Positions 1-58,160 of a stretch of 58,160 bases of DNA are shown here, in pieces. The DNA is from a virus, in the IMG/VR virus record IMGVR_UViG_3300032898_000006, positions 1 through 58,160 of that record; one strand, given 5' to 3'. Each line of letters opens with the position of its first letter. Positions within the stretch are counted from its first letter, which is position 1. The notes under the pieces were generated by a model, which worked only from the letters and a program-made list of their open reading frames with translations, ran no database searches and was not told the origin of the DNA. A program made the position numbers and the translations under genes.

Positions 1-15
1 GCCCACAACCAGAGC

Positions 16-297
16 GTGCACGGCGAGGACCCGCAGCAGGTCGTCAGCGACGCGATCCGCAGCGCCGCTCTCGAGCAGTTCGGCGCTGTCGTCAGCCAGA
101 TCACCGACGAGACGGTGGGTCGCAAGTTGGCCGGGATCGAGGCCGCAGTCCGGGTGAGCGAGCGGGAACGGATCAAGGGCCTGTTCGGCGAGTGGATCAC
201 GATCCTGATGAGCGAGCCGAACGCCCACCCGCCGGAGGCGTGGATCGCCGCGTTCGCGGGCCTCATCGAGCCGAAGACGGAAGGCGAGCAGTCATGA
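16..297 (+). CDS. Hypothetical protein, 5' end may lie outside window
   Basis: The frame is open from the first base of the window, so the GTG at 16 is only the first internal start and the gene may begin further left. The visible product is a soluble, acidic, mostly helical protein of at least 93 residues with no motif I recognise. Its stop overlaps the next gene's ATG (ATGA), so it belongs to the rightward co-translated early operon. Confidence 0.6.
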   Translation: MHGEDPQQVVSDAIRSAALEQFGAVVSQITDETVGRKLAGIEAAVRVSERERIKGLFGEWITILMSEPNAHPPEAWIAAFAGLIEPKTEGEQS

Positions 298-686
298 TTC
301 ACCGCATATCGCTGGCCGAGGTTCTGGAGCAGACGGCGCCGCCCTCGAGGACGCTCGACGTGAGCGTCATCGACGACACCGCGTTCGTCCGGATCTGCGA
401 CGTGACCGAGAACGCCAGGACGGACGAGCACCGGGAGATCGTCGAGATCTCGGTCAGCCTCCCGTCGCTGCTGGAAGCCCTGACCGTGCTCTCGCAGGAC
501 GCCGAGCGGGAGCGCCTGCGACCCCAGGACCGGCAGGGGTCGCACGAGACGCGCCTGTCGGGGAGGCGGTTCACCGTCGTGCCTGTCGCCCCATGGTCGG
601 CCGTCGCGGCGCTCACCGAGCACCTCCGGTACGAGGAGCCGGCCGAGGAGCCGAGGGCGCGGCAGGACGAGGAGCCCCCGCAATGA
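294..686 (+). CDS. Hypothetical protein (130 aa)
   Basis: ATG at 294 is chosen because it overlaps the upstream stop as ATGA. The product has an acidic, charged C-terminal tail (EEPAEEPRARQDEEPP). No family recognised. It overlaps the following gene by ATGA at 683, typical translational coupling in this operon. Confidence 0.7.
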   Translation: MIHRISLAEVLEQTAPPSRTLDVSVIDDTAFVRICDVTENARTDEHREIVEISVSLPSLLEALTVLSQDAERERLRPQDRQGSHETRLSGRRFTVVPVAPWSAVAALTEHLRYEEPAEEPRARQDEEPPQ

Positions 687-1528
687 CCGCGCAGGCCGAT
701 GAGCTTCCCGGCGTGACGCCCGCGCCTAAACCGCGGGGGATCACGGCCGCGACGATCCTCGAGGCGCTCGAGCGCCACTACCGGAAGCCGGGCGAGGCTC
801 GCGACGGGGAGATCCTGATCCCCGAGGTCTCCGCGCCGGGATCGACACGCAGGGCGGACCTGGTCCGCATCGGCATGTGGGCGTCCCGCGGAACCGGGAT
901 AGACGTTCACGAGATCAAGGTCTCCCGCTCCGACTGGCTCCGCGAGCTCGACGACCCCGCGAAGGCCGAGGCCTGGTGGCCGCACTGCAACCGCTTCTGG
1001 GTTGTCACGGTCCCGGGCGTCGTCCAGCTGGCCGAGCTCCCCGAGGGCTGGGGGTTGATGGAGATGCCCGGCTCCGGCCGGAGGTTCAAGGTCAGGGTCC
1101 CCGCGCAGTCCCGCAAGGACATCCGGCTGACCGTCCCGCTGATGGTGGAGCTGCTGCGACGGGCGGACAACCAGCGGCTAGGCGAGATCGGCAGGCTCCG
1201 CGAGGAGCACCGCGACGACCTTCGAAGGCAGGAGGCCGCGAACCGCGAGCGCCGCGACCGGGGCGAGCTCTCCCCCGCGGTGAGGCGCCGCCTCGACCTC
1301 CTCGAGGCCGTCGAGAAGGCGCTCGGCATGCCGCTGGACATCTACCCGGGATGGCCGAGGCTGCCGCCGGAGAGGATCATGCCGGGCGAGCTCGCCGCCC
1401 TGCTGGCCGACGCGAGGGACCACGTGACGGTCCAGCGGCGCGCCGAGGACGCGAGACGCGAACGCGCCGTGCTGCGCGACGCCGCCGCGGGCCTGCTCAA
1501 GCGGCTCGACGCCGGGAACCCGTCATGA
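683..1528 (+). CDS. Putative PD-(D/E)XK nuclease-like protein (MmcB-like)
   Basis: The 281-residue product contains an acidic residue in RADLVRI followed about 20 residues later by HEIKVSRSD. This matches the D...ExK core of PD-(D/E)XK nuclease folds of the kind annotated as MmcB-like in phages. A motif VVTVPGVVQLAELPEGWGL fits the strand and helix that follow in such proteins. The C-terminal third is charged and helical (coiled-coil-like). It is coupled to its neighbours by ATGA overlaps at both ends. Family recognition is from memory and the cut substrate is unknown. Confidence 0.55.
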   Translation: MTAQADELPGVTPAPKPRGITAATILEALERHYRKPGEARDGEILIPEVSAPGSTRRADLVRIGMWASRGTGIDVHEIKVSRSDWLRELDDPAKAEAWWPHCNRFWVVTVPGVVQLAELPEGWGLMEMPGSGRRFKVRVPAQSRKDIRLTVPLMVELLRRADNQRLGEIGRLREEHRDDLRRQEAANRERRDRGELSPAVRRRLDLLEAVEKALGMPLDIYPGWPRLPPERIMPGELAALLADARDHVTVQRRAEDARRERAVLRDAAAGLLKRLDAGNPS

Positions 1529-1815
1529 CCGCGGGCAGCCGGATCTCCCAGGGCAGGGTCACCCATACCCGCTACCCGGAGGTCGACGACGTTCATCTGC
1601 TCGACGTCTGCCGGGCCGGCGGCGTTGCGGGGGGCGTGACTCATGCGAGGGCGCGCTGGCTGTACGCGAGGGCGTGCAAGGAGTGGCGGGAACGGCACCA
1701 GGCGGCGCGGCAGGAGGCGGCCGAGCGGATCGTGCAGGACGCGCTCCGGGAGGTCGCCGAGACCGCGTGGATGGCCGTCCAGCTGCGCCGTGGACTCGGC
1801 GGCGGCCGTGGCTGA
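1525..1815 (+). CDS. Hypothetical protein (96 aa)
   Basis: ATG at 1525 overlaps the upstream stop (ATGA). The short product is helical and basic, with a possible coiled-coil stretch (WRERHQAARQEAAERIVQDA). No family recognised. Confidence 0.6.
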   Translation: MTAGSRISQGRVTHTRYPEVDDVHLLDVCRAGGVAGGVTHARARWLYARACKEWRERHQAARQEAAERIVQDALREVAETAWMAVQLRRGLGGGRG

Positions 1816-1930
1816 GACCGGCTACGCGGGGCGCTCACGGCGGCCGTGGCACTGGCGGACCCTGTTGTGCATGTTCGGCGTCCGCGAGTGCGCGGGCTGC
1901 CGGTGGTGGCGGGAAACGGGTCGGCCATGA
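1808..1930 (+). CDS. Small Cys-containing protein (40 aa)
   Basis: GTG at 1808 overlaps the end of the upstream gene by 8 nt. An alternative GTG lies at 1790. The product ends CMFGVRECAGCRWWRETGRP; the spaced cysteines suggest metal binding. It is coupled to the next ATG at 1927. Short length makes the call moderate. Confidence 0.45.
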   Translation: MAETGYAGRSRRPWHWRTLLCMFGVRECAGCRWWRETGRP

Positions 1931-2121
1931 GGGACCTCGACGCGACGCTCCGCGACCTCCGCGGTCGCGGCTACAAGGTCGCCAGGGGGCGGCGTTCCAG
2001 TCACTGGCAGGTGCGCGACAAGTCCGGCCGCCTGCTGGCGGTAGTCAGCTCGACGCCCGGCGACCGCAACGCCCTTCGCAACCTCAAGGGCCAGCTTCGG
2101 CGCGCGGAGGCGAGGCCATGA
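1927..2121 (+). CDS. HicA-like protein (dsRBD-fold toxin family)
   Basis: The 64-residue product has the size and pattern of HicA-type mRNA interferases. It starts with a helix (MRDLDATLRDLRGRGYKV), continues RGRRSSHWQV with the conserved histidine, then a strand (GRLLAVVSSTPGD) and a C-terminal LRNLKGQLRRAEA helix. HicA proteins bind or cleave RNA through this His on a double-stranded-RNA-binding-like fold. No HicB antitoxin follows: the next gene does not look like HicB. Stand-alone HicA-like genes are frequent in actinophages, so toxicity here is uncertain. Confidence 0.55.
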   Translation: MRDLDATLRDLRGRGYKVARGRRSSHWQVRDKSGRLLAVVSSTPGDRNALRNLKGQLRRAEARP

Positions 2122-2396
2122 GCGCGGAGAAGCCCGTCCGCCTGACGTTCCCTGCGTACGACGTCGGCGCGGCCGACATCCTCGCCGGCGGCCGGACGGT
2201 GGGCTTCTGCCTCGACGAAGGAGGCGGCACGCGCGGCCACGCCAGGCGGTGGCGCGCTTACCTGTACCCGGCCGCCCAGGGCCGGCGGACGCCGAGGCCG
2301 GAGAACTGCGAGGAAGTGACCCGGCGGACGCTCGGCGATCTGAGGCGGGAACTGCGGCAGCGGGTTGAGCTAAAGGGGCGATGGTGGGGGTGCTAG
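2118..2396 (+). CDS. Hypothetical protein (92 aa)
   Basis: ATG at 2118 overlaps the upstream stop. The sequence has an alternating strand pattern (VRLTFPAYDVGAADILAGGR) and a charged C-terminus, with no recognised family. The stop at 2396 converges with the minus-strand regulator gene ending at 2393, overlapping it by 4 nt. Confidence 0.6.
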   Translation: MSAEKPVRLTFPAYDVGAADILAGGRTVGFCLDEGGGTRGHARRWRAYLYPAAQGRRTPRPENCEEVTRRTLGDLRRELRQRVELKGRWWGC

Positions 2397-2602
2397 TCGC
2401 CGTCGTCCGTGATCACGCGCCCGTGGCTGAGCGCCCAAGTCTCGACGTCCTCGCGCTTCCAGACCTTGCCCATTTCGAGCACGACGTCTGGCTTGGGGAA
2501 GTCCTCGCGGTTGATGATCTGCTGGACACGCTGACGGCTCACGCCGCCGAGCATGCGGCCTATCTCTGCGGACCCCACAAGGTGATGCACGGGCAGAACC
2601 AT
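2393..2602 (-). CDS. Small HTH DNA-binding protein (MerR/AlpA-like)
   Basis: The 69-residue product contains a helix-turn-helix of the small winged MerR/AlpA/excisionase type: GSAEIGRMLGGVSRQRVQQI followed by a wing region (FPKPDVVLEMGKVWKREDVETWA). Start at 2602 (MVLPVHHL) is preferred over an in-frame ATG at 2611 because a -10-like TAGTAT lies exactly 7 nt upstream, predicting a leaderless message. It is divergent from the gene at 2660. Two ACTAGTC inverted repeats lie between and over the two starts, so this protein is the natural candidate to bind them (inference). Confidence 0.75.
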   Translation of the reverse strand: MVLPVHHLVGSAEIGRMLGGVSRQRVQQIINREDFPKPDVVLEMGKVWKREDVETWALSHGRVITDDGD

Positions 2603-2609
2603 AGTCTCC

Positions 2610-2615
2610 ATACTA
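2610..2615 (-). promoter_or_regulatory. -10 element for leaderless HTH gene
   Basis: On the minus strand TAGTAT is followed by seven bases and then the ATG at 2602. The same -10 to ATG distance occurs at other solitary genes of this window (12711, 16657, 31741). No convincing -35 was seen. Confidence 0.5.
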
Positions 2616-2632
2616 CTAGTCGCTTGACTAGA
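2615..2632. promoter_or_regulatory. Operator-like inverted repeat 1
   Basis: ACTAGTC, four-base spacer GCTT, then GACTAGA: six-base perfect arms (CTAGTC/GACTAG) within an 18-bp site. It abuts the -10 of the minus-strand HTH gene, so binding would be expected to repress it. The same half-sites recur at 2651. Confidence 0.7.
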
Positions 2633-2650
2633 GGCAAGAGTCCGGCGCAT

Positions 2651-2668
2651 ACTAGTCACATGACTAGT
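2651..2668. promoter_or_regulatory. Operator-like inverted repeat 2
   Basis: ACTAGTC, spacer ACAT, GACTAGT: a perfect 7-bp inverted repeat, 36 bp centre to centre from the first site. It covers the ATG of the plus-strand gene at 2660. Identical half-site and spacer length in both sites argue for one dimeric regulator controlling both divergent genes. Confidence 0.7.
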
Positions 2669-2920
2669 GCGTCGCTGAAGGCCCCCGCAACCCGGCACAT
2701 CAGCAAGCGGCAGGCGCGTGACCTCTTCCGCGCCGCCCGGCTGAACGAGCAGCAGATGTACCCGGCCGCCGACGCCCACTGCCGGCTGCACGGCGTCTGG
2801 CCTGAGGGCTACCTCGCCGCGAAGGCCGAGACCGCGCGGACGTTCGGCGTCTTCCTCGACGCCGGGGTCTGCTCCGGGATCGACATTCCCGCACCGACCG
2901 CACCGACCGAGGAGAGCTAG
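2660..2920 (+). CDS. Hypothetical protein (86 aa), divergent from HTH gene
   Basis: ATG at 2660 lies inside operator 2, and a -10-like CATACT sits 6 nt upstream, suggesting a leaderless message. The product is helical (HISKRQARDLFRAARLNEQQ) with no recognised family. It is followed 3 nt later by the next gene. Confidence 0.6.
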   Translation: MTSASLKAPATRHISKRQARDLFRAARLNEQQMYPAADAHCRLHGVWPEGYLAAKAETARTFGVFLDAGVCSGIDIPAPTAPTEES

Positions 2921-2923
2921 ACC

Positions 2924-3499
2924 ATGCCCCGCAACCCTGACGCCTTCGCCCCGCTGGGCGATGAGATCCTCGACTTCGAGGGCGAGCCGCGCGCCGTCCT
3001 CCGCGACTTCGACTGCCTCGTCATCCCCGCGATCACCCTGCCGCCGGCCGGGGTCCGCGACCTCGAGCGGCGCATCGGCGAGTACTGGCGGGAGATCGCC
3101 CGCTACAGGCTCCGCACCGCCGACCTGACGGGCGTCGACCTGAACCTCGTGCGCGGCCAGCTCGCGTACGTCGGCTACGGCCCGTACCTCCCGTCCGCCG
3201 ACTGGCCTGAGGTCGCCCGGAGGCTCGCGGCTCTCGGCGACATGGCCGGGCTCGAGGAACTGCGGAAGCTGAGCGCCCTGCTGACCGGGGACGAGATCCT
3301 GCCCGCCGCCGCCCCGGTGTGCAAGTGCGTGATCAGCGGCGGGGACCTGCTCCCGATCGCCTGCCCTGCCCACGGCACCCCGTGCGGGAACTGCGGCGGC
3401 CTGGAAGGCTGCGCGCCTGACTGCGGCGGCGAGGGCGACTGCGGCTGCGGCCCCTGCTGCGCGCTGTGCCGCGCGGAGGACGGTGACCTCGGTGACTGA
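2924..3499 (+). CDS. Cys-rich hypothetical protein (191 aa)
   Basis: The N-terminal 110 residues look globular and helical. The C-terminal 50 residues contain about fifteen cysteines in CxC, CxxC and CGCGPCCALC patterns, which suggests a zinc-binding tail. The product was not recognised. The stop overlaps the next GTG start by 17 nt. Confidence 0.6.
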   Translation: MPRNPDAFAPLGDEILDFEGEPRAVLRDFDCLVIPAITLPPAGVRDLERRIGEYWREIARYRLRTADLTGVDLNLVRGQLAYVGYGPYLPSADWPEVARRLAALGDMAGLEELRKLSALLTGDEILPAAAPVCKCVISGGDLLPIACPAHGTPCGNCGGLEGCAPDCGGEGDCGCGPCCALCRAEDGDLGD

Positions 3500-4103
3500 C
3501 CGCCGCGACCTCATCCCCGCTCTCGCCGCCCTCATCCGGGCTGCGGTCTACGGCGACCGGACCGCCCCGGCCCTAGCGGAGAGGCTGCTGCCCTCGCTCG
3601 GGATCACCTGGGATGGCAGCCTCACCGCAGGGTCGGTCGAGGAGGGGCTCCGGGAGGCGCTCGGCCCGGCCCTTGACCGGGAGCGGCTCGGGACCGCGCT
3701 CGCCGCCCTGGAGGACGCCGCGGACTACCGCCGCGAGCACCGGGACGGCGACTGCACGGACTGCGACGCGCTGCCGGCGGGACAGGGGGACGGCGGCGAG
3801 AAGGCGGCGGACGGGCCGAGTGCCCCGGACCTCGTCGACCGCATTGCCGATGTCTTGTCCGAGGCCGGCTACACCGACGCCCGGCAGGTCTTCCCCGGCG
3901 GCTTCCTCATCACCGGGGGACCGGGCTATGCGACGACGGGCTCGGTGATCGTGTCGGTGCCGTGGACGGACGCCACGGACGGGGAGCGCAGGAGGCTGCT
4001 GGCGAGGTTCGCCGAGGCGCTCCGCGACGGGGGCCTGCACGTCACCGCGCGGGGCCGCTACCTCGAGGCGCGCGCAATGCCGGGGGAGGCCCGCGAATGG
4101 TGA
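3483..4103 (+). CDS. Hypothetical protein (206 aa)
   Basis: GTG at 3483 overlaps the end of the upstream gene. Two helical halves are joined by a low-complexity linker (LPAGQGDGGEKAADGPSA). The C-terminal half reads as an alpha/beta fold (LVDRIADVLSEAGYTDARQV). No family recognised. Confidence 0.6.
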   Translation: MTSVTDRRDLIPALAALIRAAVYGDRTAPALAERLLPSLGITWDGSLTAGSVEEGLREALGPALDRERLGTALAALEDAADYRREHRDGDCTDCDALPAGQGDGGEKAADGPSAPDLVDRIADVLSEAGYTDARQVFPGGFLITGGPGYATTGSVIVSVPWTDATDGERRRLLARFAEALRDGGLHVTARGRYLEARAMPGEAREW

Positions 4104-4345
4104 CCAAGGCCCCCGCCAGGCTCGGGGACGAGCTGACCGACCGGGAGTGGGAGATCGCGCTCCTGGTCGCCAGGGACTGGAAGGACGCCCGGATCGCCCG
4201 GCACTTGTTCGTCTCGCCGGTCACGGTCGGGACGGACATCCGCAGCCTGAAGACCAAGATCGGGGCGGCGGACCGGACCGCCGTCATCAAGTGGGTTATC
4301 GAGCGCTCGGCCGCCACGGCGGCGGGAGGCGGGGAGTCCCGGTGA
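4097..4345 (+). CDS. LuxR-type (GerE) HTH protein
   Basis: The 82-residue product is essentially a LuxR/NarL-type C-terminal DNA-binding domain: LTDREWEIALLVARDWKDAR (helices 1-2), IARHLFVSPVTVGTDIRSLK (recognition helix region), then KIGAADRTAVIKWVIE. It lacks any receiver or ligand domain, so DNA binding would be constitutive or depend on a partner. It is tightly coupled on both sides (TGATG at 4343). Target unknown. Confidence 0.75.
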   Translation: MVTKAPARLGDELTDREWEIALLVARDWKDARIARHLFVSPVTVGTDIRSLKTKIGAADRTAVIKWVIERSAATAAGGGESR

Positions 4346-4527
4346 TGCCTGAAGGATCACGGGTCCTGCGCCGGGAGCGCCGCCGCGCATGGCGTGGCAC
4401 CCCGACCGGCAGGCGGGCCACGCACGAGGTCAGGACGACGTACGGGCGGAAGCAGAAGGCGCGGGACTGGGCCGCGGCGTGGGGCGCCGCGAGGGCGGCC
4501 GCCACGACTGCAGCAGAGGAGAGCTGA
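4345..4527 (+). CDS. Small basic protein (60 aa)
   Basis: ATG at 4345 shares bases with the stop of the LuxR-type gene (TGATG). The product is Arg-rich at the N-terminus and Ala-rich at the C-terminus. No family recognised. Confidence 0.5.
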   Translation: MPEGSRVLRRERRRAWRGTPTGRRATHEVRTTYGRKQKARDWAAAWGAARAAATTAAEES

Positions 4528-4530
4528 CCG

Positions 4531-4848
4531 ATGTCTGTTGCGCAACTCCGAGAAGGCATCCGAGCCGGATCCGGGCTGTGGTTCTACGACTGCCCGGTGT
4601 GCCCGTGTGATTTCGGGACCATGGGGCCGAAGGCGAAGGCGGAACGCGAAGCCGCCGAGCATGACGCCAAGTACCACCCCGTTACCTGCCCGGCGTGCGG
4701 CTCGGAGTCGCCCGGCGAGCTGGGCTATGCGCCGGGCTTCAGCGGGATGCCGGCCACGTGCCGGGACGACTGGCACGACGCCGACGCAAGGGTGCCAGGC
4801 GATCACGGAGAGGCCGCCACGACGGCTGGAGAGGCGGCGGGATCGTGA
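4531..4848 (+). CDS. Putative zinc-ribbon protein (105 aa)
   Basis: Contains YDCPVCPC near residue 20 and VTCPACGSES near residue 50 with an intervening AEHDAKYH, consistent with a zinc-ribbon-like module. Function unknown. Confidence 0.6.
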   Translation: MSVAQLREGIRAGSGLWFYDCPVCPCDFGTMGPKAKAEREAAEHDAKYHPVTCPACGSESPGELGYAPGFSGMPATCRDDWHDADARVPGDHGEAATTAGEAAGS

Positions 4849-5144
4849 CCCCCGCCGACGAGTGGTCCGCCGAGAACGGCGGCAACCCGATGTTCGACCC
4901 GTGGGCTCCCGAGCAGCCTGCCGGGCCTCTGTGCGAGAAGGACGGGATCGACTACGACACCTACGGCGGCGAGCGGGAGTGGCAGTGCGGCTACCCGGGC
5001 ACGGTGCGCGTGCCGTCCGGGCGGCTGCTCTGCGAGGACCACGCCGGAGAGCTCGGCTACGGGCCCAAGCAGGAGTACTACGGGTTCGACCCGGACGACG
5101 AGCCTAAGTTCGACGAGCCGCCCGTGACGGAGCCGGCGTCATGA
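4845..5144 (+). CDS. Hypothetical protein (99 aa)
   Basis: GTG at 4845 overlaps the previous stop (GTGA). It contains cysteines in LCEKDG, QCGYPG and LLCEDHAGELGYGP, a pattern of small metal-binding phage proteins. The tail is acidic. No family recognised. Confidence 0.6.
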   Translation: MTPADEWSAENGGNPMFDPWAPEQPAGPLCEKDGIDYDTYGGEREWQCGYPGTVRVPSGRLLCEDHAGELGYGPKQEYYGFDPDDEPKFDEPPVTEPAS

Positions 5145-5398
5145 CCGACCTGTTCACCGCCGAGGGCGCGTACCTGCCCGCCCCGCAGCGAACCTGCACC
5201 CGGTGCCTGCACGTCATCGTGGACGTGGATGAGCTCGGCCCCTACTACCAGGTGCCGGCGCAAGAGAACGTTGGGCCGCTGTTCCCGGGAGGCCCCGACA
5301 CTGTGCTGACGTTCATGAACCGGGTCCATGAGTGCGACGGGCAACCGCACAGCCTGCCCGCAGACGTTGCGGCAACAGCGACGGAGGACCGGCCATGA
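5141..5398 (+). CDS. Hypothetical protein (85 aa)
   Basis: ATG at 5141 overlaps the previous stop (ATGA). CTRCLH near residue 20 and a later HECDG suggest metal binding. No family recognised. Confidence 0.55.
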   Translation: MTDLFTAEGAYLPAPQRTCTRCLHVIVDVDELGPYYQVPAQENVGPLFPGGPDTVLTFMNRVHECDGQPHSLPADVAATATEDRP

Positions 5399-5673
5399 GG
5401 AACTTCCGTGACATCCCCGACGAGCACCGGTACGGCGACGAGCCGGACGAGGACGACTGGTACGGCCGGGACGACTACCGAGAGCCGGACCCCGAGGACT
5501 ACGAGATCGCCAAGGCCGAGCACGAGCACTCCGAGACGGTCCACGGCGGCAGGCCGTGCGACTGCCCGGTGCCGACCGAGGAAGAGATCGCGGCGCAGTG
5601 GGCGGAAGAGGACCGGAAGCACAGGGCCGAGGTCCACGGCGGCGGGGAATGCCGCTGCGAACCACCGTTCTGA
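5395..5673 (+). CDS. Acidic protein with duplicated HGG-CxC motif (92 aa)
   Basis: Strongly acidic N-terminal half, then two related elements: VHGGRPCDCP and VHGGGECRCE, each preceded by a charged helix containing an H or E rich stretch. The internal duplication of H-G-G-x-x-C-x-C suggests paired metal sites. Coupled to the upstream gene by ATGA. Function unknown. Confidence 0.6.
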   Translation: MRNFRDIPDEHRYGDEPDEDDWYGRDDYREPDPEDYEIAKAEHEHSETVHGGRPCDCPVPTEEEIAAQWAEEDRKHRAEVHGGGECRCEPPF

Positions 5674-5726
5674 CAGGCGCTGCAGGCCCACTGACGACAT
5701 AACAGATCAACAGACGGAGGACACAG

Positions 5727-5933
5727 ATGGACGAGTTCAAGGCCGGCGACAAGATCGAGCACCGCCTGATGCCCGGATTCACGATGACCGTGGAGGGCAC
5801 CCGCGAGTGCGAGGCCGACGCGAACCGCCCGGAGCCGCACCAGGCGCTCAAGGTGACGGACCCCGAGGGCAACGAGGACTGGCTGTGCGCCCACGACGCG
5901 CAGAAGCCCGGAGAGGGACTTCCGTGGACGTGA
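5727..5933 (+). CDS. Hypothetical protein (68 aa)
   Basis: Has its own Shine-Dalgarno (GGAGG about 8 nt upstream) after a 53-nt gap, so it may be translated independently of the upstream genes. Small beta-rich acidic protein, unrecognised. Confidence 0.6.
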   Translation: MDEFKAGDKIEHRLMPGFTMTVEGTRECEADANRPEPHQALKVTDPEGNEDWLCAHDAQKPGEGLPWT

Positions 5934-6340
5934 CGGACCTCAACCCGGACGGGCCGCACAACTCGGAGCGCACAGCCGAGGCGGGCCAGCTGTTCGATGA
6001 CTGCTCTCGGTTCCTGTGCTATGCCACGATGCCGGAGAAGGGCGGCCTGGAGTACCCCGGTGACGCCTACCGCCTCATCGCTGACCTTTACGCGGCGACC
6101 GGGCGGCTCCCGCAGGCGTGCGAGCAGATCGGCGAGTTCCTGATGGCGCAGGGGCGCCGCGTTGATGCTTACGAGGCGCGCGGCCGTAACCCGAGCGAGC
6201 AATCGGCGATAGGCGCTGCGCGTCTGGCCGATGCCGCGACCGCAGCGCACAACCTGACCCGGGCGCTGCAGGCCGCCCAGACGGCCATCGCCGGGCTTGG
6301 CATCCGGGAGGACGAGGATGGAGAGGCGGACCATGGCTGA
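5924..6340 (+). CDS. Hypothetical protein (138 aa)
   Basis: GTG at 5924 overlaps the previous gene by 10 nt. The product is helical, with a stretch reading LIADLYAATGRLPQACEQIG, then AARLADAATAAHNLTRALQA. Possibly a small helical-bundle protein; no family recognised. Confidence 0.6.
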   Translation: MDVTDLNPDGPHNSERTAEAGQLFDDCSRFLCYATMPEKGGLEYPGDAYRLIADLYAATGRLPQACEQIGEFLMAQGRRVDAYEARGRNPSEQSAIGAARLADAATAAHNLTRALQAAQTAIAGLGIREDEDGEADHG

Positions 6341-6551
6341 CGGCAGCCTGCCGGCGTGGCGGGTGATCAAGGCCCAAGCGCTCGGCCACCTTGACGCCGC
6401 GGACGATGAGGCGTCCAAGGCCGCCGACTGGCTGCGGGGGATCGACTCGCCGCTGACTCCCGCCCAGGCCCAGGCCGCCCGTGAGGCACTGAAACTCGCC
6501 AGCCGGGCCAAGAACCTGATCGACGAGGCCAAGGGAGTTCTTTATGGCTGA
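6333..6551 (+). CDS. Hypothetical helical protein (72 aa)
   Basis: ATG at 6333 is preceded by GGAGAGG; an in-frame ATG at 6318 is the alternative. Composition is Ala-rich and helical. Overlaps both neighbours by 8 nt. Unrecognised. Confidence 0.55.
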   Translation: MADGSLPAWRVIKAQALGHLDAADDEASKAADWLRGIDSPLTPAQAQAAREALKLASRAKNLIDEAKGVLYG

Positions 6552-6783
6552 CGTGGCATTGAAGCACGGAGACCGCGCCTTCGTGGTGCTCGACTGCGTT
6601 CCTTACGAGCGCGACGGCACCCCGTTCCGCCGGGTGATCGTGCGGGGCGTCTACCCGGACGAGTCGGCCGCCCCGCCGCCTTACCCGGACGCCGTGCGGA
6701 ACCTGGCCGGCGTGTTCATCGGGATGGACATGCAGACGCCCGCGTTCCTGATCGAGTACCCGAAGGACGAGGCCGGTGCCTGA
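6544..6783 (+). CDS. Hypothetical protein (79 aa)
   Basis: Coupled gene in the early operon, starting inside the upstream gene. Beta-rich N-terminus (DRAFVVLDCVPYERDGTPF). Unrecognised. Confidence 0.55.
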   Translation: MADVALKHGDRAFVVLDCVPYERDGTPFRRVIVRGVYPDESAAPPPYPDAVRNLAGVFIGMDMQTPAFLIEYPKDEAGA

Positions 6784-7183
6784 CGTGACCGCCGCTGAGA
6801 TCGCGCAGGGCCTTGACGGCTTGCGCGTCGTCATCAGGGACTGGCGGCCGCTGGAGCAGAACCCTGACCTGGCCGTCGGGATCGTCGCGAACCCGCAGGG
6901 ACTCGCCGACGAGCTGAAACGGGAGATCGACTCCTACCCGAGTTTCGGGCCGGGCGTCACTCCGCACAACCCGTCGCCGCTGACGTGCAACGGGTGCCTG
7001 CACGCCCCGGCGACCCTGCTCGCGGCGATGGGCCGCACCCACGCCGACCGAACCTCGGCACCGGGCCATGTGCTGCGGCTGCTGTGCCGTGACTGCGCGG
7101 ACAAGACGGCGGACATCACGAGGGGCGGCGGCCGGCTGGTCACGTTCTTCGCTATCGGATCAGTGGAGGGCACCAATGGCTGA
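6776..7183 (+). CDS. Putative zinc-binding protein (135 aa)
   Basis: GTG at 6776. Residues around 80-85 read TCNGCLHA and around 115 LLCRDCADK, a CxxC...CxxC pair. The rest is helical. Function unknown. Confidence 0.6.
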   Translation: MPDVTAAEIAQGLDGLRVVIRDWRPLEQNPDLAVGIVANPQGLADELKREIDSYPSFGPGVTPHNPSPLTCNGCLHAPATLLAAMGRTHADRTSAPGHVLRLLCRDCADKTADITRGGGRLVTFFAIGSVEGTNG

Positions 7184-7520
7184 CGACACCAGCCCGGCCA
7201 GGATCACCGAGGAGCCTCCGACGGGCTCCGTGGTGGCCATCGACTGGGGCAGCCATTACCAAGAGGTGTGGGTGTCCAACTACGCCAATATCGGCAACTG
7301 GTACTGCCCTGACATCCCGATGCGGGGGGACGCCCACCCGACGTGGTGGGACGTGACCAACCGCGCCGAGGGCCGCACGCTGACACTGCTCGTCCCCGCC
7401 GACCGTGACGCCTACGCCGCCGGCTTCGACGCTGGCGTTCAGAAGGTTGGCAACGCCGTTGAGCAGGTCATCGACGACGTCAGGATGCACGTGAACGGAG
7501 CGTATCCCGATGGCCAGTGA
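7176..7520 (+). CDS. Hypothetical protein (114 aa)
   Basis: ATG at 7176 overlaps the upstream stop by 8 nt. Aromatic-rich centre (EVWVSNYANIGNWYCPDI) and helical C-terminus. Unrecognised. Confidence 0.55.
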   Translation: MADDTSPARITEEPPTGSVVAIDWGSHYQEVWVSNYANIGNWYCPDIPMRGDAHPTWWDVTNRAEGRTLTLLVPADRDAYAAGFDAGVQKVGNAVEQVIDDVRMHVNGAYPDGQ

Positions 7521-7875
7521 CGACAGGCTTACCGCCGAGCGCGCCGATGAGGAGATCATCGCCCTGTGCACCCTGCAGTTCTCCTGGGGCGGCCTGCTCG
7601 ACTGGCGGCCGGCTGACGACGGGTACGCCGTCCACCTGATCCGCGAGACGCGCAGGGGGACGCCAGGGCCGACGCTGTGCGGCATCGGCCGGTTCGACAA
7701 GAACGGCCCAGGGTGGTCGGTCGGCGGGGGGATCTCCGGCCCGGACATCATCCACAAGCCGTGCCCCGGGTGCGCGGGCACGGCACGCGAGCAGTTCCCC
7801 GGCCTGCCGGTGACCGGCAGCGTGGGGGCGCGGGAGATGGCGGCTGAGCTCGGCGTGGCGGTGAGCCGTGGCTGA
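7510..7875 (+). CDS. Hypothetical protein (121 aa)
   Basis: Beta-rich protein with a central HLIRETRRGTPGPTLCGIGR segment and a later KPCPGCAGT CxxC. The H...C...CxxC order resembles short zinc-binding proteins common in actinobacterial mobile DNA. Function unknown. Confidence 0.55.
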   Translation: MASDDRLTAERADEEIIALCTLQFSWGGLLDWRPADDGYAVHLIRETRRGTPGPTLCGIGRFDKNGPGWSVGGGISGPDIIHKPCPGCAGTAREQFPGLPVTGSVGAREMAAELGVAVSRG

Positions 7876-8113
7876 CCCGGCTGCCGCCCTCGACGCGATC
7901 GAAGCCGCATACCAGGCCCGCGCAGACGTCTGGACGGCCCTGCATAAGGTCGAGTACCAGCTGACCCGTAACAGCAGCTCCCCGAATCTTTCTGTTGTCG
8001 GGGCCGCCCTGGAGGGAGCCGTTGAGGCGTGCGACCGGACGCGGGCGGCGATCGAAAGGGCGCAGGCCGAGGCGGGCCCGATCGACATCTGGAAGGCGAC
8101 TGACTGTGGCTGA
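7868..8113 (+). CDS. Hypothetical helical protein (81 aa)
   Basis: GTG at 7868 overlapping the previous gene. Predicted all-helical, likely coiled coil (ALDAIEAAYQARADVWTALH). Unrecognised. Confidence 0.5.
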   Translation: MADPAAALDAIEAAYQARADVWTALHKVEYQLTRNSSSPNLSVVGAALEGAVEACDRTRAAIERAQAEAGPIDIWKATDCG

Positions 8114-8624
8114 GCTTCGGACGCTGACGGTAAAGCAACCATGGGCCCACATGATCGCCCACTGCGGTAAAACGGTGGAGAACCGCTCCTGGCCGACGAC
8201 CCACCGCGGATTGCTGGCGATCCACGCCGGCGCCTACTCAGGCTGGGATCCGGCAGGCGAGGGGAGCCCGGTCGCTCGTGCTGCGTGGCGCGAATGGTCG
8301 GCGACGCTTCCGCCGCTGAACATCACCGGCCCTCTCCGCAGGGGCGCGATTCACATCGACTTCGGGGCGATCGTCGCCGTCGCCGAGTTGTCCGGCTGCC
8401 ACGCGAGCGGGCCGGACGGCTGTGACGGCAACTGGCAGGGGCTGGACGGCTGGCTCCGCCCGCGATGCTCGCCGTGGGCCGTCAACGGGCAGTGGCACTG
8501 GGTGCTGGAGAGCGTCCGCCCGCTTGCCGCGCCTGTGCCGTGCAGGGGCAGGCTCAGCCTATGGCGGCTCCCCGAAGACACCGAGGACGCCGTGCGGGCG
8601 CAGATGGAGGCGACCAGTGCCTGA
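8106..8624 (+). CDS. ASCH-domain protein
   Basis: The 172-residue product starts with the classic ASCH pattern LTVKQPWAHMIAHCGKTVEN followed by RSWPTTHRGLLAIHAG, then GAIVAVAELSGC. ASCH proteins have a PUA-like beta-barrel and are linked to RNA binding or RNA-associated enzymatic roles. GTG at 8106 overlaps the previous stop. Its presence in an operon that ends with RtcB is suggestive of RNA-related functions but this is inference. Confidence 0.8.
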   Translation: MAELRTLTVKQPWAHMIAHCGKTVENRSWPTTHRGLLAIHAGAYSGWDPAGEGSPVARAAWREWSATLPPLNITGPLRRGAIHIDFGAIVAVAELSGCHASGPDGCDGNWQGLDGWLRPRCSPWAVNGQWHWVLESVRPLAAPVPCRGRLSLWRLPEDTEDAVRAQMEATSA

Positions 8625-8886
8625 ACTTCATGACATCCTTCCCCGCCGCAAGACCCCCGAGACCCGCGACGCCGACGGCTGGTGCCGCATCACCGTGCAG
8701 AGGTGCTGCAACGGGTGCGGCGAGCAGATCGGCGACGTGACCATGATCGAGATGGAGCTGGCCATCGCGGGGGAGCCGCTGCCCGATGTGCGCCCGGAGT
8801 GCCCTCGATGCCGGCCGACGATGAACCCGTCCCTGGCCCTGGTCACGAAATCCGCACCCGCGCAACTGGAGGCGCATGATGGCTGA
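8617..8886 (+). CDS. Putative zinc-binding protein (89 aa)
   Basis: Contains RCCNGCGEQI and ECPRCRPT, a CxxC pair about 40 residues apart, compatible with a zinc ribbon. GTG start overlaps the upstream stop by 8 nt. Confidence 0.55.
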   Translation: MPELHDILPRRKTPETRDADGWCRITVQRCCNGCGEQIGDVTMIEMELAIAGEPLPDVRPECPRCRPTMNPSLALVTKSAPAQLEAHDG

Positions 8887-9424
8887 CAAGATCCCCTGGC
8901 GTTTCACCTGCCAGACTCACAACTGGGGCGCGGCCCGCGTGCCCTGCCCGCACGGCGACGGTGTCGACGCTGACCCTCCGGTGCCGGACGGGCGGGCCGC
9001 GGTCGAGGAGATCATCCGCGCGGCGACGTGCGGGACCGACTTCGGCGGGTGGCTCGCTCACACTCTCGCGGAGGCCGCCGCCCGGCTGGGATCGTCGTCG
9101 GCGCTTCTGTCGTCACGCCCCGGCAGCTGGGAAGCCCACGACATCGAACAGCTCCTCAAGGGGACCGTCGGCTGGGATGACGAGCACCTCGCCGACCACC
9201 TGCCGCGGGCCAGGAGGCCCGACCCGGACGGCTGGGAGTACGGCTACCGGTTCAACCCCGCCAACGCCTCCCGCGACACGATGGAAGGCGCCGCCGACGA
9301 CCAGGCGCAGGCCGAGGCGCAGGTAACCCGGATGCGGGAAACCCATCCCGACTGGAACCCGCGCCTGGTGCGACGACGGCCGGTCCAGCCTGCGGGCGAC
9401 TGGGAGGAAGTCCCCGATGCCTGA
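8876..9424 (+). CDS. Hypothetical protein (182 aa)
   Basis: Start ATGATG at 8876/8879. The N-terminus contains TCQTHNWGAARVPCPHG with Cys and His. The C-terminal 20 residues (VRRRPVQPAGDWEEVPDA) resemble the end of the next gene (IVRRQVGPWKEVPDA), indicating shared ancestry of the tails. Function unknown. Confidence 0.55.
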   Translation: MMADKIPWRFTCQTHNWGAARVPCPHGDGVDADPPVPDGRAAVEEIIRAATCGTDFGGWLAHTLAEAAARLGSSSALLSSRPGSWEAHDIEQLLKGTVGWDDEHLADHLPRARRPDPDGWEYGYRFNPANASRDTMEGAADDQAQAEAQVTRMRETHPDWNPRLVRRRPVQPAGDWEEVPDA

Positions 9425-9797
9425 CAGCCAGCGCCCTCGGTCCGAGCAACGGCAGCGGCGGGTGATGCTCGCCGCCCGCGTCAACCCCGAGGAGGAGCGG
9501 CGTATCCGTGAAGCGGCGAAGGCGCAGCGCATCTCCGTGGCGAGCCTGATCCGCAAGGCTGTCCTCGCTGCCGTGGATCAGCAGCAGCCATCGGCAGAGG
9601 AAGGCGCGGTCACCCAGTGGGGCGTCCGTTACACCGCCCGTCAGCCGCGCGGCGGGACGGCGCTCACGGTCATCCCCATTGCGCACGAGCAGACCGCGCG
9701 GGAGACCGCCGCCTCGGCGCGCAGGAACAACCCGGAGGCGGACGATGTCATCGTGCGCCGCCAGGTCGGCCCATGGAAGGAAGTACCCGATGCCTAG
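9417..9797 (+). CDS. Ribbon-helix-helix-like protein with duplicated tail
   Basis: Residues 15-50 (RRVMLAARVNPEEERRIREA, then AKAQRISVASLIRKAVLAAV) fit a ribbon-helix-helix DNA-binding unit: a short basic strand then two helices. The C-terminal half (WGVRYTARQPRGGTA...EVPDA) shares its end with the preceding gene. Possibly a dimeric repressor. Target unknown. Confidence 0.6.
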   Translation: MPDSQRPRSEQRQRRVMLAARVNPEEERRIREAAKAQRISVASLIRKAVLAAVDQQQPSAEEGAVTQWGVRYTARQPRGGTALTVIPIAHEQTARETAASARRNNPEADDVIVRRQVGPWKEVPDA

Positions 9798-10188
9798 ACA
9801 CCCCAATGACGCCCGCCTGTGGGCGGAGTTGACCGGCCTGTTCCACGACGCAGGCGCGACATCCCCTGAGGACCGGGGCCGCTTCGCCCGCCGTGCCGTC
9901 GCGATCGTCCGCCGGGAGCGCGCCACCGGGGCCGCCCGCACCTTCGCCCCGGGCGACGAGATCCCCTACGACGTGACCCGTGTCTACGACCTTGACGGCG
10001 ACGCCTGGGAGCGTCTCGGCGCCGACCCGGGCCAGCGGGACATGTGGCGCATGCCCGGCTTCAGCCCGGACCAGCACGAGAGCGACGCGGAAGGCTGCTA
10101 CGTCACCCCGCACCTGCTCGACAAGTACGGGCCGCTCACCGAGATCCCGCAGCGCGACCGGACGAGGAAGGGGCCGGGCGGTGGCTGA
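9790..10188 (+). CDS. Hypothetical protein (132 aa)
   Basis: ATG at 9790 overlaps the previous stop by 8 nt. Basic N-terminal helix region, then a mixed segment (DEIPYDVTRVYDLDGDAWER). Unrecognised. Confidence 0.55.
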   Translation: MPRHPNDARLWAELTGLFHDAGATSPEDRGRFARRAVAIVRRERATGAARTFAPGDEIPYDVTRVYDLDGDAWERLGADPGQRDMWRMPGFSPDQHESDAEGCYVTPHLLDKYGPLTEIPQRDRTRKGPGGG

Positions 10189-10369
10189 AGTAACTCTCAC
10201 CTGCGTGAGCGCCGAGGACGCGCGGATCGTCGCGGCCGAGGCGAACAAGGACGGCGATCCGGCGCACCGGTCGAAAGCGCCCTGCAGAAACCCCCTTGCA
10301 GGTCACAGGAGGATAGGAAGTTATGGAGCAGATCTCGAAGCGGCTGTTCAATTGGGCGTCGATCCTTGA
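10181..10369 (+). CDS. Small hypothetical protein overlapping rtcB start
   Basis: GTG at 10181 is coupled to the upstream stop. The first 30 residues (MAEVTLTCVSAEDARIVAAE) look coding; the rest less so. The frame runs 47 nt into rtcB, which itself has a strong ribosome-binding site, so the true 3' end may differ from what was made in the ancestor. Confidence 0.35.
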   Translation: MAEVTLTCVSAEDARIVAAEANKDGDPAHRSKAPCRNPLAGHRRIGSYGADLEAAVQLGVDP

Positions 10370-11525
10370 GCCGAACACCCGCGAGCAGGCGGAGCGGACC
10401 GCGTCGATGCCGTTCATCTGGCCGCACCTCGCACTGATGCCGGACGCCCATCTCGGCAAGGGCGCGACCGTCGGGTCGGTCATCCCGACGCTCGGCGCGA
10501 TCATCCCCGCCGCGGTGGGAGTGGACATCGGGTGCGGAATGTGCGCCGTCCGCACCCAGCTCACCGCCGAGGACGTGCGAAGCCGCGGGAACCTCGCCGC
10601 GCTGAGGGAGTCGATCGAGAAGGCGATCCCGCTGTCGGCCGGCCACTACAACACGGCGCTGCGGGACAGCGAGACCGAGAGGCGCGTCGGCGAGTTGTTC
10701 ATGCTGGACGGCGCCTGGTCCGCGGAGAGCATCGCGCCGAACTGGAGCCTGCAACTCGGCTCGCTCGGATCGGGGAATCACTTCATCGAGATCTCTCTCG
10801 ACGAGCTCGACCGCGTATGGCTGTTCCTGCACAGCGGAAGCCGCGGGGTCGGCAACAAGCTGGCCGTCAAGCACATCAAGATCGCCCTCGAGCAGTGCGA
10901 GCGCCGGTGGATCACCCTTCCCGATCCCGATCTCGCCTACCTGGTCGAGGGCGACCTGCAGTTCTCCGAGTACCTCTGCGATCTCCGCTGGGCGCAGCAT
11001 TTCGCGCTCCTGAACCGCGAGGAGATGATGCACCGGGTCATCGGCTGCGTCGCCGATTGGTCCGGCGAAACCGCGCAGCAGCTGGAGACGGTCAACTGCC
11101 ACCACAACTACACCGAGCAGATGTCCGGCGACCTGCTCGGCCAGTGGAAGCGGCCGAAGAACGCGCACGGCCACGTGTGGCTATCCCGCAAGGGCGCGAT
11201 CGACGCCACCGAGGGCACGCCGGGCCTGATCCCCGGATCCATGGGCACCCGTTCCTACGTGGTCGAGGGGCGCGGCAACCCGCTCTCGCTCAACTCCTCG
11301 CCGCACGGCGCAGGCCGCGAGTACAGCCGCTCAGCGGCGCGTAAGACGTTCACCCGCGAGCAACTCGACGAGGCGATGAGCGGCATCGAGTGGGGCCGCT
11401 CCGACGCCTTCCTCGACGAGATCCCCCGGGCCTACAAAGACATAGATGTTGTGATGGCCGACGCCGCGAGCCTCGTCGAGATCAAGCACACGCTGCGGCA
11501 GATCATCAACGTAAAGGGCGACTAG
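10323..11525 (+). CDS. rtcB: RtcB-type RNA ligase
   Basis: RtcB joins RNA 2',3'-cyclic phosphate (or 3'-phosphate) and 5'-OH ends using GTP and Mn2+, repairing cleaved tRNAs and other RNAs. All signature blocks are present in order: PDAHLGKG (Asp/His metal ligands, about residue 41), VGVDIGCGM (metal-binding Cys, about 71), GSGNHF (about 150), LHSGSRG (about 170), CHHNY (about 260), LSRKGA, PGSMGTRSYVV, SSPHGAGR (guanylylated His near 328) and C-terminal IINVKGD (Lys). The length of about 400 is normal for a bacterial/phage RtcB. An AGGAGG-like site precedes ATG 10323. It closes the early operon. A Ro60 gene with Y-like RNAs lies 12 kb downstream, paralleling bacterial rsr-yrl-rtcB loci. Confidence 0.95.
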   Translation: MEQISKRLFNWASILEPNTREQAERTASMPFIWPHLALMPDAHLGKGATVGSVIPTLGAIIPAAVGVDIGCGMCAVRTQLTAEDVRSRGNLAALRESIEKAIPLSAGHYNTALRDSETERRVGELFMLDGAWSAESIAPNWSLQLGSLGSGNHFIEISLDELDRVWLFLHSGSRGVGNKLAVKHIKIALEQCERRWITLPDPDLAYLVEGDLQFSEYLCDLRWAQHFALLNREEMMHRVIGCVADWSGETAQQLETVNCHHNYTEQMSGDLLGQWKRPKNAHGHVWLSRKGAIDATEGTPGLIPGSMGTRSYVVEGRGNPLSLNSSPHGAGREYSRSAARKTFTREQLDEAMSGIEWGRSDAFLDEIPRAYKDIDVVMADAASLVEIKHTLRQIINVKGD

Positions 11526-11528
11526 GGC

Positions 11529-11767
11529 ATGACCGACCGGCCTTCCTTCGCCTGCCCCTGCTGCGGAGCCGTCTCCTGCAACCCAAACGACGTCGCCCAC
11601 CGTTTGCCGGCAACTGCGTCGAGGTCAGAGTCTTCGATGACGGATCCGCCGACGTCCGCAACAGCAGGAATCCCGGGGAGGGCGTCCTGCGCTTCACCCC
11701 GGGCGAGTGGGAGGCGTTCGTCGGCGGCTGCAAGCTCGGCGAGTTCGACCGGTTCGGCCGGCCGTGA
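11529..11767 (+). pseudogene. Zinc-ribbon start joined out of frame to DUF397 domain
   Basis: From ATG 11529 the frame reads FACPCCGAVSCNPNDVAHR, a typical small zinc-ribbon beginning. From about 11603, in the -1 frame, reads FAGNCVEVRVFDDG, then ADVRNSRNPG and LRFTPGEWEAFVGG, the core of a DUF397 domain lacking its usual WxKSSxS start. The zinc-ribbon frame degenerates into Arg-rich translation after the junction. I read this as a deletion or frameshift fusion of two small genes; expression through frameshifting cannot be excluded. DUF397 proteins normally partner XRE regulators in actinomycetes. Confidence 0.5.
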
Positions 11768-12084
11768 CCCTGATCCTCGAGGTGAGCGCGGGCGGGTCCG
11801 GCTGGAGGCGCGCCGCGGCCCTGAACCCTGGCGACCCGGAAGGCTCGATCAGCGACAACCGCGGCGGCGGACGGGACGTGCTCATGTTCCGCTGCGAGCC
11901 GGGCCGTTCCGTCATCCGGCGCTCGTCGGCCGGCGTGGACTTCGAGGACGGGCCGGACCGGGTGGTCCTTCCCCTCGCCGGCTTCGAGGAGCTGGCGTCG
12001 CTCGGCCCTGGCGAGTCGTTCGAGAGGGACGTCATCACCGGCCGCGGGATCTCGTGCCGGGTGCGATGGCGGCACGTCGGCTAG
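11764..12084 (+). CDS. Hypothetical beta-rich protein (106 aa)
   Basis: GTG at 11764 overlaps the end of the DUF397 frame. Strand-rich sequence (DVLMFRCEPGRSVIRRS, GISCRVRWRHVG). No family recognised. Last gene of this rightward cluster before a 320-nt spacer. Confidence 0.55.
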   Translation: MTLILEVSAGGSGWRRAAALNPGDPEGSISDNRGGGRDVLMFRCEPGRSVIRRSSAGVDFEDGPDRVVLPLAGFEELASLGPGESFERDVITGRGISCRVRWRHVG

Positions 12085-12214
12085 GATTCACCCGCAGGGC
12101 TTCCCGATAAGGGGATGGCGCACAGGGGACGGGACCGCCGGCGTAGGGCGAGCCGGCCAGCGGCGACGGCTGAGACTGGTCGCTCCCTGCCTCCCCGCCA
12201 TGGAGAAGCGGTCG

Positions 12215-12241
12215 CCGGGCGCGCCTGATGGCTGCGCCCGG
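12215..12241 (+). other. Strong hairpin with UGAU loop
   Basis: CCGGGCGC + GCC pairs with GGC (one bulged T) + GCGCCCGG around the tetraloop TGAT: 11 base pairs. No T-tract follows, so it is either a non-canonical terminator or a structured RNA element. Confidence 0.5.
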
Positions 12242-12291
12242 CGCCGCGCCCCCTCCCGGCGTGTTCACTGGCCGTCTCCCCCCGATCGCTG

Positions 12292-12370
12292 TACGCTTGT
12301 CTCTTGCCGGTAGCGCGCCGGCAGCCACGTGGAAGAACCCGGCCGCCCTCCCCCCGTGACGGCCGGGTTC
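12292..12370 (+). ncRNA. Candidate small RNA or attenuated leader
   Basis: A -10-like TACGCT (12292-12297) is followed by a TGCCGG/CCGGCA hairpin (12305-12323) and then an intrinsic-terminator shape (12336-12369 plus ACTTTTCC). This arrangement gives a roughly 70-nt transcript or a leader for the gene at 12407. No good -35 was found, so confidence is low. Confidence 0.3.
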
Positions 12371-12378
12371 GACTTTTC
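12336..12378 (+). terminator. Intrinsic terminator
   Basis: Perfect 10-bp stem AACCCGGCCG/CGGCCGGGTT with a 14-nt loop, followed by CGACTTTTCC. Confidence 0.65.
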
Positions 12379-12406
12379 CCGGGGGCAGCCTTCCACGAGG
12401 TGCGTC

Positions 12407-12700
12407 ATGGCCCGGATGCTCGGCCGCTACCAGGTCCCCGGCTGCTGCCCCGGCACCCGCGCCGGCCTCAACCCCGGACCCGACTGTTCCGGCGGAGGCA
12501 CCATGACAGCCCGCGGGGCGAAGCGCATCGAGGCCCGCCAGGTCGCCGACGACATCGAAGACCAACTCCGGCCTCAGCCCGACTACGACCATCTGCTCAC
12601 ACTCGGCCCGCTCTACGACCTGTCCGACTGCGAGCACGGGTGCAACGGCTCGCCCTGCGGCAGCGAGCGGTGCACCTTCATCTGCCACCCGACGGCCTAG
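12407..12700 (+). CDS. Hypothetical Cys-rich protein (97 aa)
   Basis: ATG at 12407 with GAGG upstream. The N-terminus MARMLGRYQVPGCCPGTRAG is Cys-Pro rich, the middle is an acidic helix (AKRIEARQVADDIEDQ), and the C-terminus has six cysteines (DCEHGCNGSPCGSERCTFIC). Probably metal-binding; family not recognised. Confidence 0.6.
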   Translation: MARMLGRYQVPGCCPGTRAGLNPGPDCSGGGTMTARGAKRIEARQVADDIEDQLRPQPDYDHLLTLGPLYDLSDCEHGCNGSPCGSERCTFICHPTA

Positions 12701-12703
12701 GCT
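12698..12703 (+). promoter_or_regulatory. -10 element for leaderless gene 12711
   Basis: TAGGCT ends exactly 7 nt before the ATG at 12711, overlapping the upstream stop codon. No ribosome-binding site lies between, so the message should be leaderless. A weak CTTCAT lies 16 bp upstream as a possible -35. Confidence 0.5.
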
Positions 12704-12710
12704 GACCCCC

Positions 12711-13067
12711 ATGACGCGCTGGGGCCCGTACGTGGAGCGGCGGCTCGAAGACATCCGCCGAGGCGAGGGCCGCGACCAGTGGGACGGCGAATGGCCCGCG
12801 CCCACCGTCGCGGACGCCGCCTGGGCCACGGCGACCGAAACGCTCCCCGATGAGGCCCCGACGCCCTCCGTGGTGCCAACCGGAGACGGCGGCATCGATC
12901 TCGTCTGGCACAAGGGCGGCTGGGACATCGAGCTGGAGGTCCACCCTGACGGAGAGACGCTGCTGTGGATGCACGACCGCGCCGCGGGCGGCGATCTCTG
13001 CTCGGTCCCGCTAGACGACGGCCGCGAGCGCCTCCGCGCGGTGCTGAGCGAGCTCGCGCTTCTCTAG
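12711..13067 (+). CDS. Hypothetical protein (118 aa)
   Basis: Alpha/beta protein with the segment GGIDLVWHKGGWDIELEVHP, a recurrent pattern in small actinobacterial and phage proteins of unknown function (from memory). Predicted leaderless from the TAGGCT at 12698. Confidence 0.65.
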   Translation: MTRWGPYVERRLEDIRRGEGRDQWDGEWPAPTVADAAWATATETLPDEAPTPSVVPTGDGGIDLVWHKGGWDIELEVHPDGETLLWMHDRAAGGDLCSVPLDDGRERLRAVLSELALL

Positions 13068-13072
13068 CCGCC

Positions 13073-13348
13073 ATGCCGCCGAGTCCCCGAAACTCCCCCG
13101 CCCTCGAGGCGGCGCTGTCCCGCGACACGACCCGCCGCGACACCGGCTGGCACCGCGACACGTCCGAGACCGGGTGGGAGATGCTCTTCGGCGACGGGCA
13201 GTGGCACCCGGTCGACGTACGCGTCTGGTGGACCGACGACCGCGGGCGCGAGGTCGTGCAGATCTACTGGACCGCCGAGTACTCGACGTGGACCGGGGTG
13301 TTCGTCTTCGACGCCGGCAAGGCCCGCGAGATCGAGGCCGACGACTAG
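13073..13348 (+). CDS. Hypothetical protein (91 aa)
   Basis: ATG at 13073. Tryptophan-rich beta protein (WEMLFGDGQWHPVDVRVWWT). Its stop converges with the minus-strand endonuclease gene, overlapping by 4 nt. Unrecognised. Confidence 0.6.
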   Translation: MPPSPRNSPALEAALSRDTTRRDTGWHRDTSETGWEMLFGDGQWHPVDVRVWWTDDRGREVVQIYWTAEYSTWTGVFVFDAGKAREIEADD

Positions 13349-14172
13349 GCGGCTGCGCTCCCCGGCGGCCACCGAACAACCCCGTCCTCGCCGATGATGT
13401 CCTTCTTTCGCGGGGCGGCGTACACCAGCCGCCTCAATTCTGCGATCGGCAGCACGTCGGTCGGCTGGATGTCCGCATGCAGGGAACTCTGCCGCGCCCT
13501 GTAGATGTGCTCCATGAGCGGGCGGGCGGGGAGGAACCACTCGGTCCGGCCGAGTTGGTAGGCGCGGAACTTGCGGTGCGTTCGCCGCTCCTCCTGGTAC
13601 TCGCCTGCGCGCAGGAGGAGCGGCTGGAGGCCGCCATGGTCCGCGCGGTGCTGCTCTAGTCGGGATCGGAACCTCTTCGACGTGCCGATCTTGATCATGC
13701 CGTCCGACTCCCGGCGCAGGTAGTAGACGACGCTGTGCCGGGCCGTGGCGCGCTCCCATGCCGCCGCGGCGGCGTCGGCCTCCCGCTCGTAGCCGGCCTT
13801 GGCCTCCACGAGCTCCCGGGTCGCCTCTCTCAGCTCCGCCGACTCGCGGCGTATCTCCTCGGCCCTCGTCTCCGCGACGCGCCACCGCTCCAGGATGTGG
13901 AAGTGGGTCTCGCACAAGTCGATCCCGTGGACGCGATGCTCCGCCGGCGCCCCGCAGATCTCGCCCTGGACGAAGCCGGGGCGGCCCTTCAGTCCGATTC
14001 GCCGTGCAACGCACACGGGCGCGTCGGTCTCGGCCCAGCCGCCGGCCTCGTTATCGTGAACGGCGATCACCGGCCCGTGCGGACGGCCGCGGTTGCATTT
14101 AGGACAGGACCACCGGTCGTGCCCCGCCGCGTGGCGCATCACCTCGGCCTCGCCGGTGACCCTCGGCGGCAT
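13345..14172 (-). CDS. GIY-YIG-type endonuclease (T5orf172/MUG113-like) with zinc site
   Basis: The 275-residue product has an N-terminal zinc-binding region (DRWSCPKCNRGRPHG, later ICGAPAEHRV and LCETHFHIL), a long helical coiled coil (about residues 110-150), and a C-terminal GIY-YIG-like domain: VVYYLRRESDGMIKIGTSKR followed by RFRSRLEQHRADHG and ERRTHRKFRAYQLGRTEWF. This matches T5orf172-type domains found in phage and homing-like nucleases. Start at 14172 (MPPRVTG) is uncertain; 14139 (MRHAAGH) is possible. It lies between the early cluster and the integrase and may be a mobile gene. Confidence 0.75.
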   Translation of the reverse strand: MPPRVTGEAEVMRHAAGHDRWSCPKCNRGRPHGPVIAVHDNEAGGWAETDAPVCVARRIGLKGRPGFVQGEICGAPAEHRVHGIDLCETHFHILERWRVAETRAEEIRRESAELREATRELVEAKAGYEREADAAAAAWERATARHSVVYYLRRESDGMIKIGTSKRFRSRLEQHRADHGGLQPLLLRAGEYQEERRTHRKFRAYQLGRTEWFLPARPLMEHIYRARQSSLHADIQPTDVLPIAELRRLVYAAPRKKDIIGEDGVVRWPPGSAAA

Positions 14173-14462
14173 GAGGGGCAGTTCGTAGGCCGGGGTGCTC
14201 GCGACCAAGCGGGGACTCCCCTCGGCCGCCGACTGCTCGCCTCGCTTAGCGGGGACTGGCGCCACGGCCGCTATCCCTCCCGTCACTCGCGTTCTGGGGA
14301 GATCCTGGGGACGACATCGCCTCGGAGCGCCCCGGAACGCACGGGAGCGCCCCGGAACGCGCATCGGCTACCTGGACGACCGAACACGCAGCGTTGTCAC
14401 CTGCGACAACCTCCCGGGATTTTTTCGCGGACCCCCTTGTACTGGCGAAGGGGGTTGGTATC
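14173..14462. other. Gene-free region beside integrase; candidate attP/arm-site zone
   Basis: About 290 nt without a supported gene. It contains a 17-bp direct repeat (14324-14340 and 14344-14360), a stretch GATTTTTTCG, and a 7-bp hairpin CCCCCTT/AAGGGGG. Direct repeats next to a tyrosine integrase are the expected form of arm-type sites, but the attachment core cannot be identified without the host junctions. Confidence 0.4.
14324..14360. repeat. 17-bp tandem direct repeat
   Basis: GGAGCGCCCCGGAACGC occurs at 14324-14340 and again at 14344-14360, a 20-bp period. Confidence 0.85.
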
Positions 14463-16148
14463 TCACGCACGACTGTCCCGCCGCAGGTCAAGCCCGGTTC
14501 GAGTCGGGAGGGAAACCACCGCATTGTCATGATCTGGTGAGATTCTGGAGACCGGTTTGATTTTCCGGGCCTCCGCGCGCTCGAGAAGCATCGCGTCGAG
14601 GACCGCGACGGGGGAGCGGGGCGACAGCGCGAGGCGCGCGTCGAGCGCCCTCTCGTGCTCCGCGGCCATCATCGCGGCGAGCTCCTCCCTCATGTTGCCG
14701 GTCACGTGACGGTAGGCTCCCGACACCCCGGGGATGTCGTGCCGCAGGTGCGTCTCGGCCATGATGTGCGGGATCCGGTTCCCCTCCATCAGCGTCCGCA
14801 TCGAGTGCCGGGCCATCAGGTGCGGGGTCAGGCCCGGGGCGACCGGCTCCCACCGCACCGTGGCCCGGCTGATCGCCCGCGGCCCGCGCAGCCGGGTCCC
14901 CGGCCACTCGCCGCCGAGCGGCACCGGCCGCTTCGGCAGCCCCCGCCCGGCCGGGGGCAGCTCGCCGGTCGCCGCGGCCTTCACGATGCCCTCGAACGCG
15001 CTGCTGCGCCAGTGCCACGCCGGGTCCGCAGCCAGGGCGCGGCGGGCGAAGCCGGTCGCCGCCGCGGTCTCCTCGACCCGCTTGCGCGCCGCCGCCGATA
15101 TCCCGGCCGCGCCCGTCAGCGCCTTCCGCGCGGTGGTCGGCGACACGCCCGCGATCGCCGCCACGTCGGCGAGGGTCACGGCGCCGGCCGGGGCCCGCCC
15201 GCCGGCGGGGACGCCGAACCCCCGGAACAGGTAGGCGAACCCGTGGCACGGGCACTTACGGGCCGGGCGGGACGCGGCGAACGCCTCGAGCATCGCCGTC
15301 ATGAACGGGGCGAGGATCACGTCCCCGAACGAGTTGTCCTTCGGCGGGCAGCGCAGCAGGCCCCCGGGCGCCTCCGCCCGCATCGTCGCCGCGACGTCCG
15401 TCTCGCCCTCCCTCGCCTGCTGGAGGTCGAGCTGGTGCAGCTGCCACTCCACCCGCAGCCCCTCCGGCCGGAGGTACCGCCGCTCGAGGCCGATGAGCTC
15501 GCCTAGGCGCAGCGCCCCCCAGAACGACGCCTGGCCCATCACGAACTCCTGGTCCTGGCCGGTGAGGATCGCCATCCGCTCGGATATCAGGAGCACGCCA
15601 AGGGCGTCGGTGAACGGCTTCTCCGGGCCGCGGCCCTTGCCCTTGTCCGCCCGCTTGCCGCGGTTCCCCTTCCGGCGCGCCGGGTTCTGGCTAATGATCT
15701 CGGGCACCGCGTCCTCGAGGCAGGTGTGAAGGGTGCCGCGCCAGGTGGCGATGCTCGCGGGCATCTTGCCCCCCTTGCGCTCTTTCATCTCCCAGGCGCC
15801 GATCATCGCCTCGGTGATGTCGGCCAGGCGCACCGCGCCGAACTCCCTGAGGAGGTGATCGTCTAGGTGCCGCCTGCGACCCGCCATCGTCGACCAGGCC
15901 AGGTTCAGCCCCCCGTACCATTCCTCGGCCCACTCGGCGAAGGTCATCTCGGACGCCGGCTTGACAACCCGGCCGTTGCGGACGTCGGACTGACTGTCCT
16001 CGGCGGCGTTCTTCGCGTCCTGCTTGAGGGAGAACCGGATGACGTCGCCGTTCCCGTCGCGGACGCTGACCCAGCCCCCGGCCGCGTCCCTGTACCGGCC
16101 CCGCCAGTAGTCGCCCCTCGGGGACGGCACTCTCTCCGCGTACGCCAT
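14463..16148 (-). CDS. int: Tyrosine integrase with inserted LacI-type HTH
   Basis: Serves phage integration at an attachment site. The 561-residue product has an N-terminal AP2-like DNA-binding region, a SAM-like core-binding domain (TFAEWAEEWYGG onward), and a catalytic domain with R214 (GALRLGELIGL), H443 and R447 (HLMARHS) and Y479 (SGAYRHVT). Between the first Arg and the HxxR box lies a complete LacI-family helix-turn-helix (residues about 324-375: VTLADVAAIAGVSPTTARKA, then ISAAARKRVEETAAATGFAR). The gap between the two boxes is about 230 residues, roughly 100 more than usual. Start at 16148 shares one base with the repressor stop (TGATG), so repressor and integrase are co-transcribed. 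Confidence 0.9.
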   Translation of the reverse strand: MAYAERVPSPRGDYWRGRYRDAAGGWVSVRDGNGDVIRFSLKQDAKNAAEDSQSDVRNGRVVKPASEMTFAEWAEEWYGGLNLAWSTMAGRRRHLDDHLLREFGAVRLADITEAMIGAWEMKERKGGKMPASIATWRGTLHTCLEDAVPEIISQNPARRKGNRGKRADKGKGRGPEKPFTDALGVLLISERMAILTGQDQEFVMGQASFWGALRLGELIGLERRYLRPEGLRVEWQLHQLDLQQAREGETDVAATMRAEAPGGLLRCPPKDNSFGDVILAPFMTAMLEAFAASRPARKCPCHGFAYLFRGFGVPAGGRAPAGAVTLADVAAIAGVSPTTARKALTGAAGISAAARKRVEETAAATGFARRALAADPAWHWRSSAFEGIVKAAATGELPPAGRGLPKRPVPLGGEWPGTRLRGPRAISRATVRWEPVAPGLTPHLMARHSMRTLMEGNRIPHIMAETHLRHDIPGVSGAYRHVTGNMREELAAMMAAEHERALDARLALSPRSPVAVLDAMLLERAEARKIKPVSRISPDHDNAVVSLPTRTGLDLRRDSRA

Positions 16149-16657
16149 CAGCCGCCGCCTTTCTCGTCGCGCTCCCTGATCCTGTCCGCCTCGGCGAGCG
16201 CGAGCTCGGCCGTGCAGTCCTCGATGTCCTCGGCGATCCCGCGGGCGGCCTCGGCGACGCGGGGGAACTCCGACTTCGCGCCGCGCTCCGCGGTGCGCGC
16301 GGCCGCGTCGCGGGCGTCGTCGAGCCGCGCCTTGGCGAGGGCGAGCTCGCGCCACGCCCCGCGAAGCCGGGCGGAGGCGGCGGCGGCCATCTCCCGCTCC
16401 GCCGCCTCCGGGGCCGACCAGGTGAAGCGGTCCGTCGTCACTCCGAGGATCGCCGCGAGGGCCATCGCCTCGTAGAAGGAGACGGACCGGTCGCCCGCCT
16501 CGACTCTGGTGACCGTGTTCTGGTGCCACGGGTAGCCCTGCGCGGCCATGCGCGCGGCGAGTTCCCGCTGGCCCATGCCGCGCCGCTCGCGGGCGGCGCG
16601 GAGGTTCTCGCCGAACGCCTTCTTCTCCGCGAGGAGCCGCTCGTCATCCGATGACAT
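16148..16657 (-). CDS. XRE-family repressor (CI-like)
   Basis: 169 residues. The N-terminal HTH reads FGENLRAARERRGMGQRELA, then ARMAAQGYPWHQNTVTRVEA; the remainder is a helical, charged domain suited to oligomerisation rather than a peptidase-type domain. Divergent from the Cro-like gene and in front of the integrase, the standard immunity arrangement. A minus-strand TAATGT ends 7 nt before the ATG, so the message is predicted leaderless, as for many lysogenic repressors. Confidence 0.8.
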   Translation of the reverse strand: MSSDDERLLAEKKAFGENLRAARERRGMGQRELAARMAAQGYPWHQNTVTRVEAGDRSVSFYEAMALAAILGVTTDRFTWSAPEAAEREMAAAASARLRGAWRELALAKARLDDARDAAARTAERGAKSEFPRVAEAARGIAEDIEDCTAELALAEADRIRERDEKGGG

Positions 16658-16740
16658 GGATCAGACATTACATCGTTATGTGTTCACCACGCATACCGAA
16701 ATGGGATTAGTATCCTCAGTTGTGGTCGGAGGTGATCCTA
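16658..16740. promoter_or_regulatory. Divergent immunity-region promoters
   Basis: Leftward: TAATGT (16670-16665) 7 nt before the repressor ATG, with TGCGTG 17 bp upstream. Rightward: TAGTAT (16708-16713) ahead of a strong GGAGGTGA ribosome-binding site for the Cro-like gene. Between them is a dyad ACAT-CGTT-ATGT (16669-16680) and a looser ATGTG...CGCAT dyad (16678-16694), possible operators. Confidence 0.55.
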
Positions 16741-16985
16741 TGACGATATCGGCGGACAGCGCCGTGACGCTAGCGCGCCTGCGCGCAGATGTGGCCAGCG
16801 GCAGGGCCAAGGAGGTCCGGGAACGGGCCCGCCTGTCGCAGGCGGAGGTCGCCAAGGCAGTGGGAGTGACTCAGCCGACGGTGGCCGGCTGGGAGGCGGG
16901 ACGGAAGATGCCGCACGGCGAGCGCGCCGCCCGGTACGCGGACCTGCTCGCGCGACTCGAGCAGGCAGAGCAGGAGGAGCAATGA
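16741..16985 (+). CDS. XRE-family Cro-like regulator
   Basis: 81 residues. HTH at about 25-60: RERARLSQAEVAKAVGVTQP, then TVAGWEAGRKMPHGERAARY. Start at 16741 is set by GGAGGTGA 5 nt upstream. First rightward gene from the immunity region, so expected to oppose the repressor. Overlaps the Xis-like gene by 4 nt. Confidence 0.8.
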
Positions 16986-17275
16986 CGACGGCAAGGCCAT
17001 CCCCGGAGGAACTCGCCGCAGTCGGCGCCCCGGTTCACTACACGCCCGCCGAGGCGGCGGCCATTCTCGACCCCTCGGGGAAGACGACCGGCTACTGGCT
17101 GCTCAAGCGGGCGCGGAGCGGCCTGTTCCCGTGCACGCGGGTCGGCCGGTCGATCGTGTTCTCCCCGGCGAACCTCGCCGAGATCGCCAGGGGCCTGAAC
17201 AAGCCGGCCGCGCCGCGCACCATCGCGACGGCGGCCTCGAGGTCCAAGCAGCAGAAAAGGCGGAGCGCCGCGTGA
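16982..17275 (+). CDS. Excisionase-like HTH protein
   Basis: 97 residues with a small winged HTH of the excisionase/MerR type: YTPAEAAAILDPSGKTTGYW, then LLKRARSGLFPCTRVGRSIV (recognition and wing) and FSPANLAEIARGL. The tail is basic (KQQKRRSAA). Position right after the Cro-like gene suits a directionality factor for the integrase. It could alternatively be a transcription regulator. Confidence 0.7.
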   Translation: MTTARPSPEELAAVGAPVHYTPAEAAAILDPSGKTTGYWLLKRARSGLFPCTRVGRSIVFSPANLAEIARGLNKPAAPRTIATAASRSKQQKRRSAA

Positions 17276-17403
17276 ACACTCCCACCCTTCCCAACGACGA
17301 CGACACGCTCCCGAACCCCTGGCGACTGGGGCAGCGCCCGGTACGCCGGGCCGAAGACGGGCGATCCCGGTTCCGGACGCGGCTCCCTCGAGAGGCGGCC
17401 GTC
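17272..17403 (+). pseudogene. Duplicated, frameshifted leader of the GT gene
   Basis: From GTG 17272 the frame reads MNTPTLPNDDDTLPNPWRL, nearly the same as the start of the downstream glycosyltransferase (NAPTLPNDDTVPNNWRL). The homology continues only after a frame change: RYAGPKTGD in another frame matches RAYTGPHTGQQ there. It thus looks like a decayed copy of that leader. It stays open in frame with the GH12-like gene, so it might also serve as an N-terminal extension. Confidence 0.5.
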
Positions 17404-18234
17404 ATGATCCGCCGGGCCCTCGCCCCGCTGGCCGCGCTCGCCGCCGCCGGCGCGCTGTTCCTCGCCCCGGCCGCGTCCGCGGCGGTCACCCCCGCCGGCG
17501 GCGTCGCCCTCTGGAACCGCCCCGTCTGCGGCGCCGAGTACGTCCCGATCGACATGGGCGCAGGCGACTACTTCAACGTCTACAACGAGCAGGACGGCCG
17601 GTCCTGCGTCTCGGCCGAGGAGCACCACCTCAGCTTCGAGGTCACCTCCCGCGGCGGCTCCGTCAAGGGCTGGCAGTACCCGAACATCAGCAGCGGCTGG
17701 GAGTGGGGCCGCTACACCTGCGCTGACGGGCGATCGGCCTACCCGGCCTCGCCCGGGTCGCAGTGCATGCGCTACCCGGTGCAGGAGAAGGCCGACGGCA
17801 CGCCGCTGACCTCGGTGACGTACTTCCCGCACCTCGCGGCCGGCAACGTCAGCTACGACATCTGGTTCAACCGGACGGACTCCGCGCCGGGCCAGGACGA
17901 CGGCACCGAGGTCATGATCTGGCTCGCGCACCCCGGGGTGAGCATCCCGGCCCGGTCCGTCTGCTGGGACGCCACCATCGGGGGCGTGAAGTACGAGGCG
18001 ATGTGCTGGACGGCGCGCAACGGCGCGACCAGCTGGAACTACGTCGCGTACGTCGCCGTCAGGCAGACCGCGACGCTGCCGCCGACCTGGCTGAACGGCT
18101 TCTTCCGGAACGCCATCAGCCACGGGAAGCTCAGCCCCGACTGGTGGCTGACCGGGATCGATTTCGGGAGCGAGATGAACAGCGGCGGGACCGGGTTCGC
18201 CGTCAAGACCTACATGCTCAAGGACGTGCGATGA
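17404..18234 (+). CDS. Secreted GH12-like glycoside hydrolase
   Basis: 276 residues with a Sec signal peptide (MIRRALAPLAALAAAGALFL, cleavage after the ASA box). The mature part fits family GH12 (endo-beta-1,4-glucanase/xyloglucanase jelly-roll): EVMIWLAHPG with probable nucleophile E169, SWNYVAYVAV, and GIDFGSEMNSGGTG with probable acid/base E257. Its stop overlaps the glycosyltransferase start (ATGA), so the two are coupled. Likely acts on a glucan outside the membrane, perhaps trimming the product of the neighbouring synthase. GH12 assignment is by motif. Confidence 0.75.
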   Translation: MIRRALAPLAALAAAGALFLAPAASAAVTPAGGVALWNRPVCGAEYVPIDMGAGDYFNVYNEQDGRSCVSAEEHHLSFEVTSRGGSVKGWQYPNISSGWEWGRYTCADGRSAYPASPGSQCMRYPVQEKADGTPLTSVTYFPHLAAGNVSYDIWFNRTDSAPGQDDGTEVMIWLAHPGVSIPARSVCWDATIGGVKYEAMCWTARNGATSWNYVAYVAVRQTATLPPTWLNGFFRNAISHGKLSPDWWLTGIDFGSEMNSGGTGFAVKTYMLKDVR

Positions 18235-19883
18235 GCGGCGCCGGGGGGAGCAGCGTGAACGCTCCGACGCTTCCGAACGACGACACCGTGCCGAACAACT
18301 GGCGGCTAAGGGAGCGCGCGTACACCGGGCCCCATACCGGGCAGCAGCTCGCCGCCATCGACATGCTCGAGGAAATAGCGAGAGCTCAGGCAGTACACGC
18401 CACGACCGAGCTCCCGCATTACGACGGGCCGAGGACGGGGGATCAGCTCGCGCTCCTCGGAACCGGCGAGCGGGGCGCGATCGAGGCAGCGGAGCGGGAG
18501 ATGGCCCCGCGAGGGCGAGGCGCGCATTCCCGGGGTCCGTCGCGACGGAAGCCGTTCCCGTGGGACGACCTCAAGCACCGGGCGCTTGTCGTTGCGGTGA
18601 CCGTGGTCTGCGTCGCCGCGCTCTGGCTGGTGCAGGATTACGCGTGGCCGGGGAAGCCGAGACTGCACGGCACGTTCGCCGAAGTATGGACGTGCACCGG
18701 GCTGCTTTGGCTGGCGCCGCTGCCGGCGTCCGTCTTCAACCTGGTTGGGCTGTTCTGCTACAGGCCCTCGCGGAACCGGCAGAGGGCCGCGGCGATTCCG
18801 CAGGTCGTATGCTGGCGGATCGTCTCCAAGGGGACGAACACGGAGGCGCTGGCCGCGACGATCCGGCGCTGCCGGACGGAGATGAGGGCGGCGCCACTGT
18901 TCCGGTACGTCATCGAGGTCGTCACGGACGTCGAGAACCCGCTGCTGCCGCGCGGGCCGGACGTCGCATACCTGGTCGTCCCCGAGTGGTACCAGACGTC
19001 GAAGGGCTCCCGGTTCAAGGCCCGGGCGCTGCAGTACGCCCTTGAGCACTCGCCGCTGGCCGATGACGCCTGGCTCGTTCATCTTGACGAGGAGTCGCAG
19101 CCGGTGCCGTCCGGAATCCGGGGAATCGCCCGCATGATCGCCGAGGAGGAGGCCACGGGCCGGCTGCGCATCGGCCAGGGCGCGATCGTGTACCACCGGA
19201 AATGGAAGCAGCACCCGTTCCTGACGCTGGCGGACATGCCACGGACGGGGGACGACCTCGGCCGCTTCTACCTCGCCTACCGCAGCGGCGTCACGCTCTT
19301 CGGCATGCACGGGTCGTTCATCGTCGTCCGCAACGACGTCGAGAAGGCCGTCGGGTTCGATTTCGGGCCCGTGGGGTCGATGACCGAGGACGCGTACTGG
19401 GCGCTCTGCGCGATGGAACTGGGTTACCGGTGCCGATGGGTCGACGGCTTCCTCGAGGAGCAGTCGACGCAGGGCATCATGGACTTCCTCAAGCAGCGCC
19501 GCCGCTGGTTCCAGGGCATCGTGAAGGTGTGCCTGCACGCGCCTACGAAGCTCCGCTGGCGGGTGACCTTCGGGGTCAGCACGCTGCTGTGGGCTCTCGC
19601 GCCGCTCGGGATGGCGTACACGCTCGCGCACCTGGTCGTCGGCGGCGGAGTCGGCCCCGCGGTGAAGGTGCTCGCCGACGTGGCCCTGGCGGGCTGCGTC
19701 ACGATCCAGTTTGTAGGGCTGCAGGTGAACCTCGACGAGCACGGGATCATCGAGCGGCCGAGGCGTTTCCTCTGGTACGCCCTGTCCCTGCTGAGCATCC
19801 CGGCCGCCGGGCTGCTGGAGGCGGCCAGCGTCGCGTACGCCATCATCAGGCCGAGCAGCGGCTTCCACGTGGTGGAGAAGTGA
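18231..19883 (+). CDS. Membrane GT2 glycosyltransferase, Egghead-like
   Basis: 550 residues. An Asn/Pro-rich cytoplasmic leader contains a repeated YxGPxTG motif. Then come two TM segments (about 117-140 and 155-175), a GT2 catalytic domain with LDEES (D286, donor/metal site), TEDAYWA (E386, D387) and QRRRW (422-426), and three C-terminal TM segments. The HLDEES...TEDAYWA...FLKQRRRWFQG order is that of the Egghead/beta-mannosyltransferase branch of GT2, which is close to processive beta-glycan synthases. The donor sugar is not deducible. Flanked by two secreted beta-glycanase-like proteins, suggesting a polysaccharide-modifying conversion cassette. Confidence 0.85.
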   Translation: MSGAGGSSVNAPTLPNDDTVPNNWRLRERAYTGPHTGQQLAAIDMLEEIARAQAVHATTELPHYDGPRTGDQLALLGTGERGAIEAAEREMAPRGRGAHSRGPSRRKPFPWDDLKHRALVVAVTVVCVAALWLVQDYAWPGKPRLHGTFAEVWTCTGLLWLAPLPASVFNLVGLFCYRPSRNRQRAAAIPQVVCWRIVSKGTNTEALAATIRRCRTEMRAAPLFRYVIEVVTDVENPLLPRGPDVAYLVVPEWYQTSKGSRFKARALQYALEHSPLADDAWLVHLDEESQPVPSGIRGIARMIAEEEATGRLRIGQGAIVYHRKWKQHPFLTLADMPRTGDDLGRFYLAYRSGVTLFGMHGSFIVVRNDVEKAVGFDFGPVGSMTEDAYWALCAMELGYRCRWVDGFLEEQSTQGIMDFLKQRRRWFQGIVKVCLHAPTKLRWRVTFGVSTLLWALAPLGMAYTLAHLVVGGGVGPAVKVLADVALAGCVTIQFVGLQVNLDEHGIIERPRRFLWYALSLLSIPAAGLLEAASVAYAIIRPSSGFHVVEK

Positions 19884-19891
19884 CTCCCGCG

Positions 19892-20815
19892 ATGAGGCTG
19901 TCCCGGCTGTCCGCGGTGGCCGTCACGGTGGCGATCCTCGCGGGCTGCTCTGCCGCCGGGGCGCAGATGCAGTCTCCGGTCCGCGCGCAGGGCTCTTCGC
20001 GGGGCTCGATGCTGTCGGGGGTGTACGAGCCGGACAACCCGGGGTCCTACGGGCAGGTGGCCTCGTTCGCCGCGGCAACAGGGCTGCATCAGGACATCGC
20101 CGTGTACTACAGCGCGTGGGGGAAGCCGTTCGCCTCCGCGTTCGCCGAGCAGTCGCACGCTCAGGGCACGACGGTCCTCGTGCAGCTCAACCCGGCCCAC
20201 GGGGAGGTCGGAGCCGTCGCCGCCGGCAGGCAGGACTCGTACCTGCGGTCGTACGCGGAGCAAATCAAGCGGCTTCGCTTCAATGTCATCGTCAGCTTCG
20301 GTCAGGAGATGAACGGCAACTGGTACCCCTGGGGCCAGGGATACGTGTCGCCGGCGAGCTTCATCAGCGCATGGCGGCGGGTGGTGTCGGTCTTCCGGGC
20401 GGCCGGAGCGTCGAATGTGATCTGGCTCTGGGACGTTAACTCCAACTTCACGGGCGGCTATCCGATCTCGCCGTGGTGGCCGGGAGCGAACTACGTCACA
20501 TGGGTCGGCGTGGACGGCTACTACACGCGCCCGCAGGACACGTTCGCCAGCGTCTTCGGCTCGACCATCACCTCGATCCGGGCGCTGACGAGCAAGCCCG
20601 TCCTGATCGCCGAGACTGCGGTCGGCCCTGACTCCGGCGCGATGCGCGCGGCGCAGGTACGCGGCCTGTTCGCCGGGGTGAAGGCCGATCACCTGCTCGG
20701 CTTGGTCTGGTTCGACCAGAAGCAGGACGACGGGTCGTATCACCAGGACTGGCACATCGAGGATGACCCGGCGGCTCTGGCCGCGTTCAGGGCGGCAGTG
20801 AAGGGGTTCGGGTGA
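19892..20815 (+). CDS. GH26-like lipoprotein
   Basis: 307 residues with a lipoprotein signal (VAILAGC lipobox). The mature domain is a TIM-barrel glycoside hydrolase of clan A. Its acid/base is E139 in VSFGQEMNGNWYPWG and its nucleophile E241 in KPVLIAETAVG, both matching family GH26 (beta-mannanase or lichenase/xylanase relatives). An alternative GTG start at 19880 overlaps the GT stop. Surface-anchored hydrolase of a beta-glycan; substrate unknown. Its stop overlaps the next GTG start. Confidence 0.8.
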   Translation: MRLSRLSAVAVTVAILAGCSAAGAQMQSPVRAQGSSRGSMLSGVYEPDNPGSYGQVASFAAATGLHQDIAVYYSAWGKPFASAFAEQSHAQGTTVLVQLNPAHGEVGAVAAGRQDSYLRSYAEQIKRLRFNVIVSFGQEMNGNWYPWGQGYVSPASFISAWRRVVSVFRAAGASNVIWLWDVNSNFTGGYPISPWWPGANYVTWVGVDGYYTRPQDTFASVFGSTITSIRALTSKPVLIAETAVGPDSGAMRAAQVRGLFAGVKADHLLGLVWFDQKQDDGSYHQDWHIEDDPAALAAFRAAVKGFG

Positions 20816-21171
20816 ACGTCCCGGTCCTCGTCCTCGCCGTGCTGAGCGTCATCAGCGCATGGCTGTGCGGCAATGCCGTCGGTCGCAGGCAGTACGCCAA
20901 GGCGGCGACGTGGGCTGCGGGCACCGCCGTCATCCTCGGCGTGGCCTCGGCCATCGACGCGGCGGCCGGGCAATGGCCCGCAGCCGCGATATACGGCGCG
21001 GGCACCGCAGGCTGGGCTTGGATCGCGTGGAAGAACTGGCGCAGGAGGAAGCGGAAGCGGTCGCTGAAGGCGCTCGGCCACAGGGCGCGGGCGAGGCTCG
21101 CCGCGATGCTCCGGAGCATGCCGAAGCCGGGGCCGGCCCTCCGCCCCGTCCCGCAAGGGGCTCGGGCGTGA
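20812..21171 (+). CDS. Small membrane protein (119 aa)
   Basis: GTG start overlapping the GH26 stop (GTGA). Three hydrophobic segments (VLVLAVLSVISAWLCG; ATWAAGTAVILGVASAI; AAAIYGAGTAGWAWIAW) then a very basic tail (RRRKRKRSLKALGHRARARL). Last gene of the glycan cassette; function unknown. Confidence 0.65.
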   Translation: MNVPVLVLAVLSVISAWLCGNAVGRRQYAKAATWAAGTAVILGVASAIDAAAGQWPAAAIYGAGTAGWAWIAWKNWRRRKRKRSLKALGHRARARLAAMLRSMPKPGPALRPVPQGARA

Positions 21172-21254
21172 ACGTCCCGGCTCCGGGGCCACTGACCGTT
21201 TGACCGGGCCCGGCGGTAACCGGGCGGATTTCACTAAAGGAAAGGAAGCAGAAG

Positions 21255-21455
21255 ATGAGCGCAAGGACACCCGAGGCGGAGCCGCTACTGACCCCCGCTG
21301 AGGTCGCCACCATGTTCCGTGTGGACCCGAAGACGGTCACCAGGTGGGCGAAGGCCGGGAAGCTGACGTCCATCCGGACGCTAGGAGGTCACCGGAGGTA
21401 CCGGGAGACCGAAGTGCGGGCGCTGCTGGCCGGTATTCCGCTGGCGCGGCCCTGA
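21255..21455 (+). CDS. bldC: BldC family MerR-like regulator
   Basis: 66 residues. The sequence LLTPAEVATMFRVDPKTVTR, then WAKAGKLTSIRTLGGHRRYR is, from memory, almost identical to Streptomyces BldC, the small DNA-binding protein that binds direct repeats and holds back sporulation. A good ribosome-binding site (GGAAAGGAAG) precedes ATG 21255. It is followed by a terminator. Phage carriage suggests control of host development or of the cassette itself; this is inference. It could also act as a phage regulator or Xis relative. Confidence 0.9.
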   Translation: MSARTPEAEPLLTPAEVATMFRVDPKTVTRWAKAGKLTSIRTLGGHRRYRETEVRALLAGIPLARP

Positions 21456-21471
21456 AGAGAGCTGGAAGTGG

Positions 21472-21507
21472 CCCGCGCCCGTCTAGAGCCAACCATCCGG
21501 GCGCGGG
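21472..21507 (+). terminator. Terminator-like hairpin after bldC
   Basis: Perfect 10-bp stem CCCGCGCCCG/CGGGCGCGGG with a 16-nt loop, followed by TCCTTGGGAATTT. Weak T-content after the stem. Confidence 0.5.
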
Positions 21508-21543
21508 TCCTTGGGAATTTCGATCAACAGGAGAAATGATGCC

Positions 21544-21744
21544 ATGCCCCGCCCGCCGATGCTCCCTCCCGGGCTCCCGGGCCCGAGACCCCGGCCGACA
21601 CCGCCGCCCGAGCCGGAACCCGGCCCCGTGACCGGCGACGACGAAGAGGAAAGCGAGGCCTCCGGCGATTGCTTTTTCCCTGCCGGCTGCCGGTGGATTG
21701 ACGGCTGCAACGCGGAGAGCGTTTGCATTGGCCGCGACTACTAG
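21544..21744 (+). CDS. Small Pro-rich acidic protein (66 aa)
   Basis: AGGAG about 10 nt upstream of ATG 21544. The N-terminal half is Pro/Arg rich, the centre acidic (GDDEEESEASGD), and the end has four cysteines (CFFPAGCRWIDGCNAESVC). Unrecognised. Confidence 0.5.
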   Translation: MPRPPMLPPGLPGPRPRPTPPPEPEPGPVTGDDEEESEASGDCFFPAGCRWIDGCNAESVCIGRDY

Positions 21745-21804
21745 AACAACCCCGACCCGGCCGGCGTTCCGGCCGAAGACGACGACGAAGGAACGGACGA
21801 GCAG

Positions 21805-22311
21805 ATGTCCCTGTATGAGATAGCGGTCGCGGACGGCCACCAGGACGAGCGCGCGGCGCTGCTGCTGCCCGTCCTCGGGAACCCGGTGGTTCAGCGTTTC
21901 CGGGATTGCTGGGCCGAGCGGACCCCGTACGGCCTCGTGATCGCGGTCTACACCCGCACCGGGGGCCCGTACCGCGGGTGCTCCTGCGCGGAGGAAGGCA
22001 GCGCCCACGCCCCGGGGTCCTGCTGGGCCGCGTGCAACGAGGCGCTCGCCGGTCATCCCCTGTACCTGCGCGACGACGACGACACGCTCGACGCGACGTA
22101 CGCGACGTTCCGGTTCCGGGTCCCCGAGGCGCGCCGCGAGGCCCTCGCGCCGATCGCCGTCGACCCGGTCGACACGAGCAAGCGGTGGCAGGAGGCGATC
22201 GACCGGGTGAGCCGCGGGGAGATCCGGCCCGCCGAGACGGCCATGGGCGACCAGCTCGCCGCGATGCTCTCCGACGCCTCGCCGGGCGCGCCGAGAATCA
22301 TGGAGGTCTGA
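21805..22311 (+). CDS. Hypothetical protein (168 aa)
   Basis: ATG at 21805. Contains cysteines in GCSCAEEGSAHAPGSCWAAC and an acidic run (YLRDDDDTLDATY). Coupled to the next gene through ATG 22311. No family recognised. Confidence 0.6.
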   Translation: MSLYEIAVADGHQDERAALLLPVLGNPVVQRFRDCWAERTPYGLVIAVYTRTGGPYRGCSCAEEGSAHAPGSCWAACNEALAGHPLYLRDDDDTLDATYATFRFRVPEARREALAPIAVDPVDTSKRWQEAIDRVSRGEIRPAETAMGDQLAAMLSDASPGAPRIMEV

Positions 22312-22841
22312 TGCCCGGAATCGCAGTCCCGGAGAGGCCCGCGATGTGGCTCGGGCACTACAGCCTCCAGCTGCTTTGGCTCGCAGTCGCAGTCACGGTC
22401 GCCGACGACGCCACGGGCCAGACGAGCAGCGTCCTGGAATGGGCCGGCGTTGCCGCGTTCACGCTCTGGATTGTGGCGTCGATGGCCGACGGGGGCGTTC
22501 ACCGGGAGCGACTGTGCGAACGGTGCGTCGCGGCGACCCCGCTCGACCCGCAGGCTTCCGTCGGCCGGTGGAGGCGAGCCCTGCGGCTGCACCACTCCCG
22601 CAAGGCCACGGGCGTCATGTGCGGCGCGGTTCTCGCCGTCTCCATCGCGGCCGACTCCTTCCGCCACAAGCCTGCGTGGGCGCTCGCGGCCAGCGCGCTC
22701 GTATGGGTCGCCCTCGGGGCGCTGAACGTCATCCCCCTGCAGCACCGGCGGTTGTACCCGTGGTGCCCGTTTTGTCATTGGGGCGACGGCGGGGAGGGAG
22801 AGGTGTCCCCGGATGTCCCGGCCCCGGCGATGAGCCGCTGA
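22311..22841 (+). CDS. Putative membrane protein with zinc-like Cys pairs (176 aa)
   Basis: ATG at 22311 abuts the previous stop. Four hydrophobic stretches (LQLLWLAVAVTVA; WAGVAAFTLWIVASMA; VMCGAVLAVSIAA; WALAASALVWVALGA) separated by LCERCVAATPLD and closed by YPWCPFCHWGDGG, two CxxC motifs likely on the same membrane face. Function unknown. Followed by a strong hairpin. Confidence 0.6.
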   Translation: MPGIAVPERPAMWLGHYSLQLLWLAVAVTVADDATGQTSSVLEWAGVAAFTLWIVASMADGGVHRERLCERCVAATPLDPQASVGRWRRALRLHHSRKATGVMCGAVLAVSIAADSFRHKPAWALAASALVWVALGALNVIPLQHRRLYPWCPFCHWGDGGEGEVSPDVPAPAMSR

Positions 22842-22857
22842 CCCCGGGAACGCAAGG

Positions 22858-22900
22858 CCGCCCCCTCGCCAGCCGGAACCATCGGCTGGCGAGGGGGCGG
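22858..22900 (+). terminator. 18-bp perfect hairpin
   Basis: CCGCCCCCTCGCCAGCCG pairs perfectly with its complement over a 7-nt loop (GAACCAT). No T-tract, but the stem is very stable and marks the boundary between the coding cassette and the RNA array. Confidence 0.6.
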
Positions 22901-23000
22901 GGAGCGCATCGTCAATTACAGCGGCAAGGGCGAGCATAGCGAGACAGGCGCCGTAATCCGGTTCGCCTCGCGGGATCGCTCCTGTATCGTGCTAGTGTCC
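22901..23000. other. Leader/promoter region of the RNA array
   Basis: About 100 nt without a gene. A -10-like TAGTGT at 22993-22998 lies 8 nt before the first Y-like RNA; the -35 is not convincing. A GGCG/CGCC hairpin with GCGA/TCGC flanks occurs at 22939-22970. Confidence 0.4.
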
Positions 23001-23070
23001 TTCCCGGTGCGCCTGGCCGCGCTTACTTCTTATGCAAAGGCGACAGCGCGGCCGACTCTGATCTCAGGAA
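23001..23070 (+). ncRNA. Y-like RNA 1 (minimal, no effector domain)
   Basis: Outer helix TTCCCG/CAGGAA (23001-23006 with 23065-23070, one C-A mismatch). Internal loop with conserved 5' GTGCGC and 3' ACTCTGATCT. Inner helix GGCCGCGC/GCGCGGCC (23015-23022 with 23046-23053, perfect 8 bp). Loop of 23 nt beginning TTACTTC. The architecture matches the other three units but lacks a tRNA-like domain. Ro60-bound Y RNAs have a comparable helix with a conserved bulged core (vertebrate GGUCCGA opposite CUUGACU). Confidence 0.7.
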
Positions 23071-23090
23071 GGCTTCACGACCTAGCCTCA

Positions 23091-23236
23091 CCCCCGGTGC
23101 GCAGGTATCGGTTTACTTCATTGGGAACTGAGGGTTGCGGGTTCGAATCCCGCCCGCCCGGCTCGCGTCGGGCGGTAGCGCAACTTGGTAGCGCATCAGT
23201 ACGAATCGCCGTACCGTCCCGATCTCGGGGGCTTTT
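23091..23236 (+). ncRNA. Y-like RNA 2 with circularly permuted tRNA domain (YrlA-like)
   Basis: Outer helix CCCCCG/CGGGGG (23091-23096 with 23226-23231) followed by CTTTT. Inner helix GGTA(T)CGG/CCGTACC. Loop TTTACTTC. The effector is a tRNA opened at the anticodon and closed at the acceptor: anticodon-stem ACTGA/TCAGT, 5-nt variable loop, T-arm GCGGG-TTCGAAT-CCCGC (23137-23153), acceptor CCGCCCG (23154-23160), 8-nt cap, acceptor CGGGCGG (23169-23175), TA, and D-arm GCGC-AACTTGGTA-GCGC (23178-23194). All arm lengths are canonical, and A15-T48 and G18G19/T55C56 partners are present. Bacterial YrlA RNAs are known tRNA mimics. Confidence 0.88.
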
Positions 23237-23252
23237 ACAACTGAATCGACGC

Positions 23253-23379
23253 ACCTCCCGGTGCGCGGGCACGACGGATACTTCTCGCCAGGGCGCAAGC
23301 CCATCAGATCGGCCAGCACGAGATAGCTGGCAGCCACCCCCGGGTGGTCAATCCGGACGCCGACTTGAACTCGGGGGGT
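23253..23379 (+). ncRNA. Y-like RNA 3 with three-hairpin effector domain
   Basis: Outer helix ACCTCCCG/CGGGGGGT (23253-23260 with 23372-23379, one U-G). Conserved core GTGCGC opposite GACTTGAACT. Loop ATACTTCTC. The effector has three hairpins: GGGC-GCAA-GCCC (GNRA loop, 23291-23302), GCCAGC/GCTGGC (23312-23331, 8-nt loop) and CCACC-CCCG-GGTGG (23334-23347). The order mirrors the T, acceptor and D arms of the permuted tRNA units but the T-loop and D-loop consensus is absent, so it is a different fold or a diverged mimic. Confidence 0.72.
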
Positions 23380-23391
23380 CATCGTCTTTGC

Positions 23392-23528
23392 GTGCCCGGT
23401 GCGCAGTTGCGGCGTTCTTCGCCTGTCAAGCGGGTGGTCGCGGGTTCGAATCCCGTCGCCTGGCGGAAGCCTGGTGTAGCTCAGCGGTAGAGCACCTACG
23501 ATTGCCGCGGCGACTTGATCTCGGGCAC
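23392..23528 (+). ncRNA. Y-like RNA 4 with permuted tRNA domain and GGAA-capped acceptor
   Basis: Outer helix GTGCCCG/CGGGCAC (23392-23398 with 23522-23528, perfect). Core GTGCGC opposite GACTTGATCT. Inner helix GCGGC/GCCGC. Effector: anticodon-stem GCGGG with CCTAC (imperfect), 5-nt variable loop TGGTC, T-arm GCGGG-TTCGAAT-CCCGT (23440-23456), acceptor strands 23457-23464 and 23469-23476 with one U-U mismatch, capped by a GGAA tetraloop, then TA and D-arm GCTC-AGCGGTA-GAGC (23479-23493). Here residues 15/48 are G/C where RNA 2 has A/U, supporting a real tertiary fold. Confidence 0.88.
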
Positions 23529-23536
23529 AACCGACG

Positions 23537-23566
23537 AAGGCCCCTCCCAGCATGAGAGGGGCTTTT
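23537..23566 (+). terminator. Intrinsic terminator/attenuator overlapping the Ro60 ribosome-binding site
   Basis: Stem AAGGCCCCTC/GAGGGGCTTT with a 9-nt loop, then a T-run. The 3' arm GAGGGG lies 8 nt before the Ro60 ATG (23570) and would be its Shine-Dalgarno. The same hairpin can thus end the RNA transcript and mask translation of the read-through message. Confidence 0.75.
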
Positions 23567-23569
23567 CGC

Positions 23570-25135
23570 ATGTCACGGTTCAACACGACGGGTACGCGGC
23601 CGACAGCGGCCAGCCCGGTAGCCACGGAGGCGGTTCCGTCCGGCGTAACGCACGAGGGGGCGCCCGGCTTCGCCCGCGACAGCAAGAGCGAGCTTTTCCT
23701 GCTAGCGGTCAGCCACATGGGCGACGGGTCGTTCTACGAGTCCCAGCCCGACCGGGATACCCGCTTCCGCTCGCTGGTCCACGGCGTCGCGATGAACGAC
23801 CCGGAGTGGATGGCCCGGTTCGTCCCCTGGCTGCGGAACGGCGCGAACATGCGCACCGCGTCGGTGGTCGCGGCGGCCGAGGCGGCGAAGGCCCTCCTGA
23901 TCGACGAGAAGCCGGGCGGCCGGAAGATCGTCGCGTCGGCGCTGCAGCGCGCCGACGAGCCGGGCGAGCTGCTCGCCTACTGGACTTCCCGTTACGGCCG
24001 GGCGGTTCCCAAGCCGGTCAAGCGGGGCGTCGCCGACGCGGTGGCGCGGCTGTACGACGAGTACGCGCTGCTGAAGTACGACACCGCCTCGCACGGCTAC
24101 CGGTTCGGCGACGTCATCGACCTGTGCCACCCGGACGCGGCCGAGCCGTGGCGCGGCGACCTGTACCGGCACGCCCTCGACCGGCGCCACAACCGGGACA
24201 ACGCGGTGCCGGACTCGCTCGCCATGATCCGGGCCAACGCGATGCTGCGGGCGCGGGGCGCCGAGGACCCGGAGGCACTGCTCGACGCCGGGGCGCTGAA
24301 GGCCGCCGGGATGACATGGGAGGACGCCCTGTCGCTCGCCGGGAGCAAGGCGCCGAAGCGGGAGCTGTGGGCGGCGCTTATCCCGTCGATGGGCTACATG
24401 GCGCTGCTGAGGAACCTGCGGAACTTCGACGACGCCGGGGTGCCGGATGCTGTCGCCGAGCAGGTCGCCGCGCGGCTGTCCGACCCCGCGCAGGTGGCGA
24501 AGTCCCGGCAGTTCCCGTTCCGGTTCCTGTCCGCCTACAAGGCGGTCCCGTCACTCCGGTGGGCGTACCCGCTGGAGAAGGCGCTCGGCCTGTCGCTCGC
24601 GAACGTGCCCGAGATGAAGGGGCGGACGCTGGTCCTCGTCGACCGCTCCGGGTCGATGTTCGATGGCATCTCAGCGAAGTCGGGACTCAACCGCGCCGAC
24701 ACGGCCGCGCTGTTCGGGGCGGCGGTCGCGCTGCGGTGCGAGCACGCCGACCTTGTGCAGTTCGGCTCCTCGAGCGCTCCCGTCCAGTTCCGGGGCGCCG
24801 AGTCGGTGCTGAAGATCATCGGGCGGTTCGGGAACCTCGGCGGCACCTACACGGCCCAGGCGGTGCAGCAGCACTACCGCGACGGCTTCCATTCGCGCGT
24901 CGTCATCATCACCGACGAGCAGACGGCGGCCTACTCGGGTGACCCGCTGAGCCTGATCGCGGGGCGCATCCCCGTTTACACGTGGAACCTCGCCGGCTAC
25001 CAGTACGGGCACGGGCCGTCCGGCGGCGCCAATCGGCACACTTTCGGTGGTTTGACGGACTCGGCTTTCAAGCTCATCCCCCTGCTGGAGGCGGGCCGAA
25101 ATGCCTCCTGGCCTTGGGAAATGTCCGTAGAATAG
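23570..25135 (+). CDS. rsr: Ro60/Rsr-type protein (TROVE + vWA)
   Basis: 521 residues. Ro60 orthologues form a HEAT-repeat ring (TROVE domain) that holds misfolded RNA ends in the cavity and Y RNA on the outside. Residues about 1-340 fit TROVE (MSRFNTTGTRPT, FVPWLRNGANMRTASVVAAA). The C-terminal vWA domain has a full MIDAS: D358-R-S360-G-S362 (VDRSGSM), T426 (GGTYT) and D449 (ITDEQ). ATG 23570 is preferred to 23552, which lies inside the terminator loop. It follows four Y-like RNAs directly, as bacterial rsr genes often do. Confidence 0.93.
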   Translation: MSRFNTTGTRPTAASPVATEAVPSGVTHEGAPGFARDSKSELFLLAVSHMGDGSFYESQPDRDTRFRSLVHGVAMNDPEWMARFVPWLRNGANMRTASVVAAAEAAKALLIDEKPGGRKIVASALQRADEPGELLAYWTSRYGRAVPKPVKRGVADAVARLYDEYALLKYDTASHGYRFGDVIDLCHPDAAEPWRGDLYRHALDRRHNRDNAVPDSLAMIRANAMLRARGAEDPEALLDAGALKAAGMTWEDALSLAGSKAPKRELWAALIPSMGYMALLRNLRNFDDAGVPDAVAEQVAARLSDPAQVAKSRQFPFRFLSAYKAVPSLRWAYPLEKALGLSLANVPEMKGRTLVLVDRSGSMFDGISAKSGLNRADTAALFGAAVALRCEHADLVQFGSSSAPVQFRGAESVLKIIGRFGNLGGTYTAQAVQQHYRDGFHSRVVIITDEQTAAYSGDPLSLIAGRIPVYTWNLAGYQYGHGPSGGANRHTFGGLTDSAFKLIPLLEAGRNASWPWEMSVE

Positions 25136-25144
25136 AAGAAAAGT

Positions 25145-25176
25145 GTCCCGGCGGATGCGGTCACATCTGCCGGGAC
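25145..25176 (+). terminator. Hairpin after Ro60 gene
   Basis: GTCCCGGC/GCCGGGAC (8 bp) with inner GATG/CATC extension. No T-run; terminator-like. Confidence 0.5.
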
Positions 25177-25198
25177 GGCCGACTACTGAGGAGTCGAC

Positions 25199-25747
25199 AT
25201 GGGCAAGCGTACAAGTCCCTACCCTGAACGGATCGCATGGACTTGGGATCGCCTGATCGAACAGGTCCGCGCCATCTGCGTCGTAGATGAAGTATCCGGG
25301 TGCTGGATTTGGCCGCGATGGAGCAACGAACGCGGTTACGGGCGCCTTCAGGTCGACGGCAAAGTGTGGTACGTGCACCGGGCAGTCCTGCGAGCGAAGA
25401 CCGGGATCGTCCGATCCCACGGGCGGCACTCGTGCGACAACCCGCCGTGCACCAACCCCGATCACCTGAGTTGGGGCACCCAGGGGGACAATATGGCGGA
25501 CGCCGTAGATCGCGGTCGCGTCCGACACGGAGACGCACACTACAGCCGCGCCAACCCGTCGCTCGTGCTACGTGGCAGTGACAATGGATCGGCGAAACTG
25601 ACGGCCATCCAAGTGGAGGCCATCCGCGCCCGGTACGCTGCCGGCGCCATCTCGCAGCGACTACTCGGCGAGGAGTACGGCGTTTGCCAGCGGCAGATCA
25701 GCCGCATAGTTCGCGGCGAGCGCTGGGCACCCACTTCGGCGACTTGA
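25199..25747 (+). CDS. HNH homing-type endonuclease
   Basis: 182 residues. GCWIWPRWSNERGYGRLQVD and WYVHRAVLRAKTG lead into RHSCDNPPCTNPDHLSWGTQ, the HNH_3-type core with catalytic His/Asn and structural Cys, followed by GDNMADAVDRGR. The C-terminus has an HTH-like region (LTAIQVEAIRARYAAGAISQ, then LLGEEYGVCQRQISRIVRGE) for target binding. Own ribosome-binding site (GAGGAG). Lies between Ro60 and the convergence point; likely a mobile gene. Confidence 0.88.
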   Translation: MGKRTSPYPERIAWTWDRLIEQVRAICVVDEVSGCWIWPRWSNERGYGRLQVDGKVWYVHRAVLRAKTGIVRSHGRHSCDNPPCTNPDHLSWGTQGDNMADAVDRGRVRHGDAHYSRANPSLVLRGSDNGSAKLTAIQVEAIRARYAAGAISQRLLGEEYGVCQRQISRIVRGERWAPTSAT

Positions 25748-25827
25748 TTCCGGCCGCTCGAGGCGGGACGAGACGCCCGCTGGGACGACCTGTTCAGCGC
25801 TGTCGCCGCCTGATCCCGGGCACGCGA

Positions 25828-25862
25828 AAAGAGCCCGGCCCGCCGAAGCGGACCGGGGCTCT
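25828..25862. terminator. Terminator between convergent transcription units
   Basis: GC-rich stem (AGAGCCCGG...CCGGGGCTCT with CCGC/GCGG inside and a CGAA loop). On the minus strand it is followed by TTTT, so it ends the long leftward virion operon. It also lies after the rightward HNH gene. Confidence 0.75.
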
Positions 25863-25898
25863 CTCGTGCAGGTGTGGACCCTGCGGACAGGCTGAAGA

Positions 25899-26159
25899 CT
25901 ACAGCCCGGCGAGGACCGCCAGGATCTCCGTGGCTTCCTTCACCAGAGGCGCGATCGCCGCAGCGACAGCCGGGTCGGCCTCGGCCGCGGCGGTGACCTT
26001 CGGGAGGTACGCCTCGATGAGCGGGATGACCGTTCGGGCCTTCTCGGCGTCGGCCTCGATCTCCTTGAAATCGGGAACCAGGTGGCTCTGGAGCCACGCA
26101 ACGAAGCCGTGGGCCTCGGAGACGGGCGGGGCGGGGGTCGGGGTGACGGGAGTGGTCAT
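25899..26159 (-). CDS. Hypothetical helical protein (86 aa)
   Basis: Start at 26159 with AAAGG upstream. Begins with a Pro-rich stretch, then helices (GFVAWLQSHLVPDFKEIEAD, IAPLVKEATEILAVLAGL). Last gene of the leftward operon. Its WL-SH element resembles the C-terminus of the peptidase gene upstream. Function unknown. Confidence 0.6.
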   Translation of the reverse strand: MTTPVTPTPAPPVSEAHGFVAWLQSHLVPDFKEIEADAEKARTVIPLIEAYLPKVTAAAEADPAVAAAIAPLVKEATEILAVLAGL

Positions 26160-26236
26160 TGCTGTTGCCTTTCTGCGGGCATTGAACGAGCCTCCGGCCG
26201 GACGGCCGTGGCTTGAGTCGGTAAGAGCGTGGGGCA

Positions 26237-27100
26237 CTAGAGCCCGTGAGATGCCAGCCAGGCGAGGAGTTCGGTGACGTCCTTCTCCGAGCTCGCGGCC
26301 ACATCCCTAATGAGGCCGGCCAGTTCGGCGAGGAGGCCGGCGGCGGGCGCAGGGGTCGGAGTCGGGGCGTCGAGCCTGCCGAGGTCGGCCTGGAGCGCGG
26401 CGAGGTTGACCCCGTGGCCGTCCGCGCCCTTGGCGACGAGTTCGCCGCCGATGACCGCCCATGCCTCGCTGGCCATGTACTGCCAGGCGGGGTACGCGAT
26501 CGGCTGCACGGCGCCCCAGGTGACGGCGTAGAGGTACTGGCTGTCGTAGCCGACGATCGGGATGCAGTGGCCGCCGACTGCCGGGCTGTCGGTGGTCTCG
26601 AGCGTCCACGGCTGCCCGGCGCTGAACGCCTGCTCCATCGCCTGCGTAACCGTGATGCCTGTGTAGGCGAAGTCGTAGGCGTTGACCGCGAACTGGAGAG
26701 TGGGCACGTCGGAGACCAGCACCGGGGCGTACGCGGCCACGGTCCGCCCGTAGTAGCCGTTCTTCTTCACATAGGCGAGGTAGTCCGACAGGACCACGCC
26801 GGAGTCCTGGCCGCCGGTGTACGTCAGGTAGTAGCTCGCCGCCTGCGCGGCTGTCGCCGGGGTCTCGGCCTCAGAGGTGTCGACCGCGGCCGCCATGAAC
26901 CCGTGCTCAAGCCCGGCGACGCCGCAGTCGCCGAGAGTGTCGTTCGAGAGCATCCCCCAGGCGGCGACCGAAGGAACGGCGACGGAGGCGGGAGGCTTCG
27001 GGAGCGGGCCCGCCGCGTAGTAGGCGAGATCGCGAAGCCCGGCGGGGATGAGAGCCGGGCGCCTGCCGTACCTGCCGGGAGCGCGCGCGGGAGTGGTCAA
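26237..27100 (-). CDS. Papain-like cysteine peptidase
   Basis: 287 residues, no signal peptide. Residues around C59 (LSNDTLGDCGVAGLEHGF) and H178 (VGGHCIPIVGYD) with a later AVTWGAVQ give the Cys/His/TWG pattern of C1/C39-like peptidases. A Pro-rich linker follows, then a short helical tail. In the leftward virion/lysis operon it could cleave peptidoglycan peptides or act as a virion protease; the substrate is not evident. Confidence 0.65.
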   Translation of the reverse strand: MTTPARAPGRYGRRPALIPAGLRDLAYYAAGPLPKPPASVAVPSVAAWGMLSNDTLGDCGVAGLEHGFMAAAVDTSEAETPATAAQAASYYLTYTGGQDSGVVLSDYLAYVKKNGYYGRTVAAYAPVLVSDVPTLQFAVNAYDFAYTGITVTQAMEQAFSAGQPWTLETTDSPAVGGHCIPIVGYDSQYLYAVTWGAVQPIAYPAWQYMASEAWAVIGGELVAKGADGHGVNLAALQADLGRLDAPTPTPAPAAGLLAELAGLIRDVAASSEKDVTELLAWLASHGL

Positions 27101-27120
27101 GGGTGCCTCCGGATGCGAGA

Positions 27121-27143
27121 CGCCCCGGCGGATGACCGGGGCG
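27121..27143 (-). terminator. Hairpin between minus-strand genes
   Basis: CGCCCCGG/CCGGGGCG, 8 bp with a 7-nt loop, between the genes ending at 27150 and starting at 27100. No T-run. Confidence 0.4.
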
Positions 27144-27149
27144 GCGGGT

Positions 27150-27473
27150 CTAGACGATCTGCAGCAGGAACGGCTGGAGCACGGGCACTTCCGGGTCGTC
27201 CGTGATCCGGAGCCAGGACTGCCATGTCCCGGTGGCGAGCGTGACGGCCCCGGCCGGCCCGATCAGGATCTGGCCCCACCACTGGTCTCCGGGGTAGGTG
27301 ATCCATTCGCCGTCGGTCCACTCCGACGGGGAGACGGCCGGGTAGGCGTTCGCGTTGGTGAACGCCCATGCGATGGTGTCCGTGGTCGGGTCGTAGTCGC
27401 CGCTGACGCTGGTGACGGCGATCAGCGTCTGCACGTACTGGGTGCTCAGCACCGACTGGGTTAGCGTCTGCAC
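27150..27473 (-). CDS. Hypothetical structural protein (107 aa)
   Basis: GTG at 27473 with GAGGAGG 6-7 nt upstream. Beta-rich sequence (SGDYDPTTDTIAWAFTNANA, WGQILIGPAGAVTLATGTW), typical of minor virion proteins such as a tail or neck accessory. Not identified further. Confidence 0.6.
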   Translation of the reverse strand: MQTLTQSVLSTQYVQTLIAVTSVSGDYDPTTDTIAWAFTNANAYPAVSPSEWTDGEWITYPGDQWWGQILIGPAGAVTLATGTWQSWLRITDDPEVPVLQPFLLQIV

Positions 27474-27483
27474 GCGGCCCTCC

Positions 27484-30030
27484 TCAGGTGTTCCGGGAGG
27501 CGCGGGCGGACCACATCTGCCGGGCGGCCGACGATGACCAGAGCTGCCGGGCGGGGCCGGCGGACCAGAGCTGCCGGGACGCGAGGGCCGTGAAGACGAT
27601 CCCGACGCCCGCCCCGCCGGTGACATCCGGCGCCGGGAACGCGGCCGAGGCGGCGATCGCGGCGGGGATGACAGTGGTCCCCGCGGTGACGGCGGGCGCC
27701 GGGAAGCCGGCGGTCCCGCTGAGCGACGGCGCGGTGATGACCGTCCCGGCGCTCATCCCGGCCGCCGGGAACGCGGCGGTGCCGGGCAGGGCGCCGGCGG
27801 TGACCGTCGCGCCCGCGCCCGTGACGGCGGCGGGGAACGCGGCGGAGGCGGCCAGCGCCGCCGGGGTGATGGTCGTCCCTGACCCGGTTGAGACAGTCGG
27901 GGCGGGGAACGACACGGTTCCGGCGAGCGCAGCAGGGGTGACGGTCTCGCCTGCGCTGACTTGCGGGGCGGGGAATCCGGCGGTGCCGCTCAGCGCGCCC
28001 GGGGCGACCCCGGACCCGGCAGCCGGCGCGGCCGCGGGGAATGATGCGCTCGCGGTCAGCGGGCCGGCGGCGGCGGTCTCGCCCGAGGAGGGCGCCGGGG
28101 CGGGGAACGCGGAGCCGACGGCCAGGACGGCCGGGGCGACGGTGGCGCTGCCCCCGGCGGAGATCGACGGGACGGGGAACGCGGCGGAGCACTGCAGCAG
28201 GGCGGCCGTGAGGTTCGCGTCCGCGCGGAAACTCACCGCGGGGAACGCGGCGGACCCGGAGAGCGCGGCGGGGGCGGCGCCCGACCCTGCGGACACGGCG
28301 GCCGCCGGGAACGCGGCGGAGCCGTCCAGCGCCGTCGCGGTGGCGCCCGACCCTGCCGCCACCGTGGCTGCGGGGAAGGCGGCGCTGCCCGCCAGGGCGG
28401 CGGGGGCGGCGCCGCTGCCCGCGCCGACCGCGGGGCCCGGGAACGCGGCGGAGGCGGCCAGGGCTGCCGGGGCGGCGGTCTCCCCGGCGGCGATCGTGAC
28501 GGCGGGGAAGACTGCGGAGGCCGCCAGCAGAATGCTGGCGATGATGGCGTCTGCCCGGAGCGCGGCGGCGGGGAACGCGGCGCTGCCTGTCAGGGTCGCG
28601 GCGGTCAGGTTCGCGTCGGCGCGGATGCCCGGCGAGGCGAAGGAGGCCGAGCCGGCGAGGACCGCGGGCGTGACAGCGGCTCCGCCGCCCGCGGTGACCG
28701 TCGGGGCGGGGAACGACACGGCGCAGGGAAGCGCGGACGGCGAGACGCCGGAGCCCGCGGCGACGGCCGGGGCCGGGAACGACGCCGGGCCGGCCAGAAC
28801 CGCCGCGGCGGCCGTCTCGCCGGCGCTGACCGCCGGCGCGGTGAAGGAGGCGGACCCCGCCAGCAGCGTCATGGTGACGGTCTCGCCGGCGCTGACCGAA
28901 GGGGGCGGCAGCGCGATCGTCCCGGCCAGCACCGACGTCGTGAGGATCTCGTCGGCCCGCAGCGACGGCGCCGGGAAGCCGGCGGAGGCCGCCAGCGCGC
29001 TTGTCGTGACGGTCTCGCCGGCCGTCACCGCGGCGGCGGGGAACGCGGCCGAGGCCGCCAGCGTCGCCGGCGTGATCGTGGCGCCCGCGGTCACCGCGGC
29101 GGCCGGGAAGCTCGCGGACCGGGCCAGGACGGACGGCGTGACGGTCGCGCCCGCGCTCACCGTCGGCGACGGGAACGAGACCGAGCCGGCCAGGACGGCC
29201 GTCGTCACGGTCTCGTCGGCCTCGACCGCCGGCGGCGCGAAGGACACCGATCCTGCGAGGACCGGGGGGGCGGCCGTGGCGCCGACCCCGTACGGCGGCT
29301 GCACCGGCAGCGGGACGATCATCCGCGGGAAGGCCATCGGGGAACTGCGGCCCGGCGGGAGCGCCACCGGGCACGCGACGGCCTGGGAGGCGGCGGCCGG
29401 GGCCGCCAGGATGATCGTCGCCCCGACAGCCCAGTTGCCGGTGCTCAGCGTGCCGGAGTACGTGACGGTGCCGCTGCTGACGAGCTGGTACCCGCAGATC
29501 CCGAAGTCGGAGGACATCTGGGTGAGGTTCGTCCAGCCGCCGCCGCTCTGGCTGACGGTCTGGCCGAATCCGACGCAGCAGGCGACGGCGATGCCCGTGC
29601 CCGTGGCGCTGCCGGTGGCGCCCGAGCTGAACGTGCCGCTGGAGCCGCCCGCCGACGCCGCGGCCACCGTGGTCGGGCTCGCGCCGAGCGCGGCCACCTC
29701 GATGCCCCACGTGCCGGTCGCGCCGCTGCCGAAGTCGGTGCCGTTGGTCACGCTGAGGCCGACCGCGGCGCTCCCGCCGACCACGTTCGGCATCAGCCAG
29801 CCCGTCGAGTACGCGACGGAACTGGCGCCGAAGTTCTCCGACCACAGCTGGGACGACCCGGCGACCGACGCCCCGTTGAACGTCGGCGCCGAGCTCGACA
29901 TGGCGGTCGTGCTGTTCGCGGCGGTGGCGAGCAGCACGACGCTGCTGCCGGCGGTGACGTTAGAGCCGAACGACCCCGACCAGCTGCTGCCGGACTGGTT
30001 GATGATCGCTGACTGGACGACCAGGGCCAT
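27484..30030 (-). CDS. Large repeat protein: 25 copies of a 22-residue unit
   Basis: 848 residues. An N-terminal region of about 240 residues, Ser/Gly/Thr-rich and beta (SSWSGSFGSNVTAGSSVVLL), resembles a virion surface domain. It is followed by 25 consecutive units of the form ALAGSAAFPAPAVSAGETVT-PA, nearly all 22 residues (four have two extra), and a C-terminus with three RQLWS repeats. Start at 30030 overlaps the previous stop (TGATG). Probably an exposed fibre or appendage; function inferred only from position. Confidence 0.75.
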   Translation of the reverse strand: MALVVQSAIINQSGSSWSGSFGSNVTAGSSVVLLATAANSTTAMSSSAPTFNGASVAGSSQLWSENFGASSVAYSTGWLMPNVVGGSAAVGLSVTNGTDFGSGATGTWGIEVAALGASPTTVAAASAGGSSGTFSSGATGSATGTGIAVACCVGFGQTVSQSGGGWTNLTQMSSDFGICGYQLVSSGTVTYSGTLSTGNWAVGATIILAAPAAASQAVACPVALPPGRSSPMAFPRMIVPLPVQPPYGVGATAAPPVLAGSVSFAPPAVEADETVTTAVLAGSVSFPSPTVSAGATVTPSVLARSASFPAAAVTAGATITPATLAASAAFPAAAVTAGETVTTSALAASAGFPAPSLRADEILTTSVLAGTIALPPPSVSAGETVTMTLLAGSASFTAPAVSAGETAAAAVLAGPASFPAPAVAAGSGVSPSALPCAVSFPAPTVTAGGGAAVTPAVLAGSASFASPGIRADANLTAATLTGSAAFPAAALRADAIIASILLAASAVFPAVTIAAGETAAPAALAASAAFPGPAVGAGSGAAPAALAGSAAFPAATVAAGSGATATALDGSAAFPAAAVSAGSGAAPAALSGSAAFPAVSFRADANLTAALLQCSAAFPVPSISAGGSATVAPAVLAVGSAFPAPAPSSGETAAAGPLTASASFPAAAPAAGSGVAPGALSGTAGFPAPQVSAGETVTPAALAGTVSFPAPTVSTGSGTTITPAALAASAAFPAAVTGAGATVTAGALPGTAAFPAAGMSAGTVITAPSLSGTAGFPAPAVTAGTTVIPAAIAASAAFPAPDVTGGAGVGIVFTALASRQLWSAGPARQLWSSSAARQMWSARASRNT
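27540..29260 (-). repeat. 66-bp coding repeat array
   Basis: About 25 imperfect 66-bp repeats encode the 22-residue units of the large protein. Copies have diverged at the DNA level but keep the Leu-Ala-x-Ser-Ala-x-Phe-Pro core. Confidence 0.75.
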
Positions 30031-30215
30031 CAGGCCGGCCAGCCATCCCAGCAGCCCTTGCACCCGTGGATCGCGGGGTCCGCCGGGCGCAGGCCGAGAT
30101 CCTTGGAGCCGAGCTCCCGGATCGTGGCCTGGACGTGGGCGGCGCACGCGTAGATTTCCACCGGGCTCGGCTGCATCCTGATGACGGCTGTCACCGCGGG
30201 AACCTCGCGACCCAT
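30030..30215 (-). CDS. Hypothetical protein (61 aa)
   Basis: ATG at 30215. Contains YACAAHVQATI and a C-terminal IHGCKGCWDG with a CxxC. Coupled to the repeat-protein gene. Unrecognised. Confidence 0.55.
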   Translation of the reverse strand: MGREVPAVTAVIRMQPSPVEIYACAAHVQATIRELGSKDLGLRPADPAIHGCKGCWDGWPA

Positions 30216-30243
30216 CCGAACCCCCCCTGGCGTCCCGGCCTGC

Positions 30244-30873
30244 CTAGTCGAGCAGCTCTACCAGCCATTGCGTGCACGCGATCGTCCCGGACGCCGCCGT
30301 GCCGGTCGCGGCGAGCTCGATGCCCTGCGCCTGGGTGGTGTCGACGGCCGCCGCGGTCTCGCCGGAGATGTTCGGCATCGGCAGGGCGAAGCCCGGCGGG
30401 GGGCTCGCCGACAGGGCGATCGGGTTCGCGGCCACGGCCGCGAGGTTGTTGAACAGGTTCAGCTCACCCTGGGTGCTCAGCGTGCTCCCGGAGCTCGCGA
30501 CCGCCGTGCACCTGATCAGCGCCTCCATCTTGAACTGGATGCCGGTGACGGCGGTGGAGCCGGTCGTGATCCCGTTGGGCGCCGCGAGGGTCACGAACGT
30601 CGACCCGGCGTTGCCCTTGTTGGCGCGCAGGAAGATCGTCAGCGTGCCCGTGGTGGTCGTCGTGGTGATCCAGCCGCGGGCGGTCACCCGCAGCAGGGTG
30701 CCGACCTGCCACCCGTACGGCTGCCCGGCCGCGTTCACGACCGCGTAGTCGGCCGCCGACCCGGACAGCTGCGGGGACAGCACCGCCGTGGTGGCGGACT
30801 CGGTGAAGGTGACGCCCGGGCCGGTCGGGGTGATGCCCGGGTTGAGGAGCGCCACCCAGTTCTGCGATGCCAT
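30244..30873 (-). CDS. Minor virion protein (209 aa)
   Basis: Beta-rich, Thr/Gly/Ser-rich product beginning MASQNWVALLNPGITPTGPG, with GWITTTTTTGTLTIFLRANK. Composition and operon position suggest a tail/appendage protein. No family recognised. Confidence 0.6.
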   Translation of the reverse strand: MASQNWVALLNPGITPTGPGVTFTESATTAVLSPQLSGSAADYAVVNAAGQPYGWQVGTLLRVTARGWITTTTTTGTLTIFLRANKGNAGSTFVTLAAPNGITTGSTAVTGIQFKMEALIRCTAVASSGSTLSTQGELNLFNNLAAVAANPIALSASPPPGFALPMPNISGETAAAVDTTQAQGIELAATGTAASGTIACTQWLVELLD

Positions 30874-30892
30874 GGCAGGGGTTCCCCTTCTG

Positions 30893-31408
30893 CTACTGGG
30901 TGAGAGTGAGCTGCGACAGGCCCGAGCCTGACGGGGTGATCCCGAAAGTCCCGTTGACGGTGTTGTAGGCGCTGCCGAAGCACAGCGAGATGATGCACGG
31001 CTTCGCCACCGGCGAGCTGATGGCGTGGTTGTAGACGATGCAGCCGTAGATGCCGGTGAGCGTGGTGCTGGCCACCGATATGCCCCCCGTCCACGAGTAC
31101 GTGAGGATCGCGGCGCTGCTGGAGCCGCCGGAGATCGTCAGCGTGTCCGCGGAAACGCCGTTGGTGCTGAGCTGAACGCCGCCGGTGGCCCAGTTCGTGC
31201 CGGTGATCTCGTCGGTGTTCACCCACGCCTGGCCGCCGGAGCTCGCGAAGTTGACCGGCGAGGAGTAGTCGGTGACGCTGCTGCTGAGCAGCGAGATGTA
31301 CTCGGACGCCTGCTGGCCGGTGAGCAGGAGGTTGCCGCCGGTCTGAGTCGTGCCTTGGAAGATCGCCGAGAGCGCCCCGACGTACCACCCGGACTTGGTG
31401 TAAGCCAT
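30893..31408 (-). CDS. Minor virion protein (171 aa)
   Basis: AAAGGAAGG precedes ATG 31408. The Ser/Thr/Gly-rich beta protein (MAYTKSGWYVGALSAIFQGT) has the look of an actinophage tail or capsid fibre component. No family recognised. Confidence 0.6.
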   Translation of the reverse strand: MAYTKSGWYVGALSAIFQGTTQTGGNLLLTGQQASEYISLLSSSVTDYSSPVNFASSGGQAWVNTDEITGTNWATGGVQLSTNGVSADTLTISGGSSSAAILTYSWTGGISVASTTLTGIYGCIVYNHAISSPVAKPCIISLCFGSAYNTVNGTFGITPSGSGLSQLTLTQ

Positions 31409-31420
31409 GTCAGCCTTCCT

Positions 31421-31666
31421 TTAGCTGCCGAAGCCGATGGTCTGGTGATGGGTCGGCGGGCAGATGTTGACGTCCTGCCGGTTGTCGGACTCGGTGATGA
31501 CGGTGCCGAGCTCGTCGGTGACCTGCTTCGCCCGCTGGCCGGCGTCCGCCCCGGGGTCGTTCTCCGGGCGGGTGATCGTGGCCACCTTGTCCCGGGTCCG
31601 GCCCCCGGCCATGAACCCGATGGAGCGCATCCGCTCCCGGAACTGCTCTCGCGTCTCGCCGTCCAC
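31421..31666 (-). CDS. Hypothetical protein (81 aa)
   Basis: GTG at 31666 with AAAGGGGG upstream. Charged, hydrophilic helical protein ending THHQTIGFGS. Unrecognised. Confidence 0.6.
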   Translation of the reverse strand: MDGETREQFRERMRSIGFMAGGRTRDKVATITRPENDPGADAGQRAKQVTDELGTVITESDNRQDVNICPPTHHQTIGFGS

Positions 31667-31727
31667 GAACGGCCCCCTTTCCTGTCGCGATGGATGCCGG
31701 AAAAGCCTCGGCCGGGCGGCGAGCGGC

Positions 31728-31733
31728 TACGAT
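31728..31733 (+). promoter_or_regulatory. -10 element for leaderless moron gene
   Basis: TACGAT ends exactly 7 nt before the ATG at 31741. No clear -35. Confidence 0.5.
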
Positions 31734-31740
31734 CTGGGGC

Positions 31741-31977
31741 ATGACAGCGGGGACGACGCCGACGGCCGGCCGGACGCAGGACGGCATGCTCTCCCTGCTG
31801 CTCTCCCGCGCCTGCCGGTGCGGCCATGACCGGGGCGCTCACAGCCACTACGGCCCGGGACGGGAGTGCTCGCTGTGCCGGCCGTGCACCAGGTTCCGGC
31901 GCTCATGGCGGCGAGGCCGCCCGGCCTCGGCGGAACGCGCGCCCGACGGCCCGGAAACACTCGTCAGGGCCGCGTGA
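31741..31977 (+). CDS. Small zinc-binding moron protein (78 aa)
   Basis: Lone plus-strand gene within the leftward operon. Product contains CRCGHDRGAHSHYGPGRECS and LCRPCTRFR, the CxCGH...H.H...CxxC pattern of small actinobacterial zinc proteins. Converges with the spike gene. Predicted leaderless from TACGAT. Confidence 0.65.
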   Translation: MTAGTTPTAGRTQDGMLSLLLSRACRCGHDRGAHSHYGPGRECSLCRPCTRFRRSWRRGRPASAERAPDGPETLVRAA

Positions 31978-31981
31978 GGCG

Positions 31982-33394
31982 CTAATACCACAGGCTCGTG
32001 TTCGTGTCCCAGTAGAAGGTCCGCGATGAGTTCGCCGCGATCGTCGCGAGGACGCCCGCCGCGACGTTCGACGTCGCCTTCGCCGCGAACGTGATCTGCC
32101 CGGAGCCCTCGTTCCCGACGGCGAGCAGCTGCCCCGAGTAGGCGCCCGTCGCGAGGATGACCCCCGTGACCGCGCCGCTGTTCGTGACCGGCCAGTAGCC
32201 GGGCCCCGTCGGGCTGATCGTCCCGTTCGACGCGATCGTCTGCGGCGTGTTGTAGTCGCCGAGGGCGATGCCGCCCTGGAAGTTGAAACTCGTCGCCCAG
32301 TTGTTCGTCGCGCTGGCCAGGACCGCGTCGCCCATGATGAGACCGTAGAAGCTGAAGTTCCCGTTCTTGTTCGACGCCGTGAACGAGTAGGAGGTCCCGG
32401 CGAAGTCCATCGCCCCGGACCCGTTGAACCACTGGTTGGACGTGCTGCCGAACTGGATCGTGTACGGGGCGGTGTGGGCGTTGTCGTCCAGTTCCACGCC
32501 GAAGCTGACGGTCCCCTGGAACATGGCCGAGTAGCCGTCGGAGTTGCTCCCCGTGATGAGGAGCACCGCGTACTGGCTGGCCGCCGTCAGCATGTTGCCC
32601 TGGATGATCATCCCGGCGGCGTCGCCGATGCCGGCCCCGCCCTGCAGGACCACCCCGTTGCACACGCCGGGGGACGCCCCGCCGATCGCGTTGTTGATGT
32701 TGTGGATGATCGAGTTCCGGTCGAACGACCCGGTCGCGGTCCCCGCGGAGCCGGCCGAGTTGTCGTAGACGACCTCGCAGCCCTCGGTGTAGATGACGCC
32801 CCGGAGCTCCTCGGTCCAGTAGTACCGGTTATCGAACCAGACGCCCTTCGCGGCCGTCCCCGCGCTGTTGAAGACCCGCACGTCGATTTGCCATTGGAAG
32901 ATGTCCCCGACGCGCAGCGCGTAGGACCCGTTGGTCCCGTTGATGAGGAAGGTGCCGCCGAGGAAACCGCCGCCGGAGTAGTTCCGGGGGATGATGCTGG
33001 AACTGTCGTAGATGTTGAACAGCGGCCCCGCCGACGTGCCGACCGCGTTGAACGTGGCGCCCCACGCGAGGATCCACACCGGCTTGGCGACGCTGATCGT
33101 GACCGCGCCGGGCACCAGGTGCCACTCTCCCGGCAGCAGGGTGATCGCCCCGCCGCCCGACGGCAGCGCCGACACCGCCGCGCTGATCGCCGCCGCGTCC
33201 TTCGCCCCGGTCGTGTCGCCCGACGGCCACACGTAGCCGGGGAGCAGCTGCGACAGGGTCATCTGCTTGTTGGACCCGCCAGCCCCGGCGGGAGGGGTCG
33301 ACGTGTCGTTGGGATCCACGACGGGGAGGATGACCGCGGGCAGGACCGAAGCGCTCGCGATCGCCGACAGCCCCGTTATCTCGTAGTTCGTCAC
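31982..33394 (-). CDS. Beta-helix tail spike-like protein
   Basis: 470 residues. After a short N-terminal attachment region, residues from about 60 (GDTTGAKDAAAISAAVSALP, then GGGAITLLPGEWHL) match the start of pectate-lyase-like right-handed beta-helices found in phage tail spikes. Many Asn/Gly/Ser-rich short strands follow (NSIIHNINNAIGG, MIIQGNMLTAASQ). Probably binds or degrades host surface polysaccharide; catalytic residues cannot be assigned by eye. Confidence 0.75.
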   Translation of the reverse strand: MTNYEITGLSAIASASVLPAVILPVVDPNDTSTPPAGAGGSNKQMTLSQLLPGYVWPSGDTTGAKDAAAISAAVSALPSGGGAITLLPGEWHLVPGAVTISVAKPVWILAWGATFNAVGTSAGPLFNIYDSSSIIPRNYSGGGFLGGTFLINGTNGSYALRVGDIFQWQIDVRVFNSAGTAAKGVWFDNRYYWTEELRGVIYTEGCEVVYDNSAGSAGTATGSFDRNSIIHNINNAIGGASPGVCNGVVLQGGAGIGDAAGMIIQGNMLTAASQYAVLLITGSNSDGYSAMFQGTVSFGVELDDNAHTAPYTIQFGSTSNQWFNGSGAMDFAGTSYSFTASNKNGNFSFYGLIMGDAVLASATNNWATSFNFQGGIALGDYNTPQTIASNGTISPTGPGYWPVTNSGAVTGVILATGAYSGQLLAVGNEGSGQITFAAKATSNVAAGVLATIAANSSRTFYWDTNTSLWY

Positions 33395-33484
33395 CGGTCA
33401 CCTCCAGGGGAAGAGGCGGCCGCTATCGCGGACGGCTGCGGGATCACGGGCATGAGCGACGAGAGCGCGGCGGACGGCTGGCGG

Positions 33485-34345
33485 TCAGCCGGTGCGGAAC
33501 GATGCAGTCGCATAGCAGAAAGCGCGCACATTCGCCCCGCCGGGCCCGCTGGCGACGACGTGAGCCGTGAACGCCTCGCCCTGCGGCAGCGACCCGCCCT
33601 CCCATGGCGCCGACGACCGGGCCGTGCGCGGGTAGGACGGGACCAGCGTCGACCGGTCGCACACCGCCCCGGCGTAGATGTAAATCGCGTACTCGGCGGG
33701 ATCGGGAAGGCCGGGGGTGCCGGGCGGCTCCCACTCGAGGCGGACCGATGTCCGCCCGCCGAACGCGCGCAGGCTCCGCGGCCTCCCGTACGTCGGGTCG
33801 GCCGGGGGCGGCGCAGGCTTCCCGGAGACCGCCTCGAGCCACGGGACGGAGAAGACGTCAACGTCGTACAGACCTGCGTCCCGCCACTGGACCCCGACGA
33901 CGGGGAACGGCCCGGACGCGTTCGCGACGAGGGCGACCGCCTCCGCCTCGGTGAGGCTGTAGTCCGCGATGATCAGCCCGGCCGACGTCACGCCCCCGGC
34001 GATGAACGCGTTGACGAGGCTCGTGACGCTGTCCATCGACGCGTACCCGGCGGGCCTCCGCTGGCCGGGGCGCTTGGCCGACTCCCAGTCCGCGAGCGCC
34101 CTCCGGTACCAGCCCGGGGCGTCAGCCGGGGTAGCCGCCCCGGACTCCACGTCGAGGACGTCGGCGGTCGGGTCGGCGGCGTCCGGGTCTTGGTCGACCC
34201 GCAGCGCCCCCGGGCGGGCCTTCCAGTCGGCGTCCGTCCAGATCACCCACGGGGAGCCCGTCGCGTAGCCCATCGCCTGCCCGGCCGGGAGAGACCCGAT
34301 GTTGCCGTGGGTTGCGTCGTAGCCGGGAGTCGTCGCGATGCTCAC
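33485..34345 (-). CDS. GH25/DUF1906-like glycosidase-fold protein
   Basis: 286 residues. Residues 1-165 read as a TIM-barrel of the GH25-like type: ATTPGYDATHGNIGSLP, VLDVESGAATPADAPGWYRR (with an Asp-x-Glu catalytic-like pair) and VVGVQWRDAGLYDVDVFSVP. A Pro-rich linker leads to a C-terminal beta domain resembling fibronectin III (SVRLEWEPPGTPGLPDPAEY). GTG start overlaps the channel gene end. Candidate endolysin or virion hydrolase; activity unproven. Confidence 0.6.
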   Translation of the reverse strand: MSIATTPGYDATHGNIGSLPAGQAMGYATGSPWVIWTDADWKARPGALRVDQDPDAADPTADVLDVESGAATPADAPGWYRRALADWESAKRPGQRRPAGYASMDSVTSLVNAFIAGGVTSAGLIIADYSLTEAEAVALVANASGPFPVVGVQWRDAGLYDVDVFSVPWLEAVSGKPAPPPADPTYGRPRSLRAFGGRTSVRLEWEPPGTPGLPDPAEYAIYIYAGAVCDRSTLVPSYPRTARSSAPWEGGSLPQGEAFTAHVVASGPGGANVRAFCYATASFRTG

Positions 34346-34710
34346 AGGCCATCCCCTTCGCCGCGCTCGGGGCGGCTCTCATCCCGGGCGGCTAGCGCCC
34401 GGTCAACGTGGTCGCCGACCTTCTCGGCGTGCCTGTCGAGTTGATGCCCGACGCGCTTGTGAACATGGGCGGCGGTCGCGGCCGCAAAGGACCCGCCGAG
34501 GCACGGGATCGCGGTCAGCATCATCACGACCGCCGCGATATGAGCCGCCCCGGTGCGGGGCGTCACGTCGCCGTACCCGACGGTGGACGCGGTCGCGACC
34601 GCCCAGTACAGCGCGAGCCAGAAGCTCACATGGTCCGTGAGGCTGAACGCGGCCGCCCCGCCGAGCACGCACGCGAGGGCTGCGGCGGCGAGGATCACTG
34701 CGCGCCTCAC
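34342..34710 (-). CDS. Two-TM potassium-channel-like protein
   Basis: 122 residues: TM1 (RAVILAAAALACVLGGAAAF), pore helix (FWLALYWAVATAS), selectivity filter TVGYGD, TM2 (IAAVVMMLTAIPCLGGSFAA), then a charged His-rich cytoplasmic tail (HVHKRVGHQLDRHAEKVGDH). The order and TVGYGD filter match minimal KcsA-type channels. Overlaps both neighbours by 4 nt, so it is translated with the GH25-like and membrane proteins. Possible roles: membrane depolarisation at lysis or superinfection effects (inference). Confidence 0.88.
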   Translation of the reverse strand: MRRAVILAAAALACVLGGAAAFSLTDHVSFWLALYWAVATASTVGYGDVTPRTGAAHIAAVVMMLTAIPCLGGSFAAATAAHVHKRVGHQLDRHAEKVGDHVDRALAARDESRPERGEGDGL

Positions 34711-35075
34711 CGGGACGCCCGCTCGAGGTGCTCGCGGTGCAGGCGGTGGATCAGGTCAAGGCGCGGTCTCCGCCCGTCCATGTCGGGGTGGTGGCGGTGG
34801 CAAAGGCGGAAAAGGTTCCCTGCGGCCGGGTACTTCCCCAGTCGCAGGCACCACGGGCTCGCATGGCATGTCCGGTGCCAGTACAGCAGGACGCCGAGCG
34901 CCGCCCACTCGAAGATCTGCAGTCCCCCGGCCTGCCCGCTCCACCAGCCGTAATAGCCGCCCGCCTCATCGCGGTTCCCGGTCAGGACGAAGAACTCGTC
35001 CCGCACGTGCGGCCACCATGCGACGACAGGAGCGATGACGGCGGCGAGGACGACGACGGGCAGGGAACGGCGCAC
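34707..35075 (-). CDS. Small membrane protein with His-rich tail (122 aa)
   Basis: GTG at 35075 is preferred because GAGGGGAG lies 5-6 nt upstream; a GTG at 35090 is the alternative. Two hydrophobic segments (LPVVVLAAVIAPVVAWWP; IFEWAALGVLLYW) and a tail RLCHRHHPDMDGRRPRLDLI. Holin-like size and position in a cluster of membrane genes. Function unknown. Confidence 0.6.
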   Translation of the reverse strand: MRRSLPVVVLAAVIAPVVAWWPHVRDEFFVLTGNRDEAGGYYGWWSGQAGGLQIFEWAALGVLLYWHRTCHASPWCLRLGKYPAAGNLFRLCHRHHPDMDGRRPRLDLIHRLHREHLERASR

Positions 35076-35086
35076 GACGGCTCCCC

Positions 35087-35506
35087 TCACAGGAGCGAGG
35101 CGGCGAGGCACAGCAGCGCGGCGGCGATCAGGATGGCGAACGTCTGCGCCCAAGCCAGCAGCCCCTTCTCCGGGCGGAGCACGGCGATCACCGACGCGAC
35201 CCCGGCGACAAGGGCGAGCGACGAGACCATGGCCGTGATCCCGCTCGCGAGCAGGTACGGGACCGCCGGGGCGACGCAGGCCGCGAACGCGGCGCCCCCG
35301 TTGGCGAGCGCCGGGGCGAGCCCGGCCTTCTCATCAGACAGCCACGCCCCGGCCGTCATGCCGACGAGCTCCGCGAGAGCCGCCCCGAGCGCGGCCCGGA
35401 ACAGGGCGTGAGGCTGGCCCGAGAGGCTCACCAGGAGACCGAGGACGAGCGTCACCCCGTCTGCCGCGCCGAACGTCGCCGCGCTTTTCAAGGCCGGGAG
35501 CTTCAC
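35087..35506 (-). CDS. VIT/CCC1-like membrane protein
   Basis: 139 residues, four to five TM segments. GAADGVTLVLGLLVSLSGQP and ALAELVGMTAGAWLSDEKAG resemble the first helices and the conserved G-x-x-D-G and small-residue motifs of VIT1/CCC1 iron/manganese transporters, but it is about half their length. It may alternatively be a holin. Coupled to a 39-residue ORF upstream by ATGA. Confidence 0.5.
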   Translation of the reverse strand: MKLPALKSAATFGAADGVTLVLGLLVSLSGQPHALFRAALGAALAELVGMTAGAWLSDEKAGLAPALANGGAAFAACVAPAVPYLLASGITAMVSSLALVAGVASVIAVLRPEKGLLAWAQTFAILIAAALLCLAASLL

Positions 35507-35622
35507 GTGCCCGCGTCCAGGGTGACGGCGAGCCCGTCCGCCTCGGGGAGCGGGAGGCTGTCTGGTGCGCCGAGCTCCCGCAAACTCGGCGCACCAGGCT
35601 TCGAAGAGACGTGAACCCTCAT
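35503..35622 (-). CDS. 39-residue ORF with internal hairpin
   Basis: Starts with ATGA overlap to the upstream gene and ends with ATGA overlap to the downstream one, so it fits the operon. The peptide has a duplicated GAPSLRELGAP element created by a perfect inverted repeat in its DNA. May be a coupling or leader peptide. Confidence 0.5.
   Translation of the reverse strand: MRVHVSSKPGAPSLRELGAPDSLPLPEADGLAVTLDAGT
35562..35597. repeat. Perfect 13-bp inverted repeat
   Basis: CTGGTGCGCCGAG and CTCGGCGCACCAG separated by 10 nt, inside the 39-residue ORF. A transcript would form a strong hairpin upstream of the VIT-like gene, possibly tuning expression within the lysis cluster. Confidence 0.8.
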
Positions 35623-36026
35623 GAGGACCCCCAGTCGGGCGTCCCGTCGCCGCCCCCGGCGAAGACCCGGCCGCCTCTGACGAGGCCGAGCGGGTTGCGG
35701 GGCTTGCCGCCGTGGATCTCGTTGGCCTCGGCTGTCCGTTGAATCTGGAAATCGACCGGCAGACCGGTGCGCGAGGCGAGGTAGGCGCCGACCGACAGGC
35801 ACAGCAGTTCCCAGCGCTCCCGGGTCGGGCAAGCTGCGGCGAACTCGTCGTCGTCGAGCATGAGGCGCACGTCCACGTCGCGGTACGACCCGGCGTCGCC
35901 GTAGCCGGCCGTGCCGACGAGGTAGGGATGCTCCCCGCCGAACGCCCGGCTGATCACCTGGCACGCCTGGTCGAGGTGGTAGAGCTCTGTGGTGGTGAGC
36001 AGGGCGGTGCGGGTCTTGGAGGTCAC
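35619..36026 (-). CDS. Putative nucleotidyltransferase-fold protein (135 aa)
   Basis: GTG at 36026 overlaps the upstream stop (GTGA). Contains YLVGTAGYGDAGSYRDVDVR, a G-x-G...D-x-D pattern typical of Pol-beta-type nucleotidyltransferases, and LPVDFQIQ, a plausible third carboxylate. Substrate unknown; it may be a tRNA/antibiotic/MNT-like transferase. Assigned by motif only. Confidence 0.5.
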   Translation of the reverse strand: MTSKTRTALLTTTELYHLDQACQVISRAFGGEHPYLVGTAGYGDAGSYRDVDVRLMLDDDEFAAACPTRERWELLCLSVGAYLASRTGLPVDFQIQRTAEANEIHGGKPRNPLGLVRGGRVFAGGGDGTPDWGSS

Positions 36027-36706
36027 GACGCAGCTGACGCCTCTCCGGGCTCGCGACGGCAGAAGAACGGGAGCACGTACAGGTGGCCCGGGTAGCCCAA
36101 GGTCATTCGCTTCTCGTTGTAGAGCTCGATGAACTCGGCCCGCTGGGCATCTGAAAGGTGCTGGTAGTAGAACTTGGCTTCCTGACCGCACCCGTCGCGG
36201 AGCATCGGCAGGTGGCGGGCGTTCCACTCTTCCTCGATGTCGGCGTCAATCTGGGCGGCGTCCTTGCCGTCCCTGTTCCCGAGGTCGCGGATCGCCTGCG
36301 CTACCCCGGCGCCGGCCGCAAGCCACTGGGCTTTGCGCGCCGCGATGTCCTCGGCGGTGCGCGGCTTGCCGAGGTACGCCTTGTAGTTCTTGTCGGTCGG
36401 CCCGACGACCCACCCTTCGCGCACGAGCTCCATGAACCGGTCCGGGTGAAGGCTGCCGCAGAAAGAGCACGACAACCCGACGCGGTTCTGCCCGATGACG
36501 CCGCCGTCGGCGCGCCACTCGTCGAGGCCTTCGGCGCGCTGCCACGGTCCCATATCGCTCATCCGGCGCGGGCATGTCTGCTTGCGGTCCACGGCGCCCC
36601 CTTCTTGCTCAAGGCGCTCCTGCGCGCACTCGGCACAGAGAGCCGGGCCGCCGCAGCGGGCCTTCACGCCGTCCGAGCGCGGGGTGACGTGGCCGTGGCC
36701 GGTCAC
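36023..36706 (-). CDS. Hypothetical zinc-binding protein (227 aa)
   Basis: GTG at 36706 overlaps the upstream stop. Cys motifs RCGGPALCAECAQERLE and LSCSFCGSLHPDRF, then helices (IDADIEEEWNARHLPMLRDG, KFYYQHLSDAQRAEFIELYN). Similar proteins are common in actinophages (from memory). Function unknown. Confidence 0.6.
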   Translation of the reverse strand: MTGHGHVTPRSDGVKARCGGPALCAECAQERLEQEGGAVDRKQTCPRRMSDMGPWQRAEGLDEWRADGGVIGQNRVGLSCSFCGSLHPDRFMELVREGWVVGPTDKNYKAYLGKPRTAEDIAARKAQWLAAGAGVAQAIRDLGNRDGKDAAQIDADIEEEWNARHLPMLRDGCGQEAKFYYQHLSDAQRAEFIELYNEKRMTLGYPGHLYVLPFFCRREPGEASAAS

Positions 36707-37224
36707 TTCGCCGCCGCCGGTCCGCCGAGGAATTCCCAGTCGGCCCGCGCATACCGATCAAGCAGCCACGCAGGGTACGTAACCGAGTGAATGCCGCTTC
36801 CGGGCCAGCGGTGGTGCCGATCGCAGAGGATAAGCAGCCCAGCCTCGCTCTCAGCAAAGCGTAGAAAATCCTCGTCCGAGTGGAGCCCCGCCTGCGGGAA
36901 GTCCCTGGCGACCTTCTGCCAGTCGATCTCGTTCAGCCCGGAGAACTCCGCGACGGCATGGTGCGCCTCGAGCTGCGTCGCGCCTGAGCAGCGATGGCCG
37001 TCGGGAAGCCCGGCCTTGATCTGCGCGAGGGTCGCGCCGCCTATCCAGCAGCCCACGCCGAGGACGTGCACCAGGTGGTGCTTTGCCGCGTTGAAGATCT
37101 TGTAATGCGGATCCGACTCGCGGGGGCCGTGCGCCGGATAGGCGACCACCTCCCGCAGGGTGCGGCGCTCATAGTGCGCTCCGGCCTGCTCGTGCGCGGC
37201 TACCACGCGGTCAGGCAGCGCCAT
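36703..37224 (-). CDS. HNH-like zinc-binding protein (173 aa)
   Basis: GAGGAGG upstream of ATG 37224. The pattern CSGATQLEAHHAVAEFSGLN ... LLILCDRHHRWPGSGIHSVT has paired Cys and HH motifs, as in HNH-type treble-clef proteins of actinophages. It may be a packaging-associated or homing nuclease; the tight operon overlap argues for a resident gene. Confidence 0.6.
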   Translation of the reverse strand: MALPDRVVAAHEQAGAHYERRTLREVVAYPAHGPRESDPHYKIFNAAKHHLVHVLGVGCWIGGATLAQIKAGLPDGHRCSGATQLEAHHAVAEFSGLNEIDWQKVARDFPQAGLHSDEDFLRFAESEAGLLILCDRHHRWPGSGIHSVTYPAWLLDRYARADWEFLGGPAAAK

Positions 37225-37597
37225 CGGGTGCCTCCTCGTCCTGCGGCGGGGGGATGGCCGCCGTTCCGCGGTGATCCCGTTCGGGCAGCGGCCCCATCCG
37301 CAGGAAAACGAGGCATCTCCAGGCCATCACCGGGGACACGAGACCGATGAGCGCAACGTCCGCCCAGGCGGCGATCCTCGAGTCGACCCTGTTGAGGTTC
37401 CAGAACAGGGACATGATCTGCGGGACGAACAGGCCGGCGATGAGGAGCGCCTCGATGATGAGGCTGAGCCCGATCGGGTTGCGCCAGGCGCCGCCCCTCG
37501 TGAGCCGGCTGTAGAGCGCCACCCAGGCGAGGATGATGATCCCGCCGGAGATGAGCCCTATCTTCAGCAGCGCGATGATCCACTGCTCTTGCGTGAT
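37211..37597 (-). CDS. Small membrane protein, apparently AUC-initiated
   Basis: The frame reads ITQEQWIIALLKIGLISGGI, IILAWVALYSRLTRGG, then two further hydrophobic helices (IGLSLIIEALLIAGLFVP; ADVALIGLVSPVMAWRCLVF). There is no ATG, GTG or TTG until 37522, which would cut off the first helix. An ATC at 37597 lies 6 nt after a perfect AAGGGGTGA ribosome-binding site, so I place the start there. Read-through of the upstream in-frame TGA (37606-37604) is the alternative. Likely a holin-class or membrane accessory protein. Confidence 0.55.
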   Translation of the reverse strand: MTQEQWIIALLKIGLISGGIIILAWVALYSRLTRGGAWRNPIGLSLIIEALLIAGLFVPQIMSLFWNLNRVDSRIAAWADVALIGLVSPVMAWRCLVFLRMGPLPERDHRGTAAIPPPQDEEAPDGAA

Positions 37598-37603
37598 GGC
37601 CGA

Positions 37604-37831
37604 TCACCCCTTCTGGTGACGTGCGACGATATCGGCGGCGATCGTCGAAGCGAAGTGGTTGCGGGCGGCGAGCGACGTGATGTCGGCTCTGACCGCGGCG
37701 GCGTGCGCGGCTGACCGCAGCGACCGCTCTTTCTCCCCGCGCGCCCGGTCGACGGCGGCGCGGCGCTGGCTGCGAGACGGCCACGGGAGCACGGCGTCCA
37801 TGGCCCTCCTGAGGGCGGCGAGCGGCGTCAC
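37604..37831 (-). CDS. Basic hypothetical protein (75 aa)
   Basis: GTG at 37831 overlaps the upstream gene (4 nt). Arg/Ala-rich and helical (RRAMDAVLPWPSRSQRRAAV). Ends in ARHQKG at a TGA in frame with the following membrane-protein frame. Unrecognised. Confidence 0.55.
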   Translation of the reverse strand: MTPLAALRRAMDAVLPWPSRSQRRAAVDRARGEKERSLRSAAHAAAVRADITSLAARNHFASTIAADIVARHQKG

Positions 37832-38088
37832 GGGCTTCCGCCGTGGCCTGTGGTGAGGTCGCGTCCGTACTGGATCGCGGCGAGGATGTCGCGGGTCGCG
37901 GACGCGGCGGTGACGGCGGCGTTAGCCCGGTCCCGCTCGGCCTCGAGCGCCGCCTTGAGCTCTTTGTTTTCCTCGCGGAGATCCTCGATCACCCCGCGGG
38001 GGAATATCACGCCGAAGATGAACAGCAGGCAGAAGACCCCGCACACCCCGGACCCGGTGAGGATGGTGATCAGAGTGCTGTCCACCAA
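37828..38088 (-). CDS. TM plus coiled-coil protein (86 aa)
   Basis: One N-terminal TM helix (GVCGVFCLLFIFGVIFPRGV) then a coiled coil (IEDLREENKELKAALEAERD, RANAAVTAASATRD). Topology resembles small spanin- or Rz-like or holin-accessory proteins. TTG 38088 or GTG 38085 start. Confidence 0.55.
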   Translation of the reverse strand: MVDSTLITILTGSGVCGVFCLLFIFGVIFPRGVIEDLREENKELKAALEAERDRANAAVTAASATRDILAAIQYGRDLTTGHGGSP

Positions 38089-38323
38089 GGCCGCGCCCCC
38101 GTTTCCCCGGGACGCCGGTCATCGGGCCGGCCCGGGCCGTCCGGGCGGCGCCCCCCTCCGCGCGGGCGCCGGGAAGGGAAGAGGGGAGGGGAGCGCCCCG
38201 CCGCCTGACGCGGCTCCGCTTCGGCGGCGGCGAGGAGGGCGAGAAGCCGCAGAAACCGCCCCTGCGCGCCCCTTCCCGGCTAGTCTGCCTGCCCCCGTCA
38301 GGGCGGCTCATCCTTCCCGGCCG
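38089..38323. other. Gene-free GC-rich spacer
   Basis: About 235 nt with no supported gene. Very high GC with short palindromic GC tracts, poly-purine (GGGAAGGGAAGAGGGGAGG) on the plus strand. It separates the tail-appendage genes from the membrane-protein cluster, so a leftward terminator or promoter is likely, but none is clear. Confidence 0.5.
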
Positions 38324-40189
38324 TCAGGCGAGCTGCACGGTGCCCGTGGGGAGCGATCCGTTGTAGGCGACCTGGGTGACGGCGGCGAGCGTCGTCCCGT
38401 CCTCGAAGGCGGTCGCCTCGCACAGGCCGAGGATCTGCCCGCCCGCCCCCGCGCGGGCCAGCGCGGTCGTCCGCGCGCCCCCGTCCTCCCAGGTGTGGAG
38501 GACGGGGCCGCCGGGGGTCTGGTCCCACACGGACATGATGACCGCGTACCCGTCGGGCTGCCCGGCCCACGAGCCTCCGCCGGCCGGCCGGGTCTGCGCC
38601 GCGGCGGGGAGCGCGACCGGGTCGAGGGCGACGGACGTGTAGTCGCCGAGGTCCCCGCCGTCCTGGCGGAGCAGGATATGGTACGTCCCGCCGGGGGTCA
38701 GGCCCGAGGCGGGGAGCGGCACGGAGATCATCGGGACCGGGATGAGCGGGACCGTCGCGTAGTAGGGCGAGATGAGGTTGAAGGTCTCCCACTGGCCGGC
38801 GGCGCCCTGGAAGCACAATGTCTGGTAGCCGCCGGCGGAGTAGGGGCTCATCGTCTGCCATGCGGGCGCGGGCCCGTCCGCGGACACGGTCAGGACCTGG
38901 GTGGCGGCGGAGTAGGTGACGGAGCCCGTCGGCCCGCTCAGGATCGCCATCGCGCTGTCGGTGACGGCGAGGTCCCACCCGGGGCCGACCGTGAAGCCGG
39001 GGACCGGCAGGGCGGGACCCTGCCGCCACCCGCCGAGGGATCCGTCAGCCGCGATCGGCGAGAGCCAGACGTCCCCGACGGCGGCCCCGGAGGCGCTCAG
39101 TCCCCCGGCGGCGACCAGCCAGTTCCCGACCACGGCGACGTAGGGGGCGGTGACCGGCTGCGGGAGCGACGGGCCGTCCGCCCATGACTGGATCTGCCCG
39201 TTCACCGCGCTGGCGTACCAGACGACGGCGCTCGCGCCGGAGCCCCCGCCGACGACGTAGACGGTCGTTCCCCATGCGGCCGCGCCGCCGCCCGAGGTGG
39301 CCTCGGGGAGGTTCGCCTGGGCGGTCCACGCCCCGACGGCCCCCGACGCCGGCGACCAGCTCGCGGTCCACACGCTGTCGAGCGCGCCCGCGGTCGTGTT
39401 GCCGCCCGCGACGACGAGGGTGTCCGCGGTGGCCGCCGCCAGGGCGCCGATGGCGGGGCCGGGCAGGGACGGCTGCGGGGCCGGCCCTGAGATCGTCCCG
39501 CCGCCGAGATAGGCGACCGTCGACACGGTCGCGACGGCGGCGGAGGCGACGGTGTCGTAGCCGCCGAGCAGGATCGCGTAGTTCCCGCTGGAGACCGGCG
39601 TCGCGTAGGTCCCGGCGCCGTTCCCCGACACGGCGGGCGGCGTCCAGACGGTGAACGTCCCGGCGCCGAACATCATCGTGTTCGACTGCGCGGTCGCGAG
39701 CGGGCCGCCGGCCGTCAGCCCGGAAGGGGCGGCGAGCTGAGCGATCTGCGACCCGGGGACCCGGGTCGAGACGATGACCGCCCCGGGGGTCCCGCCGGAG
39801 TCGGCGCACAGGCTGACGGTGACGTCGGCGCCGTTCCCCGCCGGGGACAGCGGCAGCGTGACCCGGCCGACCGCGGCGCTCCCGGACGGCATGGTGAACG
39901 GCTGGTCGACGTCGGAGGCCCCGAGGCTCACCCACTGGACGCCGTTATCGGCGGGGGTCCCGCCCGGGACGACGATCTGGCTCCCGGCGTAGACGGGCGC
40001 GACCGCGTGGGAGATGAGGAACTGATCGGCCTGAGTGGGGTAGTTGACCGCGCTGGCGTCGCCGGGCAGCCCGGTGCGGGCCGCCAGCCACGCCAGGCCG
40101 GGCGCGGCGCTCTCGGCGAGGAGGCTGCCGCCGTCCTCGGCGAGGATCGCGAAGGAGCCGCCCTCGTCGACGATGAACGCCATCAGCAC
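38324..40189 (-). CDS. Tail appendage protein with kelch-like propeller insert
   Basis: 621 residues, GTG 40189 or ATG 40183. The N-terminus (LAWLAARTGLPGDASAVNYP, QADQFLISHAVAPVYAGSQ) and C-terminus (WDQTPGGPVLHTWEDGGART) match the 243-residue protein encoded at 40728-41459. Between them lies a block of kelch-like blades (DTLVVAGGNTTAGALDSVWT; TTVYVVGGGSGASAVVWYAS; NWLVAAGGLSASGAAVGDVW), each with GG and W. So it is a paralogue that gained a beta-propeller, probably a carbohydrate- or receptor-binding module. Confidence 0.75.
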   Translation of the reverse strand: MLMAFIVDEGGSFAILAEDGGSLLAESAAPGLAWLAARTGLPGDASAVNYPTQADQFLISHAVAPVYAGSQIVVPGGTPADNGVQWVSLGASDVDQPFTMPSGSAAVGRVTLPLSPAGNGADVTVSLCADSGGTPGAVIVSTRVPGSQIAQLAAPSGLTAGGPLATAQSNTMMFGAGTFTVWTPPAVSGNGAGTYATPVSSGNYAILLGGYDTVASAAVATVSTVAYLGGGTISGPAPQPSLPGPAIGALAAATADTLVVAGGNTTAGALDSVWTASWSPASGAVGAWTAQANLPEATSGGGAAAWGTTVYVVGGGSGASAVVWYASAVNGQIQSWADGPSLPQPVTAPYVAVVGNWLVAAGGLSASGAAVGDVWLSPIAADGSLGGWRQGPALPVPGFTVGPGWDLAVTDSAMAILSGPTGSVTYSAATQVLTVSADGPAPAWQTMSPYSAGGYQTLCFQGAAGQWETFNLISPYYATVPLIPVPMISVPLPASGLTPGGTYHILLRQDGGDLGDYTSVALDPVALPAAAQTRPAGGGSWAGQPDGYAVIMSVWDQTPGGPVLHTWEDGGARTTALARAGAGGQILGLCEATAFEDGTTLAAVTQVAYNGSLPTGTVQLA

Positions 40190-40226
40190 CGTCCCGCGGT
40201 CAGGCCGGCCGCCCGGCGGAGCGCGG

Positions 40227-40727
40227 TCAGGGGATCTGGGTGACGCGCAGCCACGAGCCGGCGTAGGTCGTCACGTCGTCGCCGGCGGTGGCCAGCTGGA
40301 CCGTGGCCGCGAGCGTCCCGGCCGCCGAGACGACCAGGATCCCGCTGACCTCCGTCCACCCGGAGAACGCGACGTGAGTCGGGGTGCCGAACATCGTCGC
40401 GGACAGGGACGAGACCCCGGAGGCGGTCGTCTGCAGGATCGCGTTGGCCGCCTGCGCCTGCCAGGACACCCCCTGGAACATGACCTGCGACGCGGTCCCG
40501 GTGAAGCTGAACCCGTGATAGTGGGTGGAGCCGACCGTCCCCGACGGCACCCACTCGACCCGCGCCTCGACCAGGTAGGCGCCGGCGGCCAGCGCGGCCG
40601 ACAGCCCCGAGACGGCCACCTGGGACGCGAGGGTGAACGTCTGCGTCGAGGTCGTGTAGGCGACGGCGGCGACCGACGGCTGGCCGGACTGCTGCGCGAG
40701 GAGAAGCAACTCGATCGTGCTCGCCAT
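40227..40727 (-). CDS. Minor tail/appendage protein (166 aa)
   Basis: Beta-rich (STIELLLLAQQSGQPSVAAV; EWVPSGTVGSTHYHGFSFTG), directly after the 243-residue paralogue with no gap. Probably a virion protein. No family recognised. Confidence 0.6.
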   Translation of the reverse strand: MASTIELLLLAQQSGQPSVAAVAYTTSTQTFTLASQVAVSGLSAALAAGAYLVEARVEWVPSGTVGSTHYHGFSFTGTASQVMFQGVSWQAQAANAILQTTASGVSSLSATMFGTPTHVAFSGWTEVSGILVVSAAGTLAATVQLATAGDDVTTYAGSWLRVTQIP

Positions 40728-41459
40728 TCAGGCGACTCCCGTCACGAGGCCGCTGGAGTACGAAAGGGCCCGGGAGGAGGCCGTGTAGCCCGCCGCCGAC
40801 TGCCCGGCTGTGAACTCCCTCACCCCGGCCAGCTGCGCGGAGCCGTCGTAGGCGAGGGCCGTCCAGCGGGCCCCGGAGTCCTCCCAGGTGCCCGCCAGCG
40901 GCGGGACCGGCGACTGGTCGTAGACCGCGTACAGCAGCCCGTAGGATTGCGCGGTCCAGGTCGTCCCGTTCGCGCTCGTGCTGGCGCCGGACGTCTGGTT
41001 CGACTTCGACCACGTGAAGTAGTCGCTCGCGTCGCCGACCGCGGCGGCGACGATCCAGTAAGTCGTGCTCGCCGACAGGCCGCTCACGGGAAGCATCACC
41101 GGCACCGCCGCCGGGGTCCCGGTCAGGAACTCCTCCGGGAGCATCGTCGTCGCCAGCGCCGTCCCCGACGGGGCGCCGCCGGAGCTCGCCTGGACGCTGA
41201 CCGCCAGAGGGGCCGGAGCGCCCGTCGCCGCCGCCGTCACCGTCACGTAACCGATCGCGGTCTGGCCGGAGCCCGTGGCGAACGACTGGGCGATCCACAG
41301 CCCGTCGCTATTCACCCCGCCGCTCCCGGCGGTCCCCTGGCTCGCCTGCACCGCGCCGGCGTACACGTAGGTGACGGCGTGGGTTCCGAGGAACTGATTG
41401 ACCTGGCCGGCGTACGCGTTGTACCCGGCGGTCGCGCCTAGCCATGCGGGAGTGGGCAA
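40728..41459 (-). CDS. Tail appendage protein (243 aa), paralogue of 38324-40189
   Basis: N-terminal PAWLGATAGYNAYAGQVNQF and LGTHAVTYVYAGA, C-terminal VYDQSPVPPLAGTWEDSGAR and a jelly-roll-like middle (SGLSASTTYWIVAAAVGDAS). Shared ends with the propeller-bearing protein show duplication. Likely a tail fibre or baseplate appendage. Confidence 0.7.
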   Translation of the reverse strand: MPTPAWLGATAGYNAYAGQVNQFLGTHAVTYVYAGAVQASQGTAGSGGVNSDGLWIAQSFATGSGQTAIGYVTVTAAATGAPAPLAVSVQASSGGAPSGTALATTMLPEEFLTGTPAAVPVMLPVSGLSASTTYWIVAAAVGDASDYFTWSKSNQTSGASTSANGTTWTAQSYGLLYAVYDQSPVPPLAGTWEDSGARWTALAYDGSAQLAGVREFTAGQSAAGYTASSRALSYSSGLVTGVA

Positions 41460-41474
41460 CTCAGACCTCCACGC

Positions 41475-42017
41475 TCAAGGCCCGAATTCCAGAGACAGCT
41501 CGAGCAGCAAGGTGTCCGTGGTGGGTACCGGGATGGACGGGCTGAAAGCCCAGTGATCGACGAGCGTCCCACTCCCCGCCGCCGAGGTTCCCCCCGCGAA
41601 CGCCCCCGCCTCTGTCACCGTCCACACCGACAACTGCTGCGGGAAGTAGAAAAGCCACGTGGCCTCGGCCGCCACGCTCACCGTCGCCGGGCTTGACGCG
41701 CCAGCGCCGACGGTCTGCCGGCCGAGCTCGCTGAACAGCGCCGTGTCGGACTTAGCGGGCGTTCCCGCCCCGGACCCGACCGCACCCCAGAGCGGCGTGA
41801 GGAACGTCCCGGAGGTGACGCCGAGGTTGTTCGCCTGGTCCTGTATCCCTGACCACACGAGCGCCGCGGCGAGGACGGTGAACCCTCCGGTGCACACCAC
41901 GTTGAAGCCCTCGCGGCGGTCCCGGACGCTCCCGTCGGGGCGGATCGACGACGCTGACAGCCTGCCCCGCAGGAGGACGCCGTCGGCGCCGGTAAGCTCC
42001 ACGTCACCGAGCCCCAT
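41475..42017 (-). CDS. Minor tail protein, C-terminal frame (180 aa)
   Basis: Starts MGLGDVELTGADGVLLRGRL. Beta-rich with a FTVLAAALVWSGIQDQANNL segment. The upstream frame (42202) breaks into Arg-rich sequence exactly where this one begins, so the two frames probably made one protein. As a separate gene it would start at ATG 42017, which lacks a ribosome-binding site. Confidence 0.65.
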   Translation of the reverse strand: MGLGDVELTGADGVLLRGRLSASSIRPDGSVRDRREGFNVVCTGGFTVLAAALVWSGIQDQANNLGVTSGTFLTPLWGAVGSGAGTPAKSDTALFSELGRQTVGAGASSPATVSVAAEATWLFYFPQQLSVWTVTEAGAFAGGTSAAGSGTLVDHWAFSPSIPVPTTDTLLLELSLEFGP

Positions 42018-42202
42018 TCGCCGTTACTCCAGGTCGGGTTCGCCTGCGTGGTGGCGGTCGCGGTGTCGGCGAGGGTCACGCTCTCGTCGGCCTCGCCGAC
42101 GTAGCCGACCCCGGAGACGCTGGTGTCGGTGTCGCCGATCGCCTGCTGGTTGATCTGCCCGAGAACGTCGGCGAGGGTGTAGGGGCGGAACACTCCGGGC
42201 AT
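42000..42202 (-). CDS. Minor tail protein, N-terminal frame
   Basis: Encodes MPGVFRPYTLADVLGQINQQ, then AIGDTDTSVSGVGYVGEADE and TQANPTWSNGEWG, credible tail-protein sequence, but beyond about 42005 the frame (formally open to 41678) is Arg/Ser-rich shadow sequence. The end given here marks where coding quality stops. Joined to the next frame by a -1 shift near GGGG (42010-42015) or split by mutation. Confidence 0.55.
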
Positions 42203-42215
42203 CAGGTCACCCCCG

Positions 42216-43592
42216 TCACAGGCGGACCGCGACGACCTGCTGCTGCCGGTAGCCGCCCGTGCCGAACGTCACCGTGTTCCCGGTCACCAGGAACGTGTCG
42301 TTCACGCCCCACGAGCCGCTCTCGTCATCCCAGGCGAACTGGTTGTCAATGACGCAGGTCTCCCCGGCGCGGACCCAGCCGAGGAAGTCCTCGGAGGTGT
42401 TGAAGGTCGCCTGCTCGGCCGCGAACGCGTACTCGGTCCGCTCCTGCTGCGCCCGGTTCAAAGCCATCGGCACCGTCGTGAGCGTCGTGTCGCTGATGAA
42501 CTCGGCGAAGACCCCGCCGTTTGGCCCCTGGTAGGTGGCGACGGAGTTGTAGTCGGTGGCCTGCGCGACGACCGGCACCGAGTACGAGTACCAGCACTTG
42601 AGGACCGCGCCGCCGACCGGGGGGGTCGAGCTGAACAAGAAGTACTGGCCGAACGCGTTCTGCTGGACGCTCCACCCGGACGGGGCGGCGGTCCCCGGGG
42701 TGACCGACGTCACCGTCTGGCTGACCCCCGAGACCGTCAGCGTCGGCGTGCCGCTGACCGTGTACCTCAGCGGCCACGCCTGCTGCGTGCCGTCGGCGAG
42801 CCACGTGTCGGTCGGGGCCCCGCTGGTTGGCTGCGCGATGGTCTGCGTGCTGCCTTGGACCAAAATGCGGTTGTGGATGCTAGCCCCGTTCCACTCGTAG
42901 GCGTTGGTGGTGTCGAGGATCATGTGGCCCTGCGTGGTGCTGCCCCCGGCGGTCGGCGACGTCGTGAACGTGACCCCGGAGTCGACCGCGGTGGTCGCGT
43001 CGTAGAAGTGCAGCGCGAGGTTCTGATCCACGTACCAGCCATAGGGGGTGCTCGCCCCCGCGAGGGTCGCCAGCTTCCGCCACGCGTCCGACAGCGACCC
43101 GTAGTTGAGGATCAGGTTCGCCATCGTCGGCCCCGGGGCGACGAACCCGCCGTCCGCGATCGTCGCGGCCGAGATCCCGCAGTTCGCCTGGCTCGTGAGG
43201 AGGACCACCACCTGGTCTGCGGTGAGGCCGTTGAACGTCCCGTGCACGATCGCGTTGTCGGCGAAGAACGTGTAGTCGGTGCAGTTCAGCGTCCACTCGT
43301 TGCGGTTCGGGCCGGTCACCACGAGGATCGGGTCGTTGGCGACGCCGGCGAACAGGACCTGCGAGCAGTTGTTGTCGTACAGGCTCACCTGCGACATCAC
43401 GGGGATGTGGAAGTTCGGGGTCGTCTCGTACTCGTCGACTAGCGGCAGGACCGCCGTGTCGCCCTGGCGCCCGAAATTCTGGGTGATGGTGAACGACTCG
43501 TTATGGCCGTCGTACGCCAGGTACTTCTGGTACTGCGAGGGCGATCCGCCCGGGGGAGTGATGGTGAGGGTGAGGCTCGCGGCGGCGACCAT
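42216..43592 (-). CDS. Distal tail/baseplate hub-like protein
   Basis: 458 residues. TITQNFGRQGDTAVLPLVDE, then VSLYDNNCSQVLFAGVANDP, YTFFADNAIVHGTFNGLTAD and WRKLATLAGASTPYGWYVDQ fit the gp27/Dit-Tal-type hub proteins that follow the tape measure in siphoviruses. The C-terminal half carries beta domains. The assignment combines these patterns with position. Confidence 0.65.
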   Translation of the reverse strand: MVAAASLTLTITPPGGSPSQYQKYLAYDGHNESFTITQNFGRQGDTAVLPLVDEYETTPNFHIPVMSQVSLYDNNCSQVLFAGVANDPILVVTGPNRNEWTLNCTDYTFFADNAIVHGTFNGLTADQVVVLLTSQANCGISAATIADGGFVAPGPTMANLILNYGSLSDAWRKLATLAGASTPYGWYVDQNLALHFYDATTAVDSGVTFTTSPTAGGSTTQGHMILDTTNAYEWNGASIHNRILVQGSTQTIAQPTSGAPTDTWLADGTQQAWPLRYTVSGTPTLTVSGVSQTVTSVTPGTAAPSGWSVQQNAFGQYFLFSSTPPVGGAVLKCWYSYSVPVVAQATDYNSVATYQGPNGGVFAEFISDTTLTTVPMALNRAQQERTEYAFAAEQATFNTSEDFLGWVRAGETCVIDNQFAWDDESGSWGVNDTFLVTGNTVTFGTGGYRQQQVVAVRL

Positions 43593-43613
43593 GCCACCCC
43601 CGCGCCGTCTAGG

Positions 43614-44555
43614 TCAGACAGCCCGCAGGCGTTCCTCCGGGTCGGCGAAGCGCCGCACTAGCTCCCAGGCTTTCCACGGGGGCAGTTCGTCGTAGCTGAA
43701 CGTCTCCGTGTGGCCGCCGATGCCCGCCATGTCGCCGGCCGCGAGGTACGGGGCGAGACCGAGGTCGTTCCGCGCGTACGCGAGCGCCAGGCGCTCGACC
43801 ATCCTGGCGGTCCAGCCGGAGGAGAAGTGCGCGACGTTGAAGCACGACCAGCCGCGCCGGGTGAATTTGCCGATGCGCTGGGACCCTACTTGCGAGATGC
43901 CTATTTTCACCGCGTCGAGCTCGGCGCGGAAAAGGACGTAGACCAGCGCGGGCTGCGCCGGATCGAATCCGGATGCGACGGAGCAGTGGCAGCCATGGCC
44001 GGCCATGACGACGCCGACGGTTCGGCGGCCGATATCCCCGCACGAAAGGCATTCGGTTCGTATCGGGGTGTGAATGCCCCGGTAAGGTTCCAGGGGAATG
44101 AACCCGGCTTCCCGGAGAATCCGGTCGGCCTCCTCGGGCGCCTTCATGTGCGCGGCGGCGATGGCGCGGTGCCCGCAGTGGATGCAACCGGAGAAGCCCC
44201 TGCGGATACTCCCTAGGCGCGGTGCCACCTCGGCGCCGCAGCGCCCGCAACGGCAGCGCCATTTCCTGCTGCCCGCCCCTGGATAGGGCTCAAGCGGCTC
44301 CAGCCCGGCTTCGCGCATCATGGCGACGGCGACATCCTCGGCGAGGCGGATCTTCGCCGCCTGGCGCTTCTTCCCGCATTCGCCGCACTGGTGCCCGTGC
44401 TCCATCGCGTGCGTGAGCCGGGAAGAGCAAAGGGCGCCACATTTCATGCACTCGCACAGCCAGGCGGTTTTGGCGCCGGGATAGGGCTCTAGTGGCCTTA
44501 GGCTATTCGCGATCATGCGGGCCGATGCCTCGTCATGGGTGAGTTTTCGCGGCAT
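43614..44555 (-). CDS. Zinc-repeat plus GIY-YIG-like homing endonuclease
   Basis: 313 residues. Four treble-clef-like repeats, each with LxPLEPYPGA and CxxC...CxxC (WLCECMKCGALCSSRL; QCGECGKKRQA; WRCRCGRCGAEVAPRL; GCIHCGHRAIA; TECLSCGDIG), then a GIY-YIG-type domain: ALVYVLFRAELDAVKIGISQ, RIGKFTRRGW. The repeats probably read DNA. It sits between tape measure and hub gene, with a good -10 (TACAAT) just upstream of its ATG and lower GC than neighbours, all signs of an inserted mobile gene. Confidence 0.75.
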   Translation of the reverse strand: MPRKLTHDEASARMIANSLRPLEPYPGAKTAWLCECMKCGALCSSRLTHAMEHGHQCGECGKKRQAAKIRLAEDVAVAMMREAGLEPLEPYPGAGSRKWRCRCGRCGAEVAPRLGSIRRGFSGCIHCGHRAIAAAHMKAPEEADRILREAGFIPLEPYRGIHTPIRTECLSCGDIGRRTVGVVMAGHGCHCSVASGFDPAQPALVYVLFRAELDAVKIGISQVGSQRIGKFTRRGWSCFNVAHFSSGWTARMVERLALAYARNDLGLAPYLAAGDMAGIGGHTETFSYDELPPWKAWELVRRFADPEERLRAV

Positions 44556-44592
44556 ACCCTATTGTATCGCGAAAGCATTCGATAGGCGGTCG

Positions 44593-47500
44593 TTATGACA
44601 TTCTAACCTTGACGCCCGCCTGCGGCAGGATCTTCGTGGCGACGGCCTTCCCGATCCTGTTCACTAGAATGTTCACGTCCGAGTCGGACATCACCGTGTT
44701 GCCGTAGACGTTGATGTTTATCACCGGCCCGCCCGTCCCTGCGCCCCCCGCGCCGCCGCCGGCGGCGCTGAGCGCGAGCCCGCCCAGGCTCCCGGACGTC
44801 CCCGTCGTCACCGACCCGGCGAGCGCGTGCGCCGCCGCGACGACCTCGCCCTTCCCGGCGGTGATCCCCTGCGCGAGCTTCCTCGCGATCGACTTCCCGG
44901 AGTTCGACGGGTCGCCCGCCCCCGACAGCGGCCCCTGCTTGGCCGGGGAGAACGGCAGGAACGACTTGATGGTCGACGCGACTGACCCGATCGCGTTGCC
45001 GATCGAGCCGATCATCGACTTGACCCCGTTGATCAGGCCCTGGATTATCTTCGCGCCGGCCGAGTACAGCAGGCTGCCCACGTCGCCGAGGGCGGACAGG
45101 ATCCGGCCGGGGATCGACTTGACGAACGACAGCATGTCGCCCGCCTCGTCGCGGACCGCGCCGGTCGCGTCGTCCCACCAGCCGCGGAACAGCGACCCGA
45201 GCTTCCCGAACCAGCCGAGTACCGAGCGTATTTCCGAGATGTCGCCGGTGATCAGGAATTTAACGTACGACCAGGCGGCGTTCACGATCTTCATGATCAG
45301 GGCGTGCGCCGCCCGGATATCGGAGGTTATGTTCGACCAGATGGCCTTGACGAAGGCCGTTATCCCGGACCAGGCGGCCTTCGCCCCGGCGACGATCGCG
45401 TCCCAGACGGCGACCGCCGCCTTCTCGATATCCGACCAGTACTTCACGATCAGGACGACCGCGGCGATCACCGCGAGGACGATCAGGCCTATCCCGAGGA
45501 GCATCGCCGCGTTCGCCGCGATCCACGCGGCCATCGTGATGGCCGCCCCGGCGACGTTGCTGGCGACGATCATCGCGACCTTCGCGATCGTCTGGGCCAC
45601 CCACACCGCCGCCCCGGCGACCTGCTGCGCCCCGGCCGCTATCCACGCCCCCGCGGTGGTAGCGGCGGCGGCCACGTTGGACGCGACGACCGACGCGACC
45701 TTGACGGCCTGCCCGGCTACCCATGACGCGGCCGAGGCGATCTGCCGCCCGGCGGCGGCGAGCCACGACGCGGACGACTCCGCGGCGGCCTCGTCGTTCG
45801 CGGCCGCCGCCTCCTCGGCGGCGCCCTCCTGGACGCCGGCGGCCTCGGTCGCGGCCTCCTCCTGCGCCGCCGCCGCGGACTCGGCCGAGGCGGCCTGCGT
45901 GCCGGCGGTCTCCTTGGAGATGATCCCGAGCGCCTTGAGAGTCGCCTGCACGGTTTTCACGGCGCCGCTGACCGCGTCGAAGGCCTTCTTCGCGATCGCG
46001 ATGACGGCGACCACGGCGGCGATCGCGGTGACGCTGGCGAAGATGACCTCGGTCAGGGTCTTGTGCTTCGCGGTCCACTCGGCGATCGGGATGATGACCT
46101 TCGTCACCGCCGACATGACGGCGGTCACCGCGGGCAGCAGGGCGGAGCCGATCGCGATGCCGGTGTTCTCGATGCCGGTCTTCGCCTGCGAGATCTTGAA
46201 GTTGAAGGTCCCCTGGATCGTCGACCAGTTGTCCACCTGGCCGCCGCTCTTCTTCGCCGCGTCGCCGATCACCTTCACGTTGTTCGCGAACGTCCCCGAC
46301 GACTTCCCCGACAGCATCAGCGCGGTGTTCAGCCCGGTGGCGCCGCCCATCATCTTCGCGAGCGCCGCGGTGTAGGTCTGCGCGGCGGGGCCGCCGGCGG
46401 TCAGCAGCGAGTTGAACCCGTGGGCCTTCCCCGCCACGGACGCGAACTGGTCGGCCATCGTCTTGGCGGTGAGCGGCAGCCCCTTGGTCGCGTTGTACCA
46501 GGTCGTGTAGCTGGTGCCGCCGTCGAGGTAGGACTTGGACACCGACTGGATCGACGGCGGCAGCTTCGCGAGCATGGTCTGCGCGTCCTGCGCCGCCGAC
46601 GTGCTCTGGTTGAACGCGTTCATCAGGACTTCGCCGGACTTGCCCATGTGGGTCGTGATGGCGGTGGTCAGCTCGCCGATCGTCCCGGTGAGCCCCTCCT
46701 TGCCGAGGTTCTTCGCGACGGTCTGGCTGTTCAGGCCGAGCTGGTTCATCTCGCCGATCGCGACCGAGTTCGGGTTCGACAGCGACCGGATGGTGTTCGC
46801 GAGGTCCTGCGTGGACTGCTGCGCGGACATCCCCTGCGACGTCATGGTCGCGATGGCGCCGCCGACCTGCGCGAAGCTCAGGCCGACCTTCGCCGCGAGC
46901 GGCGCCACCGACGACATCGACGACGCGAGGTCCTGCATCTTCATGTCGCCGGCGCCGACCGTCGCGATGATCTCGTTCATCATCGACGCGGACCGCTGGG
47001 TGGCGTTCGACGCGTTGGTCGTGGACCCGTAGTAGGCGTTCATCGTGCCGACGAGGGTCTTCGACACGGTGTCGAGGTCGGCGCCGCCGACTTTCGCGCC
47101 CTCCGCCGCTATCTTCAGCATGTCGAGGCCGGTCTGGGCGTGGAACCCGCCGGACTCGATGTGGTACATCGCGTTGGTGATGTCGCTGGCGCTGGTGGCC
47201 GTCGCGGTCGACACCTGCAGGATCCCGGCCTGCACCATGCCGAGCTTCGACGCGGACTCGCCCGCGTCGGTCACCAGGTGAGTCGTCGAGTCCTGGAAGT
47301 TGCCCGCGGCCTTGACCATGACCGCCGCGGCGACCCCGAGGCCGAGGGCGGTGATCCCGGCGACCTTCCCCATGGTGCCGAGGCTGATCCCGCCCGCGTC
47401 GGAGGCGTCCTTAACGGCGACGGTGCTGGCCGCCGCCTCGTCGTTCTTCGCCGCCGCCGCCACGGCGGTGTCGGACTGGACCTTCTGCGCGTCCGACACG

Positions 47501-47901
47501 GCCTTCGCCGCCACGGCGGCGTCCCGCTGCGCGGCGGTCAGCCGCCCGCTCGCGGCGATCAGCGCGTCAGTCGACGCCGTGTCGTCATCCGCCGCCCCGG
47601 CCGCCGCCCGCTGGGCGTCCAGCAAGGCCGTCTCCGCGTCCGCCAGGGCCTTAGCGGACTCGGCCGCCTTCGCCTGCGCGGCGTCCACCCGGGCCGTCGC
47701 CAGGTCCAGGGCGTCCGCCCCGGAGGCGGTATTCAGCAGCGACTCGTCGATCGCGTCGCCCGCGCCCCTGGCGGTCTCCGCCGCCTTCGTGGCGGACTCA
47801 CTGAACTTGCCGAGAGACTCGTCGATCTTCGCGAAGATCTCCGACGCCGCGTCCCTGGCCTCGAGGATCGCCAAAATCGTGAAGGACTCGGCGCCTGCCA
47901 C
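44593..47901 (-). CDS. Tape measure protein
   Basis: 1102 residues, the longest gene. The N-terminus is a long Ala/Asp coiled coil (about 20-170). Then comes a hydrophobic segment (VAGITALGLGVAAAVMVKAA) and the phage TMP core (STTHLVTDAGESASKLGMVQ; MYHIESGGFHAQTGLDMLKI; AAPLAAKVGLSFAQVGGAIA), an Ala-rich region with several TM-like helices around residue 800 (LLGIGLIVLAVIAAVVLIVK), and a C-terminal region with SIPGRILSALGDVGSLLYSA and FLPFSPAKQGPLSG. It sets siphovirus tail length. GTG start. Confidence 0.93.
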   Translation of the reverse strand: MAGAESFTILAILEARDAASEIFAKIDESLGKFSESATKAAETARGAGDAIDESLLNTASGADALDLATARVDAAQAKAAESAKALADAETALLDAQRAAAGAADDDTASTDALIAASGRLTAAQRDAAVAAKAVSDAQKVQSDTAVAAAAKNDEAAASTVAVKDASDAGGISLGTMGKVAGITALGLGVAAAVMVKAAGNFQDSTTHLVTDAGESASKLGMVQAGILQVSTATATSASDITNAMYHIESGGFHAQTGLDMLKIAAEGAKVGGADLDTVSKTLVGTMNAYYGSTTNASNATQRSASMMNEIIATVGAGDMKMQDLASSMSSVAPLAAKVGLSFAQVGGAIATMTSQGMSAQQSTQDLANTIRSLSNPNSVAIGEMNQLGLNSQTVAKNLGKEGLTGTIGELTTAITTHMGKSGEVLMNAFNQSTSAAQDAQTMLAKLPPSIQSVSKSYLDGGTSYTTWYNATKGLPLTAKTMADQFASVAGKAHGFNSLLTAGGPAAQTYTAALAKMMGGATGLNTALMLSGKSSGTFANNVKVIGDAAKKSGGQVDNWSTIQGTFNFKISQAKTGIENTGIAIGSALLPAVTAVMSAVTKVIIPIAEWTAKHKTLTEVIFASVTAIAAVVAVIAIAKKAFDAVSGAVKTVQATLKALGIISKETAGTQAASAESAAAAQEEAATEAAGVQEGAAEEAAAANDEAAAESSASWLAAAGRQIASAASWVAGQAVKVASVVASNVAAAATTAGAWIAAGAQQVAGAAVWVAQTIAKVAMIVASNVAGAAITMAAWIAANAAMLLGIGLIVLAVIAAVVLIVKYWSDIEKAAVAVWDAIVAGAKAAWSGITAFVKAIWSNITSDIRAAHALIMKIVNAAWSYVKFLITGDISEIRSVLGWFGKLGSLFRGWWDDATGAVRDEAGDMLSFVKSIPGRILSALGDVGSLLYSAGAKIIQGLINGVKSMIGSIGNAIGSVASTIKSFLPFSPAKQGPLSGAGDPSNSGKSIARKLAQGITAGKGEVVAAAHALAGSVTTGTSGSLGGLALSAAGGGAGGAGTGGPVININVYGNTVMSDSDVNILVNRIGKAVATKILPQAGVKVRMS

Positions 47902-47938
47902 CTCTCACCGCCCGCCGGGGTAAGGGGGCCGGCACGGC

Positions 47939-48145
47939 TTACTTGCGCCTGTTGGCCTGCGCGGCGCGGGCGTTCTCATCGCGGCGGATCATCGCGATGC
48001 ACAGCTGGTAGTCGGCCATCTCGAGGTGCGACCGCTCAGCCGCCGTCTCCCTCGTCAAGCCGAACCGCTGCCACATCTCCTGCTCCCACAGCATCTGCTG
48101 CAGCACCGCCGGGCCCGTCGCCCCCATCCGGATCGCCGCCGACAA
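47939..48145 (-). CDS. Tail assembly chaperone, frameshifted C-terminal part
   Basis: Frame encodes ELSAAIRMGATGPAVLQQML and WEQEMWQRFGLTRETAAERS, typical of the T-part of siphovirus tail chaperones. It lies +1 relative to the upstream chaperone frame and has no good start of its own (only TTG 48145). A run of six G/C bases (48182-48187) upstream is a likely slip site, producing the fused G-T protein. Confidence 0.7.
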   Translation of the reverse strand: MSAAIRMGATGPAVLQQMLWEQEMWQRFGLTRETAAERSHLEMADYQLCIAMIRRDENARAAQANRRK

Positions 48146-48575
48146 CTCCGTCAGGAAACCGGGCCGCCTCCTGGCCCGTCCGGGGGGCGTTCAGCCGGTC
48201 GCACACGGCCCACACCTGGTCGAAGACGGGACCCTTGATCTCGGCGACGGACCGGCGGCGCTCGCACCCCGGCGGGTACGTGACCCTGCCCTTGCCGTCG
48301 GTCACCCCGGCGAGGGACAGGACGACGCCGTTCTCGTCGTCAAGGTTCCACGAGTCGAGGGAGTAGACGACCATCTCGGTCCGGGACGCGGTGTAGTCCA
48401 TCTCCGCGTACTGGCGCTGGCCGGCGACGTCGACCCGCTGCTTGCCGCCGAGCAGGTCGTCGACGTGGCCTTTCTCCGCCTGGGTGAGTGCCTTCTTGAC
48501 TTTCACCCAGTAGCCTGCGCCGAGCTCGATCGTCTCGGTGCCGTCGTAGCCGAGTGCGGCTGCGTAGCCTGGCAT
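48036..48575 (-). CDS. Tail assembly chaperone (first frame)
   Basis: 179 residues from ATG 48575: ETIELGAGYWVKVKKALTQA, YTASRTEMVVYSLDSWNLDD, FDQVWAVCDRLNA. Located between the major tail protein and the tape measure, as in siphoviruses. Beyond about residue 140 the frame is Gly/Asp-rich (DGGDGPGGAAADAVGAGD) while the +1 frame carries the conserved C-terminal sequence. The chaperone pair keeps the tape measure soluble before tail tube assembly. Confidence 0.8.
   Translation of the reverse strand: MPGYAAALGYDGTETIELGAGYWVKVKKALTQAEKGHVDDLLGGKQRVDVAGQRQYAEMDYTASRTEMVVYSLDSWNLDDENGVVLSLAGVTDGKGRVTYPPGCERRRSVAEIKGPVFDQVWAVCDRLNAPRTGQEAARFPDGVVGGDPDGGDGPGGAAADAVGAGDVAAVRLDEGDGG
48182..48187 (-). 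promoter_or_regulatory. Candidate +1 frameshift site
   Basis: On the minus strand the codons GCC-CCC-CGG contain six C's; slipping +1 on CCC-C enters the frame of the downstream chaperone part. A -1 shift here would meet TGA after about 12 codons, so +1 (or -2) is the only productive direction. Confidence 0.5.
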
Positions 48576-48604
48576 TCAATGTCCTTCATGTGCGGGAACG
48601 GGAA

Positions 48605-48640
48605 AGCCCCCGGAGGGATGTCCGGGAGCCGGGGGGTTCG
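48605..48640 (-). terminator. Terminator after major tail protein gene
   Basis: On the minus strand CCCCCGG...CCGGGGG (7 bp) followed by CTTTCCC, just after the stop at 48645. Similar GGGGGCTTT hairpins occur at 54.47 and 57.6 kb. A partial terminator would give extra tail-tube protein relative to chaperones. Confidence 0.55.
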
Positions 48641-48644
48641 GGGG

Positions 48645-49628
48645 TCAGCCGGTGTAGGCGGTCGCGACGTCGTTGACGACGACTGCCTGGATGGTGTACT
48701 CGCTGCCGCCGCTTAGCGGCCGGCTCGCCTCCCACGTCCAGCTGCTCATGATCACGTCGTCAAACTTGACATCTGCCCCGAACTTGGACATAACGACCTG
48801 CGGGCAGTTGAACGTGACCGACGCCCCGCTCCCCCCGGGGTGGGTGAACCCGAGCGACAGCGCCCCGAGGGTCTGGTCGAGCATCGTGGTGAAGTCGCCG
48901 TACGTGGCGGCGTTCAGCGACGTCCACACCACGTCGCAGGTGCCGCTGACGTGCAGCGACACGGGGGTGATGAACGACGGCCCGTGCTCGCCCGAGTACG
49001 TCCACGTCTCCTTGAGGCCGTTGTCGATGTCGAGCGTCACGTTCGTGATGTCCGCGCGCGCGCTCCCGCCGAGGGAGAACGACGCCTCGGAGAACACCCA
49101 CGGCAGCTCGTTCGTCACGCTGATCGCGGTCGGGGTGGTGAGGATCGCCACCGACTGGCCGGACATGTCCGCGCTGATCATCACCGGGTCGTTGCCGGCC
49201 GGGGCCTTCACCGAGAACTTCCCGACCCGGCAGCCCGCGAACTGCAGGCTCTGGTAGTTGCCGAGGTTCTTCTCGACCGTCAGCGACGCGAGCGTGTTGG
49301 CCTGGCTCAAAGTGTGCGTGTAGGAGGGCGAGGAGCCGGTGACCGCGTCCGTGCCGATCGCCGCGACCAGCAGCGGGATCGCGTTCGAGGGGAACAGCGG
49401 CCCCTCGATCGTCCCGACGTTCTTCGCCTCGCCCTCGAGGTTGAAAACCTGCTTGTCCCGGTCGCCCATCATCAGCGTCGGGGAGAACCAGCCCGGGTCG
49501 TACTCCATCCCGTTGCTGGTCATGGGGAGAAATGTGGTCGCGCTGACCGCTTCCCCGAAGTCGGTCTCCACCGCGAAGCCGGTGGCGGACAGCGATCCTG
49601 GGCGCTCTGTTAGGGCTGGGTAAGCCAC
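48645..49628 (-). CDS. Major tail protein
   Basis: 327 residues from GTG 49628, with AAAGGAGGAG 5 nt upstream. MAYPALTERPGSLSATGFAV, then TSNGMEYDPGWFSPTLMMGD, NLEGEAKNVGTIEGPLFPSN and WTWEASRPLSGGSEYTIQAV: a mixed beta protein of tail-tube size, placed between connectors and chaperone genes. A frame extending upstream to 50039 runs through the plus-strand moron and is not coding there. Confidence 0.8.
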   Translation of the reverse strand: MAYPALTERPGSLSATGFAVETDFGEAVSATTFLPMTSNGMEYDPGWFSPTLMMGDRDKQVFNLEGEAKNVGTIEGPLFPSNAIPLLVAAIGTDAVTGSSPSYTHTLSQANTLASLTVEKNLGNYQSLQFAGCRVGKFSVKAPAGNDPVMISADMSGQSVAILTTPTAISVTNELPWVFSEASFSLGGSARADITNVTLDIDNGLKETWTYSGEHGPSFITPVSLHVSGTCDVVWTSLNAATYGDFTTMLDQTLGALSLGFTHPGGSGASVTFNCPQVVMSKFGADVKFDDVIMSSWTWEASRPLSGGSEYTIQAVVVNDVATAYTG

Positions 49629-49694
49629 GGCGCTCCTCCTTTGCTCTGGTGCGTGCGTGGGCGGGGCGCGTGCCGGGAATGGCATGCTGGCGGC

Positions 49695-50069
49695 ATGGAC
49701 GAGACAGGCGAGATCGCGGCGTTCTACGCGGCGAGGCTCGACGAGGAAGAGGCGCGAGCATGGGCCGTCCACGACGTGGGGCAGTGCGACGCGCTCTTGT
49801 ACGCGGAAGACATGGCGGACGCGGCTCGCCGTGACCCTGACTGCAACTGCGGCCGCCCTGCCCGCACGCTGCGCGAGATCGCGGCCAAGCGGCGCATCGT
49901 CGCCGACTGCGAGCGGGCCATGAGCAGGCAGCCGGGGTTCAACGCCGGCCATGCCCGGTACGGGTCGCCGTTCCCGGCGCCACACGCCAACCTGGCGTTC
50001 CGGACGCTCATGTCGCTCGTGTCCGCCTACGACAAGCACCCGGAGTACAAGCCGGGGTGGAAGCCGTGA
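49695..50069 (+). CDS. DUF6221-like moron protein (124 aa)
   Basis: Begins FYAARLDEEEARAWAVHD, later DCNCGRPARTLREIAAKRRI and VSAYDKHPEYKPGWKP. This pattern (acidic helix, KRRIV helix, final HPEYxxxW) resembles DUF6221 proteins of actinomycetes and their phages. Plus-strand gene between minus-strand structural genes, with a -10-like CATGCT 6 nt before the ATG. Confidence 0.65.
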   Translation: MDETGEIAAFYAARLDEEEARAWAVHDVGQCDALLYAEDMADAARRDPDCNCGRPARTLREIAAKRRIVADCERAMSRQPGFNAGHARYGSPFPAPHANLAFRTLMSLVSAYDKHPEYKPGWKP

Positions 50070-50446
50070 GCTGGCCTGAGATCACGGGAGCAAGCGAGAT
50101 CACGGCGATTGCCGAGCTGGTCAGGCCATGGCTGCACGTCGAGGACATCAGGCGCCCGGCGCTGCGAATCGATCTGCCGTTCGGCCCGTACGAGTTCGAG
50201 TCGGTCGTCATCGCCGCAGACGAGATGCCGGCCACCGCTAGGGGGGTCCGGGCGGCGCTGCTGGCGAGGGCGGAGGACGCCCTGGCGGCGCTCGAGCCTG
50301 CCGGGTGGCATCTGTCGGAGTGCCCGCGGATGCGGTTCGACGGCAGCCTCACGCCGCTGGTCCGCACGCTCGCCGGGGAGTTGGTGAAGCCTGCGGTCCA
50401 GCGCGCGATCAGCCTGCGGGTGGACTTCGCGGTGATACGGCTGTGA
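50066..50446 (+). CDS. Hypothetical moron protein (126 aa)
   Basis: GTG 50066 overlaps the upstream stop (GTGA). Mixed alpha/beta (ITAIAELVRPWLHVEDIRRP, ALLARAEDALAALEPAGWHL). Unrecognised. Confidence 0.55.
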   Translation: MSWPEITGASEITAIAELVRPWLHVEDIRRPALRIDLPFGPYEFESVVIAADEMPATARGVRAALLARAEDALAALEPAGWHLSECPRMRFDGSLTPLVRTLAGELVKPAVQRAISLRVDFAVIRL

Positions 50447-50613
50447 GCGGATGGTGGGAGCTCGCGCTCGCCGCCGTCCTGTTCCCCGGCGGCTGCGCGC
50501 TGTTCGCGCGGGGGCTGCTGCGGGCGTCGATCTCAGTCGCCGTGACCGGGTTGCTCATCGGGGAGGCGGCGGCCGTCCCGATGGCGTTCTGGTCCGCCGC
50601 GCACCTCGGCTAG
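50443..50613 (+). CDS. Small membrane moron protein (56 aa)
   Basis: GTG 50443 overlaps the previous stop. Two TM helices (WWELALAAVLFPGGCALFAR; ISVAVTGLLIGEAAAVPMAF). Possibly a superinfection or membrane-modifying moron; no direct evidence. Confidence 0.55.
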   Translation: MSGWWELALAAVLFPGGCALFARGLLRASISVAVTGLLIGEAAAVPMAFWSAAHLG

Positions 50614-50620
50614 CGCCTCG

Positions 50621-50863
50621 CTACTCGCCTTCGGCGCCTTCGGCGCCGTCCGCGCCGCCGTCGCCCTGCGCGGCGGCGCCCTTGGGCTTCCGCTTGCCGC
50701 TGGCCGTCACGGGCTCGACGTCCGCCCTGCGGGTGTACCGGCCGGCGTCGGCCGCCGGGACCTCGAACTCCGCCCCGGGTTCTACCTCGCCGATGCCGTG
50801 GTGGGTGAACGTGGTCGGGTGGCCTCCGGTGTACCGGAGCCGCACCCGTTCGTTACTCGACAA
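50621..50863 (-). CDS. Small head-tail joining protein (80 aa)
   Basis: VRLRYTGGHPTTFTHHGIGE and VEPGAEFEVPAADAGRYTRR is the pattern of short beta proteins between tail completion and major tail genes of actinophages. Acidic low-complexity tail (GGADGAEGAEGE). Overlaps the upstream gene by 11 nt. Confidence 0.6.
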   Translation of the reverse strand: MSSNERVRLRYTGGHPTTFTHHGIGEVEPGAEFEVPAADAGRYTRRADVEPVTASGKRKPKGAAAQGDGGADGAEGAEGE

Positions 50864-51311
50864 TGACGGCCTCCCTCGCGGCGTCGGCGAAGCTCTGCAG
50901 GATCAGGCTCGTCAGCGGCGAGATGGCCCGCTCGGGGAAGTCGTTGGCCTTGGTCCCGGGGTGCTGGACGCTCTTCGCGTACGCGATCGGCCCGTGCCCC
51001 CGGTTCTCGAGCCAGCGCAGCGCCTTCGCGTTCCGGGCGGCGATCGGGTGAGCCCTTGTGCCCCCGATGACGTACGGCAGGTAGGGGACGGTGCCGTAGA
51101 GCACGACCCACATCATCCCCGCGGACGGCTCGAGGCGGGAGCCGATCGACTGCCGGAGGTTCCCCGCGGTCGGCCCGGCGCCGACCGGGGACTGCATCTT
51201 CATCGCCCGGGACGCGAGCGGCTCCACGTCGGCGGCCCACGCCCGGGAGGCGGCCTGCCAGTCGAACTTCAGGCTCCGGTCAGCGCCGGACACCGTCATC
51301 GTCATGCTCAT
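50853..51311 (-). CDS. HK97 gp10-like tail completion protein
   Basis: 152 residues: AADVEPLASRAMKMQSPVGA, GNLRQSIGSRLEPS, VPYLPYVIGGTRAHPI and KANDFPERAISPLTS follow the HK97-gp10 family order (N-terminal helix, SP..TG.LR.S, Y....E.GT..., ......PFL..A). Position agrees. Confidence 0.8.
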   Translation of the reverse strand: MSMTMTVSGADRSLKFDWQAASRAWAADVEPLASRAMKMQSPVGAGPTAGNLRQSIGSRLEPSAGMMWVVLYGTVPYLPYVIGGTRAHPIAARNAKALRWLENRGHGPIAYAKSVQHPGTKANDFPERAISPLTSLILQSFADAAREAVIVE

Positions 51312-51805
51312 GCTTGCACCACCTCGTCGATGTCGACGCTTATGCGCTGGACGTACCAGAGCATCCGGGGCCCTGCCACGCTCCGCTCGGGCGGGTAGTC
51401 GCTGGCGAAGGACTCGCCGATCTTCTGGATCTGCGTGTCGTCGTCGTTGACCGCGTTAGGCCCCATCGGGACGCCGGCAGCCGAGATGAACAGCGGCATC
51501 GTCGTCGTCATAAAGCACCGGAGGATGGCGTCGGTGATCTTCGGGAACGGCTCGTTCTGCATGGCCTTGTCCGGGGTGGACATGTACGCCACGTAGACGT
51601 CCATGGCCCACGTGAACTTCATGAAACCCTGGCCGCGGGGGGCGGTCTGCCTGGCGGCCTTGAGGTGCCCGCCCCACACGTAGGCGCGGGGGGAGGAGAT
51701 CTTCTCCGTGACCGGCGGGGTGATCCACGCCGTCAGCGGCCCGGTGCCGGGCAGCGGGAGACCGTCGAGCAGGCCCTTCACGTACGCCTGGCAGCTGTCG
51801 AGCAC
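51308..51805 (-). CDS. Head-tail connector/tail terminator-like protein (165 aa)
   Basis: GTG 51805 shares one base with the upstream stop. LDSCQAYVKGLLDGLPLPG, AYVWGGHLKAARQTAPRGQG and DVYVAYMSTPD ... WYVQRISVDIDEVVQA fit the tail-terminator (gpU-like) slot after the gp10-like gene. Not conclusively identified. Confidence 0.6.
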   Translation of the reverse strand: MLDSCQAYVKGLLDGLPLPGTGPLTAWITPPVTEKISSPRAYVWGGHLKAARQTAPRGQGFMKFTWAMDVYVAYMSTPDKAMQNEPFPKITDAILRCFMTTTMPLFISAAGVPMGPNAVNDDDTQIQKIGESFASDYPPERSVAGPRMLWYVQRISVDIDEVVQA

Positions 51806-52791
51806 TACATGACCCTCCGGAACGAGTCGAGCAGGCCCTTGAGCTCGGTCTCGATGTCCTTGGACGCTTCCTCCGACGACACCCGCTGCCCCGACATGTC
51901 CTGCACGGCGATCGCGTCGATGCCCGAGTCCAGCGCCTGAATGCACGCCGCGTAGACCGCCGCCTCGATGGCCGTCGCGGGAAGCGCCGAGATGAGCGTC
52001 CCCTGCTGGTGACCGAACGCGAGGGGCGCGGTGAGGGTGACCGTGCCGGGGCCGGCCTGCGCTGTCCCGGCGTTGTTCGGAAGGACCAGGGGCGAGGACG
52101 CCGAGACCGACTCGGCTGACACCGGCTCGGTCGCCGACCCGTCGTAGGCGAAACCCGACGCGTTCGCCCAGCCGGTCACGTCGTCGACGTTCAGGACGGT
52201 GTCGCCCGCCTCGGCGCCCTCGGTGAGGCTTGTGTGCGGCCAGCCGTTGATGTAGCAGACCTGGACGCGCTGGCCGCCGCGCCCGCCGCCGCCGCGCCAC
52301 GCCCCGTTCGGGGTGGGGATGCCCGCGCCGCACCCGTACCAGGAGATCCATCCCGGCGCGACGTCGATCGTCCAGCCGCCGTCAGGGGCGGTCCCGGCCG
52401 CCGAGTCGCCGGAGAACAGCAGCGGATGCCGGATATCCCACTGGCCGGCGGTGACCGGCGTCCAGACGCGCGGGAACGCCCTCGACGAGCTGACCTGGAT
52501 CGCGAGCACTTCCGTCACGGGCCAGCGCTTCATGTTCAGCACGCCGACGCCGGTGTTCGGGTCGACGTTGCACCGCGGCGCCCCCGGCCCGTTCAGGTAC
52601 TCGGTGTCCGCGGTCGCCCGCAGCGGCTGGTGGCAGTAGGTGTCGATCCGGGACGTCGCCCGCCAGATGACGTCGACAGCGGCGGCCTGCTGCTGGGCCT
52701 GGGTCGAATCAGGGTCTGGGATTAGCGTCCACGACACTCCCGTGGGCGCATTGAAAAGCAGCTGGGGCGTGAGGTAGGCCGTGCCGAGCAT
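51805..52791 (-). CDS. Head-tail adaptor-like protein (328 aa)
   Basis: Starts MLGTAYLTPQLLFNAPTGVS; ATSRIDTYCHQPLRATADTE and WPVTEVLAIQVSSSR resemble the HK97 gp6-like adaptor core, expanded by a beta insertion (GWANASGFAYDGSATEPVSA). The C-terminal helix KDIETELKGLLDSFRRVM also fits adaptor proteins. Confidence 0.6.
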   Translation of the reverse strand: MLGTAYLTPQLLFNAPTGVSWTLIPDPDSTQAQQQAAAVDVIWRATSRIDTYCHQPLRATADTEYLNGPGAPRCNVDPNTGVGVLNMKRWPVTEVLAIQVSSSRAFPRVWTPVTAGQWDIRHPLLFSGDSAAGTAPDGGWTIDVAPGWISWYGCGAGIPTPNGAWRGGGGRGGQRVQVCYINGWPHTSLTEGAEAGDTVLNVDDVTGWANASGFAYDGSATEPVSAESVSASSPLVLPNNAGTAQAGPGTVTLTAPLAFGHQQGTLISALPATAIEAAVYAACIQALDSGIDAIAVQDMSGQRVSSEEASKDIETELKGLLDSFRRVM

Positions 52792-52833
52792 GGGCCGTCA
52801 CCACCCGCCCCGGCTTGCGCCATCATTGACGGC

Positions 52834-53292
52834 ATGAGCGAGAAGACGCCGCCGTGGGCTGAGGTCACGATGCCGGTGACGATCTACGAGTGCCCGCTGG
52901 CAGCCTGCCCCTGGGAGGGGACGGACCCGCCGCCGCCACCAGGCGAGGCGATCACCTCGGATGCGGACGTCTGGCGGTTCATCGGCGACCGCGCCATGGC
53001 GGCCGAGGAGGTCGTCAGGGCACACCTGGAAACGCATTCGCTGCTCGAGTGGGTTCAGGAACTTGCGCGGCTCCGCAACGGCATCAACGGCTGGTCGCGC
53101 CACCTGCTGCACGCGTCCCAGCACAACAACATGCAGATCGCGCTTGGCGGCCGGATTCAGCGTGTCGCGGACGAGATGCGCGAAGCAGTCGGCCTGCCCG
53201 CATTCGGCTGGAACGACGCGGTTCCCGACGCCGAGTTCGGCGAGTGCAGCGTTCGCGCATCCGGTTGCCGGGGGCAGGAGGCTCACCCGTGA
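52834..53292 (+). CDS. Hypothetical moron protein (152 aa)
   Basis: Plus-strand gene in the leftward structural block. Contains YECPLAACPWEGTDPPPPPG (CxxxxC), a helical middle (EVVRAHLETHSLLEWVQELA) with His, giving a C2H2-like arrangement. Possible leaderless start (CATCAT 7 nt upstream). Confidence 0.55.
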   Translation: MSEKTPPWAEVTMPVTIYECPLAACPWEGTDPPPPPGEAITSDADVWRFIGDRAMAAEEVVRAHLETHSLLEWVQELARLRNGINGWSRHLLHASQHNNMQIALGGRIQRVADEMREAVGLPAFGWNDAVPDAEFGECSVRASGCRGQEAHP

Positions 53293-53723
53293 GCGAGAAC
53301 GGGATCGCCCTCTACGACCTTGCCCCGGAGTGCTGCCCGGAGTGCGGGACGCCCCTCGGGAACAGGTGGCTGATGACGGGCGGCAGCGGGTGCAAGACGT
53401 GCGACGAGGCCGTCACCCGGCACCGCTGCCTTTCCCGGCCCCGCCTCGAGACGCTCGCCGTCGGCGAGTCGTGGCGGTGCCGGGAATGCTGGTCCGTCTG
53501 GACCGCGGCCGAGGAAGAGGACACGTGCGGTCACTGCGGGCGCAGCGGCCCGGAGAAGACCTGGGCCTACACCGCGGGCGCGCGGGTCGACGAGGCGCCG
53601 CGGTGCAAGCCGGCCGTCTTCACGCCGTTCCGTGACGTGATCCTGCAGCCCGCCGGCCCGTGCCACCGGACCCCGGGCGGGATCATGGTGCACGTCAAGC
53701 CCGACTGCCGGTGCCGCCGATGA
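53289..53723 (+). CDS. Zinc-ribbon moron protein (144 aa)
   Basis: GTG 53289 overlaps the upstream stop. Three Cys knuckle pairs: CCPECGTPL, GCKTCDEAV, WRCRECWSVW and DTCGHCGRSG. Probably a multi-zinc protein. Function unknown. Confidence 0.6.
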   Translation: MSENGIALYDLAPECCPECGTPLGNRWLMTGGSGCKTCDEAVTRHRCLSRPRLETLAVGESWRCRECWSVWTAAEEEDTCGHCGRSGPEKTWAYTAGARVDEAPRCKPAVFTPFRDVILQPAGPCHRTPGGIMVHVKPDCRCRR

Positions 53724-54025
53724 GCGCCTCGCCGCTCCGGGACCGGGGCGAGCGCTCGCCGATGCCCCGCTACATCCCGCTCCCGCAGCCCGAGGGCACG
53801 GTCCGCGCCGTGCTCGACTCCGCAGGCTGCGACGGGGAGCCCGCCGATTTCCGGCTGTACGACGAGTACCCGACGCTCGTTGAGCCTTACCGCGTCTTCG
53901 ACGTCCCGCGCGAGCAGTACGAGCGGTGGGAGGCGGCCCGGTCGGCGTTCCAGGCGATGGAGGACGAGATCGAGGCGCTGATCGGCGCCCGCGGCCGCGG
54001 TCCCGTCCCCCGGCCGGAGTCTTAG
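53720..54025 (+). CDS. Hypothetical moron protein (101 aa)
   Basis: ATG 53720 overlaps the previous stop. LVEPYRVFDVPREQYERWEA and FQAMEDEIEALIGARG suggest a helical C-terminus. Converges with the minus-strand structural gene, overlapping it by 4 nt. Confidence 0.55.
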   Translation: MSASPLRDRGERSPMPRYIPLPQPEGTVRAVLDSAGCDGEPADFRLYDEYPTLVEPYRVFDVPREQYERWEAARSAFQAMEDEIEALIGARGRGPVPRPES

Positions 54026-54387
54026 CAGCCGACGGCGATCTGGCGGCCGATCGTCGACGTCGCCACCGTGATTTCCAGGAACCAGCCCGCGGGCAGCCTG
54101 ACCGGGATGACGACGCCGGCGACGCCGGTCGCCGAGGACACGATCGTGTTCGCCGGGGTCGACGTGGGGCCGATCGCGATGGTGACGGTGCCGCCCCCGG
54201 TCGCGATCGTGAAGTACACGAGGTAATCCCTCGTGACGTCCGAGAGCTGCGAGGCGGTGCCGGACACGAAGCCCGGCGCGGAGATCACCGGGGCCGAGGC
54301 GGCGGTGCTCGTGCCGTCCGGGAACGACACCGGGTCAGTGGGGACGCCGAGCGGGCCGTTAACGCCAGAAGCGACGACGTTGGACAT
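54022..54387 (-). CDS. Putative capsid decoration/structural protein (121 aa)
   Basis: Beta-rich: DYLVYFTIATGGGTVTIAIG, RLPAGWFLEITVATSTIGRQ. Lies between the head genes and adaptor gene. Decoration or spike-like role is inferred from location only. Confidence 0.55.
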   Translation of the reverse strand: MSNVVASGVNGPLGVPTDPVSFPDGTSTAASAPVISAPGFVSGTASQLSDVTRDYLVYFTIATGGGTVTIAIGPTSTPANTIVSSATGVAGVVIPVRLPAGWFLEITVATSTIGRQIAVGC

Positions 54388-54467
54388 GGGGGACCTCCGG
54401 TTGACGGCCGCGCGGGCCTGCCGCGCGGGGACATGCTGGGGCGGCTGCCGGCCTGGAGGCGGGCATG

Positions 54468-54506
54468 GGAAAGCCCCCGGGAGCGGGCGCTCGCGGGGGC
54501 GGTGGA
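54468..54506 (-). terminator. Terminator-like hairpin
   Basis: On the minus strand GCCCCCGCGAGC...CGGGGGC followed by TTTCCC, between the LAGLIDADG gene and the structural gene at 54387. Confidence 0.45.
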
Positions 54507-54516
54507 TAGGGGGCGG

Positions 54517-55329
54517 CTAGGCGGTCATGCGCTCGGCCCGCGCGGCTGCACGCTTGTCCCTGCGAACCTTGTTGCTGTAATCGTTGCGGCACATGCCCTT
54601 GACTTCCGCTTCGGCCTTGCAGCCGGCCGCAGAGCAGATGCTCCCGTCTCGGTTGCGGCGCAGGACGGGAGCGGCCATCAACTCGAGGGCGAGCTCGTAC
54701 TTCCGGTCTAGGCAGACCGTCGACCCGTCGTAGAGCACGCGGACGAGGGCCTGAGGCGCCGCGAGGCCGCCGACGGTCCAGGACCAGATCTTGGCCTTGG
54801 GGTACTTATCAGCGGCCGACCCGCATGCCGCCGACGCCCAGACCCTGAATGCTTCCACGACAGGCTCACTGCCCAGGAACCGCAGGTGCCACTTGTTTCG
54901 CGGGCCGGGGTGCTTAACGATCGTGCCGTCGCCGTCGACCATGCCCCGCCAGTAATGGCGCATCAGGTGATCGGGGCCGTCCCAGGGCGTCGCGGTCAGG
55001 GACTTCCGCGGCGTCACGCCGAGACGGATAAGCGATTCGACAAGGCGCTGGGACGAGAGGGTGATCTCCGCTCCCGCCTGCGCCTCGGTGCGGCCCTTGA
55101 CGGAGAGCACCGGGTTCTCCGCGGACAAGTCGGCCTTCATCTTCTCCAGATGCCCGAAGTCCGAAGCCTGCAGCTTGACGCTCAGCGCATGGCGCTGCCA
55201 GCCGGCCGTCCCGACGGGGCCCGCCCGGACGCACCCGTCCGCGTTGACGAACCCGAGCCAGTACGCCTTCGCCTCGGTGTCGATGACGTCGAAGAATGAA
55301 TCATCCAGCGCGTAGGTACGCTTAGCCAT
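54517..55329 (-). CDS. LAGLIDADG homing endonuclease
   Basis: 270 residues with two LAGLIDADG motifs: YWLGFVNADGCV (about residue 27) and HYWRGMVDGDGTI (about 125), each ending a helix with the catalytic Asp, so a single-chain two-domain enzyme. A C-terminal zinc-like element (CSAAGCKAEAEVKGMCRNDY) and basic tail follow. AGGAG precedes ATG 55329. Inserted among head genes without splitting one; free-standing homing gene. Confidence 0.9.
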   Translation of the reverse strand: MAKRTYALDDSFFDVIDTEAKAYWLGFVNADGCVRAGPVGTAGWQRHALSVKLQASDFGHLEKMKADLSAENPVLSVKGRTEAQAGAEITLSSQRLVESLIRLGVTPRKSLTATPWDGPDHLMRHYWRGMVDGDGTIVKHPGPRNKWHLRFLGSEPVVEAFRVWASAACGSAADKYPKAKIWSWTVGGLAAPQALVRVLYDGSTVCLDRKYELALELMAAPVLRRNRDGSICSAAGCKAEAEVKGMCRNDYSNKVRRDKRAAARAERMTA

Positions 55330-55407
55330 GTCGGCTCCTGGTCAGATCAGTGAGTCGGTAACCGCTCCGGCGGTGCCTGGCAGCGCCGTCGGAGCACTTC
55401 GAACATT

Positions 55408-55878
55408 CTACCGGCTAACGTCCGGCTTAGTGCCGATATCGGCCGGGGAGGAGTCTGCCTTTGCGGCCCTCGAGGAACGGGCGGCCTTGGCGGGGGCCGG
55501 CTTGGGATCCGGCTCCGGGTCGCCGCCTTCCGCGGGGGCCTCGGGAGTCTCGGACGGGGCAGCCGGCGAGGCCGTCTGGCCGAGCTGCGCGGCGGTGAGC
55601 ATCGCCATCAGCTCCGTCACCTTACGGGTCAGGGCGGCGTTCTCCTCCATCGCGGTCAGCATCGATGCCGGGTCGCGGCGGCGGGCCATCTCCATGCCGT
55701 GGAGCCGGTCGGCGCGCTCCGGCTCGGTCTCCCACAGCTTCCGGCCCTTGACGGCGAAGCCGCCGATCTGGTCGGAGACCTCGTCGGGGAAGTCGTAGCC
55801 GCCGGCCTCGTCCGGGGTGAAGCGGCCGTATTCGGGGTCGACGTGGGCGTCGGCGCCGACCAGGGAGTACAGGCGCAT
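55408..55878 (-). CDS. Head protein, C-terminally disordered (156 aa)
   Basis: GGAGG precedes ATG 55878. MRLYSLVGADAHVDPEYGRF and AGGYDFPDEVSDQIGGFAVK lead to helices and a Pro/Ala/Glu-rich tail (ETPEAPAEGGDPEPDPKPAP). It sits directly after the capsid gene, where many actinophages encode a small head-maturation or joining protein; not identified. Confidence 0.6.
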   Translation of the reverse strand: MRLYSLVGADAHVDPEYGRFTPDEAGGYDFPDEVSDQIGGFAVKGRKLWETEPERADRLHGMEMARRRDPASMLTAMEENAALTRKVTELMAMLTAAQLGQTASPAAPSETPEAPAEGGDPEPDPKPAPAKAARSSRAAKADSSPADIGTKPDVSR

Positions 55879-55908
55879 GGCGCCTCCTTCACTCATGTTC
55901 GTGGGCGA

Positions 55909-55936
55909 GCGCCCGGGGGCGGAGCAGAAAGCCCCC
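55909..55936. terminator. Hairpin between capsid-region genes
   Basis: CCGGGGGC/GCCCCCGG, 8 bp with a 10-nt loop, upstream of the gene at 55878. No T-run on either side. Confidence 0.35.
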
Positions 55937-55968
55937 GGACACTCGCACGGTAAAACTTCCAATGCCAT

Positions 55969-56074
55969 TCCACAGTGAATTGGAGCGCGACCGAAGCGTC
56001 TCCGAACGTTCCGGAGAAGCTATTTATCCGCGACAATTCATTAGAGTTATGAAATGGCGTTTACGCAGGTCAGG
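55969..56074. promoter_or_regulatory. AT-richer capsid downstream spacer with inverted repeat
   Basis: Contains TCTCCG/CGGAGA (55999-56017, 7-nt spacer) and on the minus strand GGATAAATAG, a -10-like sequence. The region is clearly lower in GC than its surroundings, so it may house a leftward promoter for post-capsid genes. Confidence 0.35.
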
Positions 56075-57565
56075 CTAGCTGACATTGGAAAGGACGGCCA
56101 TGGCCACAGGGGCTCGGTTGCAAAAACTCGAGACGCTTCTGATTTCGAATTCACGACGCGGCCCCCCGCCCTTTGTCCCGGCGACTCGCGCAATTCCGTA
56201 ATCGAACTGCGCGGTGTCGCGGAGGCAGCGCTGGGCGAGGACGTTCGAGATGTTGGCCTGCGGGAAGGGAACCCTGTCCGTCCGGCCGATGATGGTGCCC
56301 GGCGGGAGCGAGACGTGGACCTCGATCGGGACGGTGACGCCTCCGGCGGGGGCGTTGACGATCTCGCCGATCCGGCCGCCCGCGGTGACCGAAACACGGC
56401 CGCTCGCGTCGGTGTTCAGGAAGGTCGTCGCGGATCCGCTGGCCAGGATCAGGTTGGCGATCTCCTGCGCCTGCGCGGCGTTGACCATGAGGGCCGTGGG
56501 GCTGCACTTCACCGAGTTCCACAGCGGCAGGAAGATGTCCTGCTCGATCTCGGTGATCGTGCCGCCCGTCAGGGTCAGGGCCGCGCCGTTGAGGGAGGTC
56601 CACTGGCTGGGGTTGGCGGTGCCGGTGCCGGGCTGGACCCACTGGCCGGTCGAGGAGTAGTCGCCGGAGAGGGAGGCGAGGAACCCGTCGTAGTCGTTCG
56701 CGTTCGCCGAGCCGTTGTCCGCCGACGCGTTGTACGTCGGGACCCCGGCGGACCCCTTCCAGTTCTGGGAGATGTCCACGATGTTCGGCAGCGCCTGGTT
56801 GGTCGTGATGACCTTCGTCATCGTGACCGCGTTGACCGTGGTCGTCGTGTAGTAGTACCAGGTCGTGCCGTTCGCGCTCTGGAACCAGTCGTAGCAGACG
56901 GCGCCGCGGATGGCGGTGACGGTGCCGGTGACGGTGTTGGTGGAGGTGCTGGCGCCGGTCTCGGTGCTGTTGCTGTTGCCCTGCGAGTTGCCGGAGCCGT
57001 AGTAGAACCCGGAGCCCGTCCTGGCCGCCACCCCGATGTAGACGGTGGTGTTCAGGGCGATCGTGCCGCCAGTGGTGGCGGTGGTCATCGACGGGGCGGA
57101 CGCGGCGGCGAGCGGGAAGCTTTGCGCGCCGAGCTGCTTGCGGTCGTCGCCGATCAGCACCTGGTTCAACGTTTGAAAAGTTGCAATAGCGTACGGATCT
57201 GCGTATCCCGTCGCAAAATCAAACGCATCCTGAGTTACCAGGCCGGCATAGCCGGTTGACGCGTACCGCGCCTGGAAGTCCTGCTCGTCGAACGTCGCCT
57301 CGTTCGCGGCGAAGTCGATCCCCATCGAGGGGTCGAGCTGGTTGGAGTTGACGTTGAGGAGCGCCCTCCACACAGCCCACGGGTTCCCGTCGGGAGCCTT
57401 CTCACGTGCGACGATGTCACGGAACGGCGTGACGACGGGGATCAGGGACACGAGGCTGGACAGGTCGTAGGACCAGATGCCCGTGCTCTCGAAGATGCCG
57501 CTCGTCTGCGCCTTGGCAATGGCGGCGATGGTCTCGTCGGAGACGTTCTGCATTGGTGCGGTCAT
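56075..57565 (-). CDS. Major capsid protein
   Basis: 496 residues from ATG 57565 (GGAGG 7 nt upstream). MTAPMQNVSDETIAAIAKAQ, FESTGIWSYDLSSLVSLIPV, VTPFRDIVAREKAPDGNPW and FEIRSVSSFCN fit the HK97-fold major capsid proteins of large-capsid actinophages, with an inserted Ser/Thr/Asn-rich domain (about 200-330). Preceded by a scaffold-like gene and a terminator, as usual. Two AT-rich patches (57160-57240 and the 3' end) deviate from the local codon use. Confidence 0.8.
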   Translation of the reverse strand: MTAPMQNVSDETIAAIAKAQTSGIFESTGIWSYDLSSLVSLIPVVTPFRDIVAREKAPDGNPWAVWRALLNVNSNQLDPSMGIDFAANEATFDEQDFQARYASTGYAGLVTQDAFDFATGYADPYAIATFQTLNQVLIGDDRKQLGAQSFPLAAASAPSMTTATTGGTIALNTTVYIGVAARTGSGFYYGSGNSQGNSNSTETGASTSTNTVTGTVTAIRGAVCYDWFQSANGTTWYYYTTTTVNAVTMTKVITTNQALPNIVDISQNWKGSAGVPTYNASADNGSANANDYDGFLASLSGDYSSTGQWVQPGTGTANPSQWTSLNGAALTLTGGTITEIEQDIFLPLWNSVKCSPTALMVNAAQAQEIANLILASGSATTFLNTDASGRVSVTAGGRIGEIVNAPAGGVTVPIEVHVSLPPGTIIGRTDRVPFPQANISNVLAQRCLRDTAQFDYGIARVAGTKGGGPRREFEIRSVSSFCNRAPVAMAVLSNVS

Positions 57566-57593
57566 CGCTTGCCTCCTTTCTGGGGGCACGCAA

Positions 57594-57624
57594 AAGCCCT
57601 CGCGGCTGGTGCCTGCGAGGGCTT
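57594..57624 (-). terminator. Intrinsic terminator upstream of capsid gene
   Basis: On the minus strand AAGCCCTCGC...GCGAGGGCTT (10 bp, 11-nt loop) ending in TTTTGC. It lies between the scaffold-like gene and the capsid gene, so it either attenuates or ends the upstream message. Confidence 0.7.
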
Positions 57625-57665
57625 CGGGTGTTGCTTGCTGTTGGGTTGGCGGCTTCCGCCGGGGC

Positions 57666-58157
57666 TTACGCCCGGAGCGGGGCCGGCTCGGGCCGGGACG
57701 CGTGGATGGCGGTCAGCGCGGCGATCGCGTCGCCCTGAAGGCCCTTGGCGATCTCGTTCTGCGAGCCGGCGTCGGGGGCCGCGTACATCTCCCGCTTGCG
57801 CGCGAGCGCCTTGGAGACGTCGACCTGCCCGCTCGCCCTGCCCTGGTCCTGTCCGCGGAGCTGCTCCGCCGGGGGGACCTGCCCGTTGGTGAACACCTTC
57901 GGCGCCGCGGGCGTGTTCTCCACCGTCTCCAGGCGCTTCGCGACCGTCTCGAGCTTCTCCGCCAGCTCACCGTTGTCAGCCGCCATCTTGGCGACGACCT
58001 CCTGGTGGGCGGCGCTCTGCTCCTCGAGGGCGGTGCGCGCTGCGTCCCGGGCGATGCTCTTGAGCACGTCCTGCGTCACTGTGATCACGTTGTCGTCCGC
58101 GGCCTTGCCGACGGCGTCGGCGGGGGTGCCGGCGTCGGCGGGGGGCTGCGGGGTCAT
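57666..58157 (-). CDS. Scaffold-like head protein (163 aa)
   Basis: ATG at 58157, 3 nt inside the window edge. Charged coiled coil: VLKSIARDAARTALEEQSAA, ELAEKLETVAKRLETVENTP, then a disordered Pro/Gln stretch and a helical C-terminus. Position upstream of the capsid gene and composition match capsid scaffolding proteins. It could also be the C-terminal part of a longer protein if another start exists beyond the edge. Confidence 0.6.
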   Translation of the reverse strand: MTPQPPADAGTPADAVGKAADDNVITVTQDVLKSIARDAARTALEEQSAAHQEVVAKMAADNGELAEKLETVAKRLETVENTPAAPKVFTNGQVPPAEQLRGQDQGRASGQVDVSKALARKREMYAAPDAGSQNEIAKGLQGDAIAALTAIHASRPEPAPLRA

Positions 58158-58160
58158 GTC

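Follow-up and report, generated by a model that had tools for sequence, protein, structure and literature searches.

A phage tyrosine integrase with a LacI-type helix-turn-helix inside its catalytic domain

The window, which is the whole of an IMG/VR virus record of a soil phage (58,160 bases, G+C 71%), encodes a tyrosine integrase whose catalytic domain is almost certainly interrupted by a LacI-type helix-turn-helix (HTH). The protein, which begins MAYAERV, is an integrase and not a LacI repressor, since the catalytic residues R-K-H-R-H-Y are invariant in its family, its gene belongs to a repressor-int/cro-xis module, and a recognizable attP adjoins it; recombination activity is predicted from the sequence. 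At least 18 further relatives, from phages and plasmids, have this architecture, which makes the internal HTH a real family trait. The features of the gene, its product and its surroundings are collected in Table 1.

Table 1. Coordinates of the integrase gene, the domains of its product, the neighboring genes and the att region in the window
Feature	Position	Strand	Remarks
Tyrosine integrase gene with internal LacI-type HTH	14463..16148	minus	561 aa; start ATG at 16148
N-terminal arm-binding-like beta-sheet domain, aa 1-60	15969..16148	minus	model: strands 3-7, 14-20, 26-28 and helix 42-57
Core-binding (SAM-like) domain, aa 69-160	15669..15944	minus	PF14659 at 69-118, below Pfam cut-off; 2kd1/2oxo Z 14-15
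Catalytic domain part 1, aa 180-310	15219..15611	minus	R214 at 15507-15509, K270 at 15339-15341; invariant alignment columns
N-side HTH linker, aa 311-323	15180..15218	minus	predicted disordered; pLDDT <50 at 312-321
LacI-family HTH headpiece, aa 324-367	15048..15179	minus	PF00356; helices 326-333, 337-345, 352-365; model pLDDT about 75-90
C-side HTH linker, aa 368-377	15018..15047	minus	predicted partly disordered; pLDDT <50 at 371-374
Catalytic domain part 2, aa 378-490	14679..15017	minus	H443-R447 at 14808-14822, H470 at 14739-14741, Y479 at 14712-14714
XRE-type repressor	16148..16657	minus	HTH_31/HTH_3, phrog_3; overlaps int start (TGATG)
Cro-like/XRE regulator, divergent	16548..16985	plus	HTH_3 1.5e-11 at residues 88-134
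Excisionase, 97 aa	16982..17275	plus	phrog_1840 1.4e-5; HTH_17 0.0005, below Pfam cut-off
Putative attP core block, just after int stop	14418..14453	minus	conserved in closest relatives
Putative left arm-type tandem repeat CTCCAGAATCTCACCAGA	14533..14550	minus	11-bp period; within int 3' end
Putative right arm-type tandem repeat CCCAGGATCTCCCCAG	14294..14309	minus	11-bp period
Inner motif TGACCTGC flanking core	14483..14490	minus	
Related motif, far side of core	14393..14410	minus	in 18-bp palindrome GTTGTCGCAGGTGACAAC

Both sequence and fold identify the integrase. The PHROG integrase family phrog_1 matches residues 10-227 (E 2.8e-22), in the same open frame as the LacI match. An AlphaFold2 model built on 20 family sequences (mean pLDDT 79, pTM 0.61) has a beta domain at its N terminus, followed by a core-binding bundle and then by the catalytic domain, which three helices interrupt. 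With VIA-align the model superimposes on Tn1549 Int (Z 17.4, residues 67-475, 282 residues, rmsd 3.4) and on lambda integrase (Z 15.4). Foldseek likewise matches the Tn1549 and lambda integrases, with the Lac repressor matched separately. The best viral fold match is the integrase of Mycobacterium phage DS6A. Lambda Int (1z1b_A) aligns from residue 1 of the window protein, and by this homology residues 1-60 are assigned an arm-binding-like role. Residues R214, K270, H443, R447, H470 and Y479 are invariant across 22 aligned sequences, R214 and the H443...R447 box lying where the preliminary description had put them. In the window clade (the window, L016, L017 and L018) the box is H443-LMA-R447, that is HxxxR, as against HxxR in all other aligned homologs; it is one residue longer, with H and R both kept (HLMARH, 14808-14822). 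The protein is thus like the Tn1549 and lambda integrases in its fold over residues 67-475 and in its catalytic R-K-H-R-H-Y, but in those enzymes the segment from the catalytic K to the H/R box contains no inserted DNA-binding domain.

The insertion point lies between catalytic K270 and the H443/R447 box, in the loop that leads from the strand YLFRG to the helix HWRRSGFA. The Pfam LacI model, PF00356, covers residues 325-367 and scores 27.7 bits, the cut-off being 27 (E 2.3e-6), and NCBIfam also labels this stretch a LacI-type HTH. The position given earlier was exact, residue 324 beginning at 15179 and residue 376 ending at 15021 on the minus strand. In the full-length model the HTH is a folded domain on low-confidence linkers, as the preliminary description required of it, and Foldseek aligns it to the Lac repressor with an rmsd of 0.8 over 48 columns (probability 1.00; E 0.06, for a short piece). 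When the HTH was modelled alone, the first 34 matches were all LacI-family headpieces (Z 9.1 to 5.8), and the best other fold had a Z of 4.2. The insert had been called a full LacI-family unit. The HTH is indeed intact, but by the models it is a three-helix headpiece only, without a recognizable hinge helix: no helix directly follows residue 365 in either the full-length or the HTH-alone model. In LacI the hinge helix forms only on DNA, and a LacI headpiece by itself, lacking both hinge helix and dimerization domain, binds DNA weakly. Compared with the LacI/GalR repressors (LacI, CytR, CcpA, PurR), the window HTH is alike in headpiece fold and sequence but is internal rather than N-terminal, as this unit normally is in repressors of sugar operons, has no clear hinge helix and is not joined to the effector/dimerization domain: no Pfam match to a periplasmic-binding-like domain was found in the window protein or its homologs, and outside the HTH the chain has the integrase fold.

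The insert as a whole comprises about 66 residues (312-377). Without them the window protein has 495 residues, which is the full length of L027, a homolog that lacks the HTH. The insert had been held to explain the extra ~100 residues. It explains part of the surplus over classic integrases; the rest comes from a loop of about 20 residues at 241-261, which is confined to the window clade, from enlargement of the loop that precedes box II, and from a tail at the C terminus.

Relatives were sought because a single marginal HMM score would be weak evidence. The alignment of 22 sequences consists of the window protein and 21 homologs, drawn from scans of viral contigs and from two plasmid matches. 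The HTH is at the identical position in 19 of the 22, at 32-91% identity to the window protein. The profile searches suggested in the preliminary description support the domain order: LacI PF00356 is found in 19 of the 22 (best 1.2e-17), Phage_integrase PF00589 in 16 and Phage_int_SAM_3 PF14659 in 17. Since the 19 score with the LacI HMM and the HTH is aligned at one place in all, the LacI match is not due to chance. In the three members without the HTH (L027, L028 and L029) the flanks are joined directly (YLFTTPG-GAHPRRSNF). The identity of the HTH, its location inside the catalytic domain and its integrity are thus borne out by the HMMs, by the clean insertion relative to these homologs and by a model that combines two separate known folds.

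In a tree calculated without the insert residues and rooted at its midpoint, the HTH-less members are on one side of a branch (support 88/74), a grouping that fits one gain or one loss. The insertion probably occurred once, in an ancestor of the phage lineage. Two plasmids share the architecture at 34-42% identity, pSITFR-21c of Streptomyces (L003 6001-7554) and phiM2 of Streptomonospora litoralis (L004 5965-7662), and their recognition helices are nearer the LacI-family norm than that of the window. Both records are phage-plasmid-like, and both integrases are named 'LacI family DNA-binding transcriptional regulator' at NCBI. Among the deposited phage genomes of the collection no homolog covering the whole architecture was found, and one scan of genome contigs gave only a 31%-identical integrase fragment from a Clostridia MAG. 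One loop further on, immediately ahead of box II, L028 (4950-6476) and L029 (4899-6503) have a different extra segment, some 50 residues long (NAASS.ALVAYA..QG...TR..ILD.F). A Pfam search with this segment gave no convincing match; it may be a second natural domain insertion, near the site where a zinc finger was engineered into Cre.

The sequences of the HTHs bear on whether they read DNA. The LacI contact residues T19, V/I20, S21 and N25 are kept, depending on the position, in 13-14 of the 19 HTHs, and the recognition helix is a near-constant T/V-G-T-V-S-N in most of them. In the window clade the recognition helix is altered (S21R, R22K, N25T/A), with S16 and T19 kept, and in L019 its contact residues are also replaced. 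The net charge of the HTH is +4 in the window, where R341/K342 lie in the recognition helix, and +2 to +5 in the window clade. For the HTH, pairwise dN/dS ranges from 0.16 to 0.45 among members of the window clade and from 0.11 to 0.24 among L024/L026/L020, close to that of the catalytic domain; the L008-L009 pair is an exception (0.6, eight changes). By these comparisons the HTH appears to be mostly under constraint like the rest of the protein. The constraint, together with the kept contact residues, indicates that the HTH is maintained, and it likely binds DNA across the family, less surely so in the window clade.

The genes around int form an integration/immunity module of the kind usual in a tailed temperate phage. 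The int ATG overlaps the stop codon of the repressor gene upstream (TGATG), and these two genes share one strand, with cro-xis divergent on the opposite one. The true start of the Cro-like regulator is probably inside the open reading frame listed in Table 1. A tape measure protein is encoded at 44593-47901. Lambda int adjoins xis and attP, and in the window an excisionase gene near int and an att-like region beside it, with a putative core, are both present.

In the relatives, the region 3' of int has an attP-like layout with tRNA-derived cores, arm repeats and an inner motif. ARAGORN identifies the core as tRNA-Pro CGG in L020 and as tRNA-Ala CGC in L030, and by their cores HTH-bearing members integrate at tRNA genes, as HTH-less relatives appear to do. 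Because tRNA-gene integration occurs with and without it, the HTH does not seem to give a different class of att site. In L019 a tRNA-Met gene (7681-7755) lies about 1 kb downstream of int. A T-loop-like sequence, TTCGAGTC, at the 3' end of the window int was considered as an att core and rejected, as it is absent from L017.

Two classes of motif were considered in the search for a site of the HTH. The arm repeats CCCAG-N6-CCCAG, with an 11-bp period, are present as exact copies in 8 of the 13 HTH-bearing members examined. The motif TGACCWG next to the core occurs 22 times in 4.8 kb of att regions and 94 times in 247 kb elsewhere (4.6 vs 0.38 per kb), a 12-fold enrichment. However, TGACCAG is also found in HTH-less L027/L028 and, in a related form, in the Streptomyces rimosus actinophage RP3, and the 11-bp tandem arms have counterparts in HTH-less members and RP3 as well. 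Given these counterparts, and given that the inner motif stays constant in spite of changes in the recognition helix, neither class is assigned to the HTH, and TGACCTGC was rejected as its binding site on the same grounds. A comparison of members having the canonical helix with the others, for dyads particular to the former, gave only the tRNA core above shuffles; with two HTH-less members having downstream DNA, this is a weak test. The palindrome GTTGTCGCAGGTGACAAC is identical in L017, has one change in L016 and is degenerate in L018. The att layout at 14250-14600 of the window (11-bp arms, TGACCTGC) resembles that of the distant phage RP3, where the integrase gene is likewise followed by an annotated attP core and is accompanied by a tandem repeat of 11-bp period and an inner motif of related sequence. 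The RP3 integrase is only a distant match to HTH-less L027 (25% identity over 73% of L027, E 5e-4). The likeness suggests an old att organization in these actinophage integrases.

What might the insert do? The reading that we prefer, at about even likelihood, is that the HTH makes an additional contact with DNA by which recombination is targeted or gated. An integrase of the lambda/Tn1549 type has a LacI headpiece inserted in the catalytic-domain loop before the H/R box. The attP that immediately follows int would still be recombined by the enzyme into a tRNA gene of the host, as the intact active site, the att anatomy and the adjoining xis and repressor genes lead us to infer. The tethered HTH would give the protein a further, sequence-specific hold on DNA, in cis with its active site. 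By this contact the Int tetramer would be steadied or gated, but only if a second DNA element lies close to the core or at some other position on the element. The place of the HTH in the catalytic domain and its flexible linkers fit such a tethered second contact. Its position, separate fold, contact residues and constraint, the active site and the att anatomy count in favor of this reading; the failure to find an HTH-linked motif, the changes of residues 21, 22 and 25 in the window clade, the weak DNA binding of a headpiece on its own and the L008-L009 dN/dS count against it. A more tentative extension is that the recombinase has become conditional on a second DNA element through the HTH, by which temperate actinobacterial phages would proofread att or link integration to an operator. 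The earlier proposals of an additional operator, of coupling recombination to transcription and of att-site choice are plausible.

A precedent for gating comes from engineered enzymes. In Cre-type recombinases, Mukhametzyanova et al. opened the chain between residues 278 and 279, just before the catalytic H289, and placed a zinc-finger domain there (PMC11631766). All Brec1 zinc-finger fusions were inactive on the plain target, and activity was restored with a finger site close by, the best spacing being 5 bp (PMC11631766). In Brec1-278-Zif268, as in the window protein, a sequence-specific DNA-binding domain sits on linkers within the catalytic domain, after K and ahead of the H/R box (PMC11631766). 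The engineered enzyme differs in being man-made, in using a zinc finger and in having the insertion 11 residues before H289; from the alignment, the window insert is probably one loop earlier. The precedent indicates that such an architecture can gate recombination, and only by analogy would it do so in the window.

It is unlikely, though worth weighing, that the integrase doubles as a transcription regulator which, independently of recombination, would bind an operator in the control region of repressor/int or of cro/xis and tune the expression of int itself or of the lysogeny genes. HTHs of the LacI type belong to transcription regulators, the int gene overlaps that of the XRE repressor and has cro-xis opposite it, and a recombinase fold has turned into a phage repressor elsewhere: MrpR, the SPbeta repressor, has a tyrosine-recombinase fold without the crucial recombinase residues (PMC10516654). 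SroF of phi3T is also among the fold matches, and in both MrpR and SroF the fold is tied to phage regulation. However, MrpR has lost most recombinase residues, whereas all are kept in the window protein, whose catalysis looks intact and which has a LacI HTH in addition. Also, no shared upstream motif was found above shuffles, and a monomeric headpiece requires a paired site or a partner.

Similarly improbable is that the HTH now has a structural role or one in binding proteins (another Int, Xis or a host factor), DNA reading having been lost at least in the window clade. In its favor, the contact residues are replaced in that clade and in L019, yet the HTH keeps its fold and its constraint; against it, the canonical residues are kept in the wider family, and the charge of +4 and R341/K342 in the recognition helix of the window speak for DNA. 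There is very little likelihood that the insert is a neutral passenger tolerated by the loop. Homologs without it exist, and Cre tolerates small insertions at many places (PMC11631766), but the 19 members keep it over deep divergence, with the fold intact and mostly purifying constraint. An assembly chimera or chance HMM match can be dismissed: although the window protein is just 0.7 bits over the Pfam cut-off, independent contigs at 75-91% identity and complete plasmids share the architecture, with LacI E-values to 1e-17.

No description of a LacI HTH within an integrase was found in the literature, of which coverage was partial, and we know of no characterized natural recombinase with a repressor headpiece inside its catalytic domain. 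Homologs are already in sequence databases under LacI-regulator names; some 'LacI regulators' of plasmids and phages are integrases, and such naming hides mobile elements and att sites from annotation. It is unusual for a recombinase to keep a repressor headpiece in its catalytic domain over deep divergence. Should the HTH gate recombination, the family would be a natural counterpart of the engineered domain-insertion recombinases, and its insertion point and linkers could be taken over ready-made in genome tools.

Other genes of the window also drew attention. Next to the excisionase gene, a glycosyl hydrolase family 12 match (17131-18234, plus strand, 4.8e-10) is followed by a family-2 glycosyltransferase (17763-19883, plus strand, 3.6e-20); these are possible carbohydrate cargo genes. 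An RtcB-like tRNA splicing ligase (phrog_1075, 4.5e-136) is encoded at 10323-11525 on the plus strand. At 34342-34710 on the minus strand is a short phage-encoded ion-channel protein (PF07885, 8e-14) with TVGYGD, a selectivity filter of the potassium-channel type.

Follow-up and report, generated by a model that had tools for sequence, protein, structure and literature searches.

Host surface sugars are known to be modified by bacteriophages. The cellulose synthase operon bcsA-bcsB-bcsZ includes a GH8 hydrolase, and single-protein synthases such as HAS work without an export partner. Further cellulose synthase operons with a cognate hydrolase are Clostridium ccsZAB, with a GH5 enzyme (PMC7710045), and Streptomyces cslA-glxA-cslZ (PMC11022532). 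Among viruses, the chlorovirus PBCV-1 encodes a hyaluronan synthase and a beta-1,3-glucanase, and infected cells are coated (PMC5408694); chloroviruses are the nearest viral precedent. The GT2-endoglucanase-mannanase genes of the mangrove phage GX15bay (MK557849) were interpreted on publication as serving degradation rather than as a synthase system (PMC6460857). RiGT2 of Romboutsia ilealis, compared here by description, is a bacterial mixed-linkage glucan synthase whose product is cut by lichenase, and shows that one GT2 can suffice; unlike the present GT2, it has no GH26 partner reported in the part of its description available to us (PMC10374906). No phage with a whole membrane synthase and matched hydrolases was found as a recognised system in the literature searched.

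The locus described here is a cassette of GH12, GT2 and GH26 genes, in this order, at positions 17404–20815 of the window, which is the whole analysed stretch of 58,160 nucleotides. As in the cellulose operons, a membrane GT2 with motifs of the D,D,D,QxxRW type and a predicted BcsA fold stands beside an exported endo-glucanase. Unlike them, the cassette is phage-borne, uses GH12 and GH26 hydrolases, has no BcsB/GlxA partner recognised by Pfam, and has a GT2 only about 14% identical to BcsA. Like PBCV-1, the phage encodes a beta-glucanase and its own polysaccharide synthase, a GT2 whose fold is similar; here they form an operon on a dsDNA phage, whereas PBCV-1 is a eukaryotic virus in which the two are not coupled. 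The GT2 stands beside GH26 also in GX15bay, where it overlaps the GH26 gene and a second GH26 follows, but that GT2 is from another lineage. Like gtrABC of P22 and Shigella phages, the locus is a temperate-phage glycosyltransferase cassette with a variable specificity gene, and a change of host surface is predicted for it. Whereas gtrABC modifies existing O-antigen via bactoprenol, this cassette is predicted to make a polymer of its own, and what varies here is the synthase.

Lysogeny region and operon layout

The record is a phage, of siphovirus type, with tape measure, minor tail and neck-type genes. The best reading of the source is a temperate phage of a soil actinobacterium. Genes of the lysogeny region and of the cassette are:

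14463–16148, minus strand: tyrosine integrase, 561 aa, with embedded LacI-type HTH (phrog_1 integrase, 2.6e-22)
16148–16657, minus strand: repressor-like HTH_31 gene in the same operon as the integrase (PF13560, 3.7e-9; phrog_3 repressor, 1.6e-10)
16740–16985, plus strand: Cro-like HTH_3 gene, divergent from the repressor (PF01381, 1.5e-11)
16982–17275, plus strand: excisionase-like HTH_17 gene (phrog_1840 excisionase, 1.4e-5)
17272–17403, plus strand: in-frame leader preceding GH12, resembling the GT2 N-terminus
17404–18234, plus strand: GH12 secreted beta-glucanase-like enzyme, 276 aa, signal peptide with ASA/A site (PF01670, 4.9e-10)
18231–19883, plus strand: membrane GT2 synthase, 550 aa (PF13632, 3.6e-20)
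19892–20815 (alternative GTG start at 19880), plus strand: lichenase-like GH26 lipoprotein, 307 aa, lipobox LAGC (PF02156, 7e-10)
20812–21171, plus strand: small membrane protein, GTGA-coupled to GH26, no Pfam match over the cut-off

The original prediction had placed three translationally coupled enzyme genes directly after a lysogeny switch, and its coordinates are correct. The cassette lies downstream of the integrase, repressor, Cro-like and excisionase genes; as in lysogenic conversion, accessory genes adjoin the integrase and immunity genes of a temperate phage. Coupling is borne out by overlapping or near-overlapping junctions, which make the enzyme genes one operon. GH12 and GT2 share an ATGA overlap (18231–18234). 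GT2 and GH26 share GTGA if the GTG start at 19880 is used, and are otherwise separated by an 8-nt gap. The junction of GH26 with the next gene is GTGA at 20812. Export signals are a signal peptide in GH12 and a lipobox in GH26, so that a synthase and an exported hydrolase, presumably cognate, occur as overlapping genes in one operon. Pfam recognised no export or co-polymerase partner of BcsB or GlxA type in the cassette.

The cassette is co-directional with the Cro-like and excisionase genes and overlaps their operon. This Cro-side position suggests repression in lysogens: as such switches normally work, the repressor would be expected to silence the cassette there if no separate promoter drives it. 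No promoter-like site was found inside the cassette by a promoter scan that is weak for actinobacterial DNA.

PF00356 matches residues 339–381 of the extended integrase ORF. Compared with counterparts on contig L065, the integrase is 75% identical, the repressor-like gene 58%, and the Cro-like gene 87% over 61 aa; homology returns from position 21044, within the small membrane protein gene (82%, 115 bp). The leader VNTPTLPNDDDTLPNPWRL aligns with VNAPTLPNDDTVPNNWRL at 18255, with a local alignment score of 72 against a maximum of 46 for 500 random windows. Judged by this resemblance, it is likely a relic of duplication upon GH12 insertion.

Synthase and hydrolases

The catalytic residues and motifs of the three enzymes, all on the plus strand, are:

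17908–17910: GH12 Glu169 (TEVMIW), aligned with TEIMIW of 1oa4
18172–18174: GH12 Glu257 (GSEMNSGGTG), aligned with GFEPWEGG of 1oa4
19086–19094: GT2 DEE motif, D286–E288, invariant in 28 relatives
19383–19391: GT2 TED motif, T385–D387, with E386 and D387 invariant in 28 relatives
19494–19508: GT2 QRRRW (QxxRW) motif, residues 422–426, with Q422, R423, R425 and W426 invariant in 28 relatives
20306–20308: GH26 Glu139 (QEMNGNW), invariant in 11 of 11 phage-contig GH26s
20612–20614: GH26 Glu241 (IAETA), invariant in 11 of 11 phage-contig GH26s

PF13632, a family too broad to single out Egghead-type enzymes, is the sole domain matched by the GT2. Its AlphaFold model (pLDDT 81.8) matches cellulose synthase BcsA with Z 22.1 over 384 residues, at about 14% identity in the structural alignment, chlorovirus hyaluronan synthase with Z 21.5 over 355 residues, and the archaeal mannosyltransferase PcManGT with Z 21.2. 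In the model a GT-A domain is flanked by N- and C-terminal membrane helices, a layout of BcsA/HAS fold. By motifs and predicted fold, assignment to the processive synthases of the BcsA/HAS kind is well supported, and polymer-making is predicted. The cellulose synthase equivalog TIGR03030 was tried and rejected for the GT2, at 19 bits against a cut-off of 699.

PF01670 scores 40.3 bits on GH12 (cut-off 27) and covers the C-terminal half alone. Matches in the PDB are Cel12-type enzymes, down to 2e-13. We take Glu169 to be the nucleophile and Glu257 the acid/base, from family knowledge. PF02156 scores 39.2 bits on GH26 (cut-off 20.2). The nearest characterised relative of GH26 is the lichenase CtLic26A (8.3e-26); a GH26 profile gives 8e-54 for CtLic26A, whereas a beta-1,3-xylanase reaches 3e-20 and the best mannanase 7e-15. 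Glu139 is presumably the acid/base and Glu241 the nucleophile, again from family knowledge. The enzyme is thus placed nearest to the CtLic26A (lichenase) branch, with cleavage of beta-1,3/1,4-glucan predicted from sequence. A lipobox or N-terminal membrane anchor is found in most GH26s of the viral-contig set.

All three products agree with what had been predicted from the DNA: a secreted endoglucanase-like protein (GH12 over its cut-off, both catalytic Glu kept, signal peptide), a membrane GT2 synthase (processive-synthase motif set, transmembrane layout and BcsA/HAS fold), and a GH26-like surface lipoprotein (over its cut-off, lipobox, both catalytic Glu invariant). The HMM check places the hydrolases in GH12 and GH26, not in unrelated families, which is the opposite of the outcome named beforehand as refuting.

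Recurrence and acquisition history

Other IMG/VR contigs, L002 and L003 among them, were recruited via GH26 alone, without use of GT2. A membrane GT2 lies directly upstream of GH26 in nine of the nine with upstream sequence, a count which excludes L069 and L070, whose GH26s are of other protein types (26–31% identity). The same order is found in GX15bay. The paired viral GT2s are of at least three lineages; GH12 is also present in the L062 and L063 loci, and GH16 in L003. Chance does not explain the grouping, since other loci have it with different synthases. On contig L065 the lysogeny DNA is 80% identical, yet a different GT2, with a GH26, occupies the same slot. Another GT2 lineage paired with GH26 has hyaluronan synthase as nearest solved relative (2.6e-20). 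The AlphaFold model of the L065-type GT2 (pLDDT 46, five sequences) was set aside, and its kinship is based on sequence. Streptomyces phage Kromp, whose host is S. lividans JI 1326, carries as gene 79 an L065-type GT2 without an adjacent hydrolase. In L062 the cassette directly adjoins the integrase, in divergent orientation.

Phage nature of the contigs was judged by integrase, portal and tape-measure matches; L063 and L066 are phage-type, unconfirmed. The TerL model matched none of ten contigs and tape measure two of ten. GT2 or GH12 relatives were not found among INPHARED phages by tblastn. Scanning viral and genome contigs with single GT2 sequences gave no matches; profile scans did.

The same GT2-hydrolase pairing is kept on soil actinobacterial chromosomes. 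In bacteria the window-type GT2 subfamily is adjoined by GH26, GH113 or GH16 in 8 of 27 genomes, and stands without them in the other 19. Five of the eight GH113 matches in those 27 genomes are GT2 neighbours. Where GH26 genes of the window kind lie on chromosomes, 10 of 12 adjoin a GT2. The window-type GT2 is rare: it occurs in 3 of 396 genomes from the Blastococcus phylum and in 1 of 297 from the family to which G009 belongs. A single origin of three window-type phage GT2s was rejected (p-AU 4.7e-5), so this GT2 was acquired by phages more than once. For GH26 a single origin is borderline (p-AU 0.054).

Proposed function and alternatives

Beta-1,4- or beta-1,3/1,4-glucanases are known in GH12 and GH26, and also in GH16, the family found in relatives. 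The original prediction had read hydrolase, synthase and hydrolase as an exopolysaccharide-type set, and this is well supported by motifs and fold, kept active sites, export signals, and pairing in unrelated phages and on chromosomes. Probably the phage has captured a beta-glycan synthase together with its cognate hydrolases, and with them alters the surface of its host, whether infected cell or lysogen. The cassette would be a synthase-dependent exopolysaccharide module that a temperate phage infecting a soil actinobacterium has taken up. From a host sugar nucleotide, most likely UDP-glucose, the GT2 would build and export a beta-1,4 or mixed beta-1,3/1,4 glycan. Membrane-anchored GH26 and secreted GH12 may cut, trim or release the polymer on the outer face, in analogy to BcsZ, CcsZ and CslZ on cellulose. 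We infer both the polymer chemistry and the action of the hydrolases on the GT2's own product. A mannan or glucomannan may be the product instead, because GH113 and many GH26 enzymes are mannanases. Points that weigh against the preferred reading are the solitary GT2 of Kromp, the 19 of 27 bacterial GT2 relatives that lack such neighbours, the Cro-side position, and the lack of a Pfam-recognised BcsB or GlxA partner. The phage would likely benefit from this altered surface, e.g., by less adsorption of competing phages; exclusion of other phages and the expression timing of the cassette are speculative, as is the original suggestion that a new beta-glycan could coat the lysogen and block superinfection.

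Timing bears on the chief rival, which has a real though lesser chance of being correct. The synthase-hydrolase system would be switched on with the Cro/excisionase operon once the phage infects or is induced, and be silent in lysogens, its coat excluding late-coming phages or limiting re-adsorption of progeny. It is favoured by the strand and overlap shared with that operon, by the lack of an internal promoter-like site in the scan, and by the hyaluronan coat of PBCV-1-infected algae (PMC5408694). It is opposed by L062, where a position beside and divergent from the integrase is typical of lysogen-expressed genes; moreover, the scan is weak for actinobacterial promoters and actinophage switches are not all lambda-like. 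Receptor modification, in which GT2 attaches one beta-linked sugar, or a short run of them, to a lipid or wall glycan of the host while the hydrolases strip host glycans, is unlikely. Egghead-type enzymes are non-processive, Egghead adding a beta-1,4-mannose, and PcManGT is a close fold match. Phage gtr operons are an established precedent (PMC11436027). However, motifs and transmembrane layout fit processive synthases, the partners are from endo-acting glucanase families and require a polymer, and the other GH26-paired GT2 lineage is nearest to hyaluronan synthase.

Digestion of plant beta-glucan or mannan for the host by GH12 and GH26, the GT2 being incidental, is weak as a reading and quite improbable. 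It is a common reading of soil-virus CAZymes and was applied to the GX15bay hydrolases (PMC6460857), but it does not account for a GT2 of at least three lineages directly upstream of GH26 in every viral locus checked, for the anchoring of most GH26s, or for the pair kept together on bacterial chromosomes. Weaker still, and very improbable, is the view that the phage picked up a host gene pair for exopolysaccharide by accident and gains nothing from it. Bacteria do carry the same pairs; against it are more than one acquisition, carriage by several unrelated phages, active sites intact despite deep divergence, and a fixed slot in which one pair has taken the place of another (L065).

A captured synthase with its hydrolases is thus the preferred reading. 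Such kits seem to have been picked up repeatedly by phages, possibly for a change of host coat. More tentatively, temperate actinophages might have an exchangeable coat-type slot, in which the synthase is swapped and a GH26 partner kept, giving a different beta-glycan surface per prophage or infection; it would be the whole-polymer counterpart, by analogy, of gtr serotype conversion. If so, the GH26, GH12 and GH16 'degradation' genes of soil viruses would largely be parts of polymer-making systems. If the proposed function is true, it would be a new surface-conversion mechanism in soil actinobacteria and would readily supply glycan chemistry with matched synthase-hydrolase pairs, and CAZyme genes of soil viromes would be read as making polymers, not digesting them.

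Phage record and cassette layout

Complete IMG/VR virus record of 58,160 bases with siphovirus tail genes (tape measure, minor tail and neck-type protein). Junctions between the cassette genes are ATGA or GTGA overlaps.

14463-16657, leftward: integrase and repressor, lysogeny region
16740-17275, rightward: Cro-like and excisionase-like genes, lysogeny region
17404-18234, rightward: GH12, in line with the Cro-like and excisionase-like genes
18231-19883, rightward: GT2, after GH12
19892-20815, rightward: GH26, after GT2
20812-21171, rightward: small membrane protein, after GH26
44593-47901: tape measure, siphovirus tail gene

The integrase (14463-16148, minus strand; 75% identical in viral contig L065) has an unusual architecture with an internal LacI-type HTH domain (PF00356, 2.4e-6), and is adjoined by a T5orf172 GIY-YIG-type gene (13345-14208, minus strand). 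A homing-endonuclease-like gene (phrog_4645; 54517-55329, minus strand) lies amid structural genes. The plus strand encodes an RNA-repair pair: RtcB RNA ligase at 10323-11525 and the Ro/TROVE RNA-binding protein at 23552-25135. An Rfam search of the window found neither a Y-RNA-like family nor any other. RtcB is also present on L058, a contig with a relative of the window GT2. A long gene region of 66-bp (22-residue) repeats at 27460-30181 has GC up to 81% and is open on both strands; its minus strand probably encodes a protein of tail or fibre-like type. The predicted tRNA-Leu (GAG) at 51629-51716 (plus strand), antisense inside a predicted structural gene (51308-51805, minus strand), could be either a genuine phage tRNA or a prediction error.

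GT2-GH26 pairing and a probable accessory slot

Searching viral contigs with GH26 alone gave L002 and L003; a profile of five GH26 sequences, including two bacterial ones picked via GT2, added L059 and L062 to L070. L069 and L070 (other protein types) and L059 (contig begins within the gene) were dropped from the pairing count. A membrane GT2 lies immediately upstream of GH26 on the same strand in all nine remaining contigs, counting L063 and L066 as putative phages of unconfirmed nature, and in most the two genes overlap by 1-4 bases. Absence from public collections is weak evidence, because those scans rely on short degenerate patterns and overlook relatives.

The GT2s of these loci belong to at least three lineages, which share about 22% identity or do not match one another at all: window-type (window, L002, L003), L065-type (L062, L064, L065, L066, L068) and a third (L063, L067). 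GH12 recurs in L062 (4.4e-5, slightly below cut-off) and L063 (1.7e-18). On L003 the genes at 2746-8819 run GH16, GT2, GH16, GT2, GH26, so that a further GT2 and a pair of GH16 genes bring this contig to two synthases with three hydrolases. GenBank mangrove soil phage GX15bay (MK557849) carries consecutive GT2, GH26 and GH26, its hydrolases being interpreted by its authors as degradation genes (PMC6460857).

That the cassette occupies an exchangeable accessory slot, with GH26 as its constant partner, is indicated most strongly by window and L065 matching in the flanks but differing in the synthase. The stretch from integrase to excisionase (14281-17206) has 80% nucleotide identity, and 21044-21158 has 82%. 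In the interval the window carries GH12, then a window-type GT2 and GH26; L065 carries a different GT2 and a GH26. The leader ahead of GH12 (17272-17403) resembles the GT2 N-terminus (score 72; controls ≤46), as if GH12 insertion had been accompanied by duplication.

Enzymes and bacterial relatives

The window GT2 retains DEE, TED and QRxRW motifs across 28 relatives. AlphaFold models it with confidence from residue 110 onward; among solved structures, the best matches to this model are BcsA, a cellulose synthase (Z 22.1), Chs1, a chitin synthase of fungi (Z 21.6), and the hyaluronan synthase of a chlorovirus (Z 21.5). In a viral structure library the best named, near-full-length matches are from viruses of eukaryotes; those in phages span roughly the GT-A domain only. 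The L065-type lineage conserves a DSD, DD, QxxRW set, its nearest solved relatives being chlorovirus hyaluronan synthases (2.6e-20). We know of no biochemical function for any of these GT2s. Both catalytic glutamates are kept in GH12, which has a signal peptide, and in GH26, which has a lipobox; those of GH26 are invariant across 11 phage-contig GH26s. By profile, GH26 is far nearer to the characterised lichenase CtLic26A (8e-54) than to the best mannanase (7e-15).

Window-type GT2 is rare among bacteria. A hydrolase of family GH113, GH26 or GH16 adjoins it in 8 of 27 genomes having it (GH113 in five, GH26 in two, GH16 in one); these genomes have eight GH113 matches, of which five adjoin the GT2. 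Of 12 phage-related GH26 genes read on chromosomes, 10 stand beside a GT2. The tree rejected a common clade for the window-type GT2s of the three phages (p-AU 4.7e-5), the same test being borderline for GH26 (p-AU 0.054); therefore phages acquired such pairs on more than one occasion, or handed one to a bacterium. The phage GH26 has its closest relatives in a Streptosporangiaceae genome, which suggests an actinobacterial host. Streptosporangiaceae genome G009 (loci L073-L077) has eight GH26 genes of the phage-related type, nearly all adjoining GT2 synthases, three in tandem behind one synthase.

Proposed product, timing and benefit

From the GT2 fold and its partner enzymes, we infer a beta-glycan synthase with hydrolases acting on its product: GT2 would be processive, its product would cross the membrane, and anchored GH26 and secreted GH12 would then cut it. 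GH12, GH16 and CtLic26A-type GH26 share beta-1,4- and beta-1,3/1,4-glucan as common ground; a mixed-linkage or cellulosic glucan is therefore favoured. Mannan may be an alternative product, given the GH113 partners in bacteria. Cutting of a synthase product by a hydrolase, as proposed here, likewise occurs in the bacterial cellulose synthase systems bcs, ccs and csl (PMC7710045, PMC11022532). Location on the Cro side favours early lytic expression, unless a separate promoter drives the cassette; the L062 cassette lies beside an integrase gene, in divergent orientation. A benefit to the phage is suggested by cassette position and by precedents, the serotype-converting gtr cassettes (PMC11436027) and the hyaluronan coat of chlorovirus PBCV-1 (PMC5408694). 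Pairing is not universal for the L065-type, as Streptomyces phage Kromp has such a GT2 without an adjoining hydrolase (gene 79, L072 7857-9368, 45% identity). Kromp, an isolated phage, provides a laboratory handle on the L065-type GT2 family.

Follow-up and report, generated by a model that had tools for sequence, protein, structure and literature searches.

Organization of the locus

The window, meaning the whole stretch of DNA that was analysed, is the full 58,160-base virus record IMGVR_UViG_3300032898_000006; loci of other contigs are labelled with L-numbers. Late genes of the window lie on the minus strand, with tail genes reaching down to position 38324. The tail genes are followed by small membrane-protein genes, by HNH genes and nucleotidyltransferase-like ones, by a cassette on the same strand that includes a predicted potassium channel gene, by a lysin-like gene and by further fibre-like genes. 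The features considered here are as follows.

33485-34345, minus strand: putative lysin-like, GH25-resembling protein with a C-terminal FN3-like part; overlaps the channel gene by 4 nt
34342-34710, minus strand: K+ channel protein with two transmembrane (TM) segments, 122 aa, GTG start, His-rich helical C-terminal tail (Pfam, PHROG, alignment, AlphaFold)
34567-34584, minus strand: codons of the selectivity filter, T43-V-G-Y-G-D48 (translation, alignment)
34377-35502, minus strand: interval holding the cassette, replaced in the close relative L232 (DNA comparison)
34707-35075, minus strand: Cys/His membrane protein directly upstream of the channel, two TM segments, Y42..SG, invariant C70/C76/C92/H95, basic C-terminus (alignment, model)
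35087-35506, minus strand: mini-VIT-like protein with four TM segments, 139 aa, retaining the D and E..M..GxxLS positions of VIT TM1/TM2, with no cytosolic metal-binding insert (Pfam, alignment)
35619-36026, minus strand: nucleotidyltransferase-like gene that bounds the exchangeable slot and is conserved in L232 and L014 (locus comparison)
37211-37522, minus strand: small protein with two TM segments and a weak Phage_holin_2 match (E 5e-4, under cut-off; Pfam, hydropathy)
37828-38088, minus strand: membrane protein with one TM segment and a coiled tail, in the same cluster (PHROG search, hydropathy)
44593-47901, minus strand: tape measure (window annotation)
48645-50039, minus strand: tail gene (window annotation)
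50853-51311, minus strand: head-tail connector (window annotation)

An initial annotation of this DNA had described a K+-channel-like protein of a tailed phage accompanied by other small membrane proteins. Both points hold. Tape measure, connector and tail genes share the strand of the channel, holin-like and lysin-like genes adjoin, and small membrane proteins are encoded at 35087-35506, 34707-35075, 37211-37522 and 37828-38088. The GC content, the types of lysin and the closest cellular pores point to an actinobacterium as the putative host. Elsewhere in the window, residues 133-354 of a 688-aa protein encoded at 14463-16529 on the minus strand give an integrase-type match (phrog_1), and the protein has an additional C-terminal portion; a temperate life style is suggested. 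The plus strand encodes, at 10323-11525, an RtcB-type RNA ligase that matches the PHROG 'tRNA splicing ligase' at E 5e-136, and two very long opposing open frames of 897 aa (plus) and 887 aa (minus) occupy 27484-30181.

The channel protein is predicted to be a K+-selective pore

The channel protein, translated from the minus strand of 34342-34710, has the sequence VRRAVILAAAALACVLGGAAAFSLTDHVSFWLALYWAVATASTVGYGDVTPRTGAAHIAAVVMMLTAIPCLGGSFAAATAAHVHKRVGHQLDRHAEKVGDHVDRALAARDESRPERGEGDGL; the plus strand of this interval is interrupted by a stop. The initial annotation had given a two-TM protein with the exact TVGYGD filter here and no strand, and the translation and the Pfam match agree with it. 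The protein scored 51.7 bits against Ion_trans_2 (PF07885; E 8e-14, cut-off 22.5) and matched PHROG 14690, 'Kef-type K+ transporter', with E 5e-17, so that at the sequence level its membership of the family is far above chance. Searches of Pfam and PHROG returned ion-channel families only and no canonical holin family, and a sequence search of the PDB matched TOK1, KcsA and MthK. By hydropathy, TM1 (about residues 4-22) is followed by a pore helix, TVGYGD at 43-48, TM2 (about 54-76) and a helical tail.

A structure model had been proposed in the initial annotation as a check. The AlphaFold model, for which 28 relatives served as input, reached a pLDDT of 93, with helices at residues 2-26 (TM1), 30-41 (pore helix) and 54-111 (a long helix running from TM2 into the tail); two TM segments flanking a P-loop were thus found by hydropathy and in the model. 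Foldseek matched the model to KcsA and MthK, and it superposed on open KcsA with an rmsd of 1.3 Å over about 92 columns at about 30% identity. Across 28 aligned relatives, with identity falling as low as 25%, TVGYGD and P69 were unchanged. Only about 45 residues follow TM2, and the Pfam search gave no TrkA match that would indicate a C-terminal RCK (TrkA-N/C) domain. Histidine makes up 11.2% of the channel tails compared with 2.0% of the window proteins. Taken together, we consider it highly probable that the window protein is a K+-selective pore, as predicted.

The channel gene is coupled to a gene for a Cys/His protein

The stop codon of the Cys/His gene and the GTG start codon of the channel gene overlap by 4 nt (GTGA), and the same GTGA overlap joins the channel stop codon to the GTG start codon of the lysin-like gene. 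The Cys/His proteins share the motif Y..(W/F)SG, followed by C-x(4,5)-C and C-x2-H, in which Y, S, C, C, C and H were invariant in 23 sequences. A model of the Cys/His protein (pLDDT 84) begins with helices and has a hairpin towards its C-terminus as well as a further helix; fold searches of the PDB and BFVD with it gave nothing significant, returning matches at E 2-9 only, some of them endonuclease-VII-like.

A channel-family ORF lies directly downstream of the Cys/His gene in 35 of 37 distinct viral contigs, a census that was seeded from channel-linked Cys/His proteins and is valid for that subfamily. The exact 4-nt overlap of stop and start codons recurs in 31 of 49 distinct pairs. Judging from these arrangements, the channel and Cys/His genes are a conserved gene pair that is predicted to be co-translated.

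Four queries (three members of the Cys/His family and a consensus-like sequence) found no match among 50,697 isolated phage records, and, at the sensitivity of the pattern applied, an alignment scan of 84,980 species genomes revealed no relative. When 396 actinobacterial genomes were searched with an HMM, four Cys/His matches were obtained; all belonged to a sister subfamily of the FWSGFGSD type, and no channel lay alongside. This sister subfamily (FWSGFGSD...NCHVRGC...CxxHHP) was represented by 55 viral loci (L237-L292), with a channel at 0 of them, a mini-VIT gene at six and an Rv2525c-type lysin-like gene nearby at five. As 55 contigs carry the sister subfamily without a channel, the Cys/His family extends beyond the channel-bearing loci, and its members are not solely channel subunits. 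We therefore rejected the idea that the Cys/His protein is an obligate channel subunit throughout the family.

Mini-VIT and lysin-like neighbours

A VIT-like protein with four TM segments is encoded beside the Cys/His-channel pair in 17 of 49 cases. The window copy scored 20.8 bits against PF01988, below the cut-off of 28.1, and its L039 homologue scored 30.4, above it. Neither the mini-VIT protein nor the lysin-like protein matched any of the 50,697 isolated phage records.

On the other side of the channel gene, coupling to a GH25-like protein had been claimed in the initial annotation. The coupling stands, by virtue of the 4-nt GTGA overlap, and the enzyme label fared less well. The 33485-34345 protein had no Pfam match even at E 0.5 (PF01183/GH25 included), no PHROG match and no meaningful PDB match. 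It resembles a protein of L148 (BLASTP E 1e-7), which itself matches GH25 at E 0.29; because the protein that it resembles is itself weakly GH25-like, we treat the label as a lead.

The cassette occupies different late positions and is exchangeable

We compared the module, that is, the channel gene with its partner, among metagenomic contigs, which are liable to misassembly and incompleteness. The module precedes a lysin-like gene and follows the tail-fibre region in the window, L014, L048 and L016. Elsewhere its position varies: about 10 contigs carry it between the head-tail connector and the tail-terminator gene, about five have it ahead of the terminase, and it follows the major capsid gene in four and adjoins neck genes in four. 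Among 49 modules, a lysin-like HMM match fell within 1.2 kb of the pair in L048 and L016 only, and within 5 kb in three; alignments throughout are short, and E-values in the locus searches were computed relative to the candidates only. With the lysin-like neighbours of the window and L014, for which the evidence is weaker, about four of the 49 modules adjoin such a gene. The 'lysis cluster' of the initial annotation thus describes the window, in which the channel gene adjoins the lysin-like gene, and does not extend to the family, so we rejected the lysis cassette as a general rule. Since most modules lie among connector, capsid and terminase genes, the module is better described as a passenger of the late region with no fixed link to lysis genes.

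The clearest evidence that the cassette is an exchangeable unit is its clean replacement in L232. The DNA flanks of this contig are 87-97% identical to the window, and 34377-35502 is swapped for a single membrane-protein ORF (L232:3294-4004). Its product of 236 aa has a weak DUF1003 match and no match in isolated phages, and its gene likewise overlaps the lysin-like gene by 4 nt. In L029 and L032, a member of the same family is encoded immediately after the channel. As the lysin-like gene directly follows the exchangeable slot, the cassette may contribute to the timing of lysis in this phage.

The K+ filter was lost repeatedly with gene coupling intact

The filter (T/S)(V/T)GYGD is retained in 36 of 54 distinct module channels and altered in the other 18 (L103-L106, L117-L121, L126, L129-L132, L136, L139, L140 and L151, often with paired Cys). 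The altered forms are TVGCN/D, TDGCD, TAGCD, TVGGD, TDGGD, TLGGD, TAGAD and TSGNS, with a filter shortened by one residue in 17 of these channels. Counted among partner-linked channel relatives, the K+ filter is lost in 17 of 35. On a tree built without the filter columns, five changes were needed, at least three of which are forced by well-supported branches. From their sequences, the altered members cannot form a canonical K+ filter. Their reading frames are open and their coupling is intact, the features by which intactness was judged, together with dN/dS for five pairs, and some still show weak Ion_trans_2 matches. For the pairs compared, dN was 0.03-0.35 compared with dS of 0.10-0.80; the resulting dN/dS below 1 is the signature of purifying selection on the genes compared.

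In all 12 'GC' filters, the residues equivalent to W68 and Y78 of KcsA are both Cys. W68 and Y78 are in contact in KcsA, which makes a disulfide staple between the two cysteines plausible, with the correlation of W-to-C and Y-to-C changes resting on three independent pairs only (sign test p 0.25). As 17 of 35 partner-linked relatives are without the filter, K+ conductance is not the only possible role of the family. The family forms a natural series in which the K+ filter was repeatedly lost with fold and coupling kept, and it bears on the evolution and loss of K+ selectivity.

Relationship to cellular and other viral channels

The module channels form one clade (support 100/99) apart from 11 other viral channels. 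A separate tree with cellular channels, of about 90 columns, did not settle the root or a cellular origin of the phage clade. Three members of the clade (L018, L023 and L033) occur without a Cys/His partner and adjoin MazG-like and other small genes, not structural genes. The nearest cellular pores found were actinobacterial two-TM channels of about 320-340 aa with a C-terminal TrkA_N/RCK domain (for example, L153 and L158), and identity between the phage channel and the closest cellular pore reached 66% over 47 residues. None of 80 bacterial channel loci had a Cys/His gene beside the channel, and no VIT-like or Cys/His partner was found beside the channels of isolated phages or a VIT-like partner at the 80 bacterial loci. 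We infer that the phage channel may have lost the cellular gating domain, with a phage partner in its place.

Proposed function and alternatives

Starting from the sequence, the predicted fold, the conserved filter, the conserved, overlapping gene pair and the cassette replacement, all of which the analysis shows, we propose that the channel ORF encodes the pore subunit of a K+-selective channel, which would assemble as a tetramer and conduct K+. It would be made late, co-translated with the Cys/His protein and often accompanied by the mini-VIT protein, as part of a mobile and exchangeable phage cassette, and would insert into the host membrane with its N- and C-termini inside. The His-rich tail, the Cys/His partner or both would sense pH or metal and open the K+ conductance, and the late conductance would set the membrane voltage as well as K+ and turgor. 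Timing or easing of lysis would be the likeliest use in this phage, since the slot lies directly before the lysin-like gene, and superinfection exclusion would come next. We give this account of a late, exchangeable, co-translated K+-conductance module with pH or metal gating, taken as a whole, a probability of about 0.55. Filter loss in 17 of 35 relatives counts against it, as the module may work without K+ selectivity or those proteins may differ in role.

How the conductance would serve the phage can be read in several ways. An open K+-selective pore moves the membrane voltage in the direction of the K+ equilibrium potential, and whether this is depolarising depends on the K+ outside. Since the equilibrium potential need not depolarise a soil bacterium, the proposal of the initial annotation that the channel depolarises the membrane to trigger holins does not follow. 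A broader version, in which the channel collapses or shifts the voltage and thereby fires holins or times lysis, draws on the overlap with the lysin-like gene in the window, on GH25 or Rv2525c-type lysin-like genes after the module in L048, L016 and, weakly, L014, on the other membrane protein that L232 has in the slot ahead of its lysin-like gene and on the weak holin-2 match at 37211-37522. Such a trigger is nonetheless rather unlikely: about four of 49 modules adjoin a lysin-like gene, the majority being located near connector, capsid or terminase genes, a K+-selective pore alone does not abolish the voltage, and half of the relatives are without the K+ filter. Exclusion cassettes are typically small, exchangeable membrane genes, as the genes of this module are. 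Replacement by an unrelated membrane protein in L232 is what would be expected of arms-race genes, and the filters have diversified repeatedly. A change in voltage or turgor could block injection by a second phage, by analogy with what has been reported for chlorovirus Kcv (PMC7019647). However, expression from the late operon would come too late for most superinfection, and Kcv works from a virion membrane, which tailed phages do not have, so we regard exclusion as a little less probable still than a lysis trigger.

Two further readings seem to us improbable, to much the same degree. As a moron or auxiliary metabolic gene, the channel could aid K+ or metal homeostasis of the host, or its response to osmotic stress, during lysogeny. 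The integrase match in the window, the VIT-like relative of metal transporters alongside the channel and the 6-TM channels of host-like type that Lactobacillus phages carry close to repressor and integrase genes are in keeping with this, as is the reading of desert-soil virus K+ channels as extremotolerance genes (PMC8269230). However, the window cassette lies within the late structural strand and not in a lysogeny region, its relatives lie in head-tail operons, and the sampled actinobacterial genomes contained no channel-linked module. Alternatively, the pore fold could be a scaffold, for example an anchor or regulator for the Cys/His protein, whose function is independent of K+ conduction and whose ancestral filter is being lost. 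That the filter is shortened or changed in 18 of 54 channels and in at least three lineages, with the compared genes under purifying selection and coupled in the same way, fits this view, as do the paired cysteines of the 'GC' filters. Set against it is the strict retention of TVGYGD, SVGYGD or TTGYGD in the other 36 channels, including that of the window, at 25-60% overall identity, a pattern not easily accounted for unless K+ is conducted.

We retain the K+-conductance module as our working account. The channel's travel through many uncultivated phages as an exchangeable unit, with one or two other small membrane proteins, suggests that the electrical or ionic state of the host membrane is altered late in infection. 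More tentatively, and at somewhat less than even odds, the module may be a dedicated ion-control cassette of uncultivated tailed phages, in which a pore akin to that of actinobacterial RCK channels, without the host regulatory domain, is placed under a Cys/His partner that is specific to phages and binds metal or responds to redox state, often with a mini-VIT protein, and in which a cysteine-stapled, shorter loop would have taken the place of the K+ filter in several lineages to give new pores.

Comparison with known systems

The initial annotation had held that viral K+ channels are known mainly from algal viruses. Channels of isolated phages, catalogued in 2018 with their function called speculative (Myrna (gp260), Phabba, BillNye, vibriophages, PLE/PLE2 and ME3; PMC6163359), correct this picture, as do annotated phage matches, and the class itself is thus not new. 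Like the window protein, these channels (PHROG 14690) are small, with two TM segments and a K+ filter, PLE2 being longer. They differ in that they are single genes in tRNA, nucleotide-metabolism or lysogeny regions, fall in a separate clade and have no Cys/His or VIT partner that we could see. The Lactobacillus phages PLE2 and JNU_P5 (L110 and L111) encode longer ion transporters of the 6-TM type beside repressor or antirepressor genes, with an integrase gene also in PLE2; these are a different, host-like class of phage channel. K+ channels of soil viruses have also been mentioned (PMC8269230).

Kcv of chloroviruses, for which effects on voltage, turgor and exclusion have been proposed (PMC7019647), is likewise a viral miniature K+ channel. 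However, Kcv has 82-94 aa, resides in the internal membrane of the virion and acts at entry into algae. Channels of the Kcv type are shorter than 100 aa, with no cytosolic tail and a virion with an internal membrane, whereas the window channel has 122 aa and a helical tail and is surrounded by tailed-phage genes.

The mini-VIT protein and its relatives align with TM1-TM2 of VIT1/CCC1 (PF01988) and retain the Asp and Glu/Met positions, but the phage protein has 139 aa and is without the metal-binding cytosolic insert, and the window copy falls under the cut-off. Among cellular channels, the actinobacterial two-TM-RCK proteins are the closest pores, although they carry TrkA_N/RCK and have no Cys/His neighbour. 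With KcsA and MthK the phage channel shares the two TM segments, the pore helix, TVGYGD and an aromatic pair at the pore helix; unlike them it is phage-encoded, has a short His-rich tail in place of an RCK domain and is predicted to be co-translated with a Cys/His protein. In the open-access literature we found no description of a channel with Cys/His and VIT-like partners, none of such genes being exchanged as a cassette and none of relatives that have lost the filter. What is new here is the arrangement, in which a channel with conserved partners, predicted to be co-translated, forms an exchangeable cassette. Phage K+ channels have so far been orphan genes for which no partner was proposed, and the conserved partner and slot turn them into a testable two- or three-gene system.
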